The notes beneath the pieces are model-generated. The model searched no databases. It had not been told where the DNA came from and was given only the letters and a program-made list of their open reading frames with translations. Source: Streptomyces sp. SCSIO 30461 (GTDB taxonomy: Bacteria; Actinomycetota; Actinomycetes; Streptomycetales; Streptomycetaceae). Taken from it: a stretch of 64,000 nucleotides of DNA. The stretch spans positions 5,596,001 through 5,660,000 of the forward strand of contig NZ_CP146101.1 in NCBI RefSeq assembly GCF_037023745.1, given 5' to 3'. Position numbers and translations under genes: made by a program. This document shows positions 1 to 64,000 of this stretch, piece by piece. The number at the start of each line of letters is the position of its first letter. The first letter of the stretch is position 1.

Positions 1-2
1 AG

Positions 3-2069
3 CCTCCTGAGGACAAGGTCCGCGTGCCCAAGCAACTCCCCCGGCGGGGAGTTGATTCTCCCGGTCCTTCTGGCACGGCGAACACTGCACCGAAGGCGCC
101 GGAGGCCGCGCCGAAGATGCCGGACGCGGCAGACACCGCAGGCGAGGCGGCGGGTGCCGCGAATGCCGGTGCGAAGATCCATCAGGGCTTGAACGGCGTC
201 GCCGGGAATCTGGCCGGAGGCGCGACCCGGAAGGCGATCGAAGGAGACGGCAGCAGCGCGACCCGTCGTCACGCCGGGCGCTACGCGGGAGCTGCCGTCT
301 CCGGTGCCGTGTCCGGCGCACAGGCTGGCGGGCTTCCGGGAGCCGCCATCGGCGCAGCGAAGAACGTCAGCGTCGAGGGGGCTCAGGACGCGGTCAAGGG
401 CGTGTCCAAGGTGACCGGTGGCAGCCCGGACGCCAAGTCCGCCGACCAGCGCGAGCTGGGTGCAGGTGGCACGGGCTACGAGCGCGGTGCGTCGAAGGCC
501 GACGAGGGTCTGGGCTCGAAGGCGGTCAAGGGCGTCGCCGTCGGCGGTGGCGCGTCTGCCGCTCCGCCGGCCATAGGCATGGTCATGGCCATGGCCTTCC
601 TGAACTGGCTCAAGTCCATGTTCTTCGCAGCCATGGCGATGGCCGTCAACGCCGGGAAGCTGCTGTGGACGCTCATCGTCAACATCGTTAAAGCGGTTGG
701 TCATGCGATCGCTGCGCCGTTCATGGCAATCGGCAGCTTTATGGCCAAGGGGGCGGGCGCGGTCCTGGGCGTCACCGTCACGGCGACGATGACACCTGTA
801 GCGGCGGCGATGTCGGGTGCGGTCGCGACGACTGCCACCGTAGCCCTGCTGGGCGCGGTCTTGACCGGCGTCCTCAACTCGACGGCGCTGACCGAGGGCA
901 GCATCAACGCGAACGGGACGGCGTGCGTCGTCAACGCGGGTAGCGTCGGCAACGGTTCTGGGGCCACCGTCCCTGCGGACGTAGAGAGGAACGCCAAGGA
1001 GATCTACTCGGTACTCAGCAGCTGGGGGATGCCGAAGGCGAACATCGCGGGCATCCTGGGCAACTGGTCGCAGGAGTCTGGGATCGACCCGACAAGTGTG
1101 CAGAACTTTCCCACGAGGACTTATGCCATGACCGTCGCAAAGGCCAGCGCCGCGCAGAACACGGACAACGGCATCGGGCTTGGACAGTGGACGTTCGGCC
1201 GCAACACGCTGCTGCGCCAGTACGCGAAGAGCAGGGGCGTCGACTGGTTCACGATCAAGGCGCAGTTGGCTTTCATGGTCGATGGTGACAACCCGGGCGA
1301 TGTCACGGTCTTCAAGGACATGCTCAAGAAGTCACAGGGCTCGCCGCGCGCGGCGGCGCTGTACTTCCACGAGAACTGGGAGCGTTCCGCTGACGGCGCA
1401 GCCGGGCTCACCGCACGGGGCGACAACGCCGAGATGTGGTTCGGCAAGATGAGTGGCTGGTCGGTCGACAGCTCGATCGTGGGCGGCGTCGAGAGCATCG
1501 TCGGCGGGATCATTGAGAACATCGCGAACGGAATCAACACGATCCTGGCGAACTGCACCTCCAAGGCTGGTAGTTCCGTCTCACTGAAGGACGGCGGGAT
1601 GACGCAGGACGAGGCCCAGGCCCTCGTTGACCTCTTCAACAAGGAGGGCGACAAGTTCCTCGACGACCGGTACGGTCCGCGCGGTGGCCCCGGCTCCTGC
1701 GGTGACAACCATGCGATGAACTGCGTGAGCTTCTCGACCTACTTCGTGAACAAGTACACGACGTTCCAGACCTACCCGGTCGGCGACGGCAAGGAGACGG
1801 CTTACACGATTGCGAGGGTTACCGACAAGCAGATGTCCTCGACTCCGACGGCCTACTCGGTGGGCTCCGCCCCGGGCAGCATCCCCGCCGGCCACACTCT
1901 CGTGGTACTCGGCATCCAGGGCGACAAGGTCATCCTCGGCGAGGCCGGCTACTGCGCCTACATGGGTCGGGTCCGCGTCGACAGCGCGGCGCGGATGGCG
2001 GCCGAGGGCTGGAAGTTCGTGGACATGTCGGACTCGATGCTCCCCTCCGACAAGATCAAGACGGTCTGA
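3..2069 (+). CDS. Membrane-anchored lysozyme-like + CHAP-like wall hydrolase of a transfer system (5' end open)
   Basis: Probably cuts peptidoglycan locally so the conjugation channel can cross the wall. Residue numbers count from the GTG at 24. An Ala/Gly-rich N-terminal third is followed by a cluster of hydrophobic segments (about 190-290). A phage-tail-lysozyme-like domain lies at about 320-490 (key pieces: GILGNWSQESGIDP and GIGLGQW). The C-terminal domain (about 535-680) looks like a CHAP/NlpC amidase, with a candidate catalytic Cys in MNCVSFSTYF and His in GHTLVVLG. Two wall-cutting activities on one membrane protein is the layout of Gram-positive T4SS hydrolases. The frame stays open from base 3 to the GTG at 24, so the true start may lie outside the window. 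The domain calls are by eye; the catalytic residues are inferred. Confidence 0.7.
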   Translation, partial: PPEDKVRVPKQLPRRGVDSPGPSGTANTAPKAPEAAPKMPDAADTAGEAAGAANAGAKIHQGLNGVAGNLAGGATRKAIEGDGSSATRRHAGRYAGAAVSGAVSGAQAGGLPGAAIGAAKNVSVEGAQDAVKGVSKVTGGSPDAKSADQRELGAGGTGYERGASKADEGLGSKAVKGVAVGGGASAAPPAIGMVMAMAFLNWLKSMFFAAMAMAVNAGKLLWTLIVNIVKAVGHAIAAPFMAIGSFMAKGAGAVLGVTVTATMTPVAAAMSGAVATTATVALLGAVLTGVLNSTALTEGSINANGTACVVNAGSVGNGSGATVPADVERNAKEIYSVLSSWGMPKANIAGILGNWSQESGIDPTSVQNFPTRTYAMTVAKASAAQNTDNGIGLGQWTFGRNTLLRQYAKSRGVDWFTIKAQLAFMVDGDNPGDVTVFKDMLKKSQGSPRAAALYFHENWERSADGAAGLTARGDNAEMWFGKMSGWSVDSSIVGGVESIVGGIIENIANGINTILANCTSKAGSSVSLKDGGMTQDEAQALVDLFNKEGDKFLDDRYGPRGGPGSCGDNHAMNCVSFSTYFVNKYTTFQTYPVGDGKETAYTIARVTDKQMSSTPTAYSVGSAPGSIPAGHTLVVLGIQGDKVILGEAGYCAYMGRVRVDSAARMAAEGWKFVDMSDSMLPSDKIKTV

Positions 2070-2093
2070 TGCGCTGCATCTGATCCGGGAGCG

Positions 2094-2131
2094 AGAAGCC
2101 GGTGCCGGGCGATCCGGGCACCGGCTTCTTC
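2094..2131 (+). terminator. Rho-independent-type hairpin after the wall hydrolase gene
   Basis: A 12-bp perfect stem (2095-2106 with 2117-2128, GAAGCCGGTGCC / GGCACCGGCTTC) lies 25 bases after the stop codon and is followed by a short T-rich stretch. It separates the hydrolase gene from the next transcription unit. Confidence 0.65.
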
Positions 2132-2204
2132 ATGTCCGGTGCAGGCCGTCGTGCCAGCTTCACCTTTCGGCACTCTTATTGAATGGATTAAGACTCGGTG
2201 GTGA

Positions 2205-2223
2205 ATCTCTTTCGATATAGGCT
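2205..2223 (+). promoter_or_regulatory. Candidate promoter region before the VirB8-like gene cluster
   Basis: An AT-rich island in otherwise GC-rich DNA carries CTCTTTCGATATAGGCT. The TAGGCT (2218-2223) matches an actinobacterial -10 box and is preceded by TTCGA (2211-2215). No TTGACA-like -35 is visible at the right distance. A very similar CTCTTTCGATAGG stretch lies before the RNA polymerase gene at 22425-22438. Confidence 0.4.
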
Positions 2224-2265
2224 TGAGTCGTTTATGAGAGCAACGTGGAGTGAGGAGAGTGTTCG

Positions 2266-3246
2266 GTGACGACAGTCCATGACGCGCCCGAAAGCACGGG
2301 CCCCGAGGAGACCGGGCCGATGCCCGAGGAGAAGCCCGCGGCACCGAAGACGCACAAGAAGCTCACCGGAGCTGAGCTCGAAGAGCGCTTCGCAGGCTGG
2401 ACGATGCGCCAACGCGAACGGGTCCAGGCCCGTGCTCCGGAGGGCAACGCGCGTCTGTTCCGCCGCGGCGTCACCGCGGTGATGGGGGCCGGGATCCTCG
2501 CCCTGGTCGTCGCCACGGGCGTAACCGGCGAGAGCTACAAGACGAGCACGGCGGACAACAAGGCCCGGATCGTCCAGCTCAAGGGGCAGTTGGACGATGC
2601 CCGGTCCACGCCTGCGAAGGCGGACGTCGGCGCGCGGTTGTCCAAGCTCACCGAGGCGGCAGCCGTCGACGCGAAGAAGGTCGCGTCCGGGGAGCAGGCC
2701 TTCGCCACGTTGTACCACCAGGCCGGCGTTCAGCCCAGCCCGCGCAACGGGGCACCGAACCGGGCCACGCTGGAGATCATCAAGCACCGCCGGGACATGG
2801 CCCCATTGTTCAGCAAGAGCTCCTTCCTGGTCAGTGACAAGGAGGCGTACAGCACTTCGTCGCTGACGCCGTTCGATGCGACCACCGAGATCGATCCGCG
2901 CCACGCCTGGTACATCCGCTACGCGGGCCAGAACGCAGCTGCCCCGAGCACGTACGCGTGGAAGGTCGAAACGGTGATGCCCGATCTAAGAGTGAAGGAC
3001 GGCTCGGGCGCGACGAACGAGGCAAAGGTCGTCTGGCTGTGCCGGGACACGAAGAGCGGCGAGGTGCTCGCCTGGGCGAGCGCGCGCTACGTGCGCAACG
3101 GCACGGCGGGGGCCTTCGATCGCTTGGCGCTCGTGGTGACCGCGGCCGGTGCTCAGTACGAGAGCCCCGCGATCAAGATGCCGGCCGGGTCCGGAGCCCC
3201 TGAACTCAGCGACACGGGCACACAGAAGAAGGGCGGGAAGCGATGA
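2266..3246 (+). CDS. Single-TM transfer-channel protein, VirB8-like (tentative)
   Basis: Predicted inner-membrane component of the transfer channel. The cytoplasmic N-terminus (1-68) is rich in Glu/Lys/Arg, one TM helix lies at about 68-90 (AVMGAGILALVVATG), then a short coiled-coil-like stretch and an extracytoplasmic mixed alpha/beta domain (about 200-310). That order is the VirB8/TcpC plan, but I see no diagnostic motif. The GTG start is preceded by GGAGTGAGGAG. The next gene overlaps by 4 bases (ATGA), so the two are translated together. The next three genes have the same architecture, suggesting a duplicated set. Function is inferred from architecture and context. Confidence 0.55.
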   Translation: MTTVHDAPESTGPEETGPMPEEKPAAPKTHKKLTGAELEERFAGWTMRQRERVQARAPEGNARLFRRGVTAVMGAGILALVVATGVTGESYKTSTADNKARIVQLKGQLDDARSTPAKADVGARLSKLTEAAAVDAKKVASGEQAFATLYHQAGVQPSPRNGAPNRATLEIIKHRRDMAPLFSKSSFLVSDKEAYSTSSLTPFDATTEIDPRHAWYIRYAGQNAAAPSTYAWKVETVMPDLRVKDGSGATNEAKVVWLCRDTKSGEVLAWASARYVRNGTAGAFDRLALVVTAAGAQYESPAIKMPAGSGAPELSDTGTQKKGGKR

Positions 3247-3944
3247 CGGAGCAGACGGCAGCACCCACACGACGGGGATTCTTCCGGCGCAACGTCTCGG
3301 TCCTGGCGACGGCAGCGGTCCTCACGGTCGTCGCGACAGTTGCCAGTGTGACTTGGAGCAGCCAGCACGCGGCCCTGGCTGAGCAGGAAGCCCAGGTCAA
3401 CGATGCCGAGGGACATCTGGCAGGCATCCAGAAGAGGAATGCCGAGCAGGTGAACGCGGACGTTATGGCGGCCCTGGGTGTCAGCCGGAACCGGCTGAGT
3501 GCCGACAGTGAGCGCATCAGGTCGCTGCTCTCGATGGCTTTCACGTGGGACTCGGGACAGAGCTACGAGGCGGCGCGCGAGGGTCTGAAGAGCCGGTTCG
3601 GTCTCATTGAGAGCGATATGTTCCTGAGGTCGTTCATGCCTTCGTCGAGATTCAACGAGGACTCCCAGGGGCGGCGTTACTACTACATCGACACAGTCGG
3701 CCTGAACTCGGCCCTCGGCGCGGATCCGGACATCGAAGTCGTTGACGTCAAGGCGGGTGTCTACACCTACGCCGCCCTGGCCGATATCGAGGTCACCTCC
3801 GACGCAGCGAACCAGAACAAGTCGAGCAAAGCCAGTGTCACGGCGCACCGGCGCGCGCTGCTCTTCGTCACGTTCGACGCCCGGGGCAAGGTCTCGAATC
3901 TCTCCGGCATCCCGGCAAGCGGCGAGACCCGCCATTCCGGATAG
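3243..3944 (+). CDS. Second single-TM VirB8-like/NTF2-like protein
   Basis: The N-terminus carries RRGFFRR followed by one TM helix (about 17-36), then a helical linker and a C-terminal domain (about 90-225). The FTWDSGQSYEAAREGLKSRF segment resembles the first helices of NTF2-like domains found in VirB8 and Mce-associated proteins. The ATG overlaps the previous stop by 4 bases, indicating translational coupling. It probably assembles with its upstream neighbour in the envelope part of the transfer machinery. The family call rests on layout and position only. Confidence 0.5.
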   Translation: MTEQTAAPTRRGFFRRNVSVLATAAVLTVVATVASVTWSSQHAALAEQEAQVNDAEGHLAGIQKRNAEQVNADVMAALGVSRNRLSADSERIRSLLSMAFTWDSGQSYEAAREGLKSRFGLIESDMFLRSFMPSSRFNEDSQGRRYYYIDTVGLNSALGADPDIEVVDVKAGVYTYAALADIEVTSDAANQNKSSKASVTAHRRALLFVTFDARGKVSNLSGIPASGETRHSG

Positions 3945-3955
3945 ACATGACTCCC

Positions 3956-3980
3956 TTTCGACTAGCCTCATTGATAGAGT
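3956..3980 (+). promoter_or_regulatory. Candidate promoter before the broken third VirB8-like gene
   Basis: TTTCGA at 3956-3961 and TAGAGT at 3975-3980 lie in an AT-rich stretch just after the previous stop codon. The same pair of words occurs before several other genes of this element. Confidence 0.35.
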
Positions 3981-4037
3981 TGCACTGACATTCAAGTGAA
4001 GCGGTGAGTTGAGGACCAATGGAATCGACACAGATCG

Positions 4038-4687
4038 ATGAGTCAGGTGGGAGCGCATGTGGGTGCGCTGCTGTGCTTCGTACTCTCCGCGGGGTTCTCC
4101 GGCGGTCATAGCGCGGTGAGCGATAGGGCTGCATCGGAGATCTCCTCTCTGCAGGAGCAGATCAGGATCACCGAGGCGAAGACGGCGGCGCTACCGAAGG
4201 CCGACGACGCCGAGCGTGGTCTGACCGCGGCTCTGACGGCGGCTGGCCAGGTCGCCAAGCTGCAGAACGACTACCGCTACCTGACGCCCAGCGTGGCGGC
4301 AGACGGCGGCACGCTCGTCACGGCGACGAGTCAGTCGACACTGCGCAACCTCATCCCCTACTTCACGCCCTCGGCGCACTGGACGAACCTAAAACCGTGG
4401 TACCTGCTCGCCAGTGACAAGGGCGTGGCAGCCGGCGTCGGGATCCCGATGAGCTTCAGCTCCGGCTTTGAGTGGGCCGCCTAGGTGCCCTACCTAGTCA
4501 ACGACGACAGCACCATCGCCGCGACCTGGCTGGCGATGGAGACCAGGACCGGTACGGGCGAGAAGCCGGCGCACTGCTGGCCTGGGCCCGCGCCGACTAC
4601 GACCTGGTCCGCAAGTCGTTCGTGAACATCCAGACCGGCACGACGGCCACCGGCGAGGCCCTGAAGCAGGAGGTGACGGCACCATGA
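4038..4687 (+). pseudogene. Third single-TM VirB8-like protein, broken by a stop and a frameshift
   Basis: Residues 1-148 give a hydrophobic N-terminus, a coiled-coil-like stretch and the beginning of the extracytoplasmic domain, then an in-frame TAG at 4482-4484 after FEWAA. The frame reads on sensibly beyond the stop (VPYLVNDDSTIAATWLAMET) up to about 4560. There a one-base shift moves the coding sense to the frame ending at 4687 (GALLAWARADYDLVRKSF). The LLAWARADY part matches VLAWASARY in the gene at 2266, so the two are paralogues. Either the gene has decayed or two sequencing errors are present. The gene ends 4 bases into the next start, as in an intact operon. Confidence 0.6.
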
Positions 4688-5257
4688 AGGGGGAGATCAA
4701 GGACAAGTTGCGCCGACCCGCCGGGAAGATCCTGCTCGGCGGTGCCGGGGCGCTGCTCGTGCTCTGGGTGGTCACGCTCGGAACCGGCCTGCTCAGCGAC
4801 GGCCCGGCCGCGTCGGACACCCAGGCCGATGCGGTTGTTCAGAAACTCGAAGGCAACCTCGGCGACGCCCAGGCCAAGCTCGCAACACAGCACACGGCGC
4901 GGCTGGTTCAGCTGCCCGGCATGGACATCGAGCGAGTGAACCGTGACAGGGCGACGGGCCGGTCCCTCCTGCTCAGCCTCACCGACAGCTCGACGTCAAC
5001 CCGGACCGTCAAGGAGCAGCAGGTGCTGCTCGACGCGTGCCACGGCTTCCTCGACCACAGGTCCCGGGTGCTCACCATTCGTACCAGAGTGTGTGAGTCG
5101 GCTGCAGGACCTGAACTACTCGCACACGGGGGTGGCTCGGCTCGATCCAGTCCGCGTCGGACCGGATCAGAACAGCGCTGCCAAGAGCGAGTTCCTGGTC
5201 TTCACCTACTCCACCTCTCACAGCGAGGAACAGCCCTCCCCCAAGCCGACCGGGTGA
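4684..5257 (+). pseudogene. Fourth single-TM VirB8-like protein, frameshifted near 5090
   Basis: Starts with ATG overlapping the previous stop. The N-terminal TM helix (about 16-36, ILLGGAGALLVLWVVTLG) is followed by a coiled-coil-like region. As written, the first frame runs to 5310 but loses coding character after about 5090. The neighbouring frame then continues with plausible protein (ECVSRLQDLNYSHTGVARL to SEEQPSPKPTG) and stops at 5257. A single-base indel near 5085-5095 would restore one protein of about 190 aa. A real frameshift and a sequencing error cannot be separated here. Confidence 0.55.
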
Positions 5258-5320
5258 GCAAAGCGGCCACCGCTTCAGCACGCACCCCAGAGGACCCCGA
5301 CGAGACATAAGGACACGAAC

Positions 5321-5845
5321 ATGTCGACCCAGACCCTGGAGAAGACCGAGACGACCGCCCCGACAAGCACGGCCGTGACAGCGAAGAAGACCATGGCGAA
5401 GCCCGCGAAGGAACAGAAGGACTCGAAGCTGCGCACCGGATGGCGGCGTCTGGCCCCGAAGAAGGAGACCGGCAGGTTCTCCGTTGTGGTGTGGGCGGGG
5501 TTCTTCCGGGCCATCATCATTCTCGCCGACTACCTGCTGGCGTTCATCACGGCCACGGTCATCATTCCGCTGCTGGGCGCATGGCTGCACCAGCAGTCGG
5601 GCGCATCCCGGGGTGCGCTCAGTGCGGACGGAACCATCGCCATGTGGCTGATGCCGCTCCTCTTCCTGGTCGCACTGCTCGCCGCGGGCGAGATCGTCGT
5701 GATGCGCGGCATGTGGCGCTGGGCAACGCGGATGATCGCGAAGATCCGGCACGCCCGGGGTGAGTCGACCGGCGCTGACGTCACACCGAAGTCCACGACC
5801 AGGACCACCAACCAGAGCAAGACCAACGGCAAGAGGAGCAAGTGA
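5321..5845 (+). CDS. Two-TM membrane protein of the transfer cluster
   Basis: 174 aa. The basic, Thr/Lys-rich N-terminus (1-50) is followed by two TM helices (about 58-85 and 108-127), and the C-terminal tail is again strongly basic. The stop overlaps the next start (TGATG), placing it in one operon with the unknown 5845 gene. A short two-helix protein at this position could be the counterpart of a small T4SS membrane subunit such as VirB3, but no sequence motif proves that. Confidence 0.55.
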   Translation: MSTQTLEKTETTAPTSTAVTAKKTMAKPAKEQKDSKLRTGWRRLAPKKETGRFSVVVWAGFFRAIIILADYLLAFITATVIIPLLGAWLHQQSGASRGALSADGTIAMWLMPLLFLVALLAAGEIVVMRGMWRWATRMIAKIRHARGESTGADVTPKSTTRTTNQSKTNGKRSK

Positions 5846-6882
5846 TGCGCACCGCAGGACTGACGATGAACGACGTATGGGCCCACCGTGTCCTGCGTGA
5901 ACGAGGAGTGGAGACGTACCGGCTGGAGGGGGTGACCGCCGAGCTCGGCGTCATGGTCGAATCGCTCGACCTCAAGCACCGGGGCAAGGAGGAGAACTAC
6001 CGCCCCTATCTGCACATGGCGGGCGAGCTCCGCTCGGTCACCCCGGCCAAGGCCCTGCCGTTCGGCATCTCCCAGGTGACCTACTCCCCCGGCCAGGGCG
6101 AGAAGGTAGACGCCTTCTACGAGTTCGACGACGAGCAGCTGGTCGTGCTCGCCAGCAAGGGCTACTTCACGAGCGGCTTCGCAGTGCCCGAACAGGTCAC
6201 CGGGATCGAATGGGAGCTGCCGGCCACGGCGGACATGCTCGTACTCGCTCCGTCGGGGGCGCAGACCGAAGGCGATGTGCCCGTGGTCTTCACCCAGATC
6301 CACGACATCGGAGGCCTAGAGATCGATCTCGAGTCCAGCGGCTACGACCTCGCGGGCTACTTCGCCGACCACGCCAAGGACGGCGTCCCGCGGGCTGAAG
6401 CCGTAGTCGATGCGCGCGGGCTGAAGGCACGCTCGGACGCGATCAACTCGCTGTTCACCGAGGACGAGCTGGGCCTGGACACCGAGGTCAAGCAGGTCGT
6501 CGGAGCGCCCGTACCTGAGGCAGCGCCGGTCGCTGACAGCATCAGCGCGCGTCTGCAGCAGATCGAGGCGGAGATCGCCGCCGAACGGGAGCAGTACCAG
6601 ACCGAGCGCGCGAGCACCGAGGGCACCACGGAGAACCTCTACCGGGATCGCGTGGCGGCAACGTTGCAGACGGCTGAGGAGCCGTTCACTCCCCCGGTTC
6701 CGACCTGTGAGGCGCAGCGCGACCTGAACCTGGATCTCTTGGAGCGAGAGGAGCAGGAGCAGGAGTCCCGGCGGCGTGAGGTCAAACCCGTTCCGAGTCT
6801 GGACGAGCGCAAGCGCCAGGTGGCCCAGCGTGCGGCCGGTCTGGATGTCGGCGAGGACGGCGAGCAGAGCCTGGGGTCTTGA
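5845..6882 (+). CDS. Unknown conserved-looking protein of the transfer operon
   Basis: 345 aa, family not recognised. Residues 1-200 look like a compact alpha/beta domain (VWAHRVLRERGVETYRLEG near the start); residues 230-345 are charged, helical and coiled-coil-like (SISARLQQIEAEIAAEREQ). There is no signal peptide or TM helix, so it is probably cytoplasmic. I chose the ATG at 5845, whose TGATG overlap couples it to the upstream membrane protein; a GTG sits 3 bases earlier. It precedes the relaxase gene, so a role in relaxosome or channel assembly is possible but unproven. Confidence 0.5.
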   Translation: MRTAGLTMNDVWAHRVLRERGVETYRLEGVTAELGVMVESLDLKHRGKEENYRPYLHMAGELRSVTPAKALPFGISQVTYSPGQGEKVDAFYEFDDEQLVVLASKGYFTSGFAVPEQVTGIEWELPATADMLVLAPSGAQTEGDVPVVFTQIHDIGGLEIDLESSGYDLAGYFADHAKDGVPRAEAVVDARGLKARSDAINSLFTEDELGLDTEVKQVVGAPVPEAAPVADSISARLQQIEAEIAAEREQYQTERASTEGTTENLYRDRVAATLQTAEEPFTPPVPTCEAQRDLNLDLLEREEQEQESRRREVKPVPSLDERKRQVAQRAAGLDVGEDGEQSLGS

Positions 6883-6905
6883 GGGCGGATCAGGCATGAC
6901 GAGCG

Positions 6906-6940
6906 CGGCCCCGGTTGCTGGCGAGCGGCAGCCGGGGCCG
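6906..6940 (+). terminator. GC-rich hairpin between the channel operon and the relaxase gene
   Basis: A 9-bp perfect stem (CGGCCCCGG at 6906-6914 with CCGGGGCCG at 6932-6940) has no U-tract. It could be a terminator or an attenuator ahead of the relaxase. Confidence 0.45.
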
Positions 6941-6976
6941 TAGTGCATCGGTACCGAGACAGGAAGGAGAGCGACG

Positions 6977-9265
6977 ATGGGCCTGAAGCAGGACATCGTG
7001 ATCGTCAATGAGTTCAGCGTGCCACTGCCCGGCGGCAAGGGGTCGCGCGGTGCGACGCCGGGTGACTACGTCACCCGGTACATGGCCCGCGAGCAGGCAA
7101 CCGAGTCGCTGGCTCCGATCCAGCGCCTGCGCACCGACGACTTCATCATGCGCTACATGGCGCGGGAGTCCGCCGTCGAGCGCGCCTGCATCTCGCGGAG
7201 TGCGGCGAAGCATGAGATGCGCCAGGCCCAGGGCGACGGCGGTGTGGCCTTCGGCTACGGCTCAGTCTCACTCTCCGATGAGCAGCTCAAGGCGGCCAGC
7301 AAAGACATCCAGCACTACTTCGACGCTGGGCACACCGTGCTCAAGACGGTGCTGTCCTTCGACGAGGAGTACCTGAGGAAGCACCGCATCGTCGATCAGG
7401 ACTTCCACTGCGAGGCACGCGGCGACTACCGCGGCCACATCGACCAGATGAAGCTGCGCATGGCGATCATGCACGGTCTGGAGCGGATGAGCTCGGGCAC
7501 CGGCGGCTTCGACGACCTGCGCTACGTCGGGGTCATCCAGATCGACACCGAGCACGTGCACTGCCACCTGGCCATGGTCGACGCCGGCCGGGGCCAGGTG
7601 ACGAAGACCGGTACGCAGCGCGGCAAGCTCCTGGACCGGCACAAGTCCAGGCTCCGCCGCGGTATTGACGCCTGGCTCGATGAGAAGCAGGCGGTGGCTC
7701 ATCTCTCCAGCGCCGTCGGCTACGAACGGCGCAACGTCACCACCTTCATCAAGCGGTGGGCTCACGAGCGGATCCGCGCCGAGTCCCTGCCGCAGTTCCT
7801 GCTTGCTTGCCTGCCAGCAGACCGAACATTGTGGCGCGCCGGCTCGAATGACGCCCGCATGCGCAAGGCGAACCAACTGGTGACCGAACTGGTGAAGGAG
7901 CAACTCGACCGTGCCGGGTCCCCGATGCCGGAGGCGATGGAGCGCATCGTCGACTACGCCAACGAGCGCCGCGCGAAAGAGTCTCTGAGCACGGAGGAAT
8001 GGCAGAAGCTGGTCGAGCGGGGACGCACGCAGATCATGGAGCGCGCCGTCAACGGCATCTACCAGATGCTGCGGGCCTTGCCGGAATCGGAGCTGCGGGT
8101 GCGCACGCCGATGCTCGAAGTCATGGGGATGGACTACCAGCAGATGGCGGCGCTCGCCGCGGACCGGCAGGGCGAAGACGAGAATGCTGAGGCCGACTTG
8201 CTCTCCTTCGGCTTCCGGCTGCGCAGCTACGCCTCACGCCTGCAGCATCACCGGGAGAAGGCCGGGGTCTACCGCGACCTCACACGCCAGTGGGAACAGG
8301 CCGAGAACGCCGGCGTCGCCGCCGAGGACTCGCGCCCGCTCTACGACTTCTACCGCTTCGAGGAGAACTACCACCGGCGGCTGATGAGCAAGTACCGGCA
8401 CTTCCTGCCCTTCCTCGGGGACGCCGGCCAGTGGTACGAGCAGCAGCAGGACGTGGCGACCTACGGCCAGCGGCTGCTCTCGCTCATGGCGCTGCGCGCG
8501 GATGCCTCCCTGCAGCAGACGAAAGACCCTGAGATGGCTGAGAACCTGGGCCGGACGATCTACGATCAGCCCGGCGGCCGACTTCTGACCGAAGGCAACC
8601 GCGGCCGGGCGGTGCTGGATGCGCGCATCCGGACGATGAAGCAGTCCTATGACCAGAAGCTGGACGGCCTGCGGGCTGATCTCGCGTCCTGCGGCCTGGT
8701 GCTGCGCGTGGGGCCGAGCGCCGATGACCAAGCGAGTACCGAGACCGACGCGGCCAGCACGGACTTCAAAATCGTCGCCGGTGCCGCGTATGACTTCGAC
8801 GAGGTCAAGGCTCTGGACCTGCACCACCTGGGCTACGACTTCGTCACCGACGTCGCGATCGGGCCGCACGCACACCATACCTTCGCCGAGACGACCAGGA
8901 ACCGCCGGCGGCTGCTGCTGGCGGCGATGGACTACCTGGACCAGTCCGGCCAGGCCGAGGCGATTCCCGATCTGCCGGTGGACGATGTCGCGGCGATGAC
9001 ACGGGTCTCCCAGGAGCTGACACCTCAGCAGACGGACGAGGAATCCAGCACCCTTGTGCTGCGCTCCCGAATCGCGGAGCTGCGCGCCGAGCGCGAGCAG
9101 GCCGAGCGGATGCGGCGATCCAAGGCTTCGTCACTGGACGCCGACCTCGCCGTGCGGGTCCAGGCCCAGGTCGACCAGGCTGTGATCACAGCGGACGCCG
9201 GAATCGAATTCGACTCGCAGCAACCCACTATCCAGACTGACTTTCGGAGCGAACAGAAAGACTAG
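6977..9265 (+). CDS. MobL-like HUH relaxase
   Basis: Nicks the element at its transfer origin and pilots the single strand into the recipient. The HUH metal-binding motif is visible as TEHVHCHLAMVD at about residues 190-201, inside YVGVIQID. The N-terminus contains two copies of an R-Y-M-A-R-E segment (YVTRYMAREQATE near 33, FIMRYMARESAVE near 57), similar to the Y-M-x-R-E signature of MobL relaxases of Gram-positive T4SS elements. Residues about 290-762 are mostly helical with no recognised domain. The ATG is preceded by AGGAAGGAGAG. Which Tyr is catalytic cannot be decided by eye. It works with the TraG/VirD4-type ATPase at 17194. Confidence 0.75.
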   Translation: MGLKQDIVIVNEFSVPLPGGKGSRGATPGDYVTRYMAREQATESLAPIQRLRTDDFIMRYMARESAVERACISRSAAKHEMRQAQGDGGVAFGYGSVSLSDEQLKAASKDIQHYFDAGHTVLKTVLSFDEEYLRKHRIVDQDFHCEARGDYRGHIDQMKLRMAIMHGLERMSSGTGGFDDLRYVGVIQIDTEHVHCHLAMVDAGRGQVTKTGTQRGKLLDRHKSRLRRGIDAWLDEKQAVAHLSSAVGYERRNVTTFIKRWAHERIRAESLPQFLLACLPADRTLWRAGSNDARMRKANQLVTELVKEQLDRAGSPMPEAMERIVDYANERRAKESLSTEEWQKLVERGRTQIMERAVNGIYQMLRALPESELRVRTPMLEVMGMDYQQMAALAADRQGEDENAEADLLSFGFRLRSYASRLQHHREKAGVYRDLTRQWEQAENAGVAAEDSRPLYDFYRFEENYHRRLMSKYRHFLPFLGDAGQWYEQQQDVATYGQRLLSLMALRADASLQQTKDPEMAENLGRTIYDQPGGRLLTEGNRGRAVLDARIRTMKQSYDQKLDGLRADLASCGLVLRVGPSADDQASTETDAASTDFKIVAGAAYDFDEVKALDLHHLGYDFVTDVAIGPHAHHTFAETTRNRRRLLLAAMDYLDQSGQAEAIPDLPVDDVAAMTRVSQELTPQQTDEESSTLVLRSRIAELRAEREQAERMRRSKASSLDADLAVRVQAQVDQAVITADAGIEFDSQQPTIQTDFRSEQKD

Positions 9266-9275
9266 TCGCCGATCT

Positions 9276-9304
9276 TGTCGAATGCTCTATGAGAGTATTA
9301 GCGT
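9276..9304 (+). promoter_or_regulatory. Candidate promoter before the 180-aa unknown gene
   Basis: TGTCGA (9276-9281) and TAGCGT (9299-9304) lie 17 bases apart in an AT-rich stretch after the relaxase gene. Confidence 0.35.
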
Positions 9305-9402
9305 GAAGGGCGTTCGACGGGACTCGATGCCCTGTCCGGACGATGTGACTGCTCGCGGCCGACTTGTCAGATGACAGTCGGAACAAGCGGAAGGAAGAGA
9401 TC

Positions 9403-9945
9403 ATGGTACTCCTGAAGGGCAAGGGCGCGATGACCGGAGTCAACCTCATCGCAAGGGTCTACAAGAACGGCGTCACCAAGGACGGCAAGTCCCGGTACGC
9501 CGATGTCCAGGTCGACGCTCGAGATCCGCGCGGTCCGGAGCAGACGAACCTGCATCTGAAGTCCGATCGGGATCAGGGTGGGGACGGCAAGGTCCGCTAC
9601 AACAACGGCGCTCCGTACTCCACCGGCCAGATCGAGGAGATCGTCAAGGCCGCGGGTCCGAACACCGAGCCGATCCTGAACAGGGACGGCAACGAGGTCG
9701 GTACCGTCTACGGCTTCAAGGGCAACGTGATGCCCGCGACGCGCGGCACTGGCCTGGTGGTCAACACCAAGTCCGTCGAGGCCTCCGAGTTCAAGGTCGA
9801 CGACAAGACGCTGGAAAACCAGTTCGCGTCCATGCGCGCCGCATGCGAGGCACGGGCGGCGGCCAAGGAATCGCAGGCTCAGGCCCCGGCTCCCGAGGCC
9901 AAGCAGGAGCAGGCAGCCGAGGTCGATGAGCCGGCGGTCGGCTGA
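9403..9945 (+). CDS. Unknown 180-aa protein behind the relaxase
   Basis: Not recognised. The start is the ATG at 9403, preceded by GGAAGGAAG. Residues 1-130 look like a beta-rich globular domain (VNLIARVYKNGVTKDGKSRY, TYRGF-like VYGFKGNVMP); residues 130-180 are Ala/Glu/Gln-rich and probably disordered. It may belong to the same operon as the relaxase, or be separately transcribed from the promoter-like box at 9276. An OB-like DNA-binding role is conceivable for such a beta-rich domain with an acidic tail but cannot be shown. Confidence 0.5.
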   Translation: MVLLKGKGAMTGVNLIARVYKNGVTKDGKSRYADVQVDARDPRGPEQTNLHLKSDRDQGGDGKVRYNNGAPYSTGQIEEIVKAAGPNTEPILNRDGNEVGTVYGFKGNVMPATRGTGLVVNTKSVEASEFKVDDKTLENQFASMRAACEARAAAKESQAQAPAPEAKQEQAAEVDEPAVG

Positions 9946-9984
9946 GACCGAGGTCGCGTCAAGCCTTATCCGAAAGGCCCCTGG

Positions 9985-10110
9985 ATGTCACTGGGCGAAC
10001 TCGCCGTCGCCGCAAGCAGAATGCTCGCCGTAGGCCTCGCTGCCGTGGGTGCCTCGATGTACTTGCGGCGCCGCTCCCGTCAGGGCGATCAGCCGGCCTC
10101 GCACGGCTGA
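9985..10110 (+). CDS. Possible small membrane protein (41 aa)
   Basis: ATG preceded by GAAAGG at a suitable distance. The product has one hydrophobic helix (MLAVGLAAVGASMYL) followed by RRRSRQ, a typical short inner-membrane protein with a positive cytoplasmic end. The frame continues after the stop into another hydrophobic segment (see 10111-10387), so this may be the first part of a larger interrupted membrane protein. Confidence 0.4.
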   Translation: MSLGELAVAASRMLAVGLAAVGASMYLRRRSRQGDQPASHG

Positions 10111-10387
10111 TCCACGGATCCCCAGCGCGTCCGCCTCATCCCCGCCGCCGTCTTCGGCAGCACGCTCAGCGTGAGCATCGTGCTCGTCGTGCTGCCGATG
10201 CCCGTGGCCGGCGCCCTGCCCTGCCTGCTCCTGGCCTGCGCCGTACTGCAGGGCGCGGCCACGGCCCATCGTCTTCCGCGGCCTGTGGCACCATCGCGCC
10301 TCCTACACGCCGAGCCGAACAGCCGCCGATCCCGCGGGCACCGGCCACCCGGCCGTTGCCCAGGCCGACGCGCCGCGCACAGCCTGA
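10111..10387 (+). pseudogene. Frameshifted small membrane protein before the ATP-grasp gene
   Basis: Frame 1 from 10111 (GTG candidate at 10171) encodes two hydrophobic stretches (STLSVSIVLVVLPMPVAG, ALPCLLLACAVLQGAATA). Near 10262-10268 the coding sense moves to another frame, reading PIVFRGLWHHRASYTPSR and stopping at 10387, 40 bases before the ATP-grasp start. A one-base indel would join the two parts. The stretch follows the 41-aa frame at 9985 directly, so all three pieces may derive from one gene. Confidence 0.4.
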
Positions 10388-10426
10388 CCTCGCCTCCAAC
10401 CCGCCCGCCTCTTGGGGGAGTTCACC

Positions 10427-11665
10427 GTGTCCCATCCCATGCTCCTTGCCATCGGCTCCGGCCCGCGCCCCATGCGCGGCTACCTGCTGGAGCAGACCGC
10501 CGCCCACTACCCGCTGCTGCTGATCAACGACGCGCCCCTGACCTGGCAGAAGCCCTACGTCATCGACCACGAGATCGCCGATCTCAGCGACCCGATCGCG
10601 GTGAACACCGCCGCCGCCTCCCTCGCCGTGCGATGGCCCATCGTCGGCGTACTGACCTGGGACGAGTTCCACCTGATGGCCGCTGCCCGGCTCGCACACA
10701 GCCTCGGCGGACTGCCCGGCAACACCCTCGCGGCCGTCGCCGCCGCCCGGGACAAGGCCACATCCCGCCAGCGCTTCGCCGCCGCCGGAGTACCCTCCGC
10801 CGCCTCCACCTGGGTGCACTCCCTGGACGCCGCGGCCTCGGCGGCAGAACGCGTCGGCTACCCGGTCGTCATCAAGCCCGCCGCCTACACCGGCAGCATC
10901 GGCGTCATCCGCGTGGACACCATCGCCGATCTGCCCGCAGCCTGGGCCATCGCCTCCGCCGGCGCCGTCCACCAAGGCCCGGACGGAGACGGCGTCCTCG
11001 TGGAGGAGTACCTCCACGGAGACGAGATCTCCGTGGAAAGCGTCACCCACCGCGGCGTCACCAGCGCCGTGGCCGTCACCCGCAAAGCGGTCGGCTTCGC
11101 CCCCTACTTCCTGGAGACCGGGCACAGCGTCAGCGTCGGCGACCCGCTCCTGTACGAGGTCGCCCCCGTCGCCGCGGCCGCCCTGGAGGCGCTCGGCATC
11201 ACCCACGGCGTCAGCCACACCGAACTCCGCCTCACTCCACAGGGGCCGAAAGTCATCGAGGTCAACGCCCGCCACGGCGGCGACCTCATCGGCGAACTCG
11301 TGCGCCTGGCGACCGGGATCTCCCTGCCCCTGGCCGCCGCCGCCCTCGCCTGCGGCGAAATCCCTAACCTGCGCCCCACCCGGCGGCGCAGCGCCGCCAT
11401 CGGCATGATCTACCCGCCCGCCGAGGGCATCGTCACCCACCGCGGCCTGCGGCCCGGCAGCGACCAGCATCTGGAGCACTTCCAGTGGCTGTGCGATGTC
11501 GGTGACACCGCCACCCTCACCCCCTCCAGCACCACGCCGAACAACATCCGCGCCGGGTACGCGGTCGTCAGCGGCGACAGCGCGCACGACGCCCAGCAGC
11601 ACCTCGCCGATATCCTCGCCCGCGCCGAGGTGAAGGTCACCTCCACCGTCCCCCGCGCCGCGTGA
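10427..11665 (+). CDS. ATP-grasp family carboxylate-amine ligase-like enzyme (cargo)
   Basis: Predicted to activate a carboxylate with ATP and join it to an amine or similar nucleophile; the substrate is unknown. The fold is shown by the ATP-grasp lid region PVVIKPAAYTGSIGV (about 146-160), the acidic segment VLVEEYLHGDEISVE (about 190-204) and the metal-binding EVNARHGGD with the preceding HTELRLT. The GTG start is supported by GGGGGAG 6 bases upstream. Its codon use (more C-ending codons) differs slightly from the transfer genes, fitting an acquired cargo gene. Relatives make dipeptides or natural-product amides, but nothing nearby names the product. Confidence 0.75.
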   Translation: MSHPMLLAIGSGPRPMRGYLLEQTAAHYPLLLINDAPLTWQKPYVIDHEIADLSDPIAVNTAAASLAVRWPIVGVLTWDEFHLMAAARLAHSLGGLPGNTLAAVAAARDKATSRQRFAAAGVPSAASTWVHSLDAAASAAERVGYPVVIKPAAYTGSIGVIRVDTIADLPAAWAIASAGAVHQGPDGDGVLVEEYLHGDEISVESVTHRGVTSAVAVTRKAVGFAPYFLETGHSVSVGDPLLYEVAPVAAAALEALGITHGVSHTELRLTPQGPKVIEVNARHGGDLIGELVRLATGISLPLAAAALACGEIPNLRPTRRRSAAIGMIYPPAEGIVTHRGLRPGSDQHLEHFQWLCDVGDTATLTPSSTTPNNIRAGYAVVSGDSAHDAQQHLADILARAEVKVTSTVPRAA

Positions 11666-11851
11666 GCAACTCCGGCTCGCCGCCCGCTGCTTGAAGGCGA
11701 GCGCTTCAACCACCAGTTCGAGCGACCCCCGACGCCGGAGGGCAGCGAATCCGCGTACGGCGGATAAGCGACCCGCGACCAGCGCACGGAACGAAAGGCC
11801 CCGGAGTCGACTTCAGAGACTCTCGCATTACCTATTCAATGCCCTATCGAA

Positions 11852-11869
11852 TTCGACTCGTGATAGGAT
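11852..11869 (+). promoter_or_regulatory. Candidate promoter of the intein-containing Clp-like ATPase gene
   Basis: In an AT-rich island (about 11825-11905), TTCGA (11852-11856) and TAGGAT (11864-11869) are present, with several further TCGAA/TCGAC words around them. The gap 11666-11922 holds no other gene. Confidence 0.4.
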
Positions 11870-11922
11870 TTTAACTGATTTTCCAGTCGAATCATCAATC
11901 CAGTCGAGAGGTCTTGCGCGGC

Positions 11923-14832
11923 ATGTTCCACGAGGCACAGCTCGATGAGCGCTACCCACTCCTGTCCAAGCTCTCGCAGCCACTGAAGAAGGCCGAGCGC
12001 GACATCGTCGGCCGTGAGCGCGAGACGATGCAGCTACTGGCCTCGATGTGTCGCCCCGAGCTGTGCAATGCGCTTCTGCTGGCCGAAGCCGGAGCGGGCA
12101 AGACCGCGTTGGTCCAGGCCACGATGCTCGTGGATCCGGATCGCCTCTATCTTGAAGCGGACCCGGCACGCATGATCTCCGAGGCGGGCGACGCCGAGAC
12201 CATGGCCGCGATGCTCAAGGGCTTCTTCGACGAGGCTGAGCGCTTCGTCAAGGACGAAGCGCACGAACTGGTCCTTTTCATCGACGAGTTCCACCAGATC
12301 ATCCAGCTCTCCGACGCCGCGGTCGAGGCGATCAAGCCGGTCCTCGCCGCCTCGGGACCTCGTGGTATCAGGATCATCGCGGCGACGACTTACGAGGAGT
12401 TCCACCAGCACATCTCGTCGAACCAGCCGCTTGTCGAGCGCTTGCAGCGCATCAACCTCAACCCGCCGGGCCAGGAGACGACGATTACCATCCTCAAGGG
12501 GATGGCCGAGCGCTACGGGGTGGCCGACGAGTTCTACGACGACCACATCTTCCGGCAGATCTACGAGTACACCCAGCGCTACATGCCGGCCAGCGCCCAG
12601 CCGCGCAAGTCGATCCTCGTACTCGACTCCATGGTCGGCTGGCATCGCCTGACGCACCGGCCGATGGACCGGGACCTGCTCTCGGACGTGCTCATGGAGT
12701 CCCTGAACGTGAACGTCGCATTCCGGGTCGACGGCGCGAAGATCAAGAAGCATCTGGATACGAAGGTGTTCAGCCAGGACCTGGCAACACATGCGGTGGC
12801 AAGACGGCTGCAGCTGTCGGTGGCGGACCTCAACGACAAGGGAAAACCGATGGCGAGCCTGCTGTTCACGGGCTCAACGGGCGTCGGCAAGCTCTGCGTC
12901 GATTCGACGCGTGTTCCAGTCTATTCGCGGGATGGCGCGGTCGCGTGGAAGCGTCATGGGGATCTGGTTCCCGGGGACTTCGTGTTCGGTCGTCATGGTC
13001 GACCGATCGAGGTGCTCGGACACTTCCCGCAGGGCATGCAGGACGTCTACCAGGTCACGCTGTGGGATGGCCGCACACTCGACGTCGGCGGTCCGCACCT
13101 GTGGACGGTCTACACGGCTAAGCAGCGCTCCAACAAACACGCTGGCAAGGACGTGGAGCCGGTGACGTTGACGACCCTGGAGATGCTCGAGCGTGGCGTG
13201 GTGCGCACGTACGCCGGGGACCTTCGCGAGCACCTCAAGTTCTTCATTCCCGCCAACGAGGCGGTCGAATGGACCGAGCGAGACTTGGGGGTCGACCCTT
13301 ACGTCCTCGGTGTGCTCATCGGCAATGGGTGCCTTAGGGAGTCGCAGCTGACGCTGTCCTCGGCCACAGACGACGCGGATCAGACCGTGTGGACGGTCGG
13401 CGAGTGGCTGGGGTCGGAGCCGAAGCAGGCAGGCAACGGCTACAACTGGCACTTCCCGGCCGGATGGGCGCATCCCAACGGCCGGGGCGAGGCTCTGCAT
13501 CAGACGAAGGACGTTCTGGCCTCCGTCCCGGAACTCGTGGGCACCTACTCCGCTGACCGCCGCATCCCGGAGGCGTACAAGCACGCCTCGGTCAAGCAGC
13601 GCTGGGCGTTGGTGAGGGGCCTGTTCGACACCGATGGGACTATCGACGGCACATCTGGGCGCTTCAACGTGTCGTACTCGACCGTTTCGAAGGGCCTGGC
13701 CGAGGATCTGCAGGACGTGCTCTTCTCTCTCGGCATCTCGAACTCTCTGAAGACATCGCGGCGTACCAAGGAGGATCGTCGCGAACTGGTCGAGTACAGC
13801 GTCCACGTCAAGGTGGGCAACGCGGACAAGGTGCAGTTCTTCGAGCTCCCGCGCAAACGTGAGATCGCTGCGCGGGCGGCGCGAGAGACGTCGGGTCGCG
13901 AGCGCGTGAAGAAGTTCGACATGGTGGGCGTCAAGTCGATCGAGAAGCTGCCGGAGCAGCAGAGCTCGTCGTGCATCTACGTCAACGACGAGGAGCACCT
14001 CTACCAGGCTGGTCGGTTCGTGGTCACGCACAACACTGAGCTCACGAAGCAGCTGGCGCGACTGCTGTTCGGTGACGACCAGCGGCACCTGATCCGGTTC
14101 GACATGACGGAGTACGCCGAGGACTCGTCGTTCACGGCGTTCCGTTCTGAGCTCACCAAGCGCGTGTGGGACCTCTCCCACGCGGTGCTGCTCTTCGACG
14201 AGGTCGAGAAGGCTTCGGCGTTGGTCACGCGCGTACTGCTGCAGGTGCTCGACGACGGCCGGCTCAACGACGACAACAACCGCGAGGTGAGCTTCCTCAA
14301 CACCTACATCGTGCTGACGACGAACGCCGGCTCGGAGATTTACAAGGACATCGCGCAGTACGCGGCGGACGACACCGGTTCGGGCAAGCATCTGCTGGAG
14401 TACGAGAAGCTCATCCGCCGCTCGATCTCCTCGACGACGGGCGACAACCGGTTTCCGCCCGAGCTGCTGGGCCGTATTGACGCGATCGTGCCTTTCCAGC
14501 CGCTGTCCCTGCCGACGCAGCAAAAGATCGTGCGGAAGAAGCTGCGCCAGATGGTGCAGGAGGTGTTCGTCAAGCACAACGTGCGGGTCGACGTCGATGC
14601 GACGGTCCTGCAGTACCTCATCGAGGACAAGGGTGACACCGACTCTGATGCCGGCGGTGCGCGTGCGGCTGTGGCGAAGCTGACCGACGAGGTCACCACT
14701 GCGGTGGCGACCTTCCTCAACGAGCACCCCTCGGAACGACGGATCCGCATCGACGTCGTCGGCGACCTGGTCAGCGACAACAAGAACCTGCTGAGTTCCG
14801 ACGCCTACGTCGAGGTCAGCGCTGTGCGATGA
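11923..14832 (+). CDS. Clp/Hsp100-like double AAA+ ATPase interrupted by an intein
   Basis: ATP-driven remodelling or unfolding machine; the substrate is unknown. The first AAA+ module has Walker A EAGAGKT (about 54-60), Walker B LVLFIDEFH (about 116-124) and sensor IIAATTYEEF. The second module has Walker A GSTGVGK|T split by the intein (codons 324-704), Walker B HAVLLFDEVEKA (about 752) and sensor IVLTTNAGS, followed by a ClpB-type small domain with ELLGRIDAIVPF. Spliced length is about 588 aa, so the N-domain and probably the middle domain are absent. No ClpP is visible nearby. I chose the ATG at 11923 (GAGAGG 11 bases upstream) over a TTG 9 bases earlier. A second Clp-like protein lies at 43991. 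Confidence 0.85.
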   Translation: MFHEAQLDERYPLLSKLSQPLKKAERDIVGRERETMQLLASMCRPELCNALLLAEAGAGKTALVQATMLVDPDRLYLEADPARMISEAGDAETMAAMLKGFFDEAERFVKDEAHELVLFIDEFHQIIQLSDAAVEAIKPVLAASGPRGIRIIAATTYEEFHQHISSNQPLVERLQRINLNPPGQETTITILKGMAERYGVADEFYDDHIFRQIYEYTQRYMPASAQPRKSILVLDSMVGWHRLTHRPMDRDLLSDVLMESLNVNVAFRVDGAKIKKHLDTKVFSQDLATHAVARRLQLSVADLNDKGKPMASLLFTGSTGVGKLCVDSTRVPVYSRDGAVAWKRHGDLVPGDFVFGRHGRPIEVLGHFPQGMQDVYQVTLWDGRTLDVGGPHLWTVYTAKQRSNKHAGKDVEPVTLTTLEMLERGVVRTYAGDLREHLKFFIPANEAVEWTERDLGVDPYVLGVLIGNGCLRESQLTLSSATDDADQTVWTVGEWLGSEPKQAGNGYNWHFPAGWAHPNGRGEALHQTKDVLASVPELVGTYSADRRIPEAYKHASVKQRWALVRGLFDTDGTIDGTSGRFNVSYSTVSKGLAEDLQDVLFSLGISNSLKTSRRTKEDRRELVEYSVHVKVGNADKVQFFELPRKREIAARAARETSGRERVKKFDMVGVKSIEKLPEQQSSSCIYVNDEEHLYQAGRFVVTHNTELTKQLARLLFGDDQRHLIRFDMTEYAEDSSFTAFRSELTKRVWDLSHAVLLFDEVEKASALVTRVLLQVLDDGRLNDDNNREVSFLNTYIVLTTNAGSEIYKDIAQYAADDTGSGKHLLEYEKLIRRSISSTTGDNRFPPELLGRIDAIVPFQPLSLPTQQKIVRKKLRQMVQEVFVKHNVRVDVDATVLQYLIEDKGDTDSDAGGARAAVAKLTDEVTTAVATFLNEHPSERRIRIDVVGDLVSDNKNLLSSDAYVEVSAVR
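12892..14034 (+). other. Intein (381 aa) with LAGLIDADG endonuclease, class 3-like, in the second Walker A motif
   Basis: It starts after GSTGVGK and ends with THN; the next residue is Thr, so splicing restores GSTGVGKT. The first residue is Leu, not Cys/Ser. The block B His is followed by Trp (PHLW, about intein residue 68) and block F has a Cys (SSCIYVN), giving the Trp-Cys-Thr triad of class 3 inteins. Splicing blocks flank a DOD homing endonuclease (DPYVLGVLIGNG near 135; LVRGLFDTDGT near 240). If Cys2 rather than Leu1 were the first residue, an extra Leu would remain in the Walker A, which argues for the Leu1 boundary. Confidence 0.88.
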
Positions 14833-14904
14833 ACCGGTCGAGTACAGCTGGAGCGAGTCGACTCGTGCATCGATAGCCATTTCACGCCCTCATGATTGCC
14901 CACT

Positions 14905-14925
14905 TTCATAAGAGGACGATAAGAT
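14905..14925 (+). promoter_or_regulatory. Candidate promoter before the coiled-coil membrane protein gene
   Basis: TTCATAAGAGGACGATAAGAT in an AT-rich stretch, with TAAGAT at 14920-14925 as a possible -10 box. A TCGATAG word also occurs at 14869-14875. Confidence 0.35.
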
Positions 14926-14975
14926 ACTCATAAATCAGTCGAACCGTGTCGCATCAGCGAAGGGATCGAGCATCA

Positions 14976-17057
14976 ATGGGCATTCTGGGAGCGGCGGTCA
15001 GCCACAAGAAGGAACGGAGGAAGAAGCCCGACGAGCTTCTGGCCTCCGTCGTGAGGGAGACGGCGATCCCGGCGGCGGTCGAGTTGCTGCGGTCGAACAC
15101 GCGGTTCGTCTTTCCCAGCGGTACGGCCTGGGTGATGCTCGTGCTTGCAGCCGACTCGATCGGCGGCTTGAGCAAGCGGCACGGCCGGGACGAGGCGAAG
15201 GGCTCGATCATCGAGCTCATCAGCTCCGACCAGATCCGCACGGTGGCCACGGCGGAGATGCTCGAAGAGGAGGTCTTTGGCATCATCCCCACCGACGAGA
15301 CTCTCGCGCGCATGGAGGAGTACTCGCTGCTCACCGGTGCCACCTACGCCTGGGCCGTCGTGTGGCAGAAGCCCAGCGGCGACCTGCTCATCGACCTGGT
15401 GAACGATGCGACCTTCGCACAGGCGCGCTTTGTCGCTGCAGGTACCACGAGCCTCGAAGAAGCCGTGGGCAAGAAGGCATGGGAGGAGCACAGCGGCCTG
15501 GTCGACGCGGCTGGAGCCACTGGTCCCGTCCCCGCCGTCCTCGGGGAGGACGAGGGGGATGCGATCTTCGACGAGATCCCCGGTGTCGAGGGGGCTGACG
15601 AGGGCTTGGACGACGAGCCGCTCTTCAGCGACGTCATCGACGCGAATGAAGGGGCAAACGCACCCATGTTCGACGAAGGCGCCGCAGGTATCGACGACGC
15701 GGGCACCGTCCCGGTCGAGTCGGAGCCGGACTACGACGGAGGCGAGGTGGCCGGCTACGAGGGCTTCGACGAGACCGACGTCGGCCACGGTATCGAGGGC
15801 GACGGGGGCGACGGCTACCAGGAGGCCGGCGACACTGTGCTGCTGGCCGATCAGGCCCAGGTGCGCGACGTCATCGCCCGCCGGTTCCTCTCCGAGGAAC
15901 TGGGCCTGGACGTCCGGCTCGATGAGTTCAACGCGACCTTCGCCATCGGCGCGCCCGTCGTGCGGATCGCTGTGCCCGAGGGCTCGACGGAGTGGCTCGG
16001 GGACCAGATAGCCCAGCTCAACCGGCAGGCCAACGCAGACCTGATGCAGCTCCGTTCCGCGCACGAGGATGAGCTGCGTGCGCTCTACGTCAACCTCATG
16101 TCGGCGCACACCGAGCAGGTCATCCGCGATGTAGCCACCGATCGGGCGGGCTCCCGGTACAAGCTGCTGAAGGACGCCGCCGAGGCCGAGCACCGGCAAC
16201 GGCAGACAGAGAAGGATGAGAAGATCCGGGCCCGCCGGGCGGAGATCGCCAAGGACTACGAGTCGCAGGCCTCCAAGGTGGCCCAGCAGGCGGCGCTCTC
16301 GGCGGAACTGCAGTACAAGGAGCGCAACCGCTCGAAGATGGAGCGCGAGCAGATCGACTCCGTCGCCGAGATCGAGCGGGACATCGAGGATACCCACGCG
16401 CACAACCAGCAGGAAATCCTGCGGGTCCGGCGTTCGGACGCGACGCTGAAGATGCAGACCGGGCAGACACGGATCTTCGAGGTACTGGCCGAACGGCAGT
16501 CGGAGTACCTGGCGGCCGAGGAAGAGTGCCTGAACCAGTGGAAGTCCGAGATCCAGCGAATCGTCGACGACAACCGCAAGGCCGACATCGCCCAGTCCGA
16601 GGCACTGGCCGAGCACCTGCGGACCACGGACGAGATCGGCGTCCTGCGCCGGGAGCAGCAGGACCTCCTGGAGTCGGTGCGCTCTGAGCACGCCGACCGG
16701 ATCCGCCGGATGGAGGACGAGCTCGAACGCAACCGCAAGGACGCCATCACGCAGATGACGGCTCGGGACGCCGAGTGGCAGCACAACATCGACCTGGAGA
16801 AGGAGAAGACCAACTCCCAGGTGGCGCGGGTCACCGACCTGCTCCAGCAGCTGTCGACGGTCGAGGATTCAGTGGCCAGGCGGTATGAGGTGCGCCTGGC
16901 GGAGATGCAGGCCGACAAGGAGTCCTACGCCAACGAGCTGGCTCGGGCCTCGGAGATGCAGAGCCGATCGAACAAGATCCTCGTCGTCATGATCGTCACG
17001 CTCTCGCTCCTGATGGGCGTGGCCGGCTTCATCGTCGGGGTGGTCTTGACCCGTTGA
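14976..17057 (+). CDS. Large coiled-coil, tail-anchored membrane protein of unknown function
   Basis: 693 aa. The ATG at 14976 gives MGILGAAVSHKK; an in-frame GTG lies 30 bases earlier. Residues 1-185 form a mixed globular domain, about 185-290 is very acidic and low-complexity (many Asp/Glu/Gly), and about 350-660 is almost continuous charged coiled coil. The C-terminus is a single TM helix (ILVVMIVTLSLLMGVAGFIVGVVL) with almost no tail. This shape suggests an extended scaffold or tether fixed to the membrane. It stands directly before the coupling ATPase, so it may be a docking or structural part of the transfer machine. No family recognised. Confidence 0.6.
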   Translation: MGILGAAVSHKKERRKKPDELLASVVRETAIPAAVELLRSNTRFVFPSGTAWVMLVLAADSIGGLSKRHGRDEAKGSIIELISSDQIRTVATAEMLEEEVFGIIPTDETLARMEEYSLLTGATYAWAVVWQKPSGDLLIDLVNDATFAQARFVAAGTTSLEEAVGKKAWEEHSGLVDAAGATGPVPAVLGEDEGDAIFDEIPGVEGADEGLDDEPLFSDVIDANEGANAPMFDEGAAGIDDAGTVPVESEPDYDGGEVAGYEGFDETDVGHGIEGDGGDGYQEAGDTVLLADQAQVRDVIARRFLSEELGLDVRLDEFNATFAIGAPVVRIAVPEGSTEWLGDQIAQLNRQANADLMQLRSAHEDELRALYVNLMSAHTEQVIRDVATDRAGSRYKLLKDAAEAEHRQRQTEKDEKIRARRAEIAKDYESQASKVAQQAALSAELQYKERNRSKMEREQIDSVAEIERDIEDTHAHNQQEILRVRRSDATLKMQTGQTRIFEVLAERQSEYLAAEEECLNQWKSEIQRIVDDNRKADIAQSEALAEHLRTTDEIGVLRREQQDLLESVRSEHADRIRRMEDELERNRKDAITQMTARDAEWQHNIDLEKEKTNSQVARVTDLLQQLSTVEDSVARRYEVRLAEMQADKESYANELARASEMQSRSNKILVVMIVTLSLLMGVAGFIVGVVLTR

Positions 17058-17193
17058 GCGGACCGGTCATGACCGACGGGGTGATCTAACGGCGCATGGG
17101 GCGCGTTCCCCATGCGCCGTCGTCGTCTGCGCAGGCAGGCGCACCGGACGGCAGGACAGCAGAACGAGCGAGGCTCGAGAGTAAGGGATCACG

Positions 17194-20100
17194 ATGGCCA
17201 CGAACAGGCGGCAGGCGGCACGGCCGAAGGCGAGCAGCTGGGACAAGATCTCGGCGCGGACGCCCGGCGAGACGCTGACGAACCGAGACGTCCACGACAA
17301 CCAGCAGCTGGACCGCAGCAAGTTCCTGACCCTGAGGTCGACCAGACCGGGCATCGGCATCGCGGTGATGACCGGCGTGCTGGTGACGATCGTCGCCTGG
17401 GTCTTCTACTCGCTCATCGCCACGGCGGCGCTCTCGGTGGGCGCGTCCGTGAGTTCGGGTGTGTCCGGCAGCGGCACCGGCAAGCCGAGCACGTACTACG
17501 TCCAGGACACCACGACGGGCGCGGGCGGCTCGGTCATGAAGTGCTACCGGCCCCTGACCAAGGACGGCAACCCGGACGTGAAGGCGACGTGCTACCCCAG
17601 CGCTGAGGCTGTTCCGGTCCCCAGCTGGTACACCGCGGCCAAGGACGGCAAGCCCAGCGCCGAGAGGCCGGCTGAGCCCGAGAAGAACGCGACGACGGTC
17701 GGCAAGCAGCTGGCCGACGTCTCGGGGTTCAAGCTTTTCATCACGCTCGGCTCGGGTCTGATGGTCGCCCTCATCATCGGCACGTGGTTCTCGCGGAAGG
17801 TCGCCGCGGCAAACCTGATGAACACCACGAGCGACATCAACCAGTACCAGAACGACCAGCACATCGCTCTGCCGGAAGAGATCCAGCAGAACTACGACTG
17901 GTTCCCCGACGCCGGTGCTCACTCGAGCGTGCAGGTCAGCTCGATGCTCAGCCACATGATGCTCAAGAAGAAGGGTCTGGGCACCGTCGAGGTCGCCCAG
18001 CGCGCCAAGAACGACGTCATCGATGAGGAGGGGAACCTCGTCTACTACGCCGGCGAGGTCATGGACGACGACGAGAGCGATCCGCTGACGCAGACCCTGC
18101 CGATCATCGACGAAGACTTCGGCGACGAGCTGTTCGAGGCATCCGGGCTCCCCCATGACAAGGCCCTGCGGCAGAAGTACGACACGACGCGGATCCCGTA
18201 CAACCCTGACGGCAAGAACCGGGACAAGCTCGGCTTCAGGTCGGACACGTACAAGACCGTCGCTGCCCTGATCAAGGAGGACTGGACGTTCCCCGCGTAC
18301 GAGGTCCAGCGCCCGGCCGGGGCGTACGTGGTCGATACCGCGCCGGTGAACACCATGGTGCTGGCCATCACCCGAGCCGGTAAGGGCCAGACATACATCG
18401 AGCCGATCATCGACATGTGGTCGCGGGAGAAGAAGCCCTCGAACATGGTCATCAACGACCCCAAGGGTGAGTTGTTGGTGAAGAACTACGTGCCCCTGGT
18501 CACACGCGGGTTCGAGCCGGTGCAGTTCAACCTGATCAACTCCATGAAGACCGACATCTACAGCCCCCTTGGGCTGGCGGCCGACGCGGCGCGTGAGGGC
18601 AACTTCACCAAGTGCGCACTGTACGTGGAGAACATCGCCGGGATCTTCTTTCCGCTCGACGGCGGCGAGGACCCGGTCTGGCCCAATGCCGCCAACAACG
18701 CCTTCAAGCGCGCGGCCTACGGACTCATCGACTTCTACCTGGAGGAGGAGCGGGAGCTGCGCAGCGCCGCAGCCGTGCTGAATATGGACCCGGCGCTGCT
18801 GGAGCAGAAGCTCGATGACCTCTGGGGCAAGGTCACGCTCTACAACTGCTACCAGCTCTTCGTGCAGATGAGCTCGAAGAAGATCAAGAACCCTGAGGCC
18901 GAGCTGGAGAAGCGGGTCAAGGCCGGCGAGTTCGAGAACAACGAGGACGCCCTGGCCGAGGAGCAGGAGAAGGCGGCGGCCCAGGCCTTCATGTGGGAGG
19001 GCAAAGCCGATCAGGACATGCTCAGCCTGTACTTCAACGCGAGCGAGGAGCTGCCCCGCAACAACATGCGCACGCTGGTGGGCAACGCCCACAACGCGCT
19101 GCGCTCGATGGCCGGCGCGGAGAAGATGCTGGCCTCGGTGTACGGCATCGCGATCACCGCCATGTCGTTCTTCACCGACCCCACGATCTCGACGCTGACC
19201 TCGGGCAAGCCCTCGCAGAACACCGACCTGGCCGGCCTGAGCTTCCCGCGTCGCCTCGGCGTGCGCTTCGCGCCGAACTACGTCAAGCGCGACCACCTCG
19301 TCGGTCAGCAGGCCGTGTGGTCGGCCTACGCAGACCCGATGTTCACCGAGAACCTGGGTGAGGACTTCGAGCACGAGGAGATCGTCGGCCGCGAGGGTTG
19401 GGCCCGGTACAACTTCAAGGGCAAGTTCCCTGGCGACGATGCCTGGCTCAAGCTGGAGCTGGTCAACCCGCAGACGAAGATGCTGGTGCGGACCTTCTAC
19501 TTCAGCTTCACGAAGAACTACCAGGTCTCGCTCAACGGCCGGCACTACGTGGTCGAGCCGGTGACGGGCAAGAAGATCGTGAAGAACGGCGTGATGCGTG
19601 AGCTGAAGCCGGTACGTGAGGGCGGCACCCGGGACGGGAAGATTCTTTCCTTCCAGCCCGGGGACACGCTCTACCCGGACACGCGACTCGACTTCTCCGG
19701 CGGCGGCAACCCGGAGAAGGTCTCGTATCAGGCACGGGCGATCACGCAGACGCTGTCGCGCTACTCGGAGTCCCCCAAGGCGCTGTTCCTGGTGACTCCG
19801 CCTCACCTGATGAAGTACGCGAAGCTGATCCTGATTCTGGTCAAGCAGCTGTTCGACGTGAGCGCCGACCAGGCGTACATGACGAAGTCGAACCAGAAGC
19901 CGCTCTACCGCACGCGGTTCATGCTCGACGAGCTCGGCAACCTGCAGTCGGAGGGCAAGGGCATCGACGGCTTCGAGACGATGCTCTCCATCGGCCTGGG
20001 CCAGGAGCAGCAGTTCACGCTCATCCTGCAGACCCTGCAGCAGTTGCGCGACGTCTACGGCGAGAGCGTCGACAAGATCGTGCAGGGCAATGCTGCCCCG

Positions 20101-22320
20101 CTTCGCTCTCTCATCGCCGTCCCTAATGGGTGGAAGCGCATGGGCGACATCAAGGTCGGCGACGAGGTGCTCACGCCGTTCGGCACGGTCACCACGGTGA
20201 CCGGGGTCTATCCGCGAGGTGTGCGCCCGGTCTACCGGCTCACCCTGCGTGACGGCTCTTCGGCCGAGTCGTGCAACGAGCATCTGTGGCCGATTGAGCG
20301 CTGGAAGTCCAGCGTGAAGTACCTGGGAGGGAAGACCGAGGACGGCACGAGGGCGTACATCGGCGGCAATGATGGCAAGACCGCCGAGCGTGTCACCGAG
20401 GTCGTCACCACCGATGAGCTGAAGTCGCGCGTCGACAAGGGTCGTCAGGTCGACCTGCCTCGAATCATGCCGGTGGCTTACCCGAAGGCCGACCTTCCGA
20501 TCGACCCTTACGTTCTGGGTGCTCTCATCGGGGACGGGCATATCGGCAAGGCTGGTTTCTCCTTGCTCTCGTGCAACGACGAGGAGATCGTGGAGGAGAT
20601 TCGTCGTCGTGACCACACGGTCTCGGAGTACAAGGTCAAGGACGGACACTGCTCGACGTACAGCGTCCTTGGAGTCAGCAAGCACCTGCGCGAGCTCGGC
20701 ATCGCGGGTAAGCGCTCGTGGGAGAAGTCGATCCCGGCCGCTTACCTGTTCGGTTCGGTGCAGCAGCGGACCGACCTGCTGCGCGGTCTCATGGACACCG
20801 ACGGCACGATCAGCCGCAAGGGCGAGATGGAGTTCACCTCCGCGAGCCGCGAGCTGGCTGAGGACGTCCAGAAGCTCGTGCGCTCCTTGGGCGGTCGTGT
20901 GGCGATCAACGTCAAGACGAACGTCAAGTACACCTCGCCGAACCAGCCGACGCCGAAGGAGGCCAGGGACGCCTACCGCGTGCAAAACATCCGGCTGCCC
21001 GAGATCAACCCCTTCCTGCTCTCACGCAAGGCGGAGCGCTGGCGCGACCGTGCACGCGGATTCAATCGTGTCGTCAGCGTCGAGTACGTGCGAGACGAGG
21101 AGGTGCAGTGCGTCCGCGTCGCCGACGAGCGGCATCTCTACCTCACCGACGACTTCATCCCGACGCACAACACCTCGAACATCGTCTTCCTCAAGTCCAC
21201 GGACGATTCGATGATCGAGACGCTGGAGAAGATGAGCGGCAAGACGCACCGGTCGTACCGGGACAGCAAGCAGATCAGCCAGGATCTCGACAAGGTCATC
21301 GGCGGCAAGACCGAGGGCCGGGTCTCCTACACGATGAACACCAAGGAGGAGCCGCTGATCAGCTACAACGACATGGCGTTCCTCTCGCCGCGCAATTCGA
21401 TCGTCTTCCGGGCCGGCGACGCGCCGATATGGAACCGCAACCAGACGATCCTGCCGATGTCCTACCGGCTGCTGGGGAACACGATCAAGCACCCGGGGCA
21501 CACGTACTCACTGCAGACGATCCCGACCCTGTCCAGCGCCATGGACTTCGACGTCCGGATGAACCAGCCGGACTTCGTGAAGATGCTGGACAAGCGCATG
21601 CGGCAGGCGGTCAAGGCCGCGGACGCGAAGGCGCAGTACAAGGAGATCTACGGCTACCAGGAGGTCGACATCGAGCGCCTGGACCCGGATGTCTACGCCG
21701 ACGAGGTCATGGAGGTCATCACGACGATGACCACGGTCGACGAGGGCCAGGACCCAGGCGCCCCGGTGGTCGTCGACCCCGACGAGTACGAGGGGATGAG
21801 CATGTTCGACGAGGACCAGTTCATCGAGAACGTCGAGGTCGGGGTTGCGATCGCCGAGAGTCAGGCGGTCAGCGCCGAGCGGCAGCGTCTGCTCTACGCC
21901 GAGGGGACGATCAGCAAGGAGATGCTGGTCAACCCCGACGGCTCGGCGAAGGTCAAGAGCCTGGACATCGAGATCGGTGAGGCCTACAAGTCGGCGCAGA
22001 CCGAGTTGGAACAGGATCGCGAGCACTTCTCTGTCGGCGGCGACGGCGAGCTGCGCAGCGCCGATGGGTCCCAGACGTACATCAGCCAGATCCGCTCGGA
22101 CGCGTACGCCCATGCGGCCCGCCGGATCAACGGCCATGTGAACGACGAGGACTCCCGGGTGTTCGCGGAGGAGGATGTCACCGAGGAGGACCTGAAGTCG
22201 CTGGCGACGGTGAAGGTCCACTCGGCCTTCTACCAGTACCTGGCCTCGCTGCCGAGCTGGGAGGTGCTGGCCGACGGCCGGTTCGACCGGGCCATGGCCA
22301 TCGAGATGAACTCGAAGTAG
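17194..22320 (+). CDS. TraG/VirD4-type coupling ATPase interrupted by an intein
   Basis: Links the relaxase-DNA complex to the transfer channel and drives it with ATP. Two N-terminal TM helices (about 50-82 and 180-202) anchor it. Walker A-like AITRAGKGQT lies near 392, Walker B RFMLDELGNL near 909, followed by LILQTLQQLRDVYGE, the usual TraG/VirD4 succession. The intein sits after IVQGN and before TSNIVFLKSTDD, the conserved segment where TraG proteins have the sensor-like asparagine. The precursor is 1708 aa and the spliced protein about 1348 aa, long for the family, with an extended acidic C-terminal part after about 1500. It follows the coiled-coil membrane protein with a 136-base gap and ends at a terminator. 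Confidence 0.85.
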   Translation: MATNRRQAARPKASSWDKISARTPGETLTNRDVHDNQQLDRSKFLTLRSTRPGIGIAVMTGVLVTIVAWVFYSLIATAALSVGASVSSGVSGSGTGKPSTYYVQDTTTGAGGSVMKCYRPLTKDGNPDVKATCYPSAEAVPVPSWYTAAKDGKPSAERPAEPEKNATTVGKQLADVSGFKLFITLGSGLMVALIIGTWFSRKVAAANLMNTTSDINQYQNDQHIALPEEIQQNYDWFPDAGAHSSVQVSSMLSHMMLKKKGLGTVEVAQRAKNDVIDEEGNLVYYAGEVMDDDESDPLTQTLPIIDEDFGDELFEASGLPHDKALRQKYDTTRIPYNPDGKNRDKLGFRSDTYKTVAALIKEDWTFPAYEVQRPAGAYVVDTAPVNTMVLAITRAGKGQTYIEPIIDMWSREKKPSNMVINDPKGELLVKNYVPLVTRGFEPVQFNLINSMKTDIYSPLGLAADAAREGNFTKCALYVENIAGIFFPLDGGEDPVWPNAANNAFKRAAYGLIDFYLEEERELRSAAAVLNMDPALLEQKLDDLWGKVTLYNCYQLFVQMSSKKIKNPEAELEKRVKAGEFENNEDALAEEQEKAAAQAFMWEGKADQDMLSLYFNASEELPRNNMRTLVGNAHNALRSMAGAEKMLASVYGIAITAMSFFTDPTISTLTSGKPSQNTDLAGLSFPRRLGVRFAPNYVKRDHLVGQQAVWSAYADPMFTENLGEDFEHEEIVGREGWARYNFKGKFPGDDAWLKLELVNPQTKMLVRTFYFSFTKNYQVSLNGRHYVVEPVTGKKIVKNGVMRELKPVREGGTRDGKILSFQPGDTLYPDTRLDFSGGGNPEKVSYQARAITQTLSRYSESPKALFLVTPPHLMKYAKLILILVKQLFDVSADQAYMTKSNQKPLYRTRFMLDELGNLQSEGKGIDGFETMLSIGLGQEQQFTLILQTLQQLRDVYGESVDKIVQGNAAPLRSLIAVPNGWKRMGDIKVGDEVLTPFGTVTTVTGVYPRGVRPVYRLTLRDGSSAESCNEHLWPIERWKSSVKYLGGKTEDGTRAYIGGNDGKTAERVTEVVTTDELKSRVDKGRQVDLPRIMPVAYPKADLPIDPYVLGALIGDGHIGKAGFSLLSCNDEEIVEEIRRRDHTVSEYKVKDGHCSTYSVLGVSKHLRELGIAGKRSWEKSIPAAYLFGSVQQRTDLLRGLMDTDGTISRKGEMEFTSASRELAEDVQKLVRSLGGRVAINVKTNVKYTSPNQPTPKEARDAYRVQNIRLPEINPFLLSRKAERWRDRARGFNRVVSVEYVRDEEVQCVRVADERHLYLTDDFIPTHNTSNIVFLKSTDDSMIETLEKMSGKTHRSYRDSKQISQDLDKVIGGKTEGRVSYTMNTKEEPLISYNDMAFLSPRNSIVFRAGDAPIWNRNQTILPMSYRLLGNTIKHPGHTYSLQTIPTLSSAMDFDVRMNQPDFVKMLDKRMRQAVKAADAKAQYKEIYGYQEVDIERLDPDVYADEVMEVITTMTTVDEGQDPGAPVVVDPDEYEGMSMFDEDQFIENVEVGVAIAESQAVSAERQRLLYAEGTISKEMLVNPDGSAKVKSLDIEIGEAYKSAQTELEQDREHFSVGGDGELRSADGSQTYISQIRSDAYAHAARRINGHVNDEDSRVFAEEDVTEEDLKSLATVKVHSAFYQYLASLPSWEVLADGRFDRAMAIEMNSK
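20092..21171 (+). other. Intein (360 aa) with LAGLIDADG endonuclease, class 3-like, in the coupling ATPase
   Basis: Begins with Ala (AAPLRSLIAVPNGWKRMGD) after IVQGN and ends IPTHN before Thr. It lacks a Cys/Ser at position 1 and has HLW in block B (about residue 65) and Cys in block F (VQCVRVADERHLYL), so it fits the Trp-Cys-Thr class 3 pattern. Endonuclease motifs are DPYVLGALIGDG (about 139) and LLRGLMDTDGT (about 230). The endonuclease part resembles the other intein of this window, so the two may be related, yet they sit in unrelated exteins. Confidence 0.88.
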
Positions 22321-22353
22321 CCGACGGCCGCTTGGGGGCCATACAAGGATCAC

Positions 22354-22409
22354 GGCCAGTGCCGAGGCCATCTCTCGACTAAGAGAGACAGCCTCAGCAC
22401 TGGCCTTTC
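22354..22409 (+). terminator. Long hairpin terminator after the coupling ATPase gene
   Basis: Imperfect stem GGCCAGTGC-c-GAGGC (22354-22368) with GCCTC-a-GCACTGGCC (22391-22405), plus an inner TCTC/GAGA pairing, followed by TTTCT. It isolates the RNA polymerase gene from the transfer genes. Confidence 0.75.
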
Positions 22410-22428
22410 TAATAGCCTCTCACTCTCT

Positions 22429-22448
22429 TTCGATAGGCGAGGTAGGCT
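22429..22448 (+). promoter_or_regulatory. Candidate promoter of the single-chain RNA polymerase gene
   Basis: CTCTTTCGATAGGCGAGG followed by TAGGCT at 22443-22448, in an AT-rich island directly after the terminator. The CTCTTTCGATA word is shared with the region before the gene at 2266. The start codon is 39 bases downstream with AGGAGG in front of it. No clear -35 box is seen. Confidence 0.45.
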
Positions 22449-22486
22449 CTATGCAACCCGGAGCATCCACAGGAGGCTGATTAATC

Positions 22487-25400
22487 ATGAAGAAGGCGCA
22501 CGGACTGCGCGGGTACTTCTACGAATACGTCTACTACAAGGCAGTCGAGCAGGCCCGGGAACAGGCCGGACAGGTCGTTCCGATCTCTCAGGCCAAGGAG
22601 ATCCGCGCCCGCATCGACGAGATCCTCGGCCAGCGGGGCACTGCGCTGGCCGACCCGCGGCTGGGCGTCACGGACTGCCTCTCCGCCATCGACCAGGCGT
22701 TCGCGGAGAAGGTGTCCGACTACGAGCCGCAGTTCGGTGACCATTCCCCGCAGAACGAGCGCTACCAGCAATCGCAGCGGGAGTTCACCCGCGTCACCGG
22801 TGTCGGTGCCCGGGTAGACCCGAAGTCGGCCCGGCTGCCGATCAGCCCCTATGACCCCGACTGGTCCGAACGCGCGACCGTGAAGCGCGCCGGGACCGCG
22901 CTGGTGTACCTGCCGGACGAGACGATCGCACGCGTGGCCGGCGGCGAGGTGGAGACCCTGGCCGACCCGCGGCGCGGAAACATGGTGCTCTGGCGCATCG
23001 ACAACGAGGGCAAGCCGTTTGAGGCAGGCCGCGCGATGACGAACGACGACGCCGCTGGACTCACTGCGCTGATGGACAAGATGAGCCGGCAGGAGTACGA
23101 CCAGGTGCGCGAGTGGGTCATCGATGGCGGCCGGGACCCGCAGACGAACCGTGTCGACCGCAACCGCTTCATGTCCCAGCGCGCCGTGGAGCGCTCGGCA
23201 GCACTGCTCGAAGAGCTGAAGGCCCAGGGCGTGTCCTACGAGGTGATGCGCGACCGCGAGCCAGGGCAGATCAAGGCGAAGATCGCCAGGACCGGCATGG
23301 AGATTCGCCTGACCGACGCACGTCAGGAGGGGTACGCCGGAGCTCGGATCTACGACAACGGCACCGTGCTGCGCTACTCGACGAATTACCGGGTTCCCGG
23401 CGGCGTGGCGGTCTACTCCCCCTCGCCGGCGGAGGCCGTTCAGTTGCTGCGCTTCGCGCAGGGCCATCGCGTCGAGCGCACGGATCTGCCGGGGCACGCC
23501 GTCGGCGAGACCGGCACGACGCACCAGGAGCGCGGCCGTGGCCGCACGGTGGTGGATGTACCCGACAGCTATCACGTTGACCGCGAGACGATGTTCGTGG
23601 TCGGCGACTACGTGGCGCCCGGTGAGTCCGGTCCCCGGCCCGGCTCGAAGGTGATGCTGCGCCGGGACGCGAAGAACCGCTCACTGCCGGCCTTCTTCGT
23701 CGACGCTGAGCCGGCCGAGGCCTATGCGAAGGCCGCCGTCGAGAGTGCTCGGGCGAACCTACAGGCAGCCCTTGGCGTCGAGGATCTCATTGCTCGTGCC
23801 GAGGCGGAGCTGGAGCGAACCGGCGGACATTTGGATGCGATCGAACCGCCGGAGTATTCGGCTGACTCTGAGATCGCTGCGATCCAGCGCTCGTACTGGG
23901 ACGTACTCACCGGCGCGCACAGCGATCTGCTGCGCCCGGGTGCGACCGAAGAGATGTACCAGGAACGGCTGGAGAAGATCGGCGAGCTGCAGGCCGACGA
24001 GGCACCAGATATGGGCAACCTCGTCTACAGCGGCACCGTCGTCGAGAAGGTCCGGCAGCACGCCGAGGACGTTCCCTTCGAACTCATCGGGACCTGGGAG
24101 GCGGAGCCCCACGACGTCGACGGCGAGTGGGTCGATCAGCGCTTCAACCCGGAGCGGGTGGCGCGGTACATGACCAGCCCCACCGGGCAGTGGTCGAATC
24201 TCGACAACCTTGCCTCGGCGCTTCGTCGTTGTGGGATCCCTCCTGTCGAGATGATGGGCTCAACCTTCCAGACGACCCGGTTCAAGGACCGGCTCGTCCG
24301 CTTCGACGCCGAGCGCTGCGTGCCGATCGCCGATCATGAATCTGCGTTCATTCGGCGCATCGGGATCACCGTGCGTGAGAGCATCGAGCGCAACGCGGCG
24401 ACGGTCTCCGAGATCCTGGTCGACGAGCAGGGCGTCATCCGCTGGAGTGGCGAGAAACTGCGCCGTGACGGCAAGGGGACTCCGATCTCGGGTGAGATCG
24501 GCCAGGTCTTCGATGTCGGCGAGTACGGCGAGATCACCACCGCCTTCGCCAGCGGGCAGAACGCCCTTATCGTGCCGGGCTACGAAGCCACGATCACGGC
24601 CCAGGCTCCGGGCGAGGCGCCGACCTCGGTCGAGGAACGCACGCGCCTGCGCGGCTACGAGCAGCTTATGCACGAGCGCATCCAGTACCAGATCGCCGGC
24701 GACCTCATCGCCGGGCGCAGCGAGACCGGCGAGCCCTCCTCGCTCAACGCGGTCTACTCGCAGCTGTACGGCACGAAGCACCCAGTCGACTTCATCGAGC
24801 GCGCCACCACGTACCGGCTCGACGAGTCCACCGGCGAGATCAAGGCGCACTTGGACCAATGGACGGCCGCGATCCTGCGGACCGAGGCGCGCCGTGTGCG
24901 CTACCCCAACGAGATCAAGGCCGGCTCGACGGTCTACGCCGAGTACCGGGCCCAGCGCGACCGAACTGATCCGGCTGACGACAACCGCTTCGACGCCTGG
25001 CGGCTCACCGGCGGGCGGAACATGACGGTGCTCACCGGCAAGGACCGGAACAACGTCGCTGCGCCCAGCGGCTACTTCGACCCGGTGATGACCGGAGGCG
25101 CGACCAACCAGGGCATCGTGCGGTACCTGACCACTCAGGCCCAGGTCGACGCCGATGGCCGGATCGTGCCAGGCGACGAAAGCGTGGCCGGACAGCGTGC
25201 GCCGCTCATGGCTCTCCCCGAGCTCGAGACGCTGCAGTACGACCCTTTCGACCGCCAGCAGATGACGGCCTCGACGATCATGCAGTCTTCCGAGGTCACC
25301 CAGCCCACCGGTACGGCTCTGATGACCTTCGGCGGCTGGACAGCTGATGACCCGATCGTGGTGTCGAAGGAGTTCGCGGAGCGCCACCGCATCCGCGGGG

Positions 25401-28033
25401 CCGGTGGTCAGGAGCGCGATCTCGTCGTGGGCGACAAGATCTCGGATCTGCACGGCAACAAGGGTGTGATCTCGCTGATCGTCGACCGGGGCATGCTTCT
25501 GCAGGACGCACGGGAGCAGGATGTCGTCGAAGAGGTCAGCTGGTTCCGGGCCAACCCGGGCCTGGACGTGGTGATGAGCCCGTTCAGCCTGATCTCCCGG
25601 CGCAACGCGGGCTCGGCGCGCGAGCTGATGAGCGGGAATGTCTCCGACCTGCGCTCCCCTAACGGAGAACTGCGGCCGAGTGCCCTGGGTGAGATGCGCT
25701 TCGTGGTCACCCATATGGCCGTCGACGAGAAGACGAAGATCTACGACGACGAGCAGGTGCGTGCCGGTAAGGGCCGTAAGGCATCCTCGCAGCTGGCCTG
25801 GGCGCTGCAGTCTCAGAACTGCCCGTCGATCATGCGCGAGTTCTACGGCCACAACAGCGGGGCCGAGTCGAACCTGCGCGAGTGCCTGCTGGTGACCGGC
25901 ATGGACATGGACGCTGACGGCACACTGCGGGTGATCGGCCAGGCCGAGGACCTCGACGAGCGCCCCGAGCGCCGGTTCATCCCGATGCCCGAGCTGATGC
26001 GCACCCAGCCGCGCAAGGAGGGTCAGCTCCCGGGGCTCAACGCCACGGCGATGCGCAAATCCTTCGGCGATCTCATCGGCGACCGCGGCGGCGACATGGA
26101 GATCCCGTTTCCGCTCACGTATCCGACCGGTGAGCAGACCGAGATGGTGAGTGCGAGCTCGTGGAAGCTGCCGGTGATGTCCTCGCATCTGCGCAGTGGT
26201 CAGGAGTTCGAGGACGGGTCCTCCGTCACTCACGACCACACCCGCAGCTATCAGGACGTCTTCGTCGCGGCCTGCCGCTACCGCTACATGGCCGAGCAGC
26301 TGACCGGCCAGCGTCTGCCTGCGGAGAAGCGTGCCGAGGTGCGTCGCGACATGAGCGAGTCGGTCTCGCGCGCTCAGCGCGCCTTCGAGGCGATCACGAC
26401 CGAGGTGCAGAACCGGGTGCTGACAGGCAAGAACAACATCTTCAAGACCGGGCTGATGGCCTCGCGGCTGACCGACTCGGCGACGATGGTGTGGACCTCA
26501 GATCCACGGCTGGATGTCGACCAGGTTGCGCTCAGCTCGGTCAAGGCCGAGCAGCTGGGGCTGGCCGAGGGCGAACACGCGCTGGTGTGGCGTGACCCGG
26601 TGCTCCGTGACGCCGGCGTGCGCTACATGCGGGTCGCGATCGACGACCGGCTCACCGGTGCCGCGATCAACCCGGTGATGGACGCTTGCTTCGACGGCGA
26701 CTTCGACGGCGACGCCGTCGCCGTGGTGAAGTTGCACAGCGAAGCCGCGAAGGCCGAGGCCCTGGCGAAGCTCTCGGTGCCGGCCAACCTGTTGGACACC
26801 GGAGTGGTCAAGGGCGACGGCTCGCACCCGCTCGCCATGCAGGTCTCGCTGGACACCCAGGTCGCGCTCTCCAAGGACGCCGGACTGGCCGATGAGCTGG
26901 AGAGTTCGCGGAACGAGGCGAACCGGCTCCGGCTGCAGGCACTCACCGGCGCACAGGGGCCGGGGGACATCAAGCTCGCCCAGCAGGTCGTGACGGAGGA
27001 GCTGAGCGGGCTGTACCGCCAGGCGCAGCGTGGCGAGTTCGGTGCGGCACTGACGTTCTCGGATCGCGAGGCGCACCTGCAGAGCGTGCGCGAGGTCTGT
27101 GTCGAGACCGGCGCCAAGGGGAGCGAGAAGAAGCTCACCGACTACGCCCGGAACCTGGGCGATGCGCAGGGCACGCCCGGCATCACGCAAGCCGACCAGG
27201 AAGCCTCCATGTTCGCCACGGCGATCAAGGCCCACGGCACCGGCCTGGGCGGCTCGTTCAGCCAGCGCGCCGTACGCGCGCTGCGCGGCGAGGACCTCAA
27301 GGCCGTCCTGGAGGTCACCTACCCGGTGACCCAGTCGATCCTGCAGGCCAAGCACGACGCCGCCGAGGCCCGGCACAAGTACGCGATGCTCCAGGGCCCC
27401 GGCCGCGATCTCTGGAGGGGCCGCAGCATCGAGCGCGTCGGCCCGGGCCAGTGGCGCACGGCATTCCTCGACGGTGAGCCCGTCCAGGCTACGGCCGAGG
27501 AGTGGGAGAAGCAGTTCATTGAGTTCTACGAGTCCAAGGAGGGCTTCGCAGTCACGGTCAACCCGGACTATGTGGCCCGCGTGGCAAAGGCGCTGGAGGA
27601 CCCGAGAACCGGGCTCATCCGCAACCTCGAAGAGGACCCGTCGCTGCGGGGCACCGTGATGGACCGGATGGCCTATGGTGGCGCGTTCGCCGACCTGGTC
27701 GAGGCAGCCAAGAACCGCGAGAGTGTCTACGACGGCGAGAAGAACGAGCAGTTCGCGGCCTTGGGGACTCGGAAGGCCCGAGCGGAGATGTCCCGGCAGC
27801 TCGAACAGCTGGGCTCCGGCGAGACGCGCAGTCTGGACAGCGCTGCGATTGCCGTCGATGACTCGGTGGTCAAGCCCGACGTGATCTCTCAGGACGCGGA
27901 GGCCTCGCGCACCCGCGGCTCGCATCGCCGCTCTGCGCATGCCGTGCGTGTGGGCGCCTCGCGCCCGGTCTACACGCCGAGTATCGAGATCGATCAGCCA
28001 CAGGGCAACGACGACTACGGGGTGGGGTACTGA
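22487..28033 (+). CDS. Single-chain RNA polymerase: beta-like and beta-prime-like catalytic cores fused in one protein
   Basis: Predicted DNA-dependent RNA polymerase of the multisubunit (two double-psi beta-barrel) type. The beta-like core shows YDPFDRQQMTASTIMQSSEV (about 918-937), then GDKISDLHGNKG (982-993), whose K984 and K992 are 8 residues apart like the catalytic pair of E. coli beta, and VMSPFSLISRRNAG (about 1029). The beta-prime-like core shows LTGKNNIFKTGLMASR (about 1311), HALVWRDPVLRDAGV and the metal-binding DFDGD at 1405-1409. GTGLGGSFSQRAVRAL (about 1585) could be the trigger-loop region. Both cores lie in one 1848-aa chain, much shorter than separate actinobacterial beta plus beta-prime. 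The first 850 residues are hardly recognisable. No alpha, omega or sigma homologue is seen nearby. The ATG follows AGGAGG. Related logic: SPbeta YonO, yeast killer-plasmid polymerases. Confidence 0.88.
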   Translation: MKKAHGLRGYFYEYVYYKAVEQAREQAGQVVPISQAKEIRARIDEILGQRGTALADPRLGVTDCLSAIDQAFAEKVSDYEPQFGDHSPQNERYQQSQREFTRVTGVGARVDPKSARLPISPYDPDWSERATVKRAGTALVYLPDETIARVAGGEVETLADPRRGNMVLWRIDNEGKPFEAGRAMTNDDAAGLTALMDKMSRQEYDQVREWVIDGGRDPQTNRVDRNRFMSQRAVERSAALLEELKAQGVSYEVMRDREPGQIKAKIARTGMEIRLTDARQEGYAGARIYDNGTVLRYSTNYRVPGGVAVYSPSPAEAVQLLRFAQGHRVERTDLPGHAVGETGTTHQERGRGRTVVDVPDSYHVDRETMFVVGDYVAPGESGPRPGSKVMLRRDAKNRSLPAFFVDAEPAEAYAKAAVESARANLQAALGVEDLIARAEAELERTGGHLDAIEPPEYSADSEIAAIQRSYWDVLTGAHSDLLRPGATEEMYQERLEKIGELQADEAPDMGNLVYSGTVVEKVRQHAEDVPFELIGTWEAEPHDVDGEWVDQRFNPERVARYMTSPTGQWSNLDNLASALRRCGIPPVEMMGSTFQTTRFKDRLVRFDAERCVPIADHESAFIRRIGITVRESIERNAATVSEILVDEQGVIRWSGEKLRRDGKGTPISGEIGQVFDVGEYGEITTAFASGQNALIVPGYEATITAQAPGEAPTSVEERTRLRGYEQLMHERIQYQIAGDLIAGRSETGEPSSLNAVYSQLYGTKHPVDFIERATTYRLDESTGEIKAHLDQWTAAILRTEARRVRYPNEIKAGSTVYAEYRAQRDRTDPADDNRFDAWRLTGGRNMTVLTGKDRNNVAAPSGYFDPVMTGGATNQGIVRYLTTQAQVDADGRIVPGDESVAGQRAPLMALPELETLQYDPFDRQQMTASTIMQSSEVTQPTGTALMTFGGWTADDPIVVSKEFAERHRIRGAGGQERDLVVGDKISDLHGNKGVISLIVDRGMLLQDAREQDVVEEVSWFRANPGLDVVMSPFSLISRRNAGSARELMSGNVSDLRSPNGELRPSALGEMRFVVTHMAVDEKTKIYDDEQVRAGKGRKASSQLAWALQSQNCPSIMREFYGHNSGAESNLRECLLVTGMDMDADGTLRVIGQAEDLDERPERRFIPMPELMRTQPRKEGQLPGLNATAMRKSFGDLIGDRGGDMEIPFPLTYPTGEQTEMVSASSWKLPVMSSHLRSGQEFEDGSSVTHDHTRSYQDVFVAACRYRYMAEQLTGQRLPAEKRAEVRRDMSESVSRAQRAFEAITTEVQNRVLTGKNNIFKTGLMASRLTDSATMVWTSDPRLDVDQVALSSVKAEQLGLAEGEHALVWRDPVLRDAGVRYMRVAIDDRLTGAAINPVMDACFDGDFDGDAVAVVKLHSEAAKAEALAKLSVPANLLDTGVVKGDGSHPLAMQVSLDTQVALSKDAGLADELESSRNEANRLRLQALTGAQGPGDIKLAQQVVTEELSGLYRQAQRGEFGAALTFSDREAHLQSVREVCVETGAKGSEKKLTDYARNLGDAQGTPGITQADQEASMFATAIKAHGTGLGGSFSQRAVRALRGEDLKAVLEVTYPVTQSILQAKHDAAEARHKYAMLQGPGRDLWRGRSIERVGPGQWRTAFLDGEPVQATAEEWEKQFIEFYESKEGFAVTVNPDYVARVAKALEDPRTGLIRNLEEDPSLRGTVMDRMAYGGAFADLVEAAKNRESVYDGEKNEQFAALGTRKARAEMSRQLEQLGSGETRSLDSAAIAVDDSVVKPDVISQDAEASRTRGSHRRSAHAVRVGASRPVYTPSIEIDQPQGNDDYGVGY

Positions 28034-28034
28034 G

Positions 28035-29774
28035 GTGGCACAGCGCATGGAACTGGGAACGGGACCCGCGGGCCGCCCGCGCGCGACCAAGGTGCTTCCG
28101 GTGGACGACGATCGGCAGCAGGCCGACGAACCGCAGAGCAGCGCTTACGCCTACTGGAACTCACGCTCGGACGAGCCGATCGACGCCGAGGTGATCGACG
28201 AGCCCGGACCGGAGGACACAGACGGTTCGCGCGCCTGGCGCGAGCGGCTCCGGGACCGCGCGCGCGGGTTCTTCGGCGCGAAGACCCAGGAGCGGATGGC
28301 CGACCGCGAGCGCGTGCACTGGATCGACGTCGACCGGGCCGAGGACGAGACCGAGGGCCTGGACCAGCGCGAGCAGCTGCTCAAGCTCCGGGCGGAGACG
28401 CGGCTGGCCGGCGAGAAGTACATGGCCTCACTGCGGGACTCGAGGCTGCTGGTGCCCGGCTTCAACGACGAGGAACGGACGCAGGAGCTCGGCGTCATGC
28501 ACCACGTCTACATGCAGATGATGATGCAGTCGTGTCTCAAGCCGCTCTCGCGCGGAGTGAATGCCAACTCGATCATCCAGGCCGTCGGCATGGTGATGAC
28601 GATGCGGATGCTCGCCCCGGACTTCAAGAAGGAGATGGACAGCTACCTCCAGCCCCTCAAGGACAAGATCCAGGAGCGCATCGACACCAGGACCCGCGGC
28701 ATGGTCGCCTCTGCCGAGAGCGGCATCGCGTGCCGGCAGAGGATCTTCAAGGACGTGCCGAGCGACGCCCGGCGCGAGCGCCTCGTCGGCAGCACGGATC
28801 CGCGTGATCACCTGACGAAGAAGTGGCGCAAGCGCTTCGACGCCATGCAGCACCGTGAGCGCGGCCACCGGGAGATGTTCACCCCGGATTCGGCAGCCAT
28901 GACCGAGGTCGCGCTCATGGAGAACGTCTTCTGGAAGATGCGTGAGCCAGGCGCAGACGCCGGCCTGATCCGCGACAGCTACCGGGCGATGCGCAAGCGG
29001 CTGCACGAGCAGATGAGTGAAGACGGCCTGGAGCGCCAGGAGGTCGTCCAGCGCGCGCGAATGATCATCGGCGAGCGGATGGAGTACGAGCCCGAGCTGC
29101 GCACGATGTTCAACGGCGTGGCCCACGGCCGGATCGTCAAGGCCCCTGCGCACGAGGAGCGGATCGCGGGCTCGGACAGAGTCCGCACGGTCTGGAGCGG
29201 GGAGTTCGACGACCAGCTGGGCCAGCGTCTGCCTGAGGACGGGATGTTCACGCTGCGCCGGCCCATGGACGCGGACGCCCACCAGGTCCAGCTCGCCGAG
29301 ACAATGAAGACCTCGATGCTCGACGCGCTAGGCCGCGGCGATCAGGAGGGCTACGGGGGCAACATGCTCGGCTACCTGGTCGGCTTCGCAGCACAGAAGC
29401 AGGGCTTGGACACCAGCGGGCTGCCCGACATGCTCCAGCACCGCCTGGACCAGTCCGAGGTGATGATCGCGAGCATGGACATCGACGGCCTGCCGCCCGA
29501 GGAGCAGCAGCGGGTCTATTCCAACGCCTACGTCGACGCGATGGAGGCAGTGAACGAGAAGTACCCGGATCTCGAGGCCGAGCTGAAGCAGAGCCTCGGA
29601 GAGAACTGGCAGCAGACGCTGCAGACGGCGGTCAACGACCCAGGTGCCTTCTTCGAGGAGCAGCGGCTCAAGCCGCGGTCGCGCCCTACCGGCCCGTCGT
29701 CCGAGCAGGAGGCCGGCCCGCAGAACGAGAGCCCGAACGCTGAGGCCGATGCCGAGGACTACCAGCCCGCCTGA
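28035..29774 (+). CDS. Unknown 579-aa protein coupled to the RNA polymerase gene
   Basis: The GTG at 28035 begins 2 bases after the polymerase stop, so the two are almost certainly co-translated; an ATG 12 bases later is the alternative. Residues 1-95 are charged and likely disordered; about 100-540 is predominantly helical with many Arg/Glu/Met (RQRIFKDVPSDARRERL, QVQLAETMKTSMLDALG), and the end is acidic. There is no TM helix, ATPase motif or zinc site. No family recognised. Position makes it the best candidate for a dedicated partner of the polymerase (specificity, assembly or packaging factor), which is inference only. Confidence 0.6.
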   Translation: MAQRMELGTGPAGRPRATKVLPVDDDRQQADEPQSSAYAYWNSRSDEPIDAEVIDEPGPEDTDGSRAWRERLRDRARGFFGAKTQERMADRERVHWIDVDRAEDETEGLDQREQLLKLRAETRLAGEKYMASLRDSRLLVPGFNDEERTQELGVMHHVYMQMMMQSCLKPLSRGVNANSIIQAVGMVMTMRMLAPDFKKEMDSYLQPLKDKIQERIDTRTRGMVASAESGIACRQRIFKDVPSDARRERLVGSTDPRDHLTKKWRKRFDAMQHRERGHREMFTPDSAAMTEVALMENVFWKMREPGADAGLIRDSYRAMRKRLHEQMSEDGLERQEVVQRARMIIGERMEYEPELRTMFNGVAHGRIVKAPAHEERIAGSDRVRTVWSGEFDDQLGQRLPEDGMFTLRRPMDADAHQVQLAETMKTSMLDALGRGDQEGYGGNMLGYLVGFAAQKQGLDTSGLPDMLQHRLDQSEVMIASMDIDGLPPEEQQRVYSNAYVDAMEAVNEKYPDLEAELKQSLGENWQQTLQTAVNDPGAFFEEQRLKPRSRPTGPSSEQEAGPQNESPNAEADAEDYQPA

Positions 29775-29815
29775 GGGCGATCCGAGAACACAAACAAGGA
29801 GCGCGGGGAAGGGCT

Positions 29816-30181
29816 ATGAACCAGGAACAGAATGAGGGACAGCAGGTCAGGTTCGGATCGCGTTTCGCGCGGATGTTCGGCTACGTCACGCCGGAGGACC
29901 GGAGCCGATGGGAGCAGCAGCGGGCGCAGAACAAGCCGCACGTCAACGCGATCAAGCAGGGCACAAAGTCATTGCTGGGCTCGATGATGGAGTTCGGGGA
30001 GCGCAACATCGGCGCGAAGCTCGATGCGGCCCACCGCGTGGCGGCGCAGCAGCGGTTCGAGGAATCCCACGACAAGGTCGTGAACCAGCGCCGCGATCCG
30101 AACACGCGGAACATCATCGAGTCGGTCGACTACGAACCCAAGGACGACCGGGAGGAGATCGATCCGGACCTGGAGCTCTAG
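29816..30181 (+). CDS. Unknown 121-aa charged protein downstream of the polymerase
   Basis: The ATG is preceded by AAGGAG-like bases. The product is soluble, highly charged and helical in the middle (NAIKQGTKSLLGSMMEFGER), with an acidic end (KDDREEIDPDLEL). Forty-one bases separate it from the preceding gene, so it belongs to the polymerase operon. No family recognised. Confidence 0.6.
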   Translation: MNQEQNEGQQVRFGSRFARMFGYVTPEDRSRWEQQRAQNKPHVNAIKQGTKSLLGSMMEFGERNIGAKLDAAHRVAAQQRFEESHDKVVNQRRDPNTRNIIESVDYEPKDDREEIDPDLEL

Positions 30182-30252
30182 CCGAATGGACCACGATAGC
30201 GTTGCGAACGGCACTCGATAAGCCATCCCCTCCTTTTAGACTCGCGACTTTC

Positions 30253-30280
30253 TTCGATAGACTGGTTTCCAAGCGAAACC
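30253..30280 (+). promoter_or_regulatory. Candidate promoter with inverted repeat before the HU-like gene
   Basis: TTCGA (30253-30257) runs directly into TAGACT (30258-30263), a good -10 candidate. Next to it GGTTTC-caagc-GAAACC (30264-30280) forms a 6-bp inverted repeat that could be an operator. Confidence 0.45.
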
Positions 30281-30313
30281 GCGGCATGAAGGACGACAGG
30301 ACAGGGTGCAGGC

Positions 30314-30697
30314 ATGGAGACGACGACGAATCCGCGTGTCAGTAAGCGCGAGTTCATCTCTCGGGTCGCGACTCGCAGCGAGTTGCCGGTCCGGGTGGTG
30401 AACAAGGTGTACGAGTCGCTGCTCGGTGAACTCACGGGCGCGGTCAGCTGCGGGGAGACGGTCGTGCTCACGAGCTTCGGCCGCTTCTACCGACAGGACC
30501 ACAAGGGCCACAAGGTCCGCTTCGGCAAGAGCAACGTCGACGACTACGTGGTGCTGAAGTTCTCCGCGTCGAGCAGCTTCAACCGCCGGCTCGGCGGCGA
30601 GGAGGACGAGATCTCACCGGAGACCTACGGGATGATCGAGGATGCCGACGAGTTCGAGAACGCCATTGAGGATCGTGAGCTACAGGCCGCATCGTAG
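30314..30697 (+). CDS. HU/IHF-family DNA-bending protein
   Basis: Small basic dimeric DNA-binding protein. The N-terminal helices (SKREFISRVATRSELPVRVV) and the VVLTSFGRFYRQDHKG segment fit the HU signature (the usual GFGTF appears as SFGRF), followed by the DNA-contacting beta arm and the FSASSSFNRRL end that corresponds to FKPGKxLK. The 127 aa exceed HU by an acidic C-terminal tail (about 95-127). It is probably used for element DNA architecture, for example at the transfer or replication origin or at promoters of the adjacent polymerase unit. It has its own promoter-like region and ends at a strong terminator. Confidence 0.8.
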   Translation: METTTNPRVSKREFISRVATRSELPVRVVNKVYESLLGELTGAVSCGETVVLTSFGRFYRQDHKGHKVRFGKSNVDDYVVLKFSASSSFNRRLGGEEDEISPETYGMIEDADEFENAIEDRELQAAS

Positions 30698-30717
30698 GCA
30701 ACGAGGAGCCAGCAGAA

Positions 30718-30761
30718 AAAGAGAACCCCCGTGATGCACAGGCATCACGGGGGTTCTCTTT
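30718..30761. terminator. Bidirectional terminator at the convergence of the two strands' gene blocks
   Basis: Perfect 17-bp stem (30721-30737 with 30742-30758, GAGAACCCCCGTGATGC / GCATCACGGGGGTTCTC), loop ACAG, flanked by A5 on the left and TTT on the right. It works on paper in both directions and lies exactly between the last + gene and the first - gene. Confidence 0.9.
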
Positions 30762-30788
30762 ATCGCGGGACGAGCCCAGTTGCGAGGC

Positions 30789-31043
30789 TCAGCCGTCGGC
30801 GATGGCAAAGATCAGCACGAGCACGATGACCGGGACGATGAGCACGCCGGTCCCGGCGAGGAGGTGCTCCCACCCCAGCGGCGAGTTGATCCAGCCCATG
30901 AAGTTGTTCCACAGGCCGGCGACGGCGCTCGTGATCGAGGCGAGGAAGCCGGTGACCCATCCGACGACGACCGCCAGGCTGACACCGCCGATCAGACTGA
31001 GGGCGATGATGGCACGAGCGCTCTTGAAGACAGTCCCGAACAT
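30789..31043 (-). CDS. Small two-TM membrane protein (84 aa)
   Basis: The ATG is preceded by AGGACGGGG. Two hydrophobic helices (about 12-36 and 61-82) are separated by a short polar stretch with WNNFMGWINSPLGW. Size and layout resemble VirB2-type pilins or small channel proteins, but there is no clear signal-peptidase site. It lies just after the bidirectional terminator, at the end of the - strand block. Confidence 0.6.
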   Translation of the reverse strand: MFGTVFKSARAIIALSLIGGVSLAVVVGWVTGFLASITSAVAGLWNNFMGWINSPLGWEHLLAGTGVLIVPVIVLVLIFAIADG

Positions 31044-31365
31044 GATGCCCCGTCCTACTTCCGGTCCTCGAAGAGCAGGATGGACGGTCGCGACGAGCGC
31101 CGCGGACAGAACCTCGTCATCCAGGTCGGCAGGCCCGGCCGGGGGTAGGAGTCAGGGGCGGGCGGCCTGCTCGTCGCGGACGGCCATGGGCAGCATGGAA
31201 GTGTTCTCCACAATCCGCATGTCTCATGAGGCATTGAGGGCGAGCATTCTGTGCTCATTCATGCGCTCGGAACAACAGCATCACCAGATGCTACAGCCTC
31301 GGCATGAGACACCAGCTCCACAAGCGTACCGTGACGCACATCACGAACCTTGCGTATGGGGTTCC
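31044..31365. other. Intergenic stretch without a convincing gene
   Basis: No open frame of credible composition. It includes ATG-rich and slightly AT-rich patches around 31200-31320. It lies between the small membrane protein and the RiPP dehydratase remnant and probably contains decayed sequence. Confidence 0.4.
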
Positions 31366-32549
31366 TCAGCCACGTGTCACGGCATCCCGTGCTGCCCGAG
31401 CCAGGATGCTCTGGGTACGAGCGGTCAGGCCGATCCGGTTCCAATGGAAGATGATGTGGCGGGCCAGGGTCGCGCGGACGCCTTGGGTGAGCTTTCCCGC
31501 CTGCGCAAGGCGCCCGAGGGTGTGCCCGGCTGCTTCTACGCCGGCGATCCAATCACCTGCGTTCGACAGAAGCCGGTTCGCCTAGAGACGCAAAGTGGGC
31601 CATGACCTGCGGCTTCATCGCCTCACGCCCGAATTGCCCGTGTCTCTAGGCGCTGACATTCCCGCTGGTCAAGGAGCTGGCGAGAGAGGCATGATTCTCT
31701 GACAATGCCACAAGATCCGAGGGTGATTCATCACCTTTCGCCACTTTTGCGGGCTTGCCTCGGCGCAGCGCGACGGGGCTCGAAACCCGCTATGTGATCG
31801 GATAGCGTGGTTGCAACGCCCCAGCATCAAGGGGCCCTTAGCGGTCGTCACCGCGCTGACCAGCAAGAATGTCAGAGCCTAGAGACACGCCCCCTCTCCA
31901 TGACCTAGTGCATCCTCCCTGGTCAGACCTCATCTTGTGACTCTAGGTGATGGGAATTCTGTCGAACCCAGGAATCAGCGATATACGCGAGGGGTCCGCT
32001 GTCGCGGATCAACGGGCTGGTGGCGCTCGCGCCCACGGTCATGAGGTGCCGGATGCGGGGTGTCATCTCCTGTAGTCGGCTCAGCGGGGCGTCGAAAGGA
32101 AGAGGCCGCATCTGTGCCGCCTGGTGCCAGATGTCGCCCTGCCCTGCCCATTCCTGTCGGGCGCTGCGGAGCAGGACGCTCATCATCAGGACGGATACCT
32201 CACGGCGGCCGATGCGCCGCTCGCCGGTTGTCGTTGCACCCTGGGTATGAAGGTAGTTGAGGATGCCCCAACTGTCGGCGTGGAACAGTGCGTGGGCGGC
32301 CTTGATCCCTTCCGGGCCGCCGAAGATGTACGTCTCCGGCTCGTAGATCGTCTCCCGCCACCTCACGATCCGTCCGTGTGCCGCTAGTTCATCGAGCGCG
32401 TGGCTGAGGTGGTTCTGCATACCGGCGAGGGTGGCCGTGTCGCCGGGCTGGCAGCGCAGGCGCCAGCATGGGGCCTTGCGGAGGAACCACCACGACTCCC
32501 GCCACCCGGCGAAAGACCAGGTCAGACAGCGAAATATGCTGGAGTATTA
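31366..32549 (-). pseudogene. Remnant of a thiopeptide/lanthipeptide dehydratase C-terminal-type protein (SpaB_C/TIGR03891-like)
   Basis: Reading leftwards from 32549, after a stop and without a start codon, the frame gives WWFLRKAPCWRLRCQPGD, RWRETIYEPETYIFGGPEG and AAHALFHADS, the typical hallmarks of the family that eliminates glutamate from glutamylated Ser/Thr or acts in thiopeptide assembly. It stops at 31923. The last part of the same domain (LAQAGKLTQGVRATLARH, HIIFHWNRIGLTARTQSIL) is found at 31366-31587 on the same strand. Between the two pieces lie about 330 bases that include a 249-bp inverted-repeat element. The N-terminus is missing, so the gene is dead: a relic of RiPP cargo. 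Part of the frame (31923-32420) is still open with an ATG. Confidence 0.7.
31640..31888. mobile_element. MITE-like element, 249 bp, with 22-bp terminal inverted repeats
   Basis: The left end GTGTCTCTAGGCGCTGACAT plus TC (31640-31661) pairs with the right end 31867-31888; 21 of 22 positions match. GCCC flanks both sides (31636-31639 and 31889-31892) as a possible 4-bp target duplication. No complete transposase fits inside; a short FPLVKELARE-like reading at the left end may be a transposase relic. A further partial end-like copy (GCCTAGAGAC) occurs at about 31580-31589. It lies inside the dehydratase remnant. Confidence 0.6.
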
Positions 32550-32975
32550 GGCCGCAGAGATGCAGCCCTTGGCCATCGCCTCGGTGACTTCCTCGCCGCT
32601 GGCGACGGCCTGGTCCAGTTGCTCGGTACACCAGCGAGTCACGTCGTCTGCCATGCCGGATCCGGGGCCCTCGCCCTTGTCAACGAGCTCGGTGGCGAGG
32701 TCCCGTCCGAAGTCGTAGTCCGCTGCTGCTTTCGTGCCCGGCTCGTAGGGGTTGCCGACGACGTAGCTGTCCGCCTTCGGCTCCGGCTCGGAGTTGCTGC
32801 CGGTGTTCGTGGTGATGAGCCAGCCGACGACCAGGACTGTCGGAATGCCCATGGTGGCGGCTGCCCACCACCAGCCCACCCCGGTTGAGGTCTTGCGCCC
32901 TACCCCGTAGGACAGCAGTGCCATCAGTGGGAGCAGGACGAGAAGGCCGAAGATGACGGCGATGCCGAGCGCCAT
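32547..32975 (-). CDS. Two-TM membrane protein of unknown function (142 aa)
   Basis: The ATG has an excellent AAAGGAGG in front. Two TM helices (about 5-25 and 37-56) are followed by a soluble acidic domain (about 60-142) with two Cys (TRWCTEQ, AKGCISA). The N-terminal end is probably outside or very short. It directly follows the large wall-hydrolase gene (67-base gap), so it is likely its membrane partner. No family recognised. Confidence 0.65.
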   Translation of the reverse strand: MALGIAVIFGLLVLLPLMALLSYGVGRKTSTGVGWWWAAATMGIPTVLVVGWLITTNTGSNSEPEPKADSYVVGNPYEPGTKAAADYDFGRDLATELVDKGEGPGSGMADDVTRWCTEQLDQAVASGEEVTEAMAKGCISAA

Positions 32976-33042
32976 GCGTGGTCCTCCTTTCCGTGAAGCC
33001 GGGGGCCGCCCGCTCGGCGGCCCCCGGCCAGATTCGCCGACC

Positions 33043-35955
33043 CTACGGTGTGCGGTTCTCTACGAATCCATTGGTGTCGTCGTCACAGTGCACGACGCCC
33101 CCAGGACGCTCACCGGGTCCGTCACCCACGAAGGGTATGGGCGGGTCGATTGCCCACGGGTTGCCGCCACTGCCACGTTCGTACACGTCGCACTTGCCAT
33201 ACGCCTGTCCGTTGACGCCATTGACGACGGGCATGTTGGAGAAGTTCCTCCAGTCGCCCCCACTGATCCGCTTGTTCGACGGGCGGCCGAGATTATCGGT
33301 CATTTTATCATCGACATACAGATACAGATCCGGCATGTAGGACTGGTAGACGATCCCGTTGGTCGGGGTGGCGTCACGGTTGTCCACCAGGTGCGTGGGC
33401 TTCACCGAGCCGTCGGCGCAGAACTCTGCGGCGATCTCCTGCCAGATCGGCGGAGCGTTGCCGATCAGCGAGCCGTAGACGTTGTTGTCCCCGGAGTTCT
33501 TGAAGAACATCGAGTACACGTCTCCGGCGAAGTTCCGGATACCGATGTTGGTGTCCGGGTGGGCCTTGACCTTGTCCACCCACGCCTTGACGTTGTCGTT
33601 GACGTGCTTGTTGGCGATCATCGGCCGGTAGCCGTGCACACCGCCGCCCACGGCCCGGATGTCGACACAGGTGTTGTCGGTGTTCAGGCGCGCTCCGCGC
33701 AGGTGCGGGAAGTACGCCTGTCCGGGAGTGTCGCCGTCTGCGTAGGGGTGGGAAACCTGGTCCCGCCCGTACTCAAGGGCGTCGTGGGTCTGGTAGTCGA
33801 TGTAGGGCCGGGTGATGCCGTAGTCGGCTTCGATGGCCTTGATGATGTCGGTCACGAAGTGCGGCAAGTGCGCGTTGCCGACCTTCACCTGGTAGTCCGC
33901 CGACTCGCTCCCGGCTACGATCTTGCCGGTGGAGTCGTCGACGATGAAACTCACCTCGACATCTGACTTGATCTTGTAGCTGTTGTTGTTCTGCAACGCG
34001 ACGCTGGCCGGCTGGCTCGGGTCGGGTCGCTTGTTGGCCATGGCCATCCAGATCGGAATGGACATGGACGGCGCGGCGGAACCTTCCGGGGCGGTCGCGA
34101 TGCCGCCGGCCTTGATGTCCTTGTACCAGGCGTCGGCGGCATCCCAGGTCTTCTGCCCGGAGCACTCGCCCGCGGGTGTGGCCGTGGGGCAGCGTGCCGC
34201 ACCGGAGATGCCCGTCACGTCGGCGTCGGGGTTGTCCCAGTACGGGCCCTTGTACGCCAGACCCTGTGCCCAGTGGTACAGGGTAGTGCGGGTACGCAAC
34301 GGCGTGACCATCTCAGTGGGCATGCTGGTGTCGATGTTCTGGTTCGGATCGAAGATCGCCGCAGCGGTCAGGGTCCTCTCCACGAACTCGCCGTCTATCG
34401 GCTGGACCGCAATGGCGTCGTAGGCGATGTCCTTGTCGCCGGTGCCGTTCGGGGTGGTCGTCGAAAGGGACACCTTGGGTTTGCCCTTGAACATGAACGC
34501 ACCGATGGGCACCCATCGGTTGGTGCCGCCGTTCTGGTCCACCACTCGGGTCTTCACGCCACGGGCGGTGTGGATCTTGTAGGTGGCGTTCTTCTCCTGG
34601 GCGCCGTGGTCGGGCAGATGGACCCAGATCTTTGCCGGGCCGTTCACGGCTTGGTTCAGGGTCCAGGTGCCTGTGAACTCGAGCCGTCCGCCCTTGGCGT
34701 CATCCGAGCGGGAGTGGCCGAAGTAGAAGTGGCCGCCGAATCCGGCACCGAGCTGGTGCAGATCGACCTTGGCGGGCCAGCGCACATAGCACAGAGCGCA
34801 TGCGGTCTCGCCATCTCCGAAGTCGATGCTGAAGGAGCCTTGATTGGTCCAGGAACTGTTGCTGCAGCCCGCTCTCACCACCGGGGTGCCCTCAGGCAGA
34901 TCGTCGATGATCATAGCGCCGGCAGGCAGGCCGCTGGTGGTGCAGTTCGGCGGGTAGGCGGTGCCGTCGGCTTCCTCAGCCCAGCTGGCGGGGAAGCGGG
35001 TGAAGTCGTTGCCGCAGGAGTAGTCGCAGTCGTCCTTCCACTGCACTGACTGGTTCCACCAGCACTTGAAGTCGCTGCGGGTGCAAGGGCCGGCGCCGAC
35101 CTCGTTCTGGGCGCCGTCGCTGATCATGCCGGGGTTGCAACTGTTGGCGGTGGTGCAGAAGGTGCCCTCCGGCGGCTTGACCTTGGCACGGTTCTGCACG
35201 GCGCTGCCGTCGATGGAAGCGCCACCCTCGGTGCCGTTCCACCACGCGGCACGGAAGGCGGGCACCATCTTTCCAGGTGCCTCCAGGAAGGCTGGCGGGT
35301 GTGCGGCGAAGCCGAGGACCTTCTCCTGGTAGGGCCAGTCCTGCGGGTGCGCGGCGTCAGAGGCTTCTTCGTTGCCTGCGGAGTCCTCCATGAACGGGGA
35401 CCGGCCGGCGTCCCACTCGGGGTTGGCGGGGTTGTTCGCCCAGCCCACACCCCACGGCGAGCCGTCGCCCGCGTTCGCGTAGAAGCCGGAGTTGTACGCC
35501 CACAGAGCGAACGTCCAGTTCTCCAGTTTGGCGGGGTTGCCATTGTTCACCTGCATACCGGCCTGGCGGGTCTCGTTCCACTTGGAGATCAGGATCTGGA
35601 GACCAGCGGCGACGTTCGCGGTGTAGTCGAGGGCGACGGCGCGCTGCGTCTGGTAAGGCCAGGCGGCACCACCGTGGCCGTCTTCCTTACCAGCCAGGCG
35701 CATGTGGTCGGTGACCTGCGTGATGCCGTATCCGCAGTCGGCCTCGGCCCCCGCTGCCGGGCACCGGAACCAGAGGAGTGGCTTGTACTCGCACCGGCCG
35801 TTGGCCTGGCGGATGAGCTGCTTCTTCTGGGACCAGGTGAAAAGCCGGGTGGGGTCCCGCCAGCGCCGCTTACGGCCAACGCCGATGGCGAGGCACAGGA
35901 TGCCGAGCGCAGCGACAGCCAGGCAGACGAGCAGCACAGTCGGATCTGGCTGCAT
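33043..35955 (-). CDS. Very large membrane-anchored lytic-transglycosylase-like protein with a golvesin-like domain
   Basis: 970 aa from the ATG at 35955. One TM helix near the N-terminus (about 5-26) is followed by an SLT-like region (about 60-150): CGYGITQVTDHM, NVAAGLQILISKW and ALWAYNSGF correspond to the usual Gly-Gln, N-A-G and AYN-G motifs. About 450-560 resembles a golvesin C-terminal-like beta-sandwich (KIWVHLPDHG, NRWVPIGAFMFKGKPKVSLS). The rest is Cys-, Trp- and Gly-rich and looks extracellular. Probably acts outside the membrane on the wall, perhaps with adhesion. The catalytic Glu cannot be assigned with certainty. The stop-start gap to the upstream small gene is 5 bases. Confidence 0.65.
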   Translation of the reverse strand: MQPDPTVLLVCLAVAALGILCLAIGVGRKRRWRDPTRLFTWSQKKQLIRQANGRCEYKPLLWFRCPAAGAEADCGYGITQVTDHMRLAGKEDGHGGAAWPYQTQRAVALDYTANVAAGLQILISKWNETRQAGMQVNNGNPAKLENWTFALWAYNSGFYANAGDGSPWGVGWANNPANPEWDAGRSPFMEDSAGNEEASDAAHPQDWPYQEKVLGFAAHPPAFLEAPGKMVPAFRAAWWNGTEGGASIDGSAVQNRAKVKPPEGTFCTTANSCNPGMISDGAQNEVGAGPCTRSDFKCWWNQSVQWKDDCDYSCGNDFTRFPASWAEEADGTAYPPNCTTSGLPAGAMIIDDLPEGTPVVRAGCSNSSWTNQGSFSIDFGDGETACALCYVRWPAKVDLHQLGAGFGGHFYFGHSRSDDAKGGRLEFTGTWTLNQAVNGPAKIWVHLPDHGAQEKNATYKIHTARGVKTRVVDQNGGTNRWVPIGAFMFKGKPKVSLSTTTPNGTGDKDIAYDAIAVQPIDGEFVERTLTAAAIFDPNQNIDTSMPTEMVTPLRTRTTLYHWAQGLAYKGPYWDNPDADVTGISGAARCPTATPAGECSGQKTWDAADAWYKDIKAGGIATAPEGSAAPSMSIPIWMAMANKRPDPSQPASVALQNNNSYKIKSDVEVSFIVDDSTGKIVAGSESADYQVKVGNAHLPHFVTDIIKAIEADYGITRPYIDYQTHDALEYGRDQVSHPYADGDTPGQAYFPHLRGARLNTDNTCVDIRAVGGGVHGYRPMIANKHVNDNVKAWVDKVKAHPDTNIGIRNFAGDVYSMFFKNSGDNNVYGSLIGNAPPIWQEIAAEFCADGSVKPTHLVDNRDATPTNGIVYQSYMPDLYLYVDDKMTDNLGRPSNKRISGGDWRNFSNMPVVNGVNGQAYGKCDVYERGSGGNPWAIDPPIPFVGDGPGERPGGVVHCDDDTNGFVENRTP

Positions 35956-35960
35956 GGCGA

Positions 35961-36128
35961 TCAATGCGGGTCGTTGCCGAAGGAGATCAGCTCGCTGGTC
36001 GCCCAGAACAGGTCCTCGGGGTCGATGACCGTGACGAGACGGGCCGTGCCGAGGCACAGGTTGGCCCCTCGGGGCTCACGATGCTCTGCGCCAGGGTCGG
36101 GCTCGGAGACGATGCGGTACTTGAGCAT
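35961..36128 (-). CDS. Small unknown protein (55 aa) before the large wall protein
   Basis: The ATG at 36128 gives MLKYRIVSEPDPG and ends LISFGNDPH, only 5 bases before the next start. Compact sequence with TARLVTVIDPEDLFWA in the middle, compatible with a small alpha/beta protein. No family recognised. It belongs to the same operon as the following two genes. Confidence 0.5.
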   Translation of the reverse strand: MLKYRIVSEPDPGAEHREPRGANLCLGTARLVTVIDPEDLFWATSELISFGNDPH

Positions 36129-36314
36129 GGTCGAAGGCTGCTTTCTGTACAGGAACGCGTGAGCCGGACAGCGAACCGCCGAGGAGACCGGAGTGGCTTC
36201 CTCGGCGGTTCGGATGGGGGGTGTCCTCAGAAGTCGATGGAGTACTGCGGGCAACGACGCAGGGTCACCGCGGCGGCACGCAGGTCCTTCTCGTCGTCGG
36301 GCGACCTGTCGTCC

Positions 36315-37307
36315 TCATCGCGGAGGTCGGTGAGCGTGAAGGCACCATCCGGACTGGTAGCCGTCCTTGGACGGGACGGCGTCGCACATGCGGAACTGCA
36401 GCCCGGTGCCGGTGTCCCAGTCGTTGATGGTCTGCAGGCTGTCGCTGTCGAACAGATCGACACGGCCATCGAAGACGTCGGTGTCGCCGTTCTTCCAGGT
36501 GATGTGGGCCTCGATCCGCGAGCTGGCGTGCTCGCTGCGCTTGATGTTCAGGTCACCGATCACCTCAGCGAACGACTCGCCCAGGCGCAGCTCGAAGGCG
36601 ATCGCCCGCAGGTGGTCGAAGTTGATGTCGTACTTTCGGGAGAAGTCGACGATCTCGGCCACCTGCTTCTCGGCCACTCCGGGCACCTGGTCGCGCAGGT
36701 AGGTGGCCACCGTCTCAGGCTCGGGGTAGGAAAAGCGCATGTGGTAGTGGAAGCGGCCGGGTCGGTTGAGCATGTAGTCGTTCACGCGGTGCAACTCGTT
36801 GACCGACAGGACGTAGAGGCGCTTCGTCGTGCTCAGCCCGTCGAACAGGCTCAGGAACTGGTTCTGCGACTCGTCGTCCTCGTTGGAGAAGATCTTTTCG
36901 AACTCGTCGAAGACGACGACGACTTCACCCAGCTCGTCGAGGAACGCAGCCAGCCCCGGCGTGTTGTGCTGCACGAGCACGGTGGGCAGGTGGTGTTCCT
37001 CGCGCATCCGCCCGGCGAGCAGGCGGAGCATGAGGCTCTTACCCATGCCCTTGTCGCCGGAGAGGATGATGCCGAGCGAGCGATCCATGGCGGAGTAGCC
37101 GGTGACGATCCGCTGTACACGGGAAGCGTGGCTGCCGTAGACGGTCTCCTCGGCGGAAGCCAGCGCCTCCGTCTGGCGCAGGCTGTAGCCGGCCACCTGG
37201 GAAAAGGCGATCGCATAGGTGGCCACGGGCAGATCGGCGAAAGTCAGCACGGAGTCCCCGTAGAGGCGGAACTCCCCGCCGGAAGCAACGATCGTAGATG
37301 CGGGCAT
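36315..37307 (-). CDS. AAA+ ATPase, C-terminus probably frameshifted
   Basis: ATP-driven remodelling protein of the AAA+ class. Walker A GDKGMGKS (about 81-88), Walker B VVVFDEFEKIF (about 127-137), sensor-like YVLSVNELHRV and arginine-finger candidate NRPGRFHYHMRF (about 178). Start ATG at 37307 with GAGAAG upstream. At about 36354 the reading frame seems to shift: the written frame ends at 36315 (GWCLHAHRPPR), whereas the next frame gives PDGAFTLTDLRDEDDRSPD and ends at 36227 with RRCPQYSIDF, which looks more protein-like. A one-base indel would restore a protein of about 360 aa. The function within the element is unknown. Confidence 0.75.
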   Translation of the reverse strand: MPASTIVASGGEFRLYGDSVLTFADLPVATYAIAFSQVAGYSLRQTEALASAEETVYGSHASRVQRIVTGYSAMDRSLGIILSGDKGMGKSLMLRLLAGRMREEHHLPTVLVQHNTPGLAAFLDELGEVVVVFDEFEKIFSNEDDESQNQFLSLFDGLSTTKRLYVLSVNELHRVNDYMLNRPGRFHYHMRFSYPEPETVATYLRDQVPGVAEKQVAEIVDFSRKYDINFDHLRAIAFELRLGESFAEVIGDLNIKRSEHASSRIEAHITWKNGDTDVFDGRVDLFDSDSLQTINDWDTGTGLQFRMCDAVPSKDGYQSGWCLHAHRPPR

Positions 37308-37531
37308 GAAGACTTCTCGCTTTCGCGGGAGTTGAGTGGTCGCGTCCCGCGAGGTGGTGCAAGGGATCACACGCTCCGCCCTCCGGTACCTGGCTCGCGA
37401 CAATCTCCCCCGTCAGCGCATCACGCAAAAGCGCCCGGTCAGACGCCGGGAGTGCCCCAGCCGGTCGAAGCGCCCGGCGTGACCTGCGAGTTCCGGTCCG
37501 TTGATCGGCTGCACCACCCGGCGGGACGCCA

Positions 37532-37803
37532 TCAGTTGAGTGGGTGGTGGAGGCAGCATGCGGCGCTCAGCGGATCGAAAGCCCGCTGCTGTCCAGGGGT
37601 AATGGGGGAATGCCCCAGGGAGTTGTGCGGCTCGGCGCTGCGGCCCTGGTGGGCGCCGAGTACCACATCGACGAAGGTCTGGGAGCGGCGGAACAGGCCG
37701 CCTTGCGTGAGGGTGCGCATTCCGCTGGCGAAGAAGCCGCGCCGACCAAGACCTTGCCGTCGTCGTCAAGGTTCGCCGACAGGCTGAGGACTTGGTCGCT
37801 CAA
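37532..37803 (-). pseudogene. Small unknown protein, frameshifted
   Basis: The first part (MSDQVLSLSANLDDDGKVLVG, TTG start at 37803) reads into a low-quality frame at about 37745. The next frame continues FFASGMRTLTQGGLFRRSQT and VDVVLGAHQGRSAEPHN and stops at 37532. Joined, this gives a plausible protein of about 90 aa. It lies directly after a perfect hairpin. Indel or sequencing error. Confidence 0.5.
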
Positions 37804-37805
37804 CC

Positions 37806-37852
37806 GCTGACCCCGGCACGGACCGCTCGACCCGGTCCGTGCCGGGGTCAGC
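37806..37852 (-). terminator. Perfect hairpin between two - strand genes
   Basis: Stem of 19 bp (37806-37824 with 37834-37852, GCTGACCCCGGCACGGACC / GGTCCGTGCCGGGGTCAGC), without a U-tract. It overlaps the stop codon of the 476-aa gene and may serve as terminator or mRNA 3' stabiliser. Confidence 0.65.
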
Positions 37853-39278
37853 GGGCGTCGACGACGGGCCGGCCGGTGACGTCGACAGCCGGGCTGCGGG
37901 AGATCAGCTCGACCTTCTCGCCAGGCGACTTGGTGAAGACGAAGTATCTGGGGCGCTCGCCGGCTGGCGGGACGGTGTGGAGCCGCAGGTAGTTACCGGC
38001 GTACAGGTACTCGACCTTCCAGATCAGGCGCTCGGCGCCATACAGGTCGACACGGCAGCCGGAGCGCAGCGTTCGGGCGTCGACGGGCCCGTGGCCGACG
38101 TCGGACGGCTTCGCCTCGCCGGGCATCGGGAGGGCGGTGTGCGTCAGCCGGTACTCGACCGCCCTGACCTCGACGCCGGGCTCGGCGAGGGCCTGCACGT
38201 CAGCGACGTACGCGTCGGCCTCGTCCCGGCCGTGGAGTGCGGATGTGATGATGTCACCGTGCCACTTCCCGCCGTCCTTGCGCCACTGGATCGCGTACGA
38301 GACGTCGTCGCGCAGAAGCTCGGGCGCCGGAGCCAGCGGCTCGTCCTCCCCGAAGTCGATACCGGCGAGGACGTCGTTGGCGGCCGCGATGTTCCGCTCG
38401 AACGCCTCGGACATTGGGGCCAGCGAGGCCGGCGTCCCGTCGGCGACACGGACGCTGTCGGTCTCGACCACGATCGTGCCCTCCGCGGTGCTGAGAACGG
38501 TGCCGAAGTGCGCGGGGCTGTGCTGCGGCTCACCGGTGACGCGGACCCGTATGGGGTCCGGCACGGGGGGCACCGTCTCGGCCTCGACGACGTCGCCGGC
38601 CTGGATCTTGGGCAGCCGGGCGACCGCGTCGGCCCCCTGCTGATTGCCGATACCCATGCTGAACTCGTCGATAGGCCCCCAGGCGAACATGCAGAGCGAC
38701 GACTTCGCGGTCGGCTCGACGTGCCAGCAGGCGTCGCGCAGGTTGTCGGCGGCGATCTGGAGTTCGACCCTGAAGGGCTTATCGTTGTGGTCGCGTAGGA
38801 GGCCGCCGAAAACCCAGTACACGGCAACCCAGCCGTGTCCACGCGGCTCGACCATGAAGCCCCGGACGTCTGCGCCCGCCTCCGGGTCGAAGTCGTCGGT
38901 CAGCTCAGCGAGCTCGAGGTCGCCCAGGGCCCCGATTGCGGCGCGGACGTGGGGGTCGTCGGAGTGCTTCGGGAGGGAGCCCTTCGTGACGCCGGCATGG
39001 CCGACGATGCGGCCCGCGACGACCTTCGGGGCCGGCGTCTCGACCGCGGCCGGCGCGACGACACCCTCGGCGGCCTTGAGCGCGGCGAGGACGTCGCGTC
39101 CCCTTAGGGTCAGGTTCGACATAGTGCGGTGCATCAGGCGGCGCTCGATGAGGGCGGCTTCGGTACGCCAGTTGCAGTCGATGACCTCGTCGCTCTCGCC
39201 GGTGTAGATGGCGCGGACCATCGGCTCCGTAAGTTCGTACTGCCGCATCACGGTCCGCATGTCGCGAGTGATGTTCAT
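37848..39278 (-). CDS. Unknown 476-aa protein
   Basis: Start ATG at 39278 (GGTAGGAG upstream), giving MNITRDMRTVMRQYELTEPM. The beginning looks like a small helical regulator-like or DNA-binding-type domain (about 1-60). An Ala/Val/Pro-rich linker (about 65-95) follows, then a large beta-rich part with several acidic stretches (about 110-476, for example VYWVFGGLLRDHNDKPF, CMFAWGPIDEFSMGIG). No TM helix and no recognised family. Confidence 0.6.
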   Translation of the reverse strand: MNITRDMRTVMRQYELTEPMVRAIYTGESDEVIDCNWRTEAALIERRLMHRTMSNLTLRGRDVLAALKAAEGVVAPAAVETPAPKVVAGRIVGHAGVTKGSLPKHSDDPHVRAAIGALGDLELAELTDDFDPEAGADVRGFMVEPRGHGWVAVYWVFGGLLRDHNDKPFRVELQIAADNLRDACWHVEPTAKSSLCMFAWGPIDEFSMGIGNQQGADAVARLPKIQAGDVVEAETVPPVPDPIRVRVTGEPQHSPAHFGTVLSTAEGTIVVETDSVRVADGTPASLAPMSEAFERNIAAANDVLAGIDFGEDEPLAPAPELLRDDVSYAIQWRKDGGKWHGDIITSALHGRDEADAYVADVQALAEPGVEVRAVEYRLTHTALPMPGEAKPSDVGHGPVDARTLRSGCRVDLYGAERLIWKVEYLYAGNYLRLHTVPPAGERPRYFVFTKSPGEKVELISRSPAVDVTGRPVVDAR

Positions 39279-39478
39279 GGTCGGTGCTCCTACCTTCTCC
39301 AGGCTGACATCCGAGGTCTTCTTCAGTGCGTGGCCACAGGTTTGCTCCTTGTCCGGGACGTGAGCGGATGGGGCATGTGCAGAGGTGTGCGGCGCCACTG
39401 GTGCGACATGGCGGCGTGGGTTTTCCTGCACCGGGCCCCGGGCCCCGTGGGTCTCCGGGCCGTGCGCGGCTTTCGCTG

Positions 39479-39892
39479 TCAGCGGGGAAGAATCTCGTCG
39501 AGGAAGCCGTCGATGTCGACGACTTTGGACTCCTGGCCTGCGGCGACGACCTCGAAGGTCTCGGTGAGCCACTCCTTGATGGGGGCTGCCGGTCCTTCAA
39601 GGCGTGCGTATCCGTCGAGGGACTCCAATTCAATGCTGAGGCTGCGGTTATGGAGCGGGCCGACTGGGGTGATCTTCACGTCACCGATTCCAGCGGGTGC
39701 GGTGAGGCCCTGGGCCAGTAGTTCCCGGGCGAACGCCCAGCGGACCATCGTGTCGGGCGTGATGTCGAAGGAGAACTGCACCGCATAGGGGTCGGTATTC
39801 TTGTAATACAGCCGTACGGGGACGAATACACGCATGTCCGGGCCAGCCACGAGCGTCATGCGGATCGTCAGTTCCAGGCCGGGAAAGTCCAT
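39479..39892 (-). CDS. SsgA-like protein (sporulation/cell-division regulator family)
   Basis: 137 aa, normal for the family. SsgA-like proteins are confined to morphologically complex actinomycetes and control septum placement and wall remodelling. Family pattern: PVRLYYKNTDPYAVQFSFDI, then MVRWAFARELLAQGLTAPAG with the GIGDVKITP stretch, and the final DIDGFLDEIL. The ATG at 39892 (MDFPGLELTI) has AGGAAT upstream and overlaps the end of the upstream frame by 25 bases. Its presence on a conjugative element hints at timing transfer with septation or spreading through hyphae, which is inference. Confidence 0.8.
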   Translation of the reverse strand: MDFPGLELTIRMTLVAGPDMRVFVPVRLYYKNTDPYAVQFSFDITPDTMVRWAFARELLAQGLTAPAGIGDVKITPVGPLHNRSLSIELESLDGYARLEGPAAPIKEWLTETFEVVAAGQESKVVDIDGFLDEILPR

Positions 39893-40134
39893 GGGTGGAT
39901 TCCTGTTCTTCGGCGAAGAGCGCGGTGGAGGCAGGCGGCGGGCGGCAACGCCCGGTGATACCCGAACACCGCCGTCCCGCCGAGGTCGTGAGGGGACATG
40001 GCGGGTGCGGCTTGCTTCGCCTGGCGTTCTGCCAGGACGTTGACGGCGAAGAGGACCTCGCCGCGGACGGCCCATTGGTCGAGGGAGTGCCAGGCTTCGG
40101 CGAGCGGTTCGCCGTATGCCTCCGTACCGGGCAC
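39868..40134 (-). CDS. Small unknown protein overlapping the SsgA-like gene
   Basis: 88 aa from a GTG at 40134: MPGTEAYGEPLAEAWHSLDQ, then AERQAKQAAPAMSPHDLGG and a basic Pro-rich end. Third codon positions are GC-rich, as expected for real coding. Its end overlaps the SsgA-like start by 25 bases, which would couple the two. No family recognised. Confidence 0.45.
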   Translation of the reverse strand: MPGTEAYGEPLAEAWHSLDQWAVRGEVLFAVNVLAERQAKQAAPAMSPHDLGGTAVFGYHRALPPAACLHRALRRRTGIHPWTFPAWN

Positions 40135-40164
40135 CCTGGGCAGGTGTCTGAAATGCTGAAATCC

Positions 40165-40206
40165 GCAGGGGCGGGTGTTCTCGACGAACGAGACACCCGC
40201 CCCTGC
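40165..40206 (-). terminator. Hairpin terminator of the UvrD-like helicase gene
   Basis: GCAGGGGCGGGTGT (40165-40178) pairs with ACACCCGCCCCTGC (40193-40206), extended by TCTCG/CGAG pairing inside. Located 23 bases after the helicase stop. Confidence 0.7.
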
Positions 40207-40228
40207 GCCATGGGGTGGCGGCGGTTGG

Positions 40229-43033
40229 TCAGACGGCCGCAGCGACCGCGGAGCGATCGTCGGTGTTGCCGGGAGCAGCGCTGTCGTTGTCGTTGTCGTC
40301 CAGGAGGTCCGGATCGATGCCGAGGGCGCGAGCGGCGTTCCTTTTGTCGCGCTCGGTCAGAGCCGTCACGATCTGCTCGTAGCTGCTCTGGATCGGAGGG
40401 TTCTTCACGGTGCCGTAGCCGAGTACGTACTGGCTCTTCATGGCACGGGTGAAGGCGACGTAGAACATCCGCTTGGCATCTTGGGTCATCTTCGTGTCCT
40501 CCCTGTAGAGGACGACCGCGTTGTCGAATTCGAGACCCTTGGCACCGTGGATCGTCGAAACGATCAGGTCGGCCTTGGACTCGAGGTTCTTCCGCTTGCG
40601 CTCCTGGTTCTTCTGCTTGTTGATGTTCAGCTTCTGCTGGTTCCGCTGAATCTCGAAGGAGAGCAGGTTGTCGCGCAGCCGATCGAAGAGCGCATTGTGT
40701 GTGAGCGTGCCCTGGTGGCAGAGCGTGACCCAACCGTTGATGATCGCGCTGTTCTCGATCCACCACTCGGAGATCGTGCGCAGGATCGCCTTCTCCACGC
40801 TGGTGTTGGCAGCGTTCTTCGTCAGCTTGTCCATGTTGTCCTTGATCCCCTGGGAGACCACGAACGCGGCGTTGGCCGGCGGTGCCTGCCGGACGTCGTT
40901 CCAGAAGAACTTGATGTACTTCGAGAAGATGTCCGTGGCGTAGACGCGATCGCTGACCAGAGAGGCGACGTGGCGGTTCGGGTAGCGCTTTTCGAGCACA
41001 TGCTGGATCAAGGACACCTCGCGGCGCGAGTAGGCCAGGAAGGCCACCTGCTCGCCCCGGTCCAGGCACTTGTCCACGTAGTCGGGGATGACCGTGTTGC
41101 CTACGATCGCCTGCAGGTCCTGGGTGACGAACCCGGTGAGTCTGGCCACTTCGCGGTACTCCAGGGTGACCTTCTCCTGGAACGAGTCCGCAGTGGGCAT
41201 GGCGAGCGAGTTCGCCTGCAGTTGGATGTTGGCGAACTGGTTGGTCTCCAGCCCGCCGAGCACGACGTTCGCGAAGTCCAGGATCTCCTGGTTGCTCCGG
41301 TAGTTCGTCGTGAGCTTGAAGATCGCGAAGACCCCCGAGCCCTCCAGCGTGTTGAGCGCGCGCGGGTTCGCTGAGCGGAACTCGTACAGCGTCTGCGAGG
41401 CATCGCCGACGATGAACAGGGACTGAGCGTGCTTGGTGATGTACTTCAGCACGTAGATGAACTCAAACACGCTGTTGTCCTGCACCTCGTCGATGATGAG
41501 GTATTTCGACTGCACGTGGGCCGGCTCGGCCATGTCGTCGATCTTCTGGTAACAGATGATGATCTGCAGCTCCAGCGACGTCTGCTCGATGCGGTCGAGC
41601 AGGGCGATCACCTCGTCGAAGTGGCTCTCGACGAAAGTGTTCAGTGCCGTGAAGGCACCAGTCCTGTTCTGGTCGACCTCCAGCAGGCGGTGGCGGAACG
41701 TCGCCGCGAACTGGCTGTTCGGGTAGAAGATGTCGATCGAGTTGATGATCGTGTCGATCGCCGAGACCTTGTGCCTCGGGTGGTTCATCGAGTAGATGTC
41801 GATGATCATCTTGGCGATCGTCATCGAGCCGACGTCCGGATTCTTCTCCGTGATGTTGTCGGCTGCGGCGTTGGTGAACGAGAGCACCGTGATGTCCGAG
41901 GCGGGGACGCCGCAGGCTTCGAGGTACTTGATCCGTTCGAGGATCACGGTCGACTTGCCGGTGCCGGCTCCTGCCTGCGTCATCACCAGCGGCTCGTGCG
42001 TGGTGAGCGCGTCGAGCTGCTGCTTGGACAGGTGGGGCGGCAGATTCGGAGGCGTGGCCGGCTGCGCAGGCACGATCAGCTGAGGCTTCATCTGCTCCAG
42101 GTGGTCGAGCGTATGGTTCATCAGCAGGCTGAGGTTCTGCTTCGACAGCTTCATGGTGATCTGGTCGGAGAAGGTCGCATCCAACTGCTTGTGGATCTGA
42201 CGGTAGGCCTCCAGCGGAACGTTGTGGTTCTCCAGGTAGCGCAGTTGGACGGCGAGCATGTTCAGGTGCTGCTCCGTCGGGCTCGCGGGCATGTCCTGGA
42301 TGTAGCGGCAGACCTCGTCGGCGATCGTCTCGGAGTCCCAGATCTGGGCCAGGCGCGTGATGCGCTCGTAGATCGAGTACTGGCGCATCCACTCGTCGAA
42401 CTCATCACCGAGGTTGGAGGCCGCTAGGCCGGCGGATGCGAGCACGTCCTGGACGTAGTCACGGGCGTTCTCCAGCGGGCTGGTGTCCCACTGCAGGAAG
42501 ACGGCAGCGTCGTGGTTGCCGTTGCCGGCCGAGCGCGGGACGGCAGTCGCGTACTCGGGCTCGGAGAGCCCCTTCTTGAAGAAGTACAGCTCCATCCGAT
42601 ACTGGATGACGAGGTCGCGCGTGGACTTGTCGCCGGACTTGTCCTCGTAGAACACGAGGGCCTGCGGGGTCATGTCGAAGGCAACGTCCCAGTTGTCGAA
42701 TCGGCTGGACGAGGTGTCAACGGCGAAGCGGTCGTCGGCGTGCGGGCTCGGCAGGGTGAAGGACGCGCCGGCGTTCAGGGCGCGGCGCGTGATCGGCGCG
42801 AGCGGGATCGACGTCGTGGTGATGTCGTGCTGCGTCGAGCTCTGCTTGACCTCGATGTCGGTGGCCATGGCGTAGGCGGTGTTGGTGGCAGTGTTAATCG
42901 GCAGCAGGGACTCGTTGAGCAGGCCGAGCTTCTTGCCGTTGCCGGTGAGCTTCGAGGAGAAGAACTTCGGGTCGACGGCCTTCTGAGCAACGGCATTGGC
43001 CGAGAGGTCGAGATCATCAAGCAGGACAGGCAT
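40229..43033 (-). CDS. UvrD/Rep-like superfamily 1 DNA helicase with a novel N-terminal half
   Basis: ATP-dependent DNA unwinding. Motifs in order: I GAGTGKST (about 352-359), Ia VLSFTNAAADNI, II LIIDEVQDN (about 512), III IVGDASQTLYEFR, IV TTNYRSNQEI (about 577), V TIHGAKGLEFD (about 825), VI MFYVAFTRA (about 855). The first 330 residues are not helicase sequence and have no recognised family. The C-terminal 60 residues are Asp/Ala-rich and probably disordered. Start ATG at 43033 with AAAGG upstream. An element-borne helicase of this type could serve rolling-circle or conjugative replication together with the primase at 50506. Confidence 0.85.
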   Translation of the reverse strand: MPVLLDDLDLSANAVAQKAVDPKFFSSKLTGNGKKLGLLNESLLPINTATNTAYAMATDIEVKQSSTQHDITTTSIPLAPITRRALNAGASFTLPSPHADDRFAVDTSSSRFDNWDVAFDMTPQALVFYEDKSGDKSTRDLVIQYRMELYFFKKGLSEPEYATAVPRSAGNGNHDAAVFLQWDTSPLENARDYVQDVLASAGLAASNLGDEFDEWMRQYSIYERITRLAQIWDSETIADEVCRYIQDMPASPTEQHLNMLAVQLRYLENHNVPLEAYRQIHKQLDATFSDQITMKLSKQNLSLLMNHTLDHLEQMKPQLIVPAQPATPPNLPPHLSKQQLDALTTHEPLVMTQAGAGTGKSTVILERIKYLEACGVPASDITVLSFTNAAADNITEKNPDVGSMTIAKMIIDIYSMNHPRHKVSAIDTIINSIDIFYPNSQFAATFRHRLLEVDQNRTGAFTALNTFVESHFDEVIALLDRIEQTSLELQIIICYQKIDDMAEPAHVQSKYLIIDEVQDNSVFEFIYVLKYITKHAQSLFIVGDASQTLYEFRSANPRALNTLEGSGVFAIFKLTTNYRSNQEILDFANVVLGGLETNQFANIQLQANSLAMPTADSFQEKVTLEYREVARLTGFVTQDLQAIVGNTVIPDYVDKCLDRGEQVAFLAYSRREVSLIQHVLEKRYPNRHVASLVSDRVYATDIFSKYIKFFWNDVRQAPPANAAFVVSQGIKDNMDKLTKNAANTSVEKAILRTISEWWIENSAIINGWVTLCHQGTLTHNALFDRLRDNLLSFEIQRNQQKLNINKQKNQERKRKNLESKADLIVSTIHGAKGLEFDNAVVLYREDTKMTQDAKRMFYVAFTRAMKSQYVLGYGTVKNPPIQSSYEQIVTALTERDKRNAARALGIDPDLLDDNDNDSAAPGNTDDRSAVAAAV

Positions 43034-43090
43034 GTCGTTGCCTTTCTTCAATGGGTAGAGAGGCAGATTGAGAGAACGCACAATTAGCAT

Positions 43091-43117
43091 CGCATAGCGA
43101 TTCTGACAAGAGGTCAA
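43091..43117 (-). promoter_or_regulatory. Candidate promoter of the UvrD-like helicase gene
   Basis: On the - strand TTGACC (43117-43112) is followed after 15 bases by TATGCG (43096-43091), in an AT-rich stretch about 60 bases before the start codon. This is the only place in the window where I see a fair -35 together with a -10-like box. Confidence 0.4.
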
Positions 43118-43186
43118 TAGCCAGTCGCCTACTCGAAGGCGAGCGAAGAGCACAGCGACAGGGCTGGGTCATGGGCGCAGGTGCGA

Positions 43187-43224
43187 AGGCGGGCGGGGCT
43201 CTCGTCAGCCGACGAGCCCCGCCC
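43187..43224 (-). terminator. Strong hairpin in front of the helicase promoter region
   Basis: 13-bp stem GCGGGCGGGGCTC (43187-43199) with GAGCCCCGCCCGC (43212-43224). It terminates the upstream - strand unit. A second smaller hairpin (CCGGGG...CCCCGG) lies at about 43271-43299. Confidence 0.65.
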
Positions 43225-43469
43225 GCGTTCCTCTCAACCCACCCGTCAGGGGCCGTTAGGCTCCTGAGTCCGGGGTATGTGGCGAAGCCACGCCCCGGAC
43301 ACCGCGCGCTGCCCAGGCGCGTGGTCGTTCATCAGCGGCAGCTCACCTCACTTCGATGGCGAGTCCGAGCACCGGTCGGGACCTTCGACGGCAGCATCGC
43401 CGACATCGAGATCCCATGGGCAGACAAGGATGGCGCACCCAGTGAGAGTGCGCCCGATGTGCCGGCGGA
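43225..43469. other. Intergenic stretch without a convincing gene
   Basis: Between the hairpin at 43187-43224 and the 71-aa - strand gene. Besides the small hairpin at about 43271-43299 nothing is recognised; short open frames have no start signal or family resemblance. Confidence 0.35.
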
Positions 43470-43682
43470 TCAGTCGGCTACGTGTTCAAGGTGCGACCAG
43501 TGAACGACCCACAGTTCCTTGATGCCGTCAGAGTCCGGCTCGATCTGCTCGACCCACGCACCGCAGTCGGTGGCGGTGGCGATGCCGTCGTCGGTAACTC
43601 CACGACGACCGACGACCTTGAACACCTCTCCGGTGCGGGTGTCCCGCACGGCCATGCCGCTCTCGCACTCGTTCCACTTCAT
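43470..43682 (-). CDS. Small unknown protein (70 aa)
   Basis: The ATG at 43682 follows GAGAGG. The product (MKWNECESGMAVRDTRTGEV near the start, SHLEHVAD at the end) has the look of a small beta-barrel of the plasmid or phage type. It is coupled to the upstream gene, whose stop overlaps the start region. No family recognised. Confidence 0.5.
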   Translation of the reverse strand: MKWNECESGMAVRDTRTGEVFKVVGRRGVTDDGIATATDCGAWVEQIEPDSDGIKELWVVHWSHLEHVAD

Positions 43683-43684
43683 GA

Positions 43685-43915
43685 TCACGCCTCTCTGTAG
43701 GCGTCGGTGCTGACAGGGGCGTGCCCCTCACGCACGATGCGCGCATACTCCGCATACGTCTCGCCATCGCATGACCAGCCGTTAACCACGGTGCGACCGG
43801 ACACCCGCACCTGCGCAGGGGACTCGGCCAGGGAGTATCCCCCTCCCGGGTTCTGCCAGTACTCCACTCGCTGCCCTTGCGGGGACGTCGCGTTGAGAGT
43901 CCTTATCCAGGTCAT
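43685..43915 (-). CDS. Small unknown protein (76 aa)
   Basis: ATG start at 43915; MTWIRTLNATSPQGQRVEYW followed by a Gly-rich stretch and GETYAEYARIVREGH near the end. Probably a small soluble protein. It is transcribed with the 70-aa gene after the Clp-like ATPase. No family recognised. Confidence 0.5.
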   Translation of the reverse strand: MTWIRTLNATSPQGQRVEYWQNPGGGYSLAESPAQVRVSGRTVVNGWSCDGETYAEYARIVREGHAPVSTDAYREA

Positions 43916-43990
43916 AGCGAACAGAGACCGCCCTTCCTGAGCAATGAGGGTGTATGGGTGAGGTACGCCCGGTGCGATGCGGACGACTGC

Positions 43991-45898
43991 TCAGTCGTCC
44001 GACGGTGATGCCGAGGCTGTGCCGCCGGTCTGGGCAGCGAGGAGATGGTCCTCGATCCAGGTGCGAACAGCCTTGCGCGCCGGCCGCGCACCCTGGGAGT
44101 CCACGTAGGTGGTCTCTTCGATGGCGCGCAGTTCGTCGTCGAGCATCGAAACGGGCAGCACCTGGGCCAGCCGCGGCTTGGCCTCGACGATCCGCTCACG
44201 CTGCCGCTCGTAGTCGGCGGCCATGATCTGCCGGTAGGTCTGCCGGTCGATGGGGTTGAACCCCACGACCAGTGAGAACCGGCCCAGCAGCTCGGCGTCG
44301 AAGAACTGCTCCAGTGCCTTGTTGAGGCTCTGGTTCGAGATGGTCTTCGGGTTGTCGCCAAAGCCGATCATCTTGCCGTCGAGCGAATCACGGGCGGCGT
44401 TGGTCGTGCAGATGACCAGGGCCTTGGAGAAGTCCAGCATCTTGCCGTGGGCATTGCGGATGTAGCCCTCGTCGAATGCCGAGAGGAACAGGCGCTGCAC
44501 GGCCTTGTCAGCCTTCTCGAACTCGTCGAGCAGGATCACCCGGTGGGGATTGGACTCCAGCGTGTCGAACGGGAGCTCCTGGTTGGAGTCCGATCCGACA
44601 TAGCCGGGAGGTGCGCCGATGATCTTCGACGTCGACCACTCGCTGTGGAATTCGGTCATGTTGAGGATGATCGGCTCGGTGCCGGTAGTCTCCTCAGCGA
44701 TGATCTTGACCGCCTCGGTCTTACCCACACCCGAGGCCCCGGCGAACAGCCACGTCGTGGGCGTCTTCGTCGGGAACAGGTCGAGCTCTTCGCGGGCCAG
44801 ACGGTCCGTGAGCTTGGCGAGTACATCGTCCTGGCCCTGCAGGCGGCTGGTGAGCGTGGCGCTCAGCGCGGCGACGTCGAGGTCCTTGCGCTGGGCGTTC
44901 CCGGTCATCAGGCGCTTGGCCACATCGAGCACACGGGTGCTCGTCAGCGGCACCTGCGGGATGGACCGCAAGGCCTGCGCGAGTACCGTGTCGCCGGCGA
45001 GCTCGGCCTGAACGATGAGCTTCTTCTGCTCCAGGACCCGGTCAGCCATCGCCCGGTCGAGCAGCGTGATGGCATTGTCCGGACGGTGCTGGCCAGCCCG
45101 GGAGTTCGCTTCGGCGATCTGCACCACCGAGGTCAGGACGTCATCGGAGACCCCGATCTGGTGACGGTAGTGCGCCATCAGGCGGGGCCGGATCGTGGTC
45201 ATCACGGCCAGCGTCTGCTCCACGCTCAGCTCGTCGACGATGAGCCGGGTGAAGCGACGGGCGAAGGCAGGGTCCTCATCGAAGGCACGAGACTCCGTGC
45301 TGGTGGTCGCACCGATGACGGACATGTCACCGCGGGCCAGGGCCGGCTTGAGGATCTGCGAGATCTTGCGGCCGACGGCGTCGCCATGACTGCCGGACCC
45401 TCCGGTGATCTGGTGGATCTCGTCCATGAACAGGATGGCCTTGTTCTTGGGGTCCGAGGCGAACTCGACGATCGCATTGACCTTCTCCTCCAGCGAGCCG
45501 ACTATGCCGGTCCCTGCGATGATGTTGGTGATGGGCAGCTCGTAGATCGTGTAGTCCTTGAGCTGGTCGGGAATGAGGGCGTCGCCGAGCGCGATACGCC
45601 GTGCAATGTCCTCGACGATCTTCGTCTTGCCGACGCCGGCGGAACCGACCAGCAGAGCGTTGGGCTTGGTCTTGCTGATGATGACCGAGAGGACCTGCCC
45701 GATGAGCGTGTCACGGAACATGGTCGGATCGGCGCTCTTGAACTTCTCGTTGTAGTCGACGAGGAGCTCCTTGACGTCATCGGCGCTGCCACCGCTGGAC
45801 GGCAAGGCCACAGACGGGAACTGCGGAGGAAAGCTGCCGCCACCGCCGTTGCCCTTGTCGTCGTCGGAGCCGCCGGGTGTGAAGTTGCTGAGACCCAC
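43991..45898 (-). CDS. Second Clp-like double AAA+ ATPase
   Basis: 635 aa from a GTG preceded by GAAGGAGG. D1: Walker A GSAGVGKTK (about 83-91), Walker B AILFMDEIHQITG (about 153), sensor VIGATTSTE. D2: Walker A GASGVGKTE (about 385-393), Walker B RVILLDEFEKAD (about 452), sensor ICTTNAA, small domain with ELLGRFSLVVGF. ClpA/ClpB/ClpC-like, but without the usual N-domain; the first 50 residues are Gly/Ser-rich and disordered. No ClpP-docking loop is evident and no ClpP lies nearby. Together with the protein at 11923 the element has two reduced Hsp100-type machines. Their substrates are unknown; relaxosome or replication complex disassembly is conceivable. Confidence 0.85.
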   Translation of the reverse strand: MGLSNFTPGGSDDDKGNGGGGSFPPQFPSVALPSSGGSADDVKELLVDYNEKFKSADPTMFRDTLIGQVLSVIISKTKPNALLVGSAGVGKTKIVEDIARRIALGDALIPDQLKDYTIYELPITNIIAGTGIVGSLEEKVNAIVEFASDPKNKAILFMDEIHQITGGSGSHGDAVGRKISQILKPALARGDMSVIGATTSTESRAFDEDPAFARRFTRLIVDELSVEQTLAVMTTIRPRLMAHYRHQIGVSDDVLTSVVQIAEANSRAGQHRPDNAITLLDRAMADRVLEQKKLIVQAELAGDTVLAQALRSIPQVPLTSTRVLDVAKRLMTGNAQRKDLDVAALSATLTSRLQGQDDVLAKLTDRLAREELDLFPTKTPTTWLFAGASGVGKTEAVKIIAEETTGTEPIILNMTEFHSEWSTSKIIGAPPGYVGSDSNQELPFDTLESNPHRVILLDEFEKADKAVQRLFLSAFDEGYIRNAHGKMLDFSKALVICTTNAARDSLDGKMIGFGDNPKTISNQSLNKALEQFFDAELLGRFSLVVGFNPIDRQTYRQIMAADYERQRERIVEAKPRLAQVLPVSMLDDELRAIEETTYVDSQGARPARKAVRTWIEDHLLAAQTGGTASASPSDD

Positions 45899-45964
45899 CG
45901 GGTCCTCCTTCGGTGCGGGTCGCTCGGCATGGTGGCGCGCTGGGTGGACGCGCCACGGTGTCCC

Positions 45965-46040
45965 GAGCAGGGATATGGATGAGTGAGAGGGAAAGTCAGG
46001 GGTCGTCAAAGGCGGCACTGCTCTTGACTGTTTTCGAGGA
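45965..46040 (-). repeat. Spacer repeat (copy 1): hairpin plus pyrimidine tract between genes
   Basis: On the - strand a weak hairpin (GTCAAG...CTTTGAC) is followed by GACCCCTGACTTTCCCTCTC. The same tract, GACCCCTGACTTTCTCTCTC, follows the strong hairpin at 47065-47115, and the flanking CATCCATATCCCTGCTCGG / CATCCAATCCCTGCTCGG are also alike. It is therefore a duplicated spacer, in front of two different genes. Confidence 0.55.
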
Positions 46041-46049
46041 GTGGCATGG

Positions 46050-47003
46050 TCAGCTGACCTCGGTATCGCCTGGCACGGTGGTGGGCGCAGGCTTGGTGAG
46101 CGCGGCGGCAACCTCTTCGAAAGCGGCGACCGCCTTGCGAAGATCAGCGACGATCTCCGCGGCGATATCGGCCGGGTTTCCGAGTTCCTCCACGTCCTGC
46201 GCAGGGAGGTCACGCACGGGCCAGATCGTGGGCTGCGCGTCGGCTGGACGGGTGGCAGGAATGGTGACGAGGACGGTGTCGACGGTCGTCCCGGACTGGG
46301 AGAACGCCCGGGCCGGAAGTGCTTCGACGAGACCACCGCGCTGTTCCACGAGCTTTCGGAAGGCTGTGGTGCTGCCAGTCTGTTCAGTGACGGTCCACGA
46401 CATGACCGACACCAGCAGCCCATTCGGTTTCAGGAACCGTAGGGCGTGGGTGACGTGGGCCATGTCGGTGCCACGGGTGAACGGTGGGTTCATCAGCACC
46501 CGGTCGAAGCGAGGTTCGGCAGGGATGCTGAGGAAGTCAGCGACCTGCACCCGGCGCGCCACATACGTATCCGACAGGACGGTGGCGTACCCGGGGTCCC
46601 GCTCGATGCAGTCCACGATCGCACCGCGGGCTGCTACGGCTGTGGCTATGGCACCGGAGCCAGCAGATGGTTCCAGCACCGTCATGCCGGGCTCAAGTGC
46701 GGCCATAGCGATGAGCCGGCCGACAACGGGGTCGGGCGTGGGGAAGTACTGAGCGAGGGTGCGTTTCTCCCCCAGGGTCACGACTTCACCAGTGGCGAGC
46801 ACTGGGGCGAGCGCCTCGGCGGCGTGGACGGGGAAGAGGTGCGCACCCTCGGTCTTCGTCCACCGACCGCCGGCCGCTTCGAGGACCTCGTTGACGCGCT
46901 GGTACAGGGCGGGAGTCAAGCGGGGGCCGACGAGCACCAGGCGATGGCCGTCAATCCTGGTGCGGTCTGACAGAACCGCGAGCACATCCGCGGGGATTCG
47001 CAT
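46050..47003 (-). CDS. DNA N6-adenine methyltransferase-like protein
   Basis: Class I SAM-dependent enzyme, probably methylating adenine in DNA. SAM-binding motif LEPSAGSGAIA (about 109-119), acidic end of the next strand (DCIERD), and catalytic NPPF (about 171-174) with FDRVLMNPPFTRG. The N-terminal 85 residues look like an added small domain (QRVNEVLEAAGGRWTKTEGA). The ATG at 47003 is preceded by AAAGGAA. No restriction endonuclease accompanies it, so it is a solitary methylase, perhaps protecting the element from host restriction. Confidence 0.8.
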   Translation of the reverse strand: MRIPADVLAVLSDRTRIDGHRLVLVGPRLTPALYQRVNEVLEAAGGRWTKTEGAHLFPVHAAEALAPVLATGEVVTLGEKRTLAQYFPTPDPVVGRLIAMAALEPGMTVLEPSAGSGAIATAVAARGAIVDCIERDPGYATVLSDTYVARRVQVADFLSIPAEPRFDRVLMNPPFTRGTDMAHVTHALRFLKPNGLLVSVMSWTVTEQTGSTTAFRKLVEQRGGLVEALPARAFSQSGTTVDTVLVTIPATRPADAQPTIWPVRDLPAQDVEELGNPADIAAEIVADLRKAVAAFEEVAAALTKPAPTTVPGDTEVS

Positions 47004-47055
47004 CGGGGGTTCCTTTGGTGCGGCCGAGCAGGGATTGGATGAACGAGAGAGAAAG

Positions 47056-47115
47056 TCAGGGGTCGCCAAGAGCGGTGCCGCCCAGGGGAGTTGGTTGCAC
47101 GGCACCGCTCTTGGC
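47056..47115 (-). terminator. Hairpin terminator with conserved pyrimidine tail (spacer copy 2)
   Basis: Perfect 16-bp stem (47065-47080 with 47100-47115, GCCAAGAGCGGTGCCG / CGGCACCGCTCTTGGC), followed on the - strand by GACCCCTGACTTTCTCTCTC. Lies 20 bases after the VWA gene stop. Confidence 0.8.
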
Positions 47116-47134
47116 GGTTCTTGGGGCAGCAGGG

Positions 47135-48820
47135 TCAGACGACCATGCCGAGGAGCCTCTGCCGGATGCTCGGATCGATGTGCTGCATCGAATCGGCGTA
47201 GCGTTTTGCCAGGTCCACCATGTACGGCCAGTCCATGGCGGAGCACGGTGCGTAGTACAGGTTCTTCGGGTGATCCTGACGCGTGGACGGCGGCAGCCAG
47301 TCGAAGTCGGTGACCATGAGCGAGAGCCTGCGCTGGCGCACGCGGCTGGCATTGATGTACCGCCAGATCTGCGTGTACTCGGTTCCGCCCGACACCTTCG
47401 GGATCCTGCGGAACTCCTTCCAGATCTGGGCCGTCGACTTGTTCTCCGTGCGCAGCATCACCTCCTGGGACAGGAAGTGGCTGAACGAGTTGAAGTACAG
47501 GTTGATGTTGAGCTTCTTGGCGATCCGGATGAGCATCATGACCGCCTCCTGGTAGTTCTCCTCGGAGATCGATCCGGAGGTGTCGATGTAGATGTGCAGG
47601 TCGGGCATGTACTGCACCGAGGTGATCCGGCCGGGCTTGTTGAAGTCGTCCGGGTTCCGGCGGTTGGCCTTGAGGAAGGTCGCGCTCGTCGTGCGGAAGA
47701 TGTTCTGTGACTTGTTGACCTTGCCCATCCGGCGCAGCACGCGGGTGATGTCCTTGAACAGGTCGAGCTTGCTCGGCGGCTGCTTGCGGAACGCCACCTG
47801 GGCGCTACGGCTGCCGGGTTGACCCGACTGCTGTTTGGCTCCCATGGCGGCGGCCCGGGCTGCGGCCCGCGGCAGCGAGGTGAGCTTGGACAGCGACGCG
47901 TTCGAGACGACCTTCACCGGCGAGGCCAGCGACTGGTTGATGAGGTTCCACTCCCCCGTGATCTTCGCCGCGGTGGCCCGGGCATGGGCCTCGACGTTGA
48001 CCAGGACGAGGGAGCGCGGGCAGAACAGCTCCCCGACTGTGAACGGCAGGACGCCGGTGTCCAGGGCGGTGTTCTGCTGGCTGGCCCGGGCCCGCTGCTG
48101 CTCGACGTAGTTCATGAGCATGTGCACGAGCACGCGGGCGAATGAGTGCTCATCGTTGGCGTCAGAGTCGTCCTTGCGCACCAGCAGCGACTCGGTGAGC
48201 CCCTTCAGGGACAGGGCCGTGAAGTCGTTGAGCAGCTTGGTGGTGGCCGGCGGCAACGCACTGGCCATCGTCTGAGTCTGCTGGGCCAGCCAGATCTTGA
48301 AGTCGTCGAAGGCCGCGGAGGACTGGAACCAGAACCCGAGGGTGTCGGGGTTGAAGGTGTAGGCGATCGAGGCGAAGAAGGCGCTCTCGTCGCCGGTCCC
48401 CGCCAGCAGAGCCTTCGCGGCCGGGAGGACGTCAGCCTGCGCGGTGTAGAGCACCCGCGGGGAGGGCGCGGGCATCTTGTTCTGCTGCCCGGCCTGGACG
48501 GCGAAGAGCTCGGCGACCGGCAGCGGCGTGCCCTGGTCGAAATTGATCAGGGTCTGCCCGAGCAGCTCCTTGACGGTCTGCTCGCTGGCCACGTTCAGCG
48601 TGTCGCCGAGGCAGCTCAGAACCAGATCCGGGATGTCCCCCGTCAGATCAGCGCCCTGGGCGTCGGTGATGCTCGCCGGGGCGTTGGGGTTCAACGGCTC
48701 CAGCAGCGGGTCGATGAGGGTCTGCCGGATCGCCGGCATCGGGTCGTAATCACCGGTGCACGAGATGGTGTGCAGTGCGTCGAGTACGGCCGGCTTCTGG
48801 TTCGTGACGGTGATCGTCAT
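47135..48820 (-). CDS. VWA-domain protein, partner of the MoxR ATPase
   Basis: 561 aa from the ATG at 48820 with AAGGAG upstream. The C-terminal von Willebrand A domain (about 395-540) has the MIDAS metal site DTSGS (about 412) in HIYIDTSGSISEENYQ, and the second-loop Thr in SGGTEYTQIW. The N-terminal 390 residues are helical and unknown. MoxR ATPases and VWA proteins encoded side by side work as a chaperone pair that inserts metal or remodels complexes (CobS/CobT, CbbQ/CbbO, RavA/ViaA logic). The ATPase gene lies 110 bases upstream in the same orientation. Confidence 0.82.
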   Translation of the reverse strand: MTITVTNQKPAVLDALHTISCTGDYDPMPAIRQTLIDPLLEPLNPNAPASITDAQGADLTGDIPDLVLSCLGDTLNVASEQTVKELLGQTLINFDQGTPLPVAELFAVQAGQQNKMPAPSPRVLYTAQADVLPAAKALLAGTGDESAFFASIAYTFNPDTLGFWFQSSAAFDDFKIWLAQQTQTMASALPPATTKLLNDFTALSLKGLTESLLVRKDDSDANDEHSFARVLVHMLMNYVEQQRARASQQNTALDTGVLPFTVGELFCPRSLVLVNVEAHARATAAKITGEWNLINQSLASPVKVVSNASLSKLTSLPRAAARAAAMGAKQQSGQPGSRSAQVAFRKQPPSKLDLFKDITRVLRRMGKVNKSQNIFRTTSATFLKANRRNPDDFNKPGRITSVQYMPDLHIYIDTSGSISEENYQEAVMMLIRIAKKLNINLYFNSFSHFLSQEVMLRTENKSTAQIWKEFRRIPKVSGGTEYTQIWRYINASRVRQRRLSLMVTDFDWLPPSTRQDHPKNLYYAPCSAMDWPYMVDLAKRYADSMQHIDPSIRQRLLGMVV

Positions 48821-48930
48821 GGGTCGTGGTCTCCTTCTGAGGACAAGGCAGCGGCAGAGCGCCGCCGACGGTGGGGAGTTGCAGCAAGGACGGCAGCCCG
48901 CCGCAGTCCCCACCACCGGTGAGCGAGCGA

Positions 48931-50172
48931 TCAGAGGAAGGCCGAGAGGACCGGCTTGGCCTGGTTGACGATCGGAGCGTCGATCTCCATGAAGGCCTCG
49001 AGGTTCTGGCGGTCGATCTGCTGGCTGGTCACCATCTCGATGAGCGTGCGCGTGTGCTCCGGCTCGATCTGGGTGATGGCCTGGGCCAGCTGCTCGATGA
49101 GGCGCGCGTTGTCCTTGCTCTCCTTGAGCGCGTACAGCAGCGACCCGGACTTCTCGTTGTCGGTCAGCGTCACGATGACCGCGGCGATGTCGGTCATGGT
49201 CGCTGCGGCCTTCAGGCTCTGGTAGCAGTTCGGCTTCGGGACGTTCACCCGGTTCTGCTGCACGCCGCCGACGTTGTTCGCCAGGTCCTGGGCGATGGTG
49301 GCCACGAGCTGCGTGGTGAACATGGTGTCCCCGACGTAGGCCTCGATGGCCTCGTTCAGCAGCGAGGTCTCGCGGTCGCCGATCTGGATCGGGGTGGCCA
49401 GGTACTGCGCCAGCTGCTGCGGGTCGGCCGCATTAAGCCACTTCGACAGGTTGTCGATGGTGCGCGGCGTGGTGAGCTGGTTCATCTCCTCGCCGCCGTC
49501 GAACAGATCGGCCATCGTGACGTTGCCGTTGTCGTCGTCGTCCTGGCCGTCGGCGACGATGGCCTCGGGCGTCGACTTCTGGAAGATGAGCCCGGGGTAC
49601 TGCGTGAGCACCGTCTTCACCCAGGGGTTGATGTTGTCGCCGAGGACGGACATGAGGGTGGCGGCGTCGGGCTCGACGTGAAAGATCGCGAAGCGGGACA
49701 GGCTTGCCTCGTCGAGCGAGGTGACGTTGCCCCTGTCGTTGCCGGCCACGACGATGCGGACGTTCTTGGGCAGCTCGACGTACCCCATGCGGCGCAGCGT
49801 GACCAGGGTCAGCGCGCCGGAGGTGACGTCGGAGGTGGTGCGGTTGATCTCGTCGAGGAAGAGGATCGGCCACTCGCGCGGGTTCTTCTCGGCGTAGTCG
49901 ATGCACTCCTGGATCACCTGGTGCGGGTAGAAGACCTGCTTGTAGCTCTGCGTGCCGTCGTCCTTGGTGTACGGCACCAGGCGCGCGCCGGTGAGGTCGG
50001 CCTTGTCGGCGAGCTGGTTGCACGGCAGCGTGAAAGCCTGCGTGCCCATGGAGTAGGCCAGGTCCTCGACGAAGCTGGACTTGCCGATGCCGGGTTCGCC
50101 CATGAGAGCGGGCGTCGCGCCGACCTCAAGGGACTGCTTGATGAGGGTCGTCAGGGTGTCGTTGAACTTCAT
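48931..50172 (-). CDS. MoxR-type AAA+ ATPase
   Basis: 413 aa from the ATG at 50172. Walker A GEPGIGKSS (about 25-33) very near the N-terminus, then PCNQLADKADLTGARLVP typical of the MoxR/CobS group, Walker B ILFLDEINRTT (about 101), sensor VAGNDRGNVTSLDEASLSRF with the conserved Arg. The C-terminal 200 residues form helices of unknown role. Predicted to act on its target through the VWA protein encoded directly downstream. What the pair acts on in a conjugative element is not known. Confidence 0.85.
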   Translation of the reverse strand: MKFNDTLTTLIKQSLEVGATPALMGEPGIGKSSFVEDLAYSMGTQAFTLPCNQLADKADLTGARLVPYTKDDGTQSYKQVFYPHQVIQECIDYAEKNPREWPILFLDEINRTTSDVTSGALTLVTLRRMGYVELPKNVRIVVAGNDRGNVTSLDEASLSRFAIFHVEPDAATLMSVLGDNINPWVKTVLTQYPGLIFQKSTPEAIVADGQDDDDNGNVTMADLFDGGEEMNQLTTPRTIDNLSKWLNAADPQQLAQYLATPIQIGDRETSLLNEAIEAYVGDTMFTTQLVATIAQDLANNVGGVQQNRVNVPKPNCYQSLKAAATMTDIAAVIVTLTDNEKSGSLLYALKESKDNARLIEQLAQAITQIEPEHTRTLIEMVTSQQIDRQNLEAFMEIDAPIVNQAKPVLSAFL

Positions 50173-50505
50173 GTCGACGTCTTTTCTGTAGGTGGGCGAG
50201 GAAGAGAGAGAAAGACAAGAGATGTCGGAGGACGGCGCTGCTGATCTCGGCGTCGCCGAGGCTGCATAGGCCGTGGACGGTCCTGGCGCGGGCCGCGCCG
50301 TCGGAGCCTGGCGGAGACCTGCACCCCCGCCATTGGTGGCGATGGAGCTCCGCTGCACATCGCCACCCGATCGCGCTCCGCGCGATCCAGCACTGTCTCC
50401 CACCTGCGCTCGGCCCCGCCGCAGCACCTGTCACCCACCCCTCCCGCTGCCGGAGGCAGCAGATGAACCAGGAGCAGAAGCAGAAGCAGGAACAGGCACA
50501 GAGCG
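50173..50505. other. Intergenic region with hairpins before the MoxR gene
   Basis: No gene. Contains GGTGGCGAT (50335-50343) pairing with ATCGCCACC (50359-50367), and on the - strand a pyrimidine-rich tract TTGTCTTTCTCTCTCTTCC about 40 bases before the ATG, similar to the spacer tracts at 45.97 and 47.05 kb. A GAACCAGGAGCAG-type purine repeat lies around 50466-50495. Confidence 0.5.
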
Positions 50506-51552
50506 TCAGTTGGTCGACGAGGAACGGGCCTCGCGGTCGGCCACGAGCGCAGCCGCCCGGTCGAGGAGGAAGGGCCGGCCGTTGCGCCGCTCGCTGTGTT
50601 TGGGGCGCGCAGGGATGACATCGACCGCCGCCTTGTAGAGCAACCACGCGGTGTCGCCCGTCGAGTACTCGACGCCGAGGGCGCTGTAGGCGCGCAGTTG
50701 TGTCCGCATCCAGCCGTAGAGCGACGCGAGAACCGAGAACTCCCAGCGGGACATGTCGTGGTTGAAGTCGCCGGGATCCCGGAGCTGATGGCGTGCGCTG
50801 GCCAGGGTCTGCTCGACGATCACCTGCGAGTACGGGATGTCGGGCATGTCCTCGGCGGTGTCGACATCTGATGCCGAAGCACCGGAGCTCTCGATGGCGT
50901 TCACGGCCAGCTGTGCGTAGAGGTCCTCGATGGAGGCGAAAGCCAGCGCGCTAGTTGCTGTGTTGACGTGAGCGACGATGCGATCGGGCACCGGCTGGCG
51001 GGTGAAGGTCGACCAGTGGTCCAGGAGCAGCTCGTACCAGCCGTGTTCCTCACGCAGGACGCGCTTGCCGGCTGCCACGGGGAAGTCATGGAAGTTCTCC
51101 GGCAGCGGCATGACGAGATGGAAGCCCTGCCCGGACATCGACAGCTCCGAGTAGAGGACGCCCGGCAGCCGCAGCAGGTCTGTGGCCACGCCTGGCGGGC
51201 AGTCTGCCTCGATATCGAGGACGAGCAGCCCGTCAGTCTGGGCTTGGAGGTAGAAGGCGGTGTTCGCGGCGTCCGGTATCGCTGCGGTGAGTTCATCGAG
51301 GGTGAGCAGGCAGGTCTCATCCAGGGCGAAGGCTCCGCGTAGTGGGCCGACGTGCTTGCAGCTAGAGGTGCAGCCGGCGAGCAGGTGCCGTACGTCGATC
51401 GGGGCCTTGCGCTTCGGAGGCCTGGCTGGATCGTCAGGGGTCTCTTCCCCTATCCGTCCGGAGATGGTCCACCGACAGGCACTGGCGAGGGTACGGATCG
51501 CGGGGTTGCCGTAGAACTGCGGGAACCAGGCATGGGGGTCGGCTGGAGTCAT
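50506..51552 (-). CDS. Archaeo-eukaryotic-type primase-polymerase-like protein (NrS-1/phage type)
   Basis: 348 aa, ATG at 51552. Looks like a primase-polymerase of the AEP superfamily, used by plasmids and phages to start DNA synthesis. The acidic metal motif is LLVLDIEAD (about 107-115); the second motif is LYSELSMSGQGFHLVMP (about 130-146) with the family's S-G-x-G-x-H; WYELLLDHWSTFT (about 172) resembles the E-x-Y...RFxTxTG part. The C-terminal helical part (about 260-348) resembles a PriCT-type extension but is not certain. The first 60 residues contain SSCKHVGP, not a clear zinc site. It fits a replication module with the 51661 and 40229 genes. Confidence 0.6.
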   Translation of the reverse strand: MTPADPHAWFPQFYGNPAIRTLASACRWTISGRIGEETPDDPARPPKRKAPIDVRHLLAGCTSSCKHVGPLRGAFALDETCLLTLDELTAAIPDAANTAFYLQAQTDGLLVLDIEADCPPGVATDLLRLPGVLYSELSMSGQGFHLVMPLPENFHDFPVAAGKRVLREEHGWYELLLDHWSTFTRQPVPDRIVAHVNTATSALAFASIEDLYAQLAVNAIESSGASASDVDTAEDMPDIPYSQVIVEQTLASARHQLRDPGDFNHDMSRWEFSVLASLYGWMRTQLRAYSALGVEYSTGDTAWLLYKAAVDVIPARPKHSERRNGRPFLLDRAAALVADREARSSSTN

Positions 51553-51594
51553 CGTGGGACGCACGCTTTCGATCGGAGGCGTCAGGCGTGGAAG

Positions 51595-51640
51595 AAAAAG
51601 ACAGGACCCCCGCACTGCACGGATGCGAGCACGGGGGGTC
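51595..51640 (-). terminator. Hairpin with U-rich tail
   Basis: GACCCCCG (51605-51612) pairs with CGGGG(G)GTC (51632-51640). On the - strand it is followed by CTGTCTTTTTCTTCC. It ends the transcription unit of the 51661 gene, with the same pyrimidine-tail style as the terminator at 47.06 kb. Confidence 0.7.
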
Positions 51641-51660
51641 TCATCGATGGTCAGCGTGGA

Positions 51661-52602
51661 TCAGCCCTGGTAGGTGATCCCCGCCTGCTGCGCCGGGCCG
51701 GAGCCGTTCCAGGGGCCGGTGGCCACGGGCGAGCCCACCGCCGAACCGGCGTCCTTGAGGGAGGCGTTCTCGGCCTCCAGGCGCGCGAGCTTCTGCTCCA
51801 GAGTCTCCTGCCGGGCAGAAGCCGGAGCAGGAGCTGCGGCCGCAACAGCAACCGGAGCCGGAGGGGCAGCGACGGGCGCAGCCACGGCGGTCGCCGGGGC
51901 CTGAGCCTGAACCGGAGACTGCGCGGTCACGGCCACAGGTGCGGACGCCGGCTGCGGGGCCGGGAAGGACAGGCCGTCTTCCACCTCGGTCGCCACGGGG
52001 ACGGCGGCGGCAGGGGCAGGAGTGGCCCGAACGGGGCGCGGCGTGTCGTTGAGCACGATGCCACGCGCAGCCAGCTCAGCCTGGTCGATGCCGCCGGCAT
52101 TGTAGTAGCGCGGCGCCTCGTGGACGATCACCTGTTCGAGGGCCAGGCCGCGGTTTTCGAAGTTCTTCGGCTTGTAGGTGCGCAGCACAAGCGTGACATC
52201 GAGGCCCTGCGCGAGCTCCTGGCCGGACTCGTCCTGGTCGTAGGTGCCGTCGCCCTTCGAAGAAGGGATCGCGATGACCGGCAGGGTACTGCCCTTGGAG
52301 TCGATGGAGTAGTTGGGTCCGGTTTCGGGATGCTTCGAAGAGTCGTAGCGGCGCTCGGAGACGAACTGCTCTTCGAGCGTGGGGTTGCTCGGATCGGCGA
52401 ACTGGACCTCGGCGTGAATGATCGTCGCGGTGGTGTGCGGCTTGCCGACGGGGCTCATGCCGTTCTTCGTCTTACGCTGGTCGCTGGCAACGAGCTCCGC
52501 GCCTTCGATGAGGCGGGCGAGTACGGCGAAGCCGAGCTTCCCGCGGATGAAGACGTTCTTGCCCTCGGCGATCTTCCTGGCGGAGATGGAGTAGCTGGCC
52601 AT
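51661..52602 (-). CDS. Unknown protein with a disordered Ala/Pro tail, possibly an ssDNA-binding-like protein
   Basis: 313 aa. Residues 1-165 form a beta-rich globular domain (GKNVFIRGKLGFAVLARLIE; ATIIHAEVQFADP; LDVTLVLRTYKP). About 185-270 is a long Ala/Pro/Val linker, and the end has a short coiled coil (EQKLARLEAENASLKD). A folded domain plus a long low-complexity tail is the plan of SSB-type proteins, and the neighbour is a primase-like gene; the primary sequence alone does not prove it. It is transcribed away from the LysM gene. Confidence 0.5.
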   Translation of the reverse strand: MASYSISARKIAEGKNVFIRGKLGFAVLARLIEGAELVASDQRKTKNGMSPVGKPHTTATIIHAEVQFADPSNPTLEEQFVSERRYDSSKHPETGPNYSIDSKGSTLPVIAIPSSKGDGTYDQDESGQELAQGLDVTLVLRTYKPKNFENRGLALEQVIVHEAPRYYNAGGIDQAELAARGIVLNDTPRPVRATPAPAAAVPVATEVEDGLSFPAPQPASAPVAVTAQSPVQAQAPATAVAAPVAAPPAPVAVAAAAPAPASARQETLEQKLARLEAENASLKDAGSAVGSPVATGPWNGSGPAQQAGITYQG

Positions 52603-52713
52603 GGTGATGCGGTTCCTTCGTTCGGTCTGGCGGTCAGTGACTCAGGGATCCATTGAGGGGGCTATCGGACAGGATTCGGACTGCCATTCAATCTCCCATT
52701 CTATCAACTTTGG

Positions 52714-52731
52714 TTCGACTATGAGTAGAAT
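52714..52731 (+). promoter_or_regulatory. Candidate promoter of the LysM protein gene in a divergent region
   Basis: TTCGA (52714-52718) and TAGAAT (52726-52731) in an AT-rich island between two divergent genes. Confidence 0.4.
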
Positions 52732-52787
52732 GCCAATGCCGGGCATGAATGGCTATACGTGCTATTCACAGAGGAGTGGGGAGAGGG

Positions 52788-53345
52788 ATGGCGGCTACGA
52801 TTCAGAGGCCAGTGGGGACGGCGTTGAAGCCGTCGGCGCAGACGAGAGCAGCTGCCGGGGGTCACGCCGGCCCGATGGGCTTCGGCAACGGGCCCGTCAT
52901 CGCCGCCAGCGTCATGGTGGGCGGAGCGGCGCTCTTCACCGGATGGGGCCTGATGCAGCTCGCGACATCCGACGGCGGCTTCATCCAGGCACTGCAGGGC
53001 CATCACGCCCCGGTCGAGGCACCGGTGAATCCCGGCGAGAAGAACGCCGGAGACGGCAGCGCCCAGCAGTCGAGCGAGGGCGGCACGGGGAAGCAGCACG
53101 AGAACGGGGCGAGTCAGGATCCGACGCCGGGTCGCGGCGACGAGGACAAGCCCAACGGATCGGGCGCACCGGCCGAGGCGAAGCCAGCGCCGAAGGCAAC
53201 GCCGTACACCATCAGGCCAGGCGATACGCTCACCGCGATCTCGGGGACGACGGGGGTGCCGATCGGCATCCTGGTCGAGACGAACAAGATCCAGAATCCG
53301 GATCTCATCTACGCGGGGGCCTCGCTGCTCATCCCGCCGGTGTGA
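52788..53345 (+). CDS. Membrane-anchored LysM protein
   Basis: 185 aa; ATG at 52788 directly behind GGAGAGGG. A TM helix (about 36-58, VIAASVMVGGAALFTGWGLM) is followed by a long disordered Gly/Glu/Gln/Pro linker and a C-terminal LysM domain (YTIRPGDTLTAISGTTGVP, then NPDLIYAGASLLIPP). LysM binds peptidoglycan or chitin-like glycans, so it is probably a wall-anchoring component of the transfer system. It is the only + strand gene in a long - strand region, so it may be regulated separately. Confidence 0.78.
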   Translation: MAATIQRPVGTALKPSAQTRAAAGGHAGPMGFGNGPVIAASVMVGGAALFTGWGLMQLATSDGGFIQALQGHHAPVEAPVNPGEKNAGDGSAQQSSEGGTGKQHENGASQDPTPGRGDEDKPNGSGAPAEAKPAPKATPYTIRPGDTLTAISGTTGVPIGILVETNKIQNPDLIYAGASLLIPPV

Positions 53346-53429
53346 CGACCCGGCAGGGTGGCACTGCCGCCTACCGAGCCTGATTCGATGCCCTGAACGC
53401 CACGAGGCGGTCAGGGCATCGTCGTCTTC

Positions 53430-53663
53430 TCAGGCGGAGGACTCTGCTTCCCGGCGGGCCTGCACGTCCATCAGTCGCGTGCGCAGCTGCTGCAGCTGCT
53501 CGACCTCGTCGTTCATGGACCGGATGTCATCCGGCGCGTAGTCCTGCAGGTATTCGAGCTTGTACTCACTGAGCAGCTCGATCTTCGCATCGACGAGATC
53601 GAGCGCTGTGCCCAGATCGAGGACATCGTCCAGCGTGAGCCCGGAATCGGCGGAGGCGGTCAT
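53430..53663 (-). CDS. Small acidic helical protein (77 aa)
   Basis: Helical and acidic (LDLVDAKIELLSEYKLEYLQ and NDEVEQLQQLRTRLMD), with coiled-coil character. The start overlaps the stop of the preceding 103-aa gene by 4 bases, so they form an operon. No family recognised. Confidence 0.6.
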   Translation of the reverse strand: MTASADSGLTLDDVLDLGTALDLVDAKIELLSEYKLEYLQDYAPDDIRSMNDEVEQLQQLRTRLMDVQARREAESSA

Positions 53664-53971
53664 GCTTCGATCCTCGACGCTGGCACCGAGTCGCTGCTCG
53701 AGGTCGGGGGATGGTTCTGGATGTCCAGCCAGCGGTTCATCGCTTCATCCTGGTCGGCGATGCCGTCTGCTTCTTTGTGCAGGGCCAGAAGCGTGACCCA
53801 CCCGGTGGGGACGAGGGTCGCGATCTCGAACTCGGCCGGGTCCAGACTCTGGACGACGCGGTAGAGTCTTTCCTCAGGGGCCTGCCAGATCGTGGTCTCG
53901 CCGCGGTGGACGCCGACACGACTGCTGTGGAACTTGACCGTGAGGCCCTCCATACTCAGCGGTTTACTCAT
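53660..53971 (-). CDS. Unknown 103-aa protein
   Basis: MSKPLSMEGLTVKFHSSRVG at the start, then TTIWQAPEERLYRVVQSLDP, a mixed alpha/beta small soluble protein. The last 25 residues are polar. It overlaps the 77-aa gene by 4 bases. No family recognised. Confidence 0.6.
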   Translation of the reverse strand: MSKPLSMEGLTVKFHSSRVGVHRGETTIWQAPEERLYRVVQSLDPAEFEIATLVPTGWVTLLALHKEADGIADQDEAMNRWLDIQNHPPTSSSDSVPASRIEA

Positions 53972-54176
53972 GGTTGCTGCTCCTGGACGTCGAAGGTGCC
54001 GAAGACGAACTGCGTGGCCCCGTAGGGCTCACCGCGAGGCGTCACCCGGGACCGGCGTGAGCCGGTCCACGGCATGTCTCCCCGCAAAGCGCTCGGCCCG
54101 GGTTCGACGCCCGGATCAGCGCAGCTGATCCCCTCCCCCTGTTGCGAGAATGCGGCACTGTAACGGCGTCAGAGAT

Positions 54177-54216
54177 CAGACGACCCCGCCGGCAGTCTGG
54201 CCGACGGGGTCGTCTG
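54177..54216 (-). terminator. Strong hairpin after the 172-aa unknown gene
   Basis: 12-bp stem CAGACGACCCCG (54177-54188) with CGGGGTCGTCTG (54205-54216) plus an inner CGGC/GCCG pairing; 20 bases after the stop. A further 8-bp hairpin GGACCGGC-gtga-GCCGGTCC lies at about 54049-54068. Confidence 0.75.
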
Positions 54217-54236
54217 AGGCGCGAGGCCGTGGTCTC

Positions 54237-54755
54237 TCACGCCGCATCAGTGTCATCGGACTCACCCCGGCCAAACAGAAATCCGCGGACCTCGCCGTTC
54301 TTCATCATGTCCTGCAGATGTGCCAGGAACACCGCGCGCTGCGTGGACCGGCGATCGACCAAGGGCTCGTACTCGCGCAGTACCTTCATGTTGACGACCC
54401 AGCCGTTCTCACGGGAGATGGCCTGCTTAAGCGGGGAGTCGGGTATGACGTCCATGCCGGTGAAGTCGTGGTCAAACTCCGGCGCGATGTCCAGGTGTTG
54501 ATGCGGCTCGTCGATGTAGAGCGTGTCGACGCCGACCTGCTGGCCGGCCTTGTCGAATGCCACGAGAGACACACGGTCTGCCCTGCGGGTGTTGTCGACG
54601 TGGACCGCTGCAATATTCGTGTCACCGATGAAGCTCGTCTGCTCGAACCGCTCGTACACGCGAGCACGAGCGTCATGGCACCACATGATGCGCCGGGCTT
54701 CGTCGAAGCCCTTGAACTCATCAGAGTTGGACGCTTCTGGGTGAGGTTGGATCAT
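54237..54755 (-). CDS. Unknown 172-aa protein
   Basis: Soluble alpha/beta protein. It starts MIQPHPEASNSDEFKGFDEA and contains DTNIAAVHVDNTRRADRVSL and QHLDIAPEFDHDFTGMDVIP; the C-terminus is acidic (GRGESDDTDAA). It stands alone between a 1-kb gene-poor stretch and its terminator. No family recognised. Confidence 0.6.
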   Translation of the reverse strand: MIQPHPEASNSDEFKGFDEARRIMWCHDARARVYERFEQTSFIGDTNIAAVHVDNTRRADRVSLVAFDKAGQQVGVDTLYIDEPHQHLDIAPEFDHDFTGMDVIPDSPLKQAISRENGWVVNMKVLREYEPLVDRRSTQRAVFLAHLQDMMKNGEVRGFLFGRGESDDTDAA

Positions 54756-55765
54756 CAGTGCGCTCCTTCATATGCGAGACCCGGGAGGTTTGCGGTACAC
54801 GGGGCGTTTTGGCCACACCGCCTACCTCGAAGCTGCGAGCCTCAACTACTCTTCACTGCGGCGCACGGCAAGAGCAGGAGCCGGGATCTCGCATCGCCCC
54901 TGCCACACGTCGCTCACCAGGGGAGTAAACGGTCTCCCCCGCTGGAAGGCCTTCACGGGCCAGGTAGTTCGTGACCAGCTCAAACGACGCCGACGAGCGC
55001 TGGCGGCTGCAAGCCGCCAGACTCTCCTGTGTCGCGGCTCTCAATGCAGATCGGTCCTGCTATACGAATCAGCGTTGCCTGGAGTCCGCAAATGCGTGCT
55101 GGCAGAGCAATGTGCCGTTCCGTCGGACTTGTCAGGCGCCTCACGTTCATGAGCCTGGCCCCGATGCACCAGGGACCTGTGCAGGCACGCGACGTGGAGT
55201 TGCGAAGCATACGGGGCGTCGCCATGAATCGGGTCTTCCGTGAAGTGCACTAGAAGAACTCGAGTTGACCCGCCTAGTCGCTAGTCTTGACTTCACCTTC
55301 GCTTCTTCCCCCTGTCTCGGTGCAGCATCTGATCTGAATGCGCAAACTACAGGTCACGCGGCGCGCTCTGACCTCCCAGTTCGCTGGCAGCGTCAAGGTG
55401 CACTCCACCCGTTGCAGTGCTCGGGGCCACCCTGGGGCTGGCATAACCACAACACGCCGCCCCGTCACCCCTGCGGTAGGTCGACTGCTGCACTGGTGGT
55501 ACAGACTCAAGCGGGTCGTAGGGACGAACTCTCTCCGTCGGAGGACACAGCTGTGCTCGTTTCGTAGCGGCGGATGAAATGGATTCTTCAATCCCGTCCC
55601 GCCAAGACTTGCGTGCGGCGCATCCGGGCGTGCGCGGTCAACGCCGTGAACCCTCCAGAAGAGAGGTGCGGGCGTTGCAGCATGGCCGTGCGGTGCTTGC
55701 GATGTAGCGAGACGTGCCGTGGACGGAAGCTCTAGCACGCCCACGGCGTTGACCCCGCGGGACGA
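54756..55765. other. About 1 kb without a convincing gene
   Basis: Frames of up to about 150 codons exist on both strands but have poor composition, no ribosome-binding site and no family resemblance. A TTGACT at about 55289 and the doubled word CTAGTCGCTAGTC (about 55275) might be regulatory. The GC content looks lower and the codon-position bias is lost, suggesting decayed DNA or a non-coding region such as an origin. Confidence 0.4.
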
Positions 55766-55966
55766 TCAGCCCCAGTCAGGCTCTTCGGTCGTCGCCGACT
55801 CGGTCAGCATCGCCGCGATCGGCGCACCCCAGTCCGGCTCCGCGGATACCACCGACTGCGGGCTGTGCTCCGCGGCGTGTACGACCACCTCCGATCCCAC
55901 CGCCAAGGCGGCAAGGGCAGCGGCGCCGACAAGCCTGGGTATCACCCTGCTCATCATGGTTCGCAT
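55766..55966 (-). CDS. Small secreted peptide with duplicated EPDWG motif
   Basis: 66 aa from the ATG at 55966 with AAGGAGATTG upstream. MRTMMSRVIPRLVGAAALAA begins a typical signal sequence (positive n-region, then Leu/Ala/Val core to about 30). The mature part contains AEPDWG and, at the very C-terminus, EEPDWG, separated by 14 residues (APIAAMLTESATTE). It is divergently oriented to the TrmB/LuxR-type regulator at 56145 with a gap of about 180 bases. The layout suggests a peptide signal precursor whose C-terminal motif is the active part; this is inference. Confidence 0.65.
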   Translation of the reverse strand: MRTMMSRVIPRLVGAAALAALAVGSEVVVHAAEHSPQSVVSAEPDWGAPIAAMLTESATTEEPDWG

Positions 55967-56144
55967 GATGCAATCTCCTTCGGTTGAGTCACTCTGTACA
56001 CAGCATGCACTGACGCTCTGTCCTGCCCGCTCATTCTCCATGGCTTCATCAACTCACGGAGAGTTAGGCTCCCGTATCAGCTTGGCGATCGCAAGGAATC
56101 AAGGACGCCCATCGGCGCATTGCGCAAGTGGGCAGGGGGGGACC

Positions 56145-57143
56145 GTGAACGAAAGCCGCGAAACGACGCACGAGGTCGAAAGCCTCAGCCTCTCCGATGA
56201 AGACGTGCAGCTCTACTGGCAGATTCGACGCGCAGACGACGGAGTGCGGGCGGACGACCCTCGGCTGGAAACCCTTCGAAGGGTCGGCATCGTCTTCACC
56301 GAACCACTCACCGGGAGACCCAGCGCAAGGCACCTGCGGCAGGTCGAGCGCGAGCTGCTTGGCCGGGAACTTGACGAACTCGAGGAACGACTTCGTCACC
56401 TCAGGCAGATCCCCCAGTTGCTGGACACCTTGGACCCGACCGCCGTCAATGCCCCGGCCACCACGAGCGGCATTGAGATCGTCACCGGCACCGCCGCTGC
56501 CCACCACGTCCTCCACGCCGCGATCGAGAACTCCACCGAAGTCTGGTCGTCCCAAACCCAACCGAGGCACGCAGAACGAATGGCTGCATCGACCGTCAGA
56601 GACGTCGCGATCCTGGAGAAGAACCGAGGGACCGTCCGCTACCGCAACTTGTATCCGACGGGTGCCCGGACCCGTGATCCTGAGACTGCCTACGCAAGGG
56701 CGACAGCCGAGACCGGATTCTCCGAGAGCAGGACGGCTTCCCGTCGGTTCCCTCGCATGATCGTCACCGACACACTGGGAATGATCTCCGACCGCCGCGT
56801 GGGCGAGGGCAGCGGGGAGCCCGCCATCGTCATCCGTGACCCGGCACTGCTCGCGTGGCTGAGGGACGAGTTCGAGCTGCACTGGGAAGGCTCGGACCGC
56901 TGGTTCCCCGTGCCGGCAGGCGCCCCCACCGATCGTGAACTCATCGAACGTGACATCCTACAGATGCTCTGTGAGGGCCACACCCGTGACGCCATCTCCC
57001 GGACGCTCGAAATCAGCAGGCGCACCTACTCCACCTACATGACAGATCTTCGCAACCGTTTCCAGGCGAAAACGAATGAGCAGCTGACGTACGAACTCGG
57101 GCGTCAGCGCGGCCCGTATGGCGTCCCACATCAGTCACCGTGA
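56145..57143 (+). CDS. LuxR-type helix-turn-helix regulator with TrmB-like N-terminus
   Basis: 332 aa from the GTG at 56145 (GGGGGGG upstream). The N-terminal part (about 1-90) is winged-helix-like in the Streptomyces TrmB/LuxR hybrids (LSLSDEDVQLYWQIRRADDG, then coiled LDELEERLRHLRQIPQLLD). About 100-250 is a PLD-like or sensor domain (GTAAAHHVLHAAIENSTEVW). The C-terminus (about 268-325) is a LuxR HTH (ILQMLCEGHTRDAISRTLEI with the recognition helix SRRTYSTYMTDLRNRF). It probably responds to a small signal; the divergent secreted peptide gene is the obvious candidate target or partner. Confidence 0.75.
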   Translation: MNESRETTHEVESLSLSDEDVQLYWQIRRADDGVRADDPRLETLRRVGIVFTEPLTGRPSARHLRQVERELLGRELDELEERLRHLRQIPQLLDTLDPTAVNAPATTSGIEIVTGTAAAHHVLHAAIENSTEVWSSQTQPRHAERMAASTVRDVAILEKNRGTVRYRNLYPTGARTRDPETAYARATAETGFSESRTASRRFPRMIVTDTLGMISDRRVGEGSGEPAIVIRDPALLAWLRDEFELHWEGSDRWFPVPAGAPTDRELIERDILQMLCEGHTRDAISRTLEISRRTYSTYMTDLRNRFQAKTNEQLTYELGRQRGPYGVPHQSP

Positions 57144-57530
57144 GACCGTTACATGAAGTTGCACCTCCAGGACTTCTCGCTACTTTCCGCTATCTATGCA
57201 GCTCAGGTCGTATGCAACACCGCTCGGCGACCCATTCGGGGGGTGTACTCGGGGCAGTTTTGGCTGCCGTTCTGCTGGAAGAATCGGCCGGACTTGATGC
57301 AGCACCATGCGCGCCCGGGAATGGTGACGTCGCAGCCATCTTGCGAGCAGCGTTCGACGACTGATCGCTGGTTTCCGCGTCGACGGTCTTCGAACTACCC
57401 ATCGCGGTCACTGAGGTTGTCAGTGGCACCGACGCGGCCGAACTGGTCTGCCCAGACCTGGCGAGCGGCCCCGAGAGCTATGCACTCGGCTTCGAGCTTG
57501 CGGTCCAGTCAGGCGGTGGCGGGTTCGGTA
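57144..57530. other. Gene-poor stretch with a possible broken frame
   Basis: On the + strand a frame from about 57206 (VLLEESAGLDAAPCAPGNGD) runs to a TGA at 57362-57364 and reads on sensibly after it (TVFELPIAVTEVVSGTDAAE) up to about 57552. This may be a gene fragment with a stop codon. No start signal is evident and no family is recognised. Confidence 0.3.
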
Positions 57531-57830
57531 TCAGGCACCGGCGTTCTCCGTGATCGGGTCCTCGGTGCGCGCCAGTTCGTCCTCCTGGTCGGACTCGGCC
57601 ATCAGGTGCCGCATCGCGTTGCAGAGGTTCTCAGCGGTGACGGCGCCTTCGGTGAAGCTGCCGCCGATGCCGGTGACGAGCAGGGTCTTGATGTGGTCGG
57701 CGACGAGGCCTCGGATCTCCGCGCGGCCCTCGGCGTCGGCCGCCACGTACTGGGCCCGTCCGATCCAGTCATTGCCGTCCGGCGATGTGAGGTGGCGGGC
57801 GATCTCTTCGCTGCTCAGGTCCTGACTCAT
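57531..57830 (-). CDS. Unknown 99-aa acidic protein
   Basis: ATG start with AAGAAGAGG upstream. Acidic helical protein (MSQDLSSEEIARHLTSPDGN, then GRAEIRGLVADHIKTLLVTG). No TM helix; family not recognised. The upstream region holds the 14-bp word CTTGTCGTCATCG(T/C) twice in tandem (57845-57871). Confidence 0.55.
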   Translation of the reverse strand: MSQDLSSEEIARHLTSPDGNDWIGRAQYVAADAEGRAEIRGLVADHIKTLLVTGIGGSFTEGAVTAENLCNAMRHLMAESDQEDELARTEDPITENAGA

Positions 57831-58094
57831 GCAGTTGTCCTCTTCTTGTCGTCATCGTCTTGTCGTCATCGCGCCGCCCGGGCCAGGGCAGCACACCCCT
57901 CTGCGTAGGCGCCTCGTGCGTTGTGGGGCGTCAGCCCGTCACCCGATCAGTGGTCGCTCTGAAAGAGCTTGCTCTTTCCCAGCCTCTGAAGGCAGGCCGG
58001 AACCCGGGGCGATTCAGTCCTCTATTTCTGCGTGGACCAGGGCCTCGAGGTACTCCTCCAGCTCCCGCTGGGACATCTTGCGGGGTCCGTCGAG

Positions 58095-58592
58095 TCAGCT
58101 ACCGGAGTCTCCCTCGGCGACACGGCTCTTGCGGGCCGAGAGCCGGCGGATGCTAGCGGCGATACGGTTGTGTTCTCGAAGACTGTCGCTCGCTTTGGCA
58201 CGGTGATACTCAGCCTGTCGGTTGTGGTCCCCGATCGACTTCTCAAGTCGGGTGAGCTCGCAGCGGAGGCTGTGCTCTCTGTCGCCCCAGTAGATCTCAC
58301 GCAGGGCGGCCGTCAGTTCGGATTGGTGCATCATCAGCCACGCACCGGGGACCTGGGCTTGCACGTGGGACAGCATTCCGCGCTGGAGCTGGAGCAAGAT
58401 CCCGCCGTCGCCTTTCGTGGACGGTCGCGCGAAGGCGACGCGCGGCGTGCCGAGGAACGGCTTGAGCCGCTGGGGCACCGTCTCAGCGGGGAACTTCGCG
58501 AGCACACGTGAGATCAGGCCCACCATGTCGTCGAGTTCGGCGAACAGTTGGATCGTGGCGTCGACGATCTCTGTGGTCTTGTTGTGCTTCAT
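58095..58592 (-). CDS. Unknown 165-aa protein with a coiled-coil end
   Basis: Start ATG overlaps the stop of the small upstream frame (TGATGA). N-terminal helical domain (TIQLFAELDDMVGLISRVLA), a middle GDGGILLQLQRGMLSHVQAQ, and a C-terminal basic coiled coil (RLEKSIGDHNRQAEYHRAKA). No family recognised. Confidence 0.55.
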   Translation of the reverse strand: MKHNKTTEIVDATIQLFAELDDMVGLISRVLAKFPAETVPQRLKPFLGTPRVAFARPSTKGDGGILLQLQRGMLSHVQAQVPGAWLMMHQSELTAALREIYWGDREHSLRCELTRLEKSIGDHNRQAEYHRAKASDSLREHNRIAASIRRLSARKSRVAEGDSGS

Positions 58593-58734
58593 CACTCCTG
58601 GTCCTTGAAGATCGGGTCCTGCTCGGGGAACCGGGACACGGCCGTCCCGCTCCGATTGGCCTCCCCCTCATGACGTAGAGGAAGGCGCTGCCCTTGACGC
58701 AGAGGATGGAGGCGCACTGTTCCTTCGTGTCCAT
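58592..58734 (-). pseudogene. Small protein frameshifted at a G-run
   Basis: The ATG at 58734 begins MDTKEQCASILCVKGSAFLY-VMRG. At the GGGGG run near 58668 the frame must change by one base to give EANRSGTAVSRFPEQDPIFK-DQE, which ends at 58592-58594 and couples to the next start (GAGTGATG). An indel in a homopolymer run is a classical sequencing error, so the gene (46-47 aa) is probably intact in reality. Confidence 0.5.
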
Positions 58735-59193
58735 GGCCAGACCCGTCGTCAGGGCGCGCTCGTGAGAGGCCGTCAGGGGTCTGGTTAGAGGCCGATACGT
58801 GTCCCGGCTGGTGCATTGACGGGTCTCATCGGTGTCTTGCTCGGGGCTTCGGCGATCAACGTCGTTGTCGAGTCCGGCCGGTGGCAGCAAAGCGTTTCCT
58901 CGGGGACACCACCGGAACCCGGGGATGCCCATGAACGTGAACGCCGACGCATCAAGGGGGAACGGGCGGGACATACGAACGCCCGGCCCGTTCCGGTGTC
59001 GATCCCGCACCCGGGTCGGCTATGCCGACCCAGACCCCCGAGGCCAGCGCCGGTAGGGCGCGAAGCCGAGGGGGGGCACGCTGTTACCCCTCGGAACGTG
59101 ACGCGAAGTGCTTGTTCCACCGGAGGGCGGTGATCTTCTTCATGGGGGAGTCCTCTTCTCGATCATGCGTGTTCAGTGAGCGGTCGCCGCAGT
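58735..59193. other. Gene-poor stretch with a small - strand frame
   Basis: The clearest signal is a 19-codon - strand frame (59084-59143, MKKITALRWNKHFASRSEG) with GAGGACT upstream; the neighbouring frames after it look like possible frameshifted continuations (GFAPYRRWPRGSG). Several GC-rich hairpins occur. No complete gene can be supported. Confidence 0.3.
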
Positions 59194-59227
59194 GACCGCC
59201 CGGCTGTGGGTTCACAACCGGGCGGTC
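59194..59227 (-). terminator. Hairpin terminator after the 116-aa gene
   Basis: GACCGCCCGG (59194-59203) pairs with CCGGGCGGTC (59218-59227), extended by TGTG/CACA around a GGTT loop. Confidence 0.7.
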
Positions 59228-59325
59228 GTCGGATGGGTACGGGTTATCCGGTAAAGCGCAGCGGGGTACGGGGACGGCCCCGGGCCGGGACGGGTGTCCG
59301 GGCGCGGGGCCGTGGGCGGAGCTGT

Positions 59326-59676
59326 TCAGTGGATCGAAGCGACTGAGGGGTATGCCTTGAGGTCTCGTGTGAGTGCCGCAGCAGTGACGAGGTCCGCCGG
59401 GCGGCGGTTCGTGATCCCTACGTGAAGCACCACCTTCGGGGGCTCGTGTTGGGCGGTCGATACGTGGTAGCGCCTGCTTCGCACCTGGAAGTGGTAGCTG
59501 CCGAGGCAGATCACATCGCTGTCCTGCGGTAGCGGTGCTCCGAGGAGATCGAGCTCGAAGGTTACGTAGGTCGGGTCCTCCGGCTCCTGTTCGCCACGCA
59601 GCCGAACGACGACGCGTACAACGTCCACGGTGTGCTCCTGGTCACGGGTGCTGGTGGTACTCGGGGGCTGGGGCAT
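59326..59676 (-). CDS. Unknown 116-aa protein
   Basis: Beta-rich small protein (VDVVRVVVRLRGEQEPEDPT, then SYHFQVRSRRYHVSTAQHEP) ending with a helix. Transcribed after the SNF2 helicase gene with a 64-base gap. No family recognised. Confidence 0.55.
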   Translation of the reverse strand: MPQPPSTTSTRDQEHTVDVVRVVVRLRGEQEPEDPTYVTFELDLLGAPLPQDSDVICLGSYHFQVRSRRYHVSTAQHEPPKVVLHVGITNRRPADLVTAAALTRDLKAYPSVASIH

Positions 59677-59740
59677 GTCGGTCCCTTCGGATGCGGGGTG
59701 GGGGCCGCCGGGAGCGGGGCCGTCGTCGGATGGGTGTGGG

Positions 59741-61594
59741 TTAGACCCGCTCGGAAGCCCAGAGGTCCTTGAGGTCCTCTCGGATCTCTTCTTCCAGGGC
59801 GGCGAGAAGCGCCTGCTCGGCGTTGAAGTCCCCGGAGACGGCCTCGATGAGGTCGTCCTGGACCTGCTGCTTGCCTGCGAGCACCGAGGGCATCCGCTCG
59901 TCCTGCGTGCCCTTGGCGATGAGCCGGTGGATGGTCACCGGCTTCGTCTGGCCCGTGCGGAAGAGCCGGCCGTTGGTCTGGAGGTAGTGCTCGAGCGAGA
60001 ACGGCAGCGTGTACCAGATCAGCGTCGAGCCGCCGTGCTGCAGGTTCAGGCCGTGCCCCGCGGCGGCAGGGTGGAGCAGCATCACCTGGATCTGCTTGGC
60101 ATTCCACCGGCGGACCATGTCGCGCGAGCCGTCGAAGGCCTGCGCGTCGGTGCCGACCCTCCGGAGCCGCGTGAGCAGCTGCTCCTTGTCGGACTTGAAG
60201 TGATAGGCGATGAGCACGGGCTCGCCGCCGTTGTTCCGCACCAGATACTCGGTCATCTCGATCTTCTTGTCGTGGATGACCTCGTACCGGCCCTTCGTGG
60301 CCGGGTCGTCAGGATCCGCGGTGTAGAGCGTGCCCGAGGCGAACTGCATCAGCTTGCTGGTGAGCACTGCCTGGTTCGCGGCAACGATCGACTCGACGCT
60401 CTGCGTCAGCTTCCCATCGTCGGTGTAGGTCTGCACGATGTCCAGGACCAGGTCGCGCTTGAAGTCCTTGTAGGCCTGGAGCAGGTACGGCGGGAGCGTG
60501 ACGTTGACGTCCTGGATGGTGAGCGCCGGGAGCTGCAGGTTCGTGTTCTGCGCGCTCATCACCAGGTGCGAAATGGCGTGATGGATCTCAGCCTCGGCGT
60601 TCGCCGTGGGGATCCACTTCGCCGGCGTCGTGGTGCCGGGCACCATCTTAGGCGTGAACCAGCGGTCGCGGTACGCGGTGATGTTCTGACCCAGCGTCTG
60701 CCCTTGGTCGAGCAGGTAGACCTGGCTCCACAAGTCGTGGAGACCGTTGGGGCTGGGCGTTCCCGTCATCTCGATTACTCGGTTCATCGCCGGCCGTACC
60801 GTTGCCAGAGCCAGGAAGCGCTGCGAGTCATGCGACTTGAACCCCTGGGACTCGTCGATGATGACCGTCTGGAAGGGCCAGATGACGGTGTTCTGGCCAT
60901 TGATGTTCTGGACCGGCATCTGGTCGACCAGACCGAAGCGGCACTGAGTGCAGCCTGCGCCGGAGCAGGTTCGGCAGTCATAGGCTTCCCACGTCACCAG
61001 GGTCGACTTAAGCAACTCCTGGATCCAGGCACGGATCTTGACCTTGGCGGGTACCCGGTTGTTGGCGTTGCCGGCGACCAGAGCACGGTACTCGTCGATC
61101 ACCTCGTCTCGGTCCAGCGGCCCCCGCGCCTGGAGCAGACCCAGGATCGCTGTCGCCTCCGGTGAGATGGTCGGGACAGCCGCTGCGCCCGGCACCGGCG
61201 TGATCAGCTTCGTCTCCTGGGGTTGCTGAGTCAGCAGCTCCTGGTTGATGAAGTACATCGTCGGCGGATCGGTGGCGACCTCCCGGAAGCGCTTCAGTCG
61301 TTTGTCCTTGGAGAGCTTCCTGTCGTTCTCGTCGACGATGAGCGACTTCGTCCGAATGGGGAAGCCCCACTTCTCGATCTCGTCGATCCAGGTGGAGCGG
61401 GCGATCGCCACAGGCGCGACGACGAGGATGTGGCCTATTGGGCGGACCGTCTGCAGGACGCTGAGGGTCGTGAGCGTCTTGCCGGCCCCCACGCCGAGCC
61501 AAGCACCGGCGAAGGGATGGTCAACGAGAAAGTCGTGGATCTGCTGCTGATGCGGCATCAGCGAGATCGGGGACGGAGCAGTAGCCGTAGTCAT
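59741..61594 (-). CDS. SNF2-type superfamily 2 helicase with an inserted zinc ribbon
   Basis: DNA-dependent ATPase of the phage/plasmid SNF2 type. Motif I GVGAGKTLTT (about 33-42), DEAH-box variant VIIDESQGFK (about 242), III EMTGTPSPNG, V HPAAAGHGLNLQ (about 505), VI QTNGRLFRTGQ (about 532). Between motifs Ia and II lies a roughly 100-aa insertion that ends in a zinc-ribbon-like CRTCSGAGCTQC (about 207-218). GAAGGG abuts an ATG at 61606 and lies 12 bases before the ATG at 61594; I took the latter. Neighbours include a VRR-NUC nuclease, the usual pairing in phage DNA-processing clusters. Confidence 0.85.
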   Translation of the reverse strand: MTTATAPSPISLMPHQQQIHDFLVDHPFAGAWLGVGAGKTLTTLSVLQTVRPIGHILVVAPVAIARSTWIDEIEKWGFPIRTKSLIVDENDRKLSKDKRLKRFREVATDPPTMYFINQELLTQQPQETKLITPVPGAAAVPTISPEATAILGLLQARGPLDRDEVIDEYRALVAGNANNRVPAKVKIRAWIQELLKSTLVTWEAYDCRTCSGAGCTQCRFGLVDQMPVQNINGQNTVIWPFQTVIIDESQGFKSHDSQRFLALATVRPAMNRVIEMTGTPSPNGLHDLWSQVYLLDQGQTLGQNITAYRDRWFTPKMVPGTTTPAKWIPTANAEAEIHHAISHLVMSAQNTNLQLPALTIQDVNVTLPPYLLQAYKDFKRDLVLDIVQTYTDDGKLTQSVESIVAANQAVLTSKLMQFASGTLYTADPDDPATKGRYEVIHDKKIEMTEYLVRNNGGEPVLIAYHFKSDKEQLLTRLRRVGTDAQAFDGSRDMVRRWNAKQIQVMLLHPAAAGHGLNLQHGGSTLIWYTLPFSLEHYLQTNGRLFRTGQTKPVTIHRLIAKGTQDERMPSVLAGKQQVQDDLIEAVSGDFNAEQALLAALEEEIREDLKDLWASERV

Positions 61595-61651
61595 GTCGCT
61601 GGTCATCCCTTCTCTTCGGGTAGGTGGTCAGACGCCCCATGTCGTGTGAGG

Positions 61652-61921
61652 TCAAGCAACATGCAGGTGCGCGTGGTGCGACCAAGCGGTCGCTTTGTCG
61701 TATAGCGTTCGGGTCTGGAGGCCGCCGGGGCAGTCCGCACGCAAGGCTGCGCAATGTTGGAAGGTGTGGGTGCGTTCCCGGATCAAGGTCCGACAGGCGC
61801 GGGCGACGACCTTGCTGGTCCGGTCATGCGTCCGGTCGCAACTGGCCACGGTCGATACGGACCACGTCGAGCAAGCGTGAGCGCGACAATTTCGTCGCTC
61901 TGGTGTTCCGAGGAAAGGCAT
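61652..61921 (-). CDS. Possible small Cys/His/Arg-rich protein (89 aa)
   Basis: An ATG at 61921 opens a frame with five Cys and several His (MPFLGTPERRNCRAHACSTW, ACRTLIRERTHTFQHCAALR). Codon-position bias is weaker than in the neighbours and no clear ribosome-binding site is seen. It may be a small DNA-binding protein or chance. Confidence 0.3.
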   Translation of the reverse strand: MPFLGTPERRNCRAHACSTWSVSTVASCDRTHDRTSKVVARACRTLIRERTHTFQHCAALRADCPGGLQTRTLYDKATAWSHHAHLHVA

Positions 61922-61940
61922 ACCGCTCTTTGAAATGGGG

Positions 61941-62108
61941 TCACCCGCCGGGGACTGTCTCAACGACCTGGAGAAGGGGCCCGGTGACGATCCACTCAGC
62001 CGGATCGGGGTGCCCGTCGGCGGTGGCGAGGAGCTGCAGGGTGCGGGCCAGGCCGTCGCCCGGGGATTCGTGGCCGAGTAGCGGCTCAGGTCTCCGCTGG
62101 CACCACAT
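61941..62108 (-). CDS. Possible downstream part of the Cys-rich protein beyond an in-frame TAG
   Basis: After the TAG at 62121-62123 the same frame stays open and reads PLPCMWCQRRPEPLLGHESP, then LLATADGHPDPAEWIVTGPL, ending at 61941. It could be a separate 55-aa gene from the ATG at 62108 or the true C-terminus of the upstream protein. Confidence 0.4.
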   Translation of the reverse strand: MWCQRRPEPLLGHESPGDGLARTLQLLATADGHPDPAEWIVTGPLLQVVETVPGG

Positions 62109-62120
62109 GCAGGGCAGGGG

Positions 62121-63038
62121 CTAGCAGACGCGCGGCGGCGGTTGCTGATCCTCTGTGACGATGCTGTTTCCCTCGATCTGCTGTGCGGCCTTGATGGCGT
62201 TGGCGATCCACCAGCGGTGCTGGCTGACCTGCATGGTCTGGTCAGTGGGAATGTTGTGCTGGTCGGCGATGCTCCACAGGGCCTGGCCGCCGGCACAGTC
62301 GACGTCGTTGTGGACATGGTCGGAGTCGGGGTTTTCGCAGTTCCAGCCGACGAGGACGGCCCAGAGCAGGGCGTCCAGCTTGTCGGCGGCCCAGTCGCGG
62401 GAGTCAAGGGTGATGCGGGTGCGGAGGTTTTCGAGGGCGGTCTTCGCTCCGAGGAGGGCGGGCACTGAGAGGCTATAACCCACGGAGCAGGCGCGGGCCA
62501 GGCTGCGGAGCTCGGGCACGTCGGCTTCGGCGTCCCAGAGCCGGTCGTACAACTCTGCGAGGGACTCCTCGGTGTGTTCGGCCAAGGGGAGTCGGTGTTC
62601 GGGGTCGGTGACGGGCGGGGCGGCCGGCAGCGCACCGCTTTCGGTGAGGAGGTGCTGCTCCCATAGGACTGCGAGGAGACGGTGCCAGCGCTGCGGGACG
62701 GGGGACCAGCCGCACGGGCAGGCCACGGACCAACGGCCGGACGGCAGTTTGAGGCGGCGCGGCCAGTGGCTGATGACGAGGTCCTTGTGGTCGGGGCAGA
62801 TGTGGCCGCCCGCGGGGAAGATGCTGCCCGCGCCGAGCGTGCACCAGCCTTCCCCCGACCACTCAGGGCGCATGGGCGAGCCGGCCATCGTCGCCATGGC
62901 GTCGAATTGGCGCAGACACCCGGGCACCAGGCAGGTGCGGAGCACTGGGGTGTTCGTGAGGGAGTCAATGTGGGCATATAGGGCGTCGAGCTGGTTTTCC
63001 GTCAGGTCGGCCAGTGGGACGCGCTCTTCACGGATCAC
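62121..63038 (-). CDS. Unknown Cys-rich protein (305 aa)
   Basis: GTG start overlapping the previous stop (GTGA). The N-terminal part (about 30-110) has several Cys/His pairs suited to zinc: TCLVPGCLRQF, HICPDHKD and VACPCGWSP. The remainder is helical (AELYDRLWDAEADVPELRSL; NAIKAAQQIEGNSIVTEDQQ). It ends at a TAG after PPPRVC, beyond which the frame continues. No family recognised; probably an actinophage/plasmid-type protein. Confidence 0.6.
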   Translation of the reverse strand: MIREERVPLADLTENQLDALYAHIDSLTNTPVLRTCLVPGCLRQFDAMATMAGSPMRPEWSGEGWCTLGAGSIFPAGGHICPDHKDLVISHWPRRLKLPSGRWSVACPCGWSPVPQRWHRLLAVLWEQHLLTESGALPAAPPVTDPEHRLPLAEHTEESLAELYDRLWDAEADVPELRSLARACSVGYSLSVPALLGAKTALENLRTRITLDSRDWAADKLDALLWAVLVGWNCENPDSDHVHNDVDCAGGQALWSIADQHNIPTDQTMQVSQHRWWIANAIKAAQQIEGNSIVTEDQQPPPRVC

Positions 63039-63310
63039 GGGCAGGTCTCCTCCGTGGCGATGTACAGGTACCCGGTGTTGGTCGGACGGAGCCGGTCGAG
63101 GTGGATGCGGGTGCGGGTGCGACGGCCAGGCTGGGCCAGGGCGTAATCCCGGCCGATGACCAGCTCGACGGTGGCGTGTGTCTCGTCGAGCTGGTCATCG
63201 GCCGAATGGCGCAAGCGGAATATCAACCTGGTCTCACGCAGTGCCGGTTGGCTCCGGCCGGCCGCCTCTGGACCATGGTGCTGATATCCGCTGATCGGAT
63301 GGGGACTCAA
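63035..63310 (-). CDS. Small unknown protein (up to 91 aa, start uncertain)
   Basis: The convincing part is LIFRLRHSADDQLDETHATV to DRLRPTNTGYLYIATEETCP, about 63 aa, stop overlapping the next GTG. A TTG at 63310 gives 91 aa but would overlap the nuclease gene by 77 bases; a TTG near 63221 just after the nuclease stop is equally possible. A beta-rich small protein. Confidence 0.5.
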   Translation of the reverse strand: MSPHPISGYQHHGPEAAGRSQPALRETRLIFRLRHSADDQLDETHATVELVIGRDYALAQPGRRTRTRIHLDRLRPTNTGYLYIATEETCP

Positions 63311-63587
63311 AGAGGTACGCGATGAACGCGTCGACGCTCGGCTTGTCGTCGACTACGTGGACCTCGGCCCCGTGGCGGCGCAGCTTCGCGTGCGTGAGCT
63401 GTTGCAGCTTCCGCAGTCGGCCGCCGGGGCGCTTGACCTCGACGAACACGGTGCTGCTGGGGGCAACGACGATCCGGTCGGGTACTCCCCTGCGGGCCGG
63501 TGAGACGAATTTCAGGCACAGGAAGCCGTGCGCCCGGCACTGGCTGAGGAGGTAGTCCTCGATGGTCCTCTCGCGCGTGCGAGGCAT
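63234..63587 (-). CDS. VRR-NUC domain nuclease
   Basis: 117 aa, a PD-(D/E)xK-type nuclease of the VRR-NUC family, which resolves or trims branched DNA in phages and plasmids. Pattern: TIEDYLLSQCRAHGFLCLKF, then ARRGVPDRIVV with the catalytic Asp, FVEVKRPGG with Glu and Lys, and LQQLTHAKLRRHGAEVHVV. ATG at 63587 overlaps the previous stop. Normal length for a stand-alone VRR-NUC. Confidence 0.85.
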   Translation of the reverse strand: MPRTRERTIEDYLLSQCRAHGFLCLKFVSPARRGVPDRIVVAPSSTVFVEVKRPGGRLRKLQQLTHAKLRRHGAEVHVVDDKPSVDAFIAYLFESPSDQRISAPWSRGGRPEPTGTA

Positions 63588-63988
63588 CAGCGCCGCGCCG
63601 TCTCGTCCGAGGGGACCGTCGGCACGCCGTACTTCAGCTCACCAGGCTCTACGAGCCGGAAGCCCGTGGAATGCCTGTGCATCTGGGAGACGCTGAGGAC
63701 GGAGCGCTTCGTGCCGTAGTGGTCCCGGACCTGGGCCTCTCCGTCCGCGACGGACTCGATGACGACGTGGCGGTTGCTCTGCCGGGTGTGGAGGCGCTCC
63801 CAGATCTGCCCCCGGCGAACCAGGATTCCCTCGCGGGTCGTGTTCTTCTCCTGCTGAACCTGGGCGTCATCACCCTGGGCTGAGGTGCTGGTGGGCACAG
63901 CAGCGGGCACGAACTTCTTCAGGGGCGATTCGACTTCGGCCGTCAGACGTCGGATCTGACCGTCCTTGCCGAGTTCTTCGTACGCCAT
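63587..63988 (-). CDS. Unknown 133-aa protein at the right edge
   Basis: ATG at 63988 with AAGGAG upstream. The first 55 residues are polar and flexible (MAYEELGKDGQIRRLTAEVE); the second half is a compact beta-rich domain with GQIWERLHTRQSNRHVVIES and MHRHSTGFRLVEPGELKYG. It overlaps the nuclease start by 1 base. No family recognised. Confidence 0.6.
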   Translation of the reverse strand: MAYEELGKDGQIRRLTAEVESPLKKFVPAAVPTSTSAQGDDAQVQQEKNTTREGILVRRGQIWERLHTRQSNRHVVIESVADGEAQVRDHYGTKRSVLSVSQMHRHSTGFRLVEPGELKYGVPTVPSDETARR

Positions 63989-64000
63989 TATTTCTCCTTG

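Follow-up and report, generated by a model that had tools for sequence, protein, structure and literature searches.

A table within PMC7281927 gives single-chain RNA polymerases with two barrels for phages and for fungal plasmids. YonO of the Bacillus phage SPbeta carries both barrels on one chain of about 100 kDa, synthesizes RNA on DNA and transcribes the SPbeta late genes, according to part of PMC5467207; as published in that part, it has no homology to the trigger loop or to anything else beyond the barrels. The gp64 and gp96 RNA polymerases of the Thermus phage P23-45 are phage enzymes too, and the study of that phage groups the single-chain enzymes of phages and plasmids in a clade separate from the cellular enzymes and their fused derivatives. 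K2ORF6p of the yeast killer plasmids is beta fused to part of beta-prime on an element that is not a phage, with the C-terminal regions of beta-prime on a separate protein, K2ORF7p, and the element is a cytoplasmic one of eukaryotes (part of PMC6211774). The killer-plasmid enzymes possess the SBHM insert of the flap, which YonO lacks; in cellular enzymes this flap is an insert that binds sigma or TFIIB (PMC7824862). The NCgl1702 class of Corynebacterium glutamicum, compared here by its description, is likewise a mobile-element double-barrel polymerase without the SBHM flap insert.

The protein described here belongs to a conjugation-type gene block of Streptomyces sp. SCSIO 30461, and its sequence leads us to classify it as a single-chain double-barrel RNA polymerase, both barrels being predicted. 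The window, that is the whole stretch of 64,000 nucleotides analysed, covers 5596001-5660000 of a single-contig chromosome of 8.05 Mb, on which rpoB and rpoC of the host are found outside the window, near 7.37 Mb. The polymerase gene starts with ATG and runs without internal stops, and the nearest named relatives of its product, among the matches listed, are from Streptomyces. Its parts are as follows.

22487..28033, + strand: putative single-chain double-barrel RNA polymerase, 1848 aa (P0001); open reading frame, Pfam and profile homology
22487..24406, + strand: N-terminal ~640 aa in which Pfam finds no domain; actinobacterial relatives conserve it, under purifying selection
25058..25159, + strand: residues 858-891, weak alignment to the GRMCPIETPEGPNIGLI region of beta; second hhalign path, E 0.0028, probability 11%
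25412..25843, + strand: residues 976-1119, beta-like second barrel half and C-terminal part; hhalign E about 5e-15, PF00562
25430..25465, + strand: GDKISDLHGNKG, with both lysines of the active site; 277 of 285 relatives have the strict pattern
26168..26872, + strand: residues 1228-1462, beta-prime-like barrel region; hhalign E 1.6e-26, PF00623
26699..26713, + strand: DFDGD, the Mg-binding aspartates; D.DGD in 285 and DFDGD in 281 of 285 relatives
27107..27136, + strand: TGAKGSEKKL, aligned to SGARGS of beta-prime just before the bridge helix; sub-threshold, E 0.36
27215..27286, + strand: ATAIKAHGTGLGGSFSQRAV.., candidate bridge helix; sub-threshold alignment
27323..27358, + strand: PVTQSILQAKHD, candidate trigger loop, its P.TQ..L...H spaced as in cellular enzymes; hhalign no better than the shuffled control

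A preliminary description of this DNA had proposed a polymerase with beta-like and beta-prime-like parts on one polypeptide, on the strength of a lysine motif and a DFDGD motif in that order. The lysine motif lies at residues 982-993, with lysines 984 and 992 spaced by 8, and DFDGD at residues 1405-1409, so the beta-like part is indeed N-terminal to the beta-prime-like part. The description had also claimed further core motifs around both, and had called for a search with Rpb1- and Rpb2-type RNA polymerase profiles. In that search PF00562 (Rpb2_6) scores 30.3 bits (E 3e-7, above the cut-off of 23.4), and PF00623 (Rpb1_2) matches at E 1.4e-4 when run against the polymerase alone (22.6 bits, below the cut-off of 25.3); in a search of the whole genome the PF00623 domain reaches 26.5 bits, above the same cut-off. 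Against the chains of the PDB the single sequence gives only E 0.022 at best. A family profile of 68 rows (A3) finds RpoB chains with E down to 2.3e-14 and Rpb1/beta-prime chains from E 2.8e-12, among the best 60 of 193 hits. Profile-profile comparison by hhalign, with 14 RpoC and 17 RpoB sequences making one template each, gives alignments of 224 columns for beta-prime and 131 for beta. The beta-prime path spans PP.LRP, the GK..FR stretch, R.P.L, DFDGD and the NNLL region, while the beta path of A3 against the PDB runs from the equivalent of GYNYEDAI via GDK..HGNK and SR.N.G...E to that of GEMEVWAL. The resemblance thus extends beyond the motifs and is not a product of chance, and the one-polypeptide proposal is supported by profile homology. 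The N-terminal 850 residues had been called unlike known beta; this is true at the level of Pfam, with a weak similarity to beta setting in at about residue 858.

Following DFDGD, where the bridge helix and trigger loop would be expected, all matches are sub-threshold. In the PDB comparison a beta-prime chain (6wmr) is second among five chains, at E 0.36, and hhalign on residues 1445-1680 alone scores 18.9, a value that the best of 40 column-shuffled controls matches. Across 16 rows, as far away as Lactococcus, TQ..L..KH keeps its T, Q, L, K and H without exception, and they are spaced as in the cellular P.TQ..[LM]...H that stands in the host RpoC. The bridge helix and trigger loop are thus candidates proposed at the level of motifs. 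We considered TGAKGS as the bridge helix and rejected it; with the bridge helix at what we take to be its position in cellular beta-prime, the alignment puts TGAKGS ahead of it.

How does this architecture differ from that of the cellular enzymes, the source of its significant sequence matches? Apart from being one chain, it is shorter in two places. From GW..DD to GDK the median spacing in 273 family members is 32 residues (range 22-783, the large values being taken as pattern artefacts). Of 17 beta sequences, 16 have 140-292 residues here, and one narrow group makes up 13 of these, at 292. The short spacing indicates that the family lacks the flap insert, a feature it shares with YonO and in which it differs from the killer-plasmid enzymes (PMC7824862). 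Only about 110 residues separate the end of the beta-like part (~1119) from LPV..SHLRSG (1228), the PP.LRP region, whereas the host RpoC has 320 residues ahead of PP.LRP. The clamp helices of beta-prime bind sigma region 2, and in so short a stretch they would have to be absent or tiny. The flap and most of the N-terminal part of beta-prime may have been lost or may never have been present; with both missing, the usual docking of the host sigma is not expected. As read from the sequence, these gaps would fit transcription without the host alpha, omega and sigma subunits.

The comparison with YonO drawn in the preliminary description needs to be divided. YonO stands as a precedent for a single chain, but the published YonO lacks homology to cellular enzymes beyond the barrels, and the present family has such homology, in the 224 beta-prime and 131 beta columns and in its retention of P.TQ..L...H. 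The significant paths include the C-terminal region of beta and the PP.LRP region of beta-prime outside the barrels, the trigger-loop motif being sub-threshold. The family differs further in its length (1848 aa here) and in its context of conjugation rather than of a phage.

The catalytic residues are conserved in most of the relatives examined. Protein searches scored 7,999, 7,993 and 7,999 candidates and gave 388, 64 and 534 proteins at E <= 1e-3, of which 120, 64 and 120 were listed, in sets that may overlap, and the tail of the 64-protein set is ordinary RNA polymerase. We examined 285 relatives (P0001-P0165 and P0188-P0307), comprising 282 of the listed proteins and three translated from plasmids, with 22 borderline or cellular proteins (P0166-P0187) excluded. 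D.DGD is present in every one, DFDGD in 281, strict GDK....HGNK in 277 (279 for the loose lysine motif) and TQ.....KH in 269. The three strict motifs GDK....HGNK, DFDGD and TQ.....KH occur together in 257 relatives, in constant order; 28 lack at least one of them, and in P0197-P0201 and P0305 the lysine pattern is missing even in its loose form. A fork-region pattern matched 153 of the 285 and was not used. Purifying selection acts along the whole chain, with dN/dS against six relatives of 0.14-0.35 in the N-terminus, 0.14-0.34 in the core and 0.22-0.42 in the C-terminus. That the protein is a catalytically dead scaffold would agree with the minority of relatives lacking one or more strict motifs, but D.DGD in 285 of 285, the loose lysine motif in 279 and the purifying selection leave us giving this idea hardly any credence. 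Certain relatives already bear the label 'DNA-directed RNA polymerase' in UniRef or JGI. P0267 and P0282 represent 614 and 571 member sequences, far above the other listed relatives, so certain versions of the polymerase have been sampled very often.

The gene is sporadic in its distribution, as expected of a mobile gene: one of 394 genomes of the class has it (its own), and five of 199 genomes of the genus, its own included. Most sampled host genomes thus lack the element, as they might if the protein were an RNA-directed or conflict/defence polymerase, QDE-1-like or regulatory, that did not transcribe its own element; the superfamily does include RNA-dependent members, according to part of PMC7281927. 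Nevertheless, the significant matches are to cellular DNA-dependent enzymes and the polymerase is linked to transfer genes, which makes such a role very improbable.

The surroundings of the gene are those of a conjugation system. From left to right the block contains the tail-type lysozyme, small proteins, the MobL relaxase, a Clp-like ATPase with an intein, a 703-aa protein, the coupling protein with an intein, the polymerase, a 579-aa protein, a small protein and an HU-like protein, the principal members being these.

24..2069, + strand: phage-tail-type lysozyme, E 2.6e-37, for which a VirB1-like role may be supposed
6977..9265, + strand: MobL relaxase, PF18555, E 7e-115
11914..14832, + strand: ClpA/ClpB-like AAA+ ATPase with intein, 5' end of the gene uncertain; domain and neighbourhood matches
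14946..17057, + strand: 703-aa protein, a conserved neighbour; tblastn in the loci of relatives
17194..22320, + strand: VirD4/CD1115-like coupling protein with intein; T4SS-DNA_transf, E 5e-13
28035..29774, + strand: 579-aa protein directly 3' of the polymerase, GTG at 28035 (the listed reading frame starts at 27939)
30314..30697, + strand: HU-like DNA-binding protein, E 1.3e-7

The relaxase and coupling ATPase named in the preliminary description are thus both found, by MobL and T4SS-DNA_transf respectively; the CD1115 family model also matches the coupling protein (E 5e-39, 134 bits, below the model cut-off of 250). To the left of the window, at chromosome 5589250-5590635, is a phage-type integrase, so that relaxase, coupling protein and integrase, features of an integrative conjugative element, are all present. 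The model for VirB4-type ATPases, PF12846, matches at two sites of the genome and at none within the element, where a diverged copy may be missed; with none recognized there, self-transfer is itself something that we infer. As a substitute motor one may consider the Clp-like AAA+ protein, whose ATPase gene is conserved beside that of the coupling protein. Its relative in NZ_CP109461 has 1431 aa, compared with the open frame from 11914 here, so that the uncertain 5' part of the gene falls in 9946-11914. The inteins of this ATPase and of the coupling protein contain LAGLIDADG domains, and that of the coupling protein has relatives in other plasmid genes, e.g. IncF traD and helicases. The coupling protein is matched as one unbroken piece only in L015, L016 and L027, and nearly so in L019; such matches being rare, most relatives are without this intein at that site. 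Elsewhere in the window, 10136-11744 has an odd composition and no match in the relative G517, 40229-43153 (- strand) encodes a UvrD/Rep-like helicase found in six fetched loci (93% in a Streptomyces plasmid, with weaker similarity to HelD), and 43991-46423 (- strand) a second ClpA/ClpV-like AAA+ ATPase. Rfam families were absent from the window.

How constant is this arrangement? Exact peptide patterns located 38 genome loci, of which 31 are full relatives (L009-L039) and seven are short and weak (L040-L046, excluded); the fetched loci extend at most 10 kb on each side. By tblastn the Clp-like, 703-aa, coupling and 579-aa proteins lie beside the polymerase in all 31 actinobacterial loci, with coverage of the coupling-protein extein of at least 0.89 in each (L038 and L039 have a shorter reading frame), and the HU-like gene in 28. 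The common core with one relative (G478) is about 19 kb, and with another (G517) it is in pieces across about 68 kb. The gene order is kept in named Streptomyces, Gordonia and Rhodococcus plasmids, with extra genes in the latter two, and the polymerase occurs also on Staphylococcus and Lactococcus plasmids; in two Staphylococcus plasmids examined the coupling protein is followed by two genes and then the polymerase. The polymerase is present in 13 of 72,556 plasmid records, and 12 of these also encode the coupling protein. The coupling protein matches 27 plasmid records at E <= 1e-20, 14 of them only in or near the intein. A Fructilactobacillus plasmid has a weak coupling-protein match and no polymerase gene, and the Lactococcus plasmid pJM4A has the polymerase gene and no coupling-protein match. 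The pJM4A polymerase (L006, 8959-16107), of 2382 aa, extends much further at its N-terminus.

The context had been said to differ from that of phage-borne examples, and this is borne out: the polymerase belongs to a conjugation-type gene block. A phage origin was considered and rejected, since a search of 50,697 phage records at E <= 1 matched just six, none of them beyond the beta motif region. In IMG/VR, P0001 gave no match in a search that finds close relatives only, and alignment A1 gave one locus, L047. This also encodes the coupling-protein extein, in pieces, and is thus probably a conjugative element within a viral collection.

The position of the gene, between that of the coupling protein and further conserved genes of the block, also bears on a role during transfer, in which a primase or early polymerase would make RNA on the single strand arriving in the recipient, to serve second-strand synthesis or early expression there. 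Part of PMC5512222 reports that primases are delivered to the recipient by conjugative elements, and a virion RNA polymerase by N4-like phages; as a guess, the 640 extra N-terminal residues could be a transfer or template module. Yet a Pfam search finds no primase domain in the polymerase, a DUF5906/D5-type gene about 4 kb right of the window may already serve priming, and that same part of PMC5512222 names Toprim, Primpol and N4-type polymerases rather than double-barrel ones. We regard this role as unlikely.

We think it probable, instead, that the gene encodes a working single-chain DNA-dependent RNA polymerase of the double-psi-barrel type that would transcribe genes of the element. The beta-like part, with its two lysines, would provide the first half of the active site, and the beta-prime-like part the second, in which bridge helix and trigger loop probably come after DFDGD. 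Being in a conjugation block, the enzyme would most likely transcribe element genes from element-specific start sites, without the host alpha, omega and sigma. What the sequences show is homology, conserved catalytic residues, purifying selection and linkage to the coupling protein; RNA synthesis, with its template, its promoters and its time in the life cycle, we infer. Two sequence elements precede the gene.

22354..22405, + strand: strong hairpin between the coupling-protein and polymerase genes, possible terminator, z -5.2
22431..22436, + strand: CGATAG upstream of the polymerase gene, a recurrent 6-mer and candidate promoter or operator element

The gap between the coupling-protein and polymerase genes is 166 bp, and the 579-aa follower can start one base past the polymerase stop. 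With this hairpin-bearing gap on one side and the adjacent follower on the other, the polymerase may share a promoter of its own with the follower. Within 21000-33000 there are no sigma70-like sites (1.1 expected), and a terminator scan gave four sites (4.3 expected), the hairpin at 22354-22405 not being among them. In 77 upstream regions from 15 elements CGATAG ranks first among the 6-mers, occurring 21 times against 3.2 expected in regions that are related by descent; its reverse complement occurs seven times in the same regions. In sense orientation CGATAG precedes the 703-aa gene in 9 of 13 upstream regions, the polymerase gene in 7 of 15 and the HU-like gene in 5 of 13, and is absent upstream of the other three genes tested (0/7, 0/15 and 0/14). 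Several matches coincide with the ribosome-binding site. In the window CTTTCGATA occurs four times with one mismatch allowed, compared with 3.75 by chance, and TTCGATAGNNT twice in the whole genome, compared with three control hits. CGATAG may be a promoter for the element polymerase, an operator for an element regulator or a product of descent, and we treat it as a lead only. After the HU-like gene, 30698-30829 contains a 20-bp hairpin with AAAGAGAACCCCC-type arms, perhaps a two-way terminator that closes the block.

The polymerase might go further and form a self-contained, sigma-independent transcription system of conjugation, using CGATAG-like promoters and perhaps acting on DNA newly delivered to the recipient, but this seems to us distinctly unlikely; so too, within it, does the idea that the enzyme is the conjugative counterpart of the virion RNA polymerases of phages.

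Among the papers listed by searches of the open-licence literature we recognized no study of the polymerase family. Among 14 control genomes C. glutamicum alone is positive for MobL, so that a relaxase of the same type is present there, and the polymerase family is therefore probably the NCgl1702 class or close to it. The less specific coupling-protein model NF045973 matches six of the 14, C. glutamicum included, and C. glutamicum is not among the 38 genome loci found by exact peptide patterns. The novelty is thus weaker than the preliminary description had supposed.

If active, these proteins would constitute a widespread group of RNA polymerases, with hundreds of clustered proteins, tied to one type of coupling protein; the named members among the matches listed include Actinomycetota and Staphylococcus. 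Conjugative elements, besides phages, could then bring their own transcription machine, which bears on expression in a new host. Moreover, an active one-chain enzyme that lacks the flap and yet is cellular-like outside the barrels would help to order the steps of RNA polymerase evolution.
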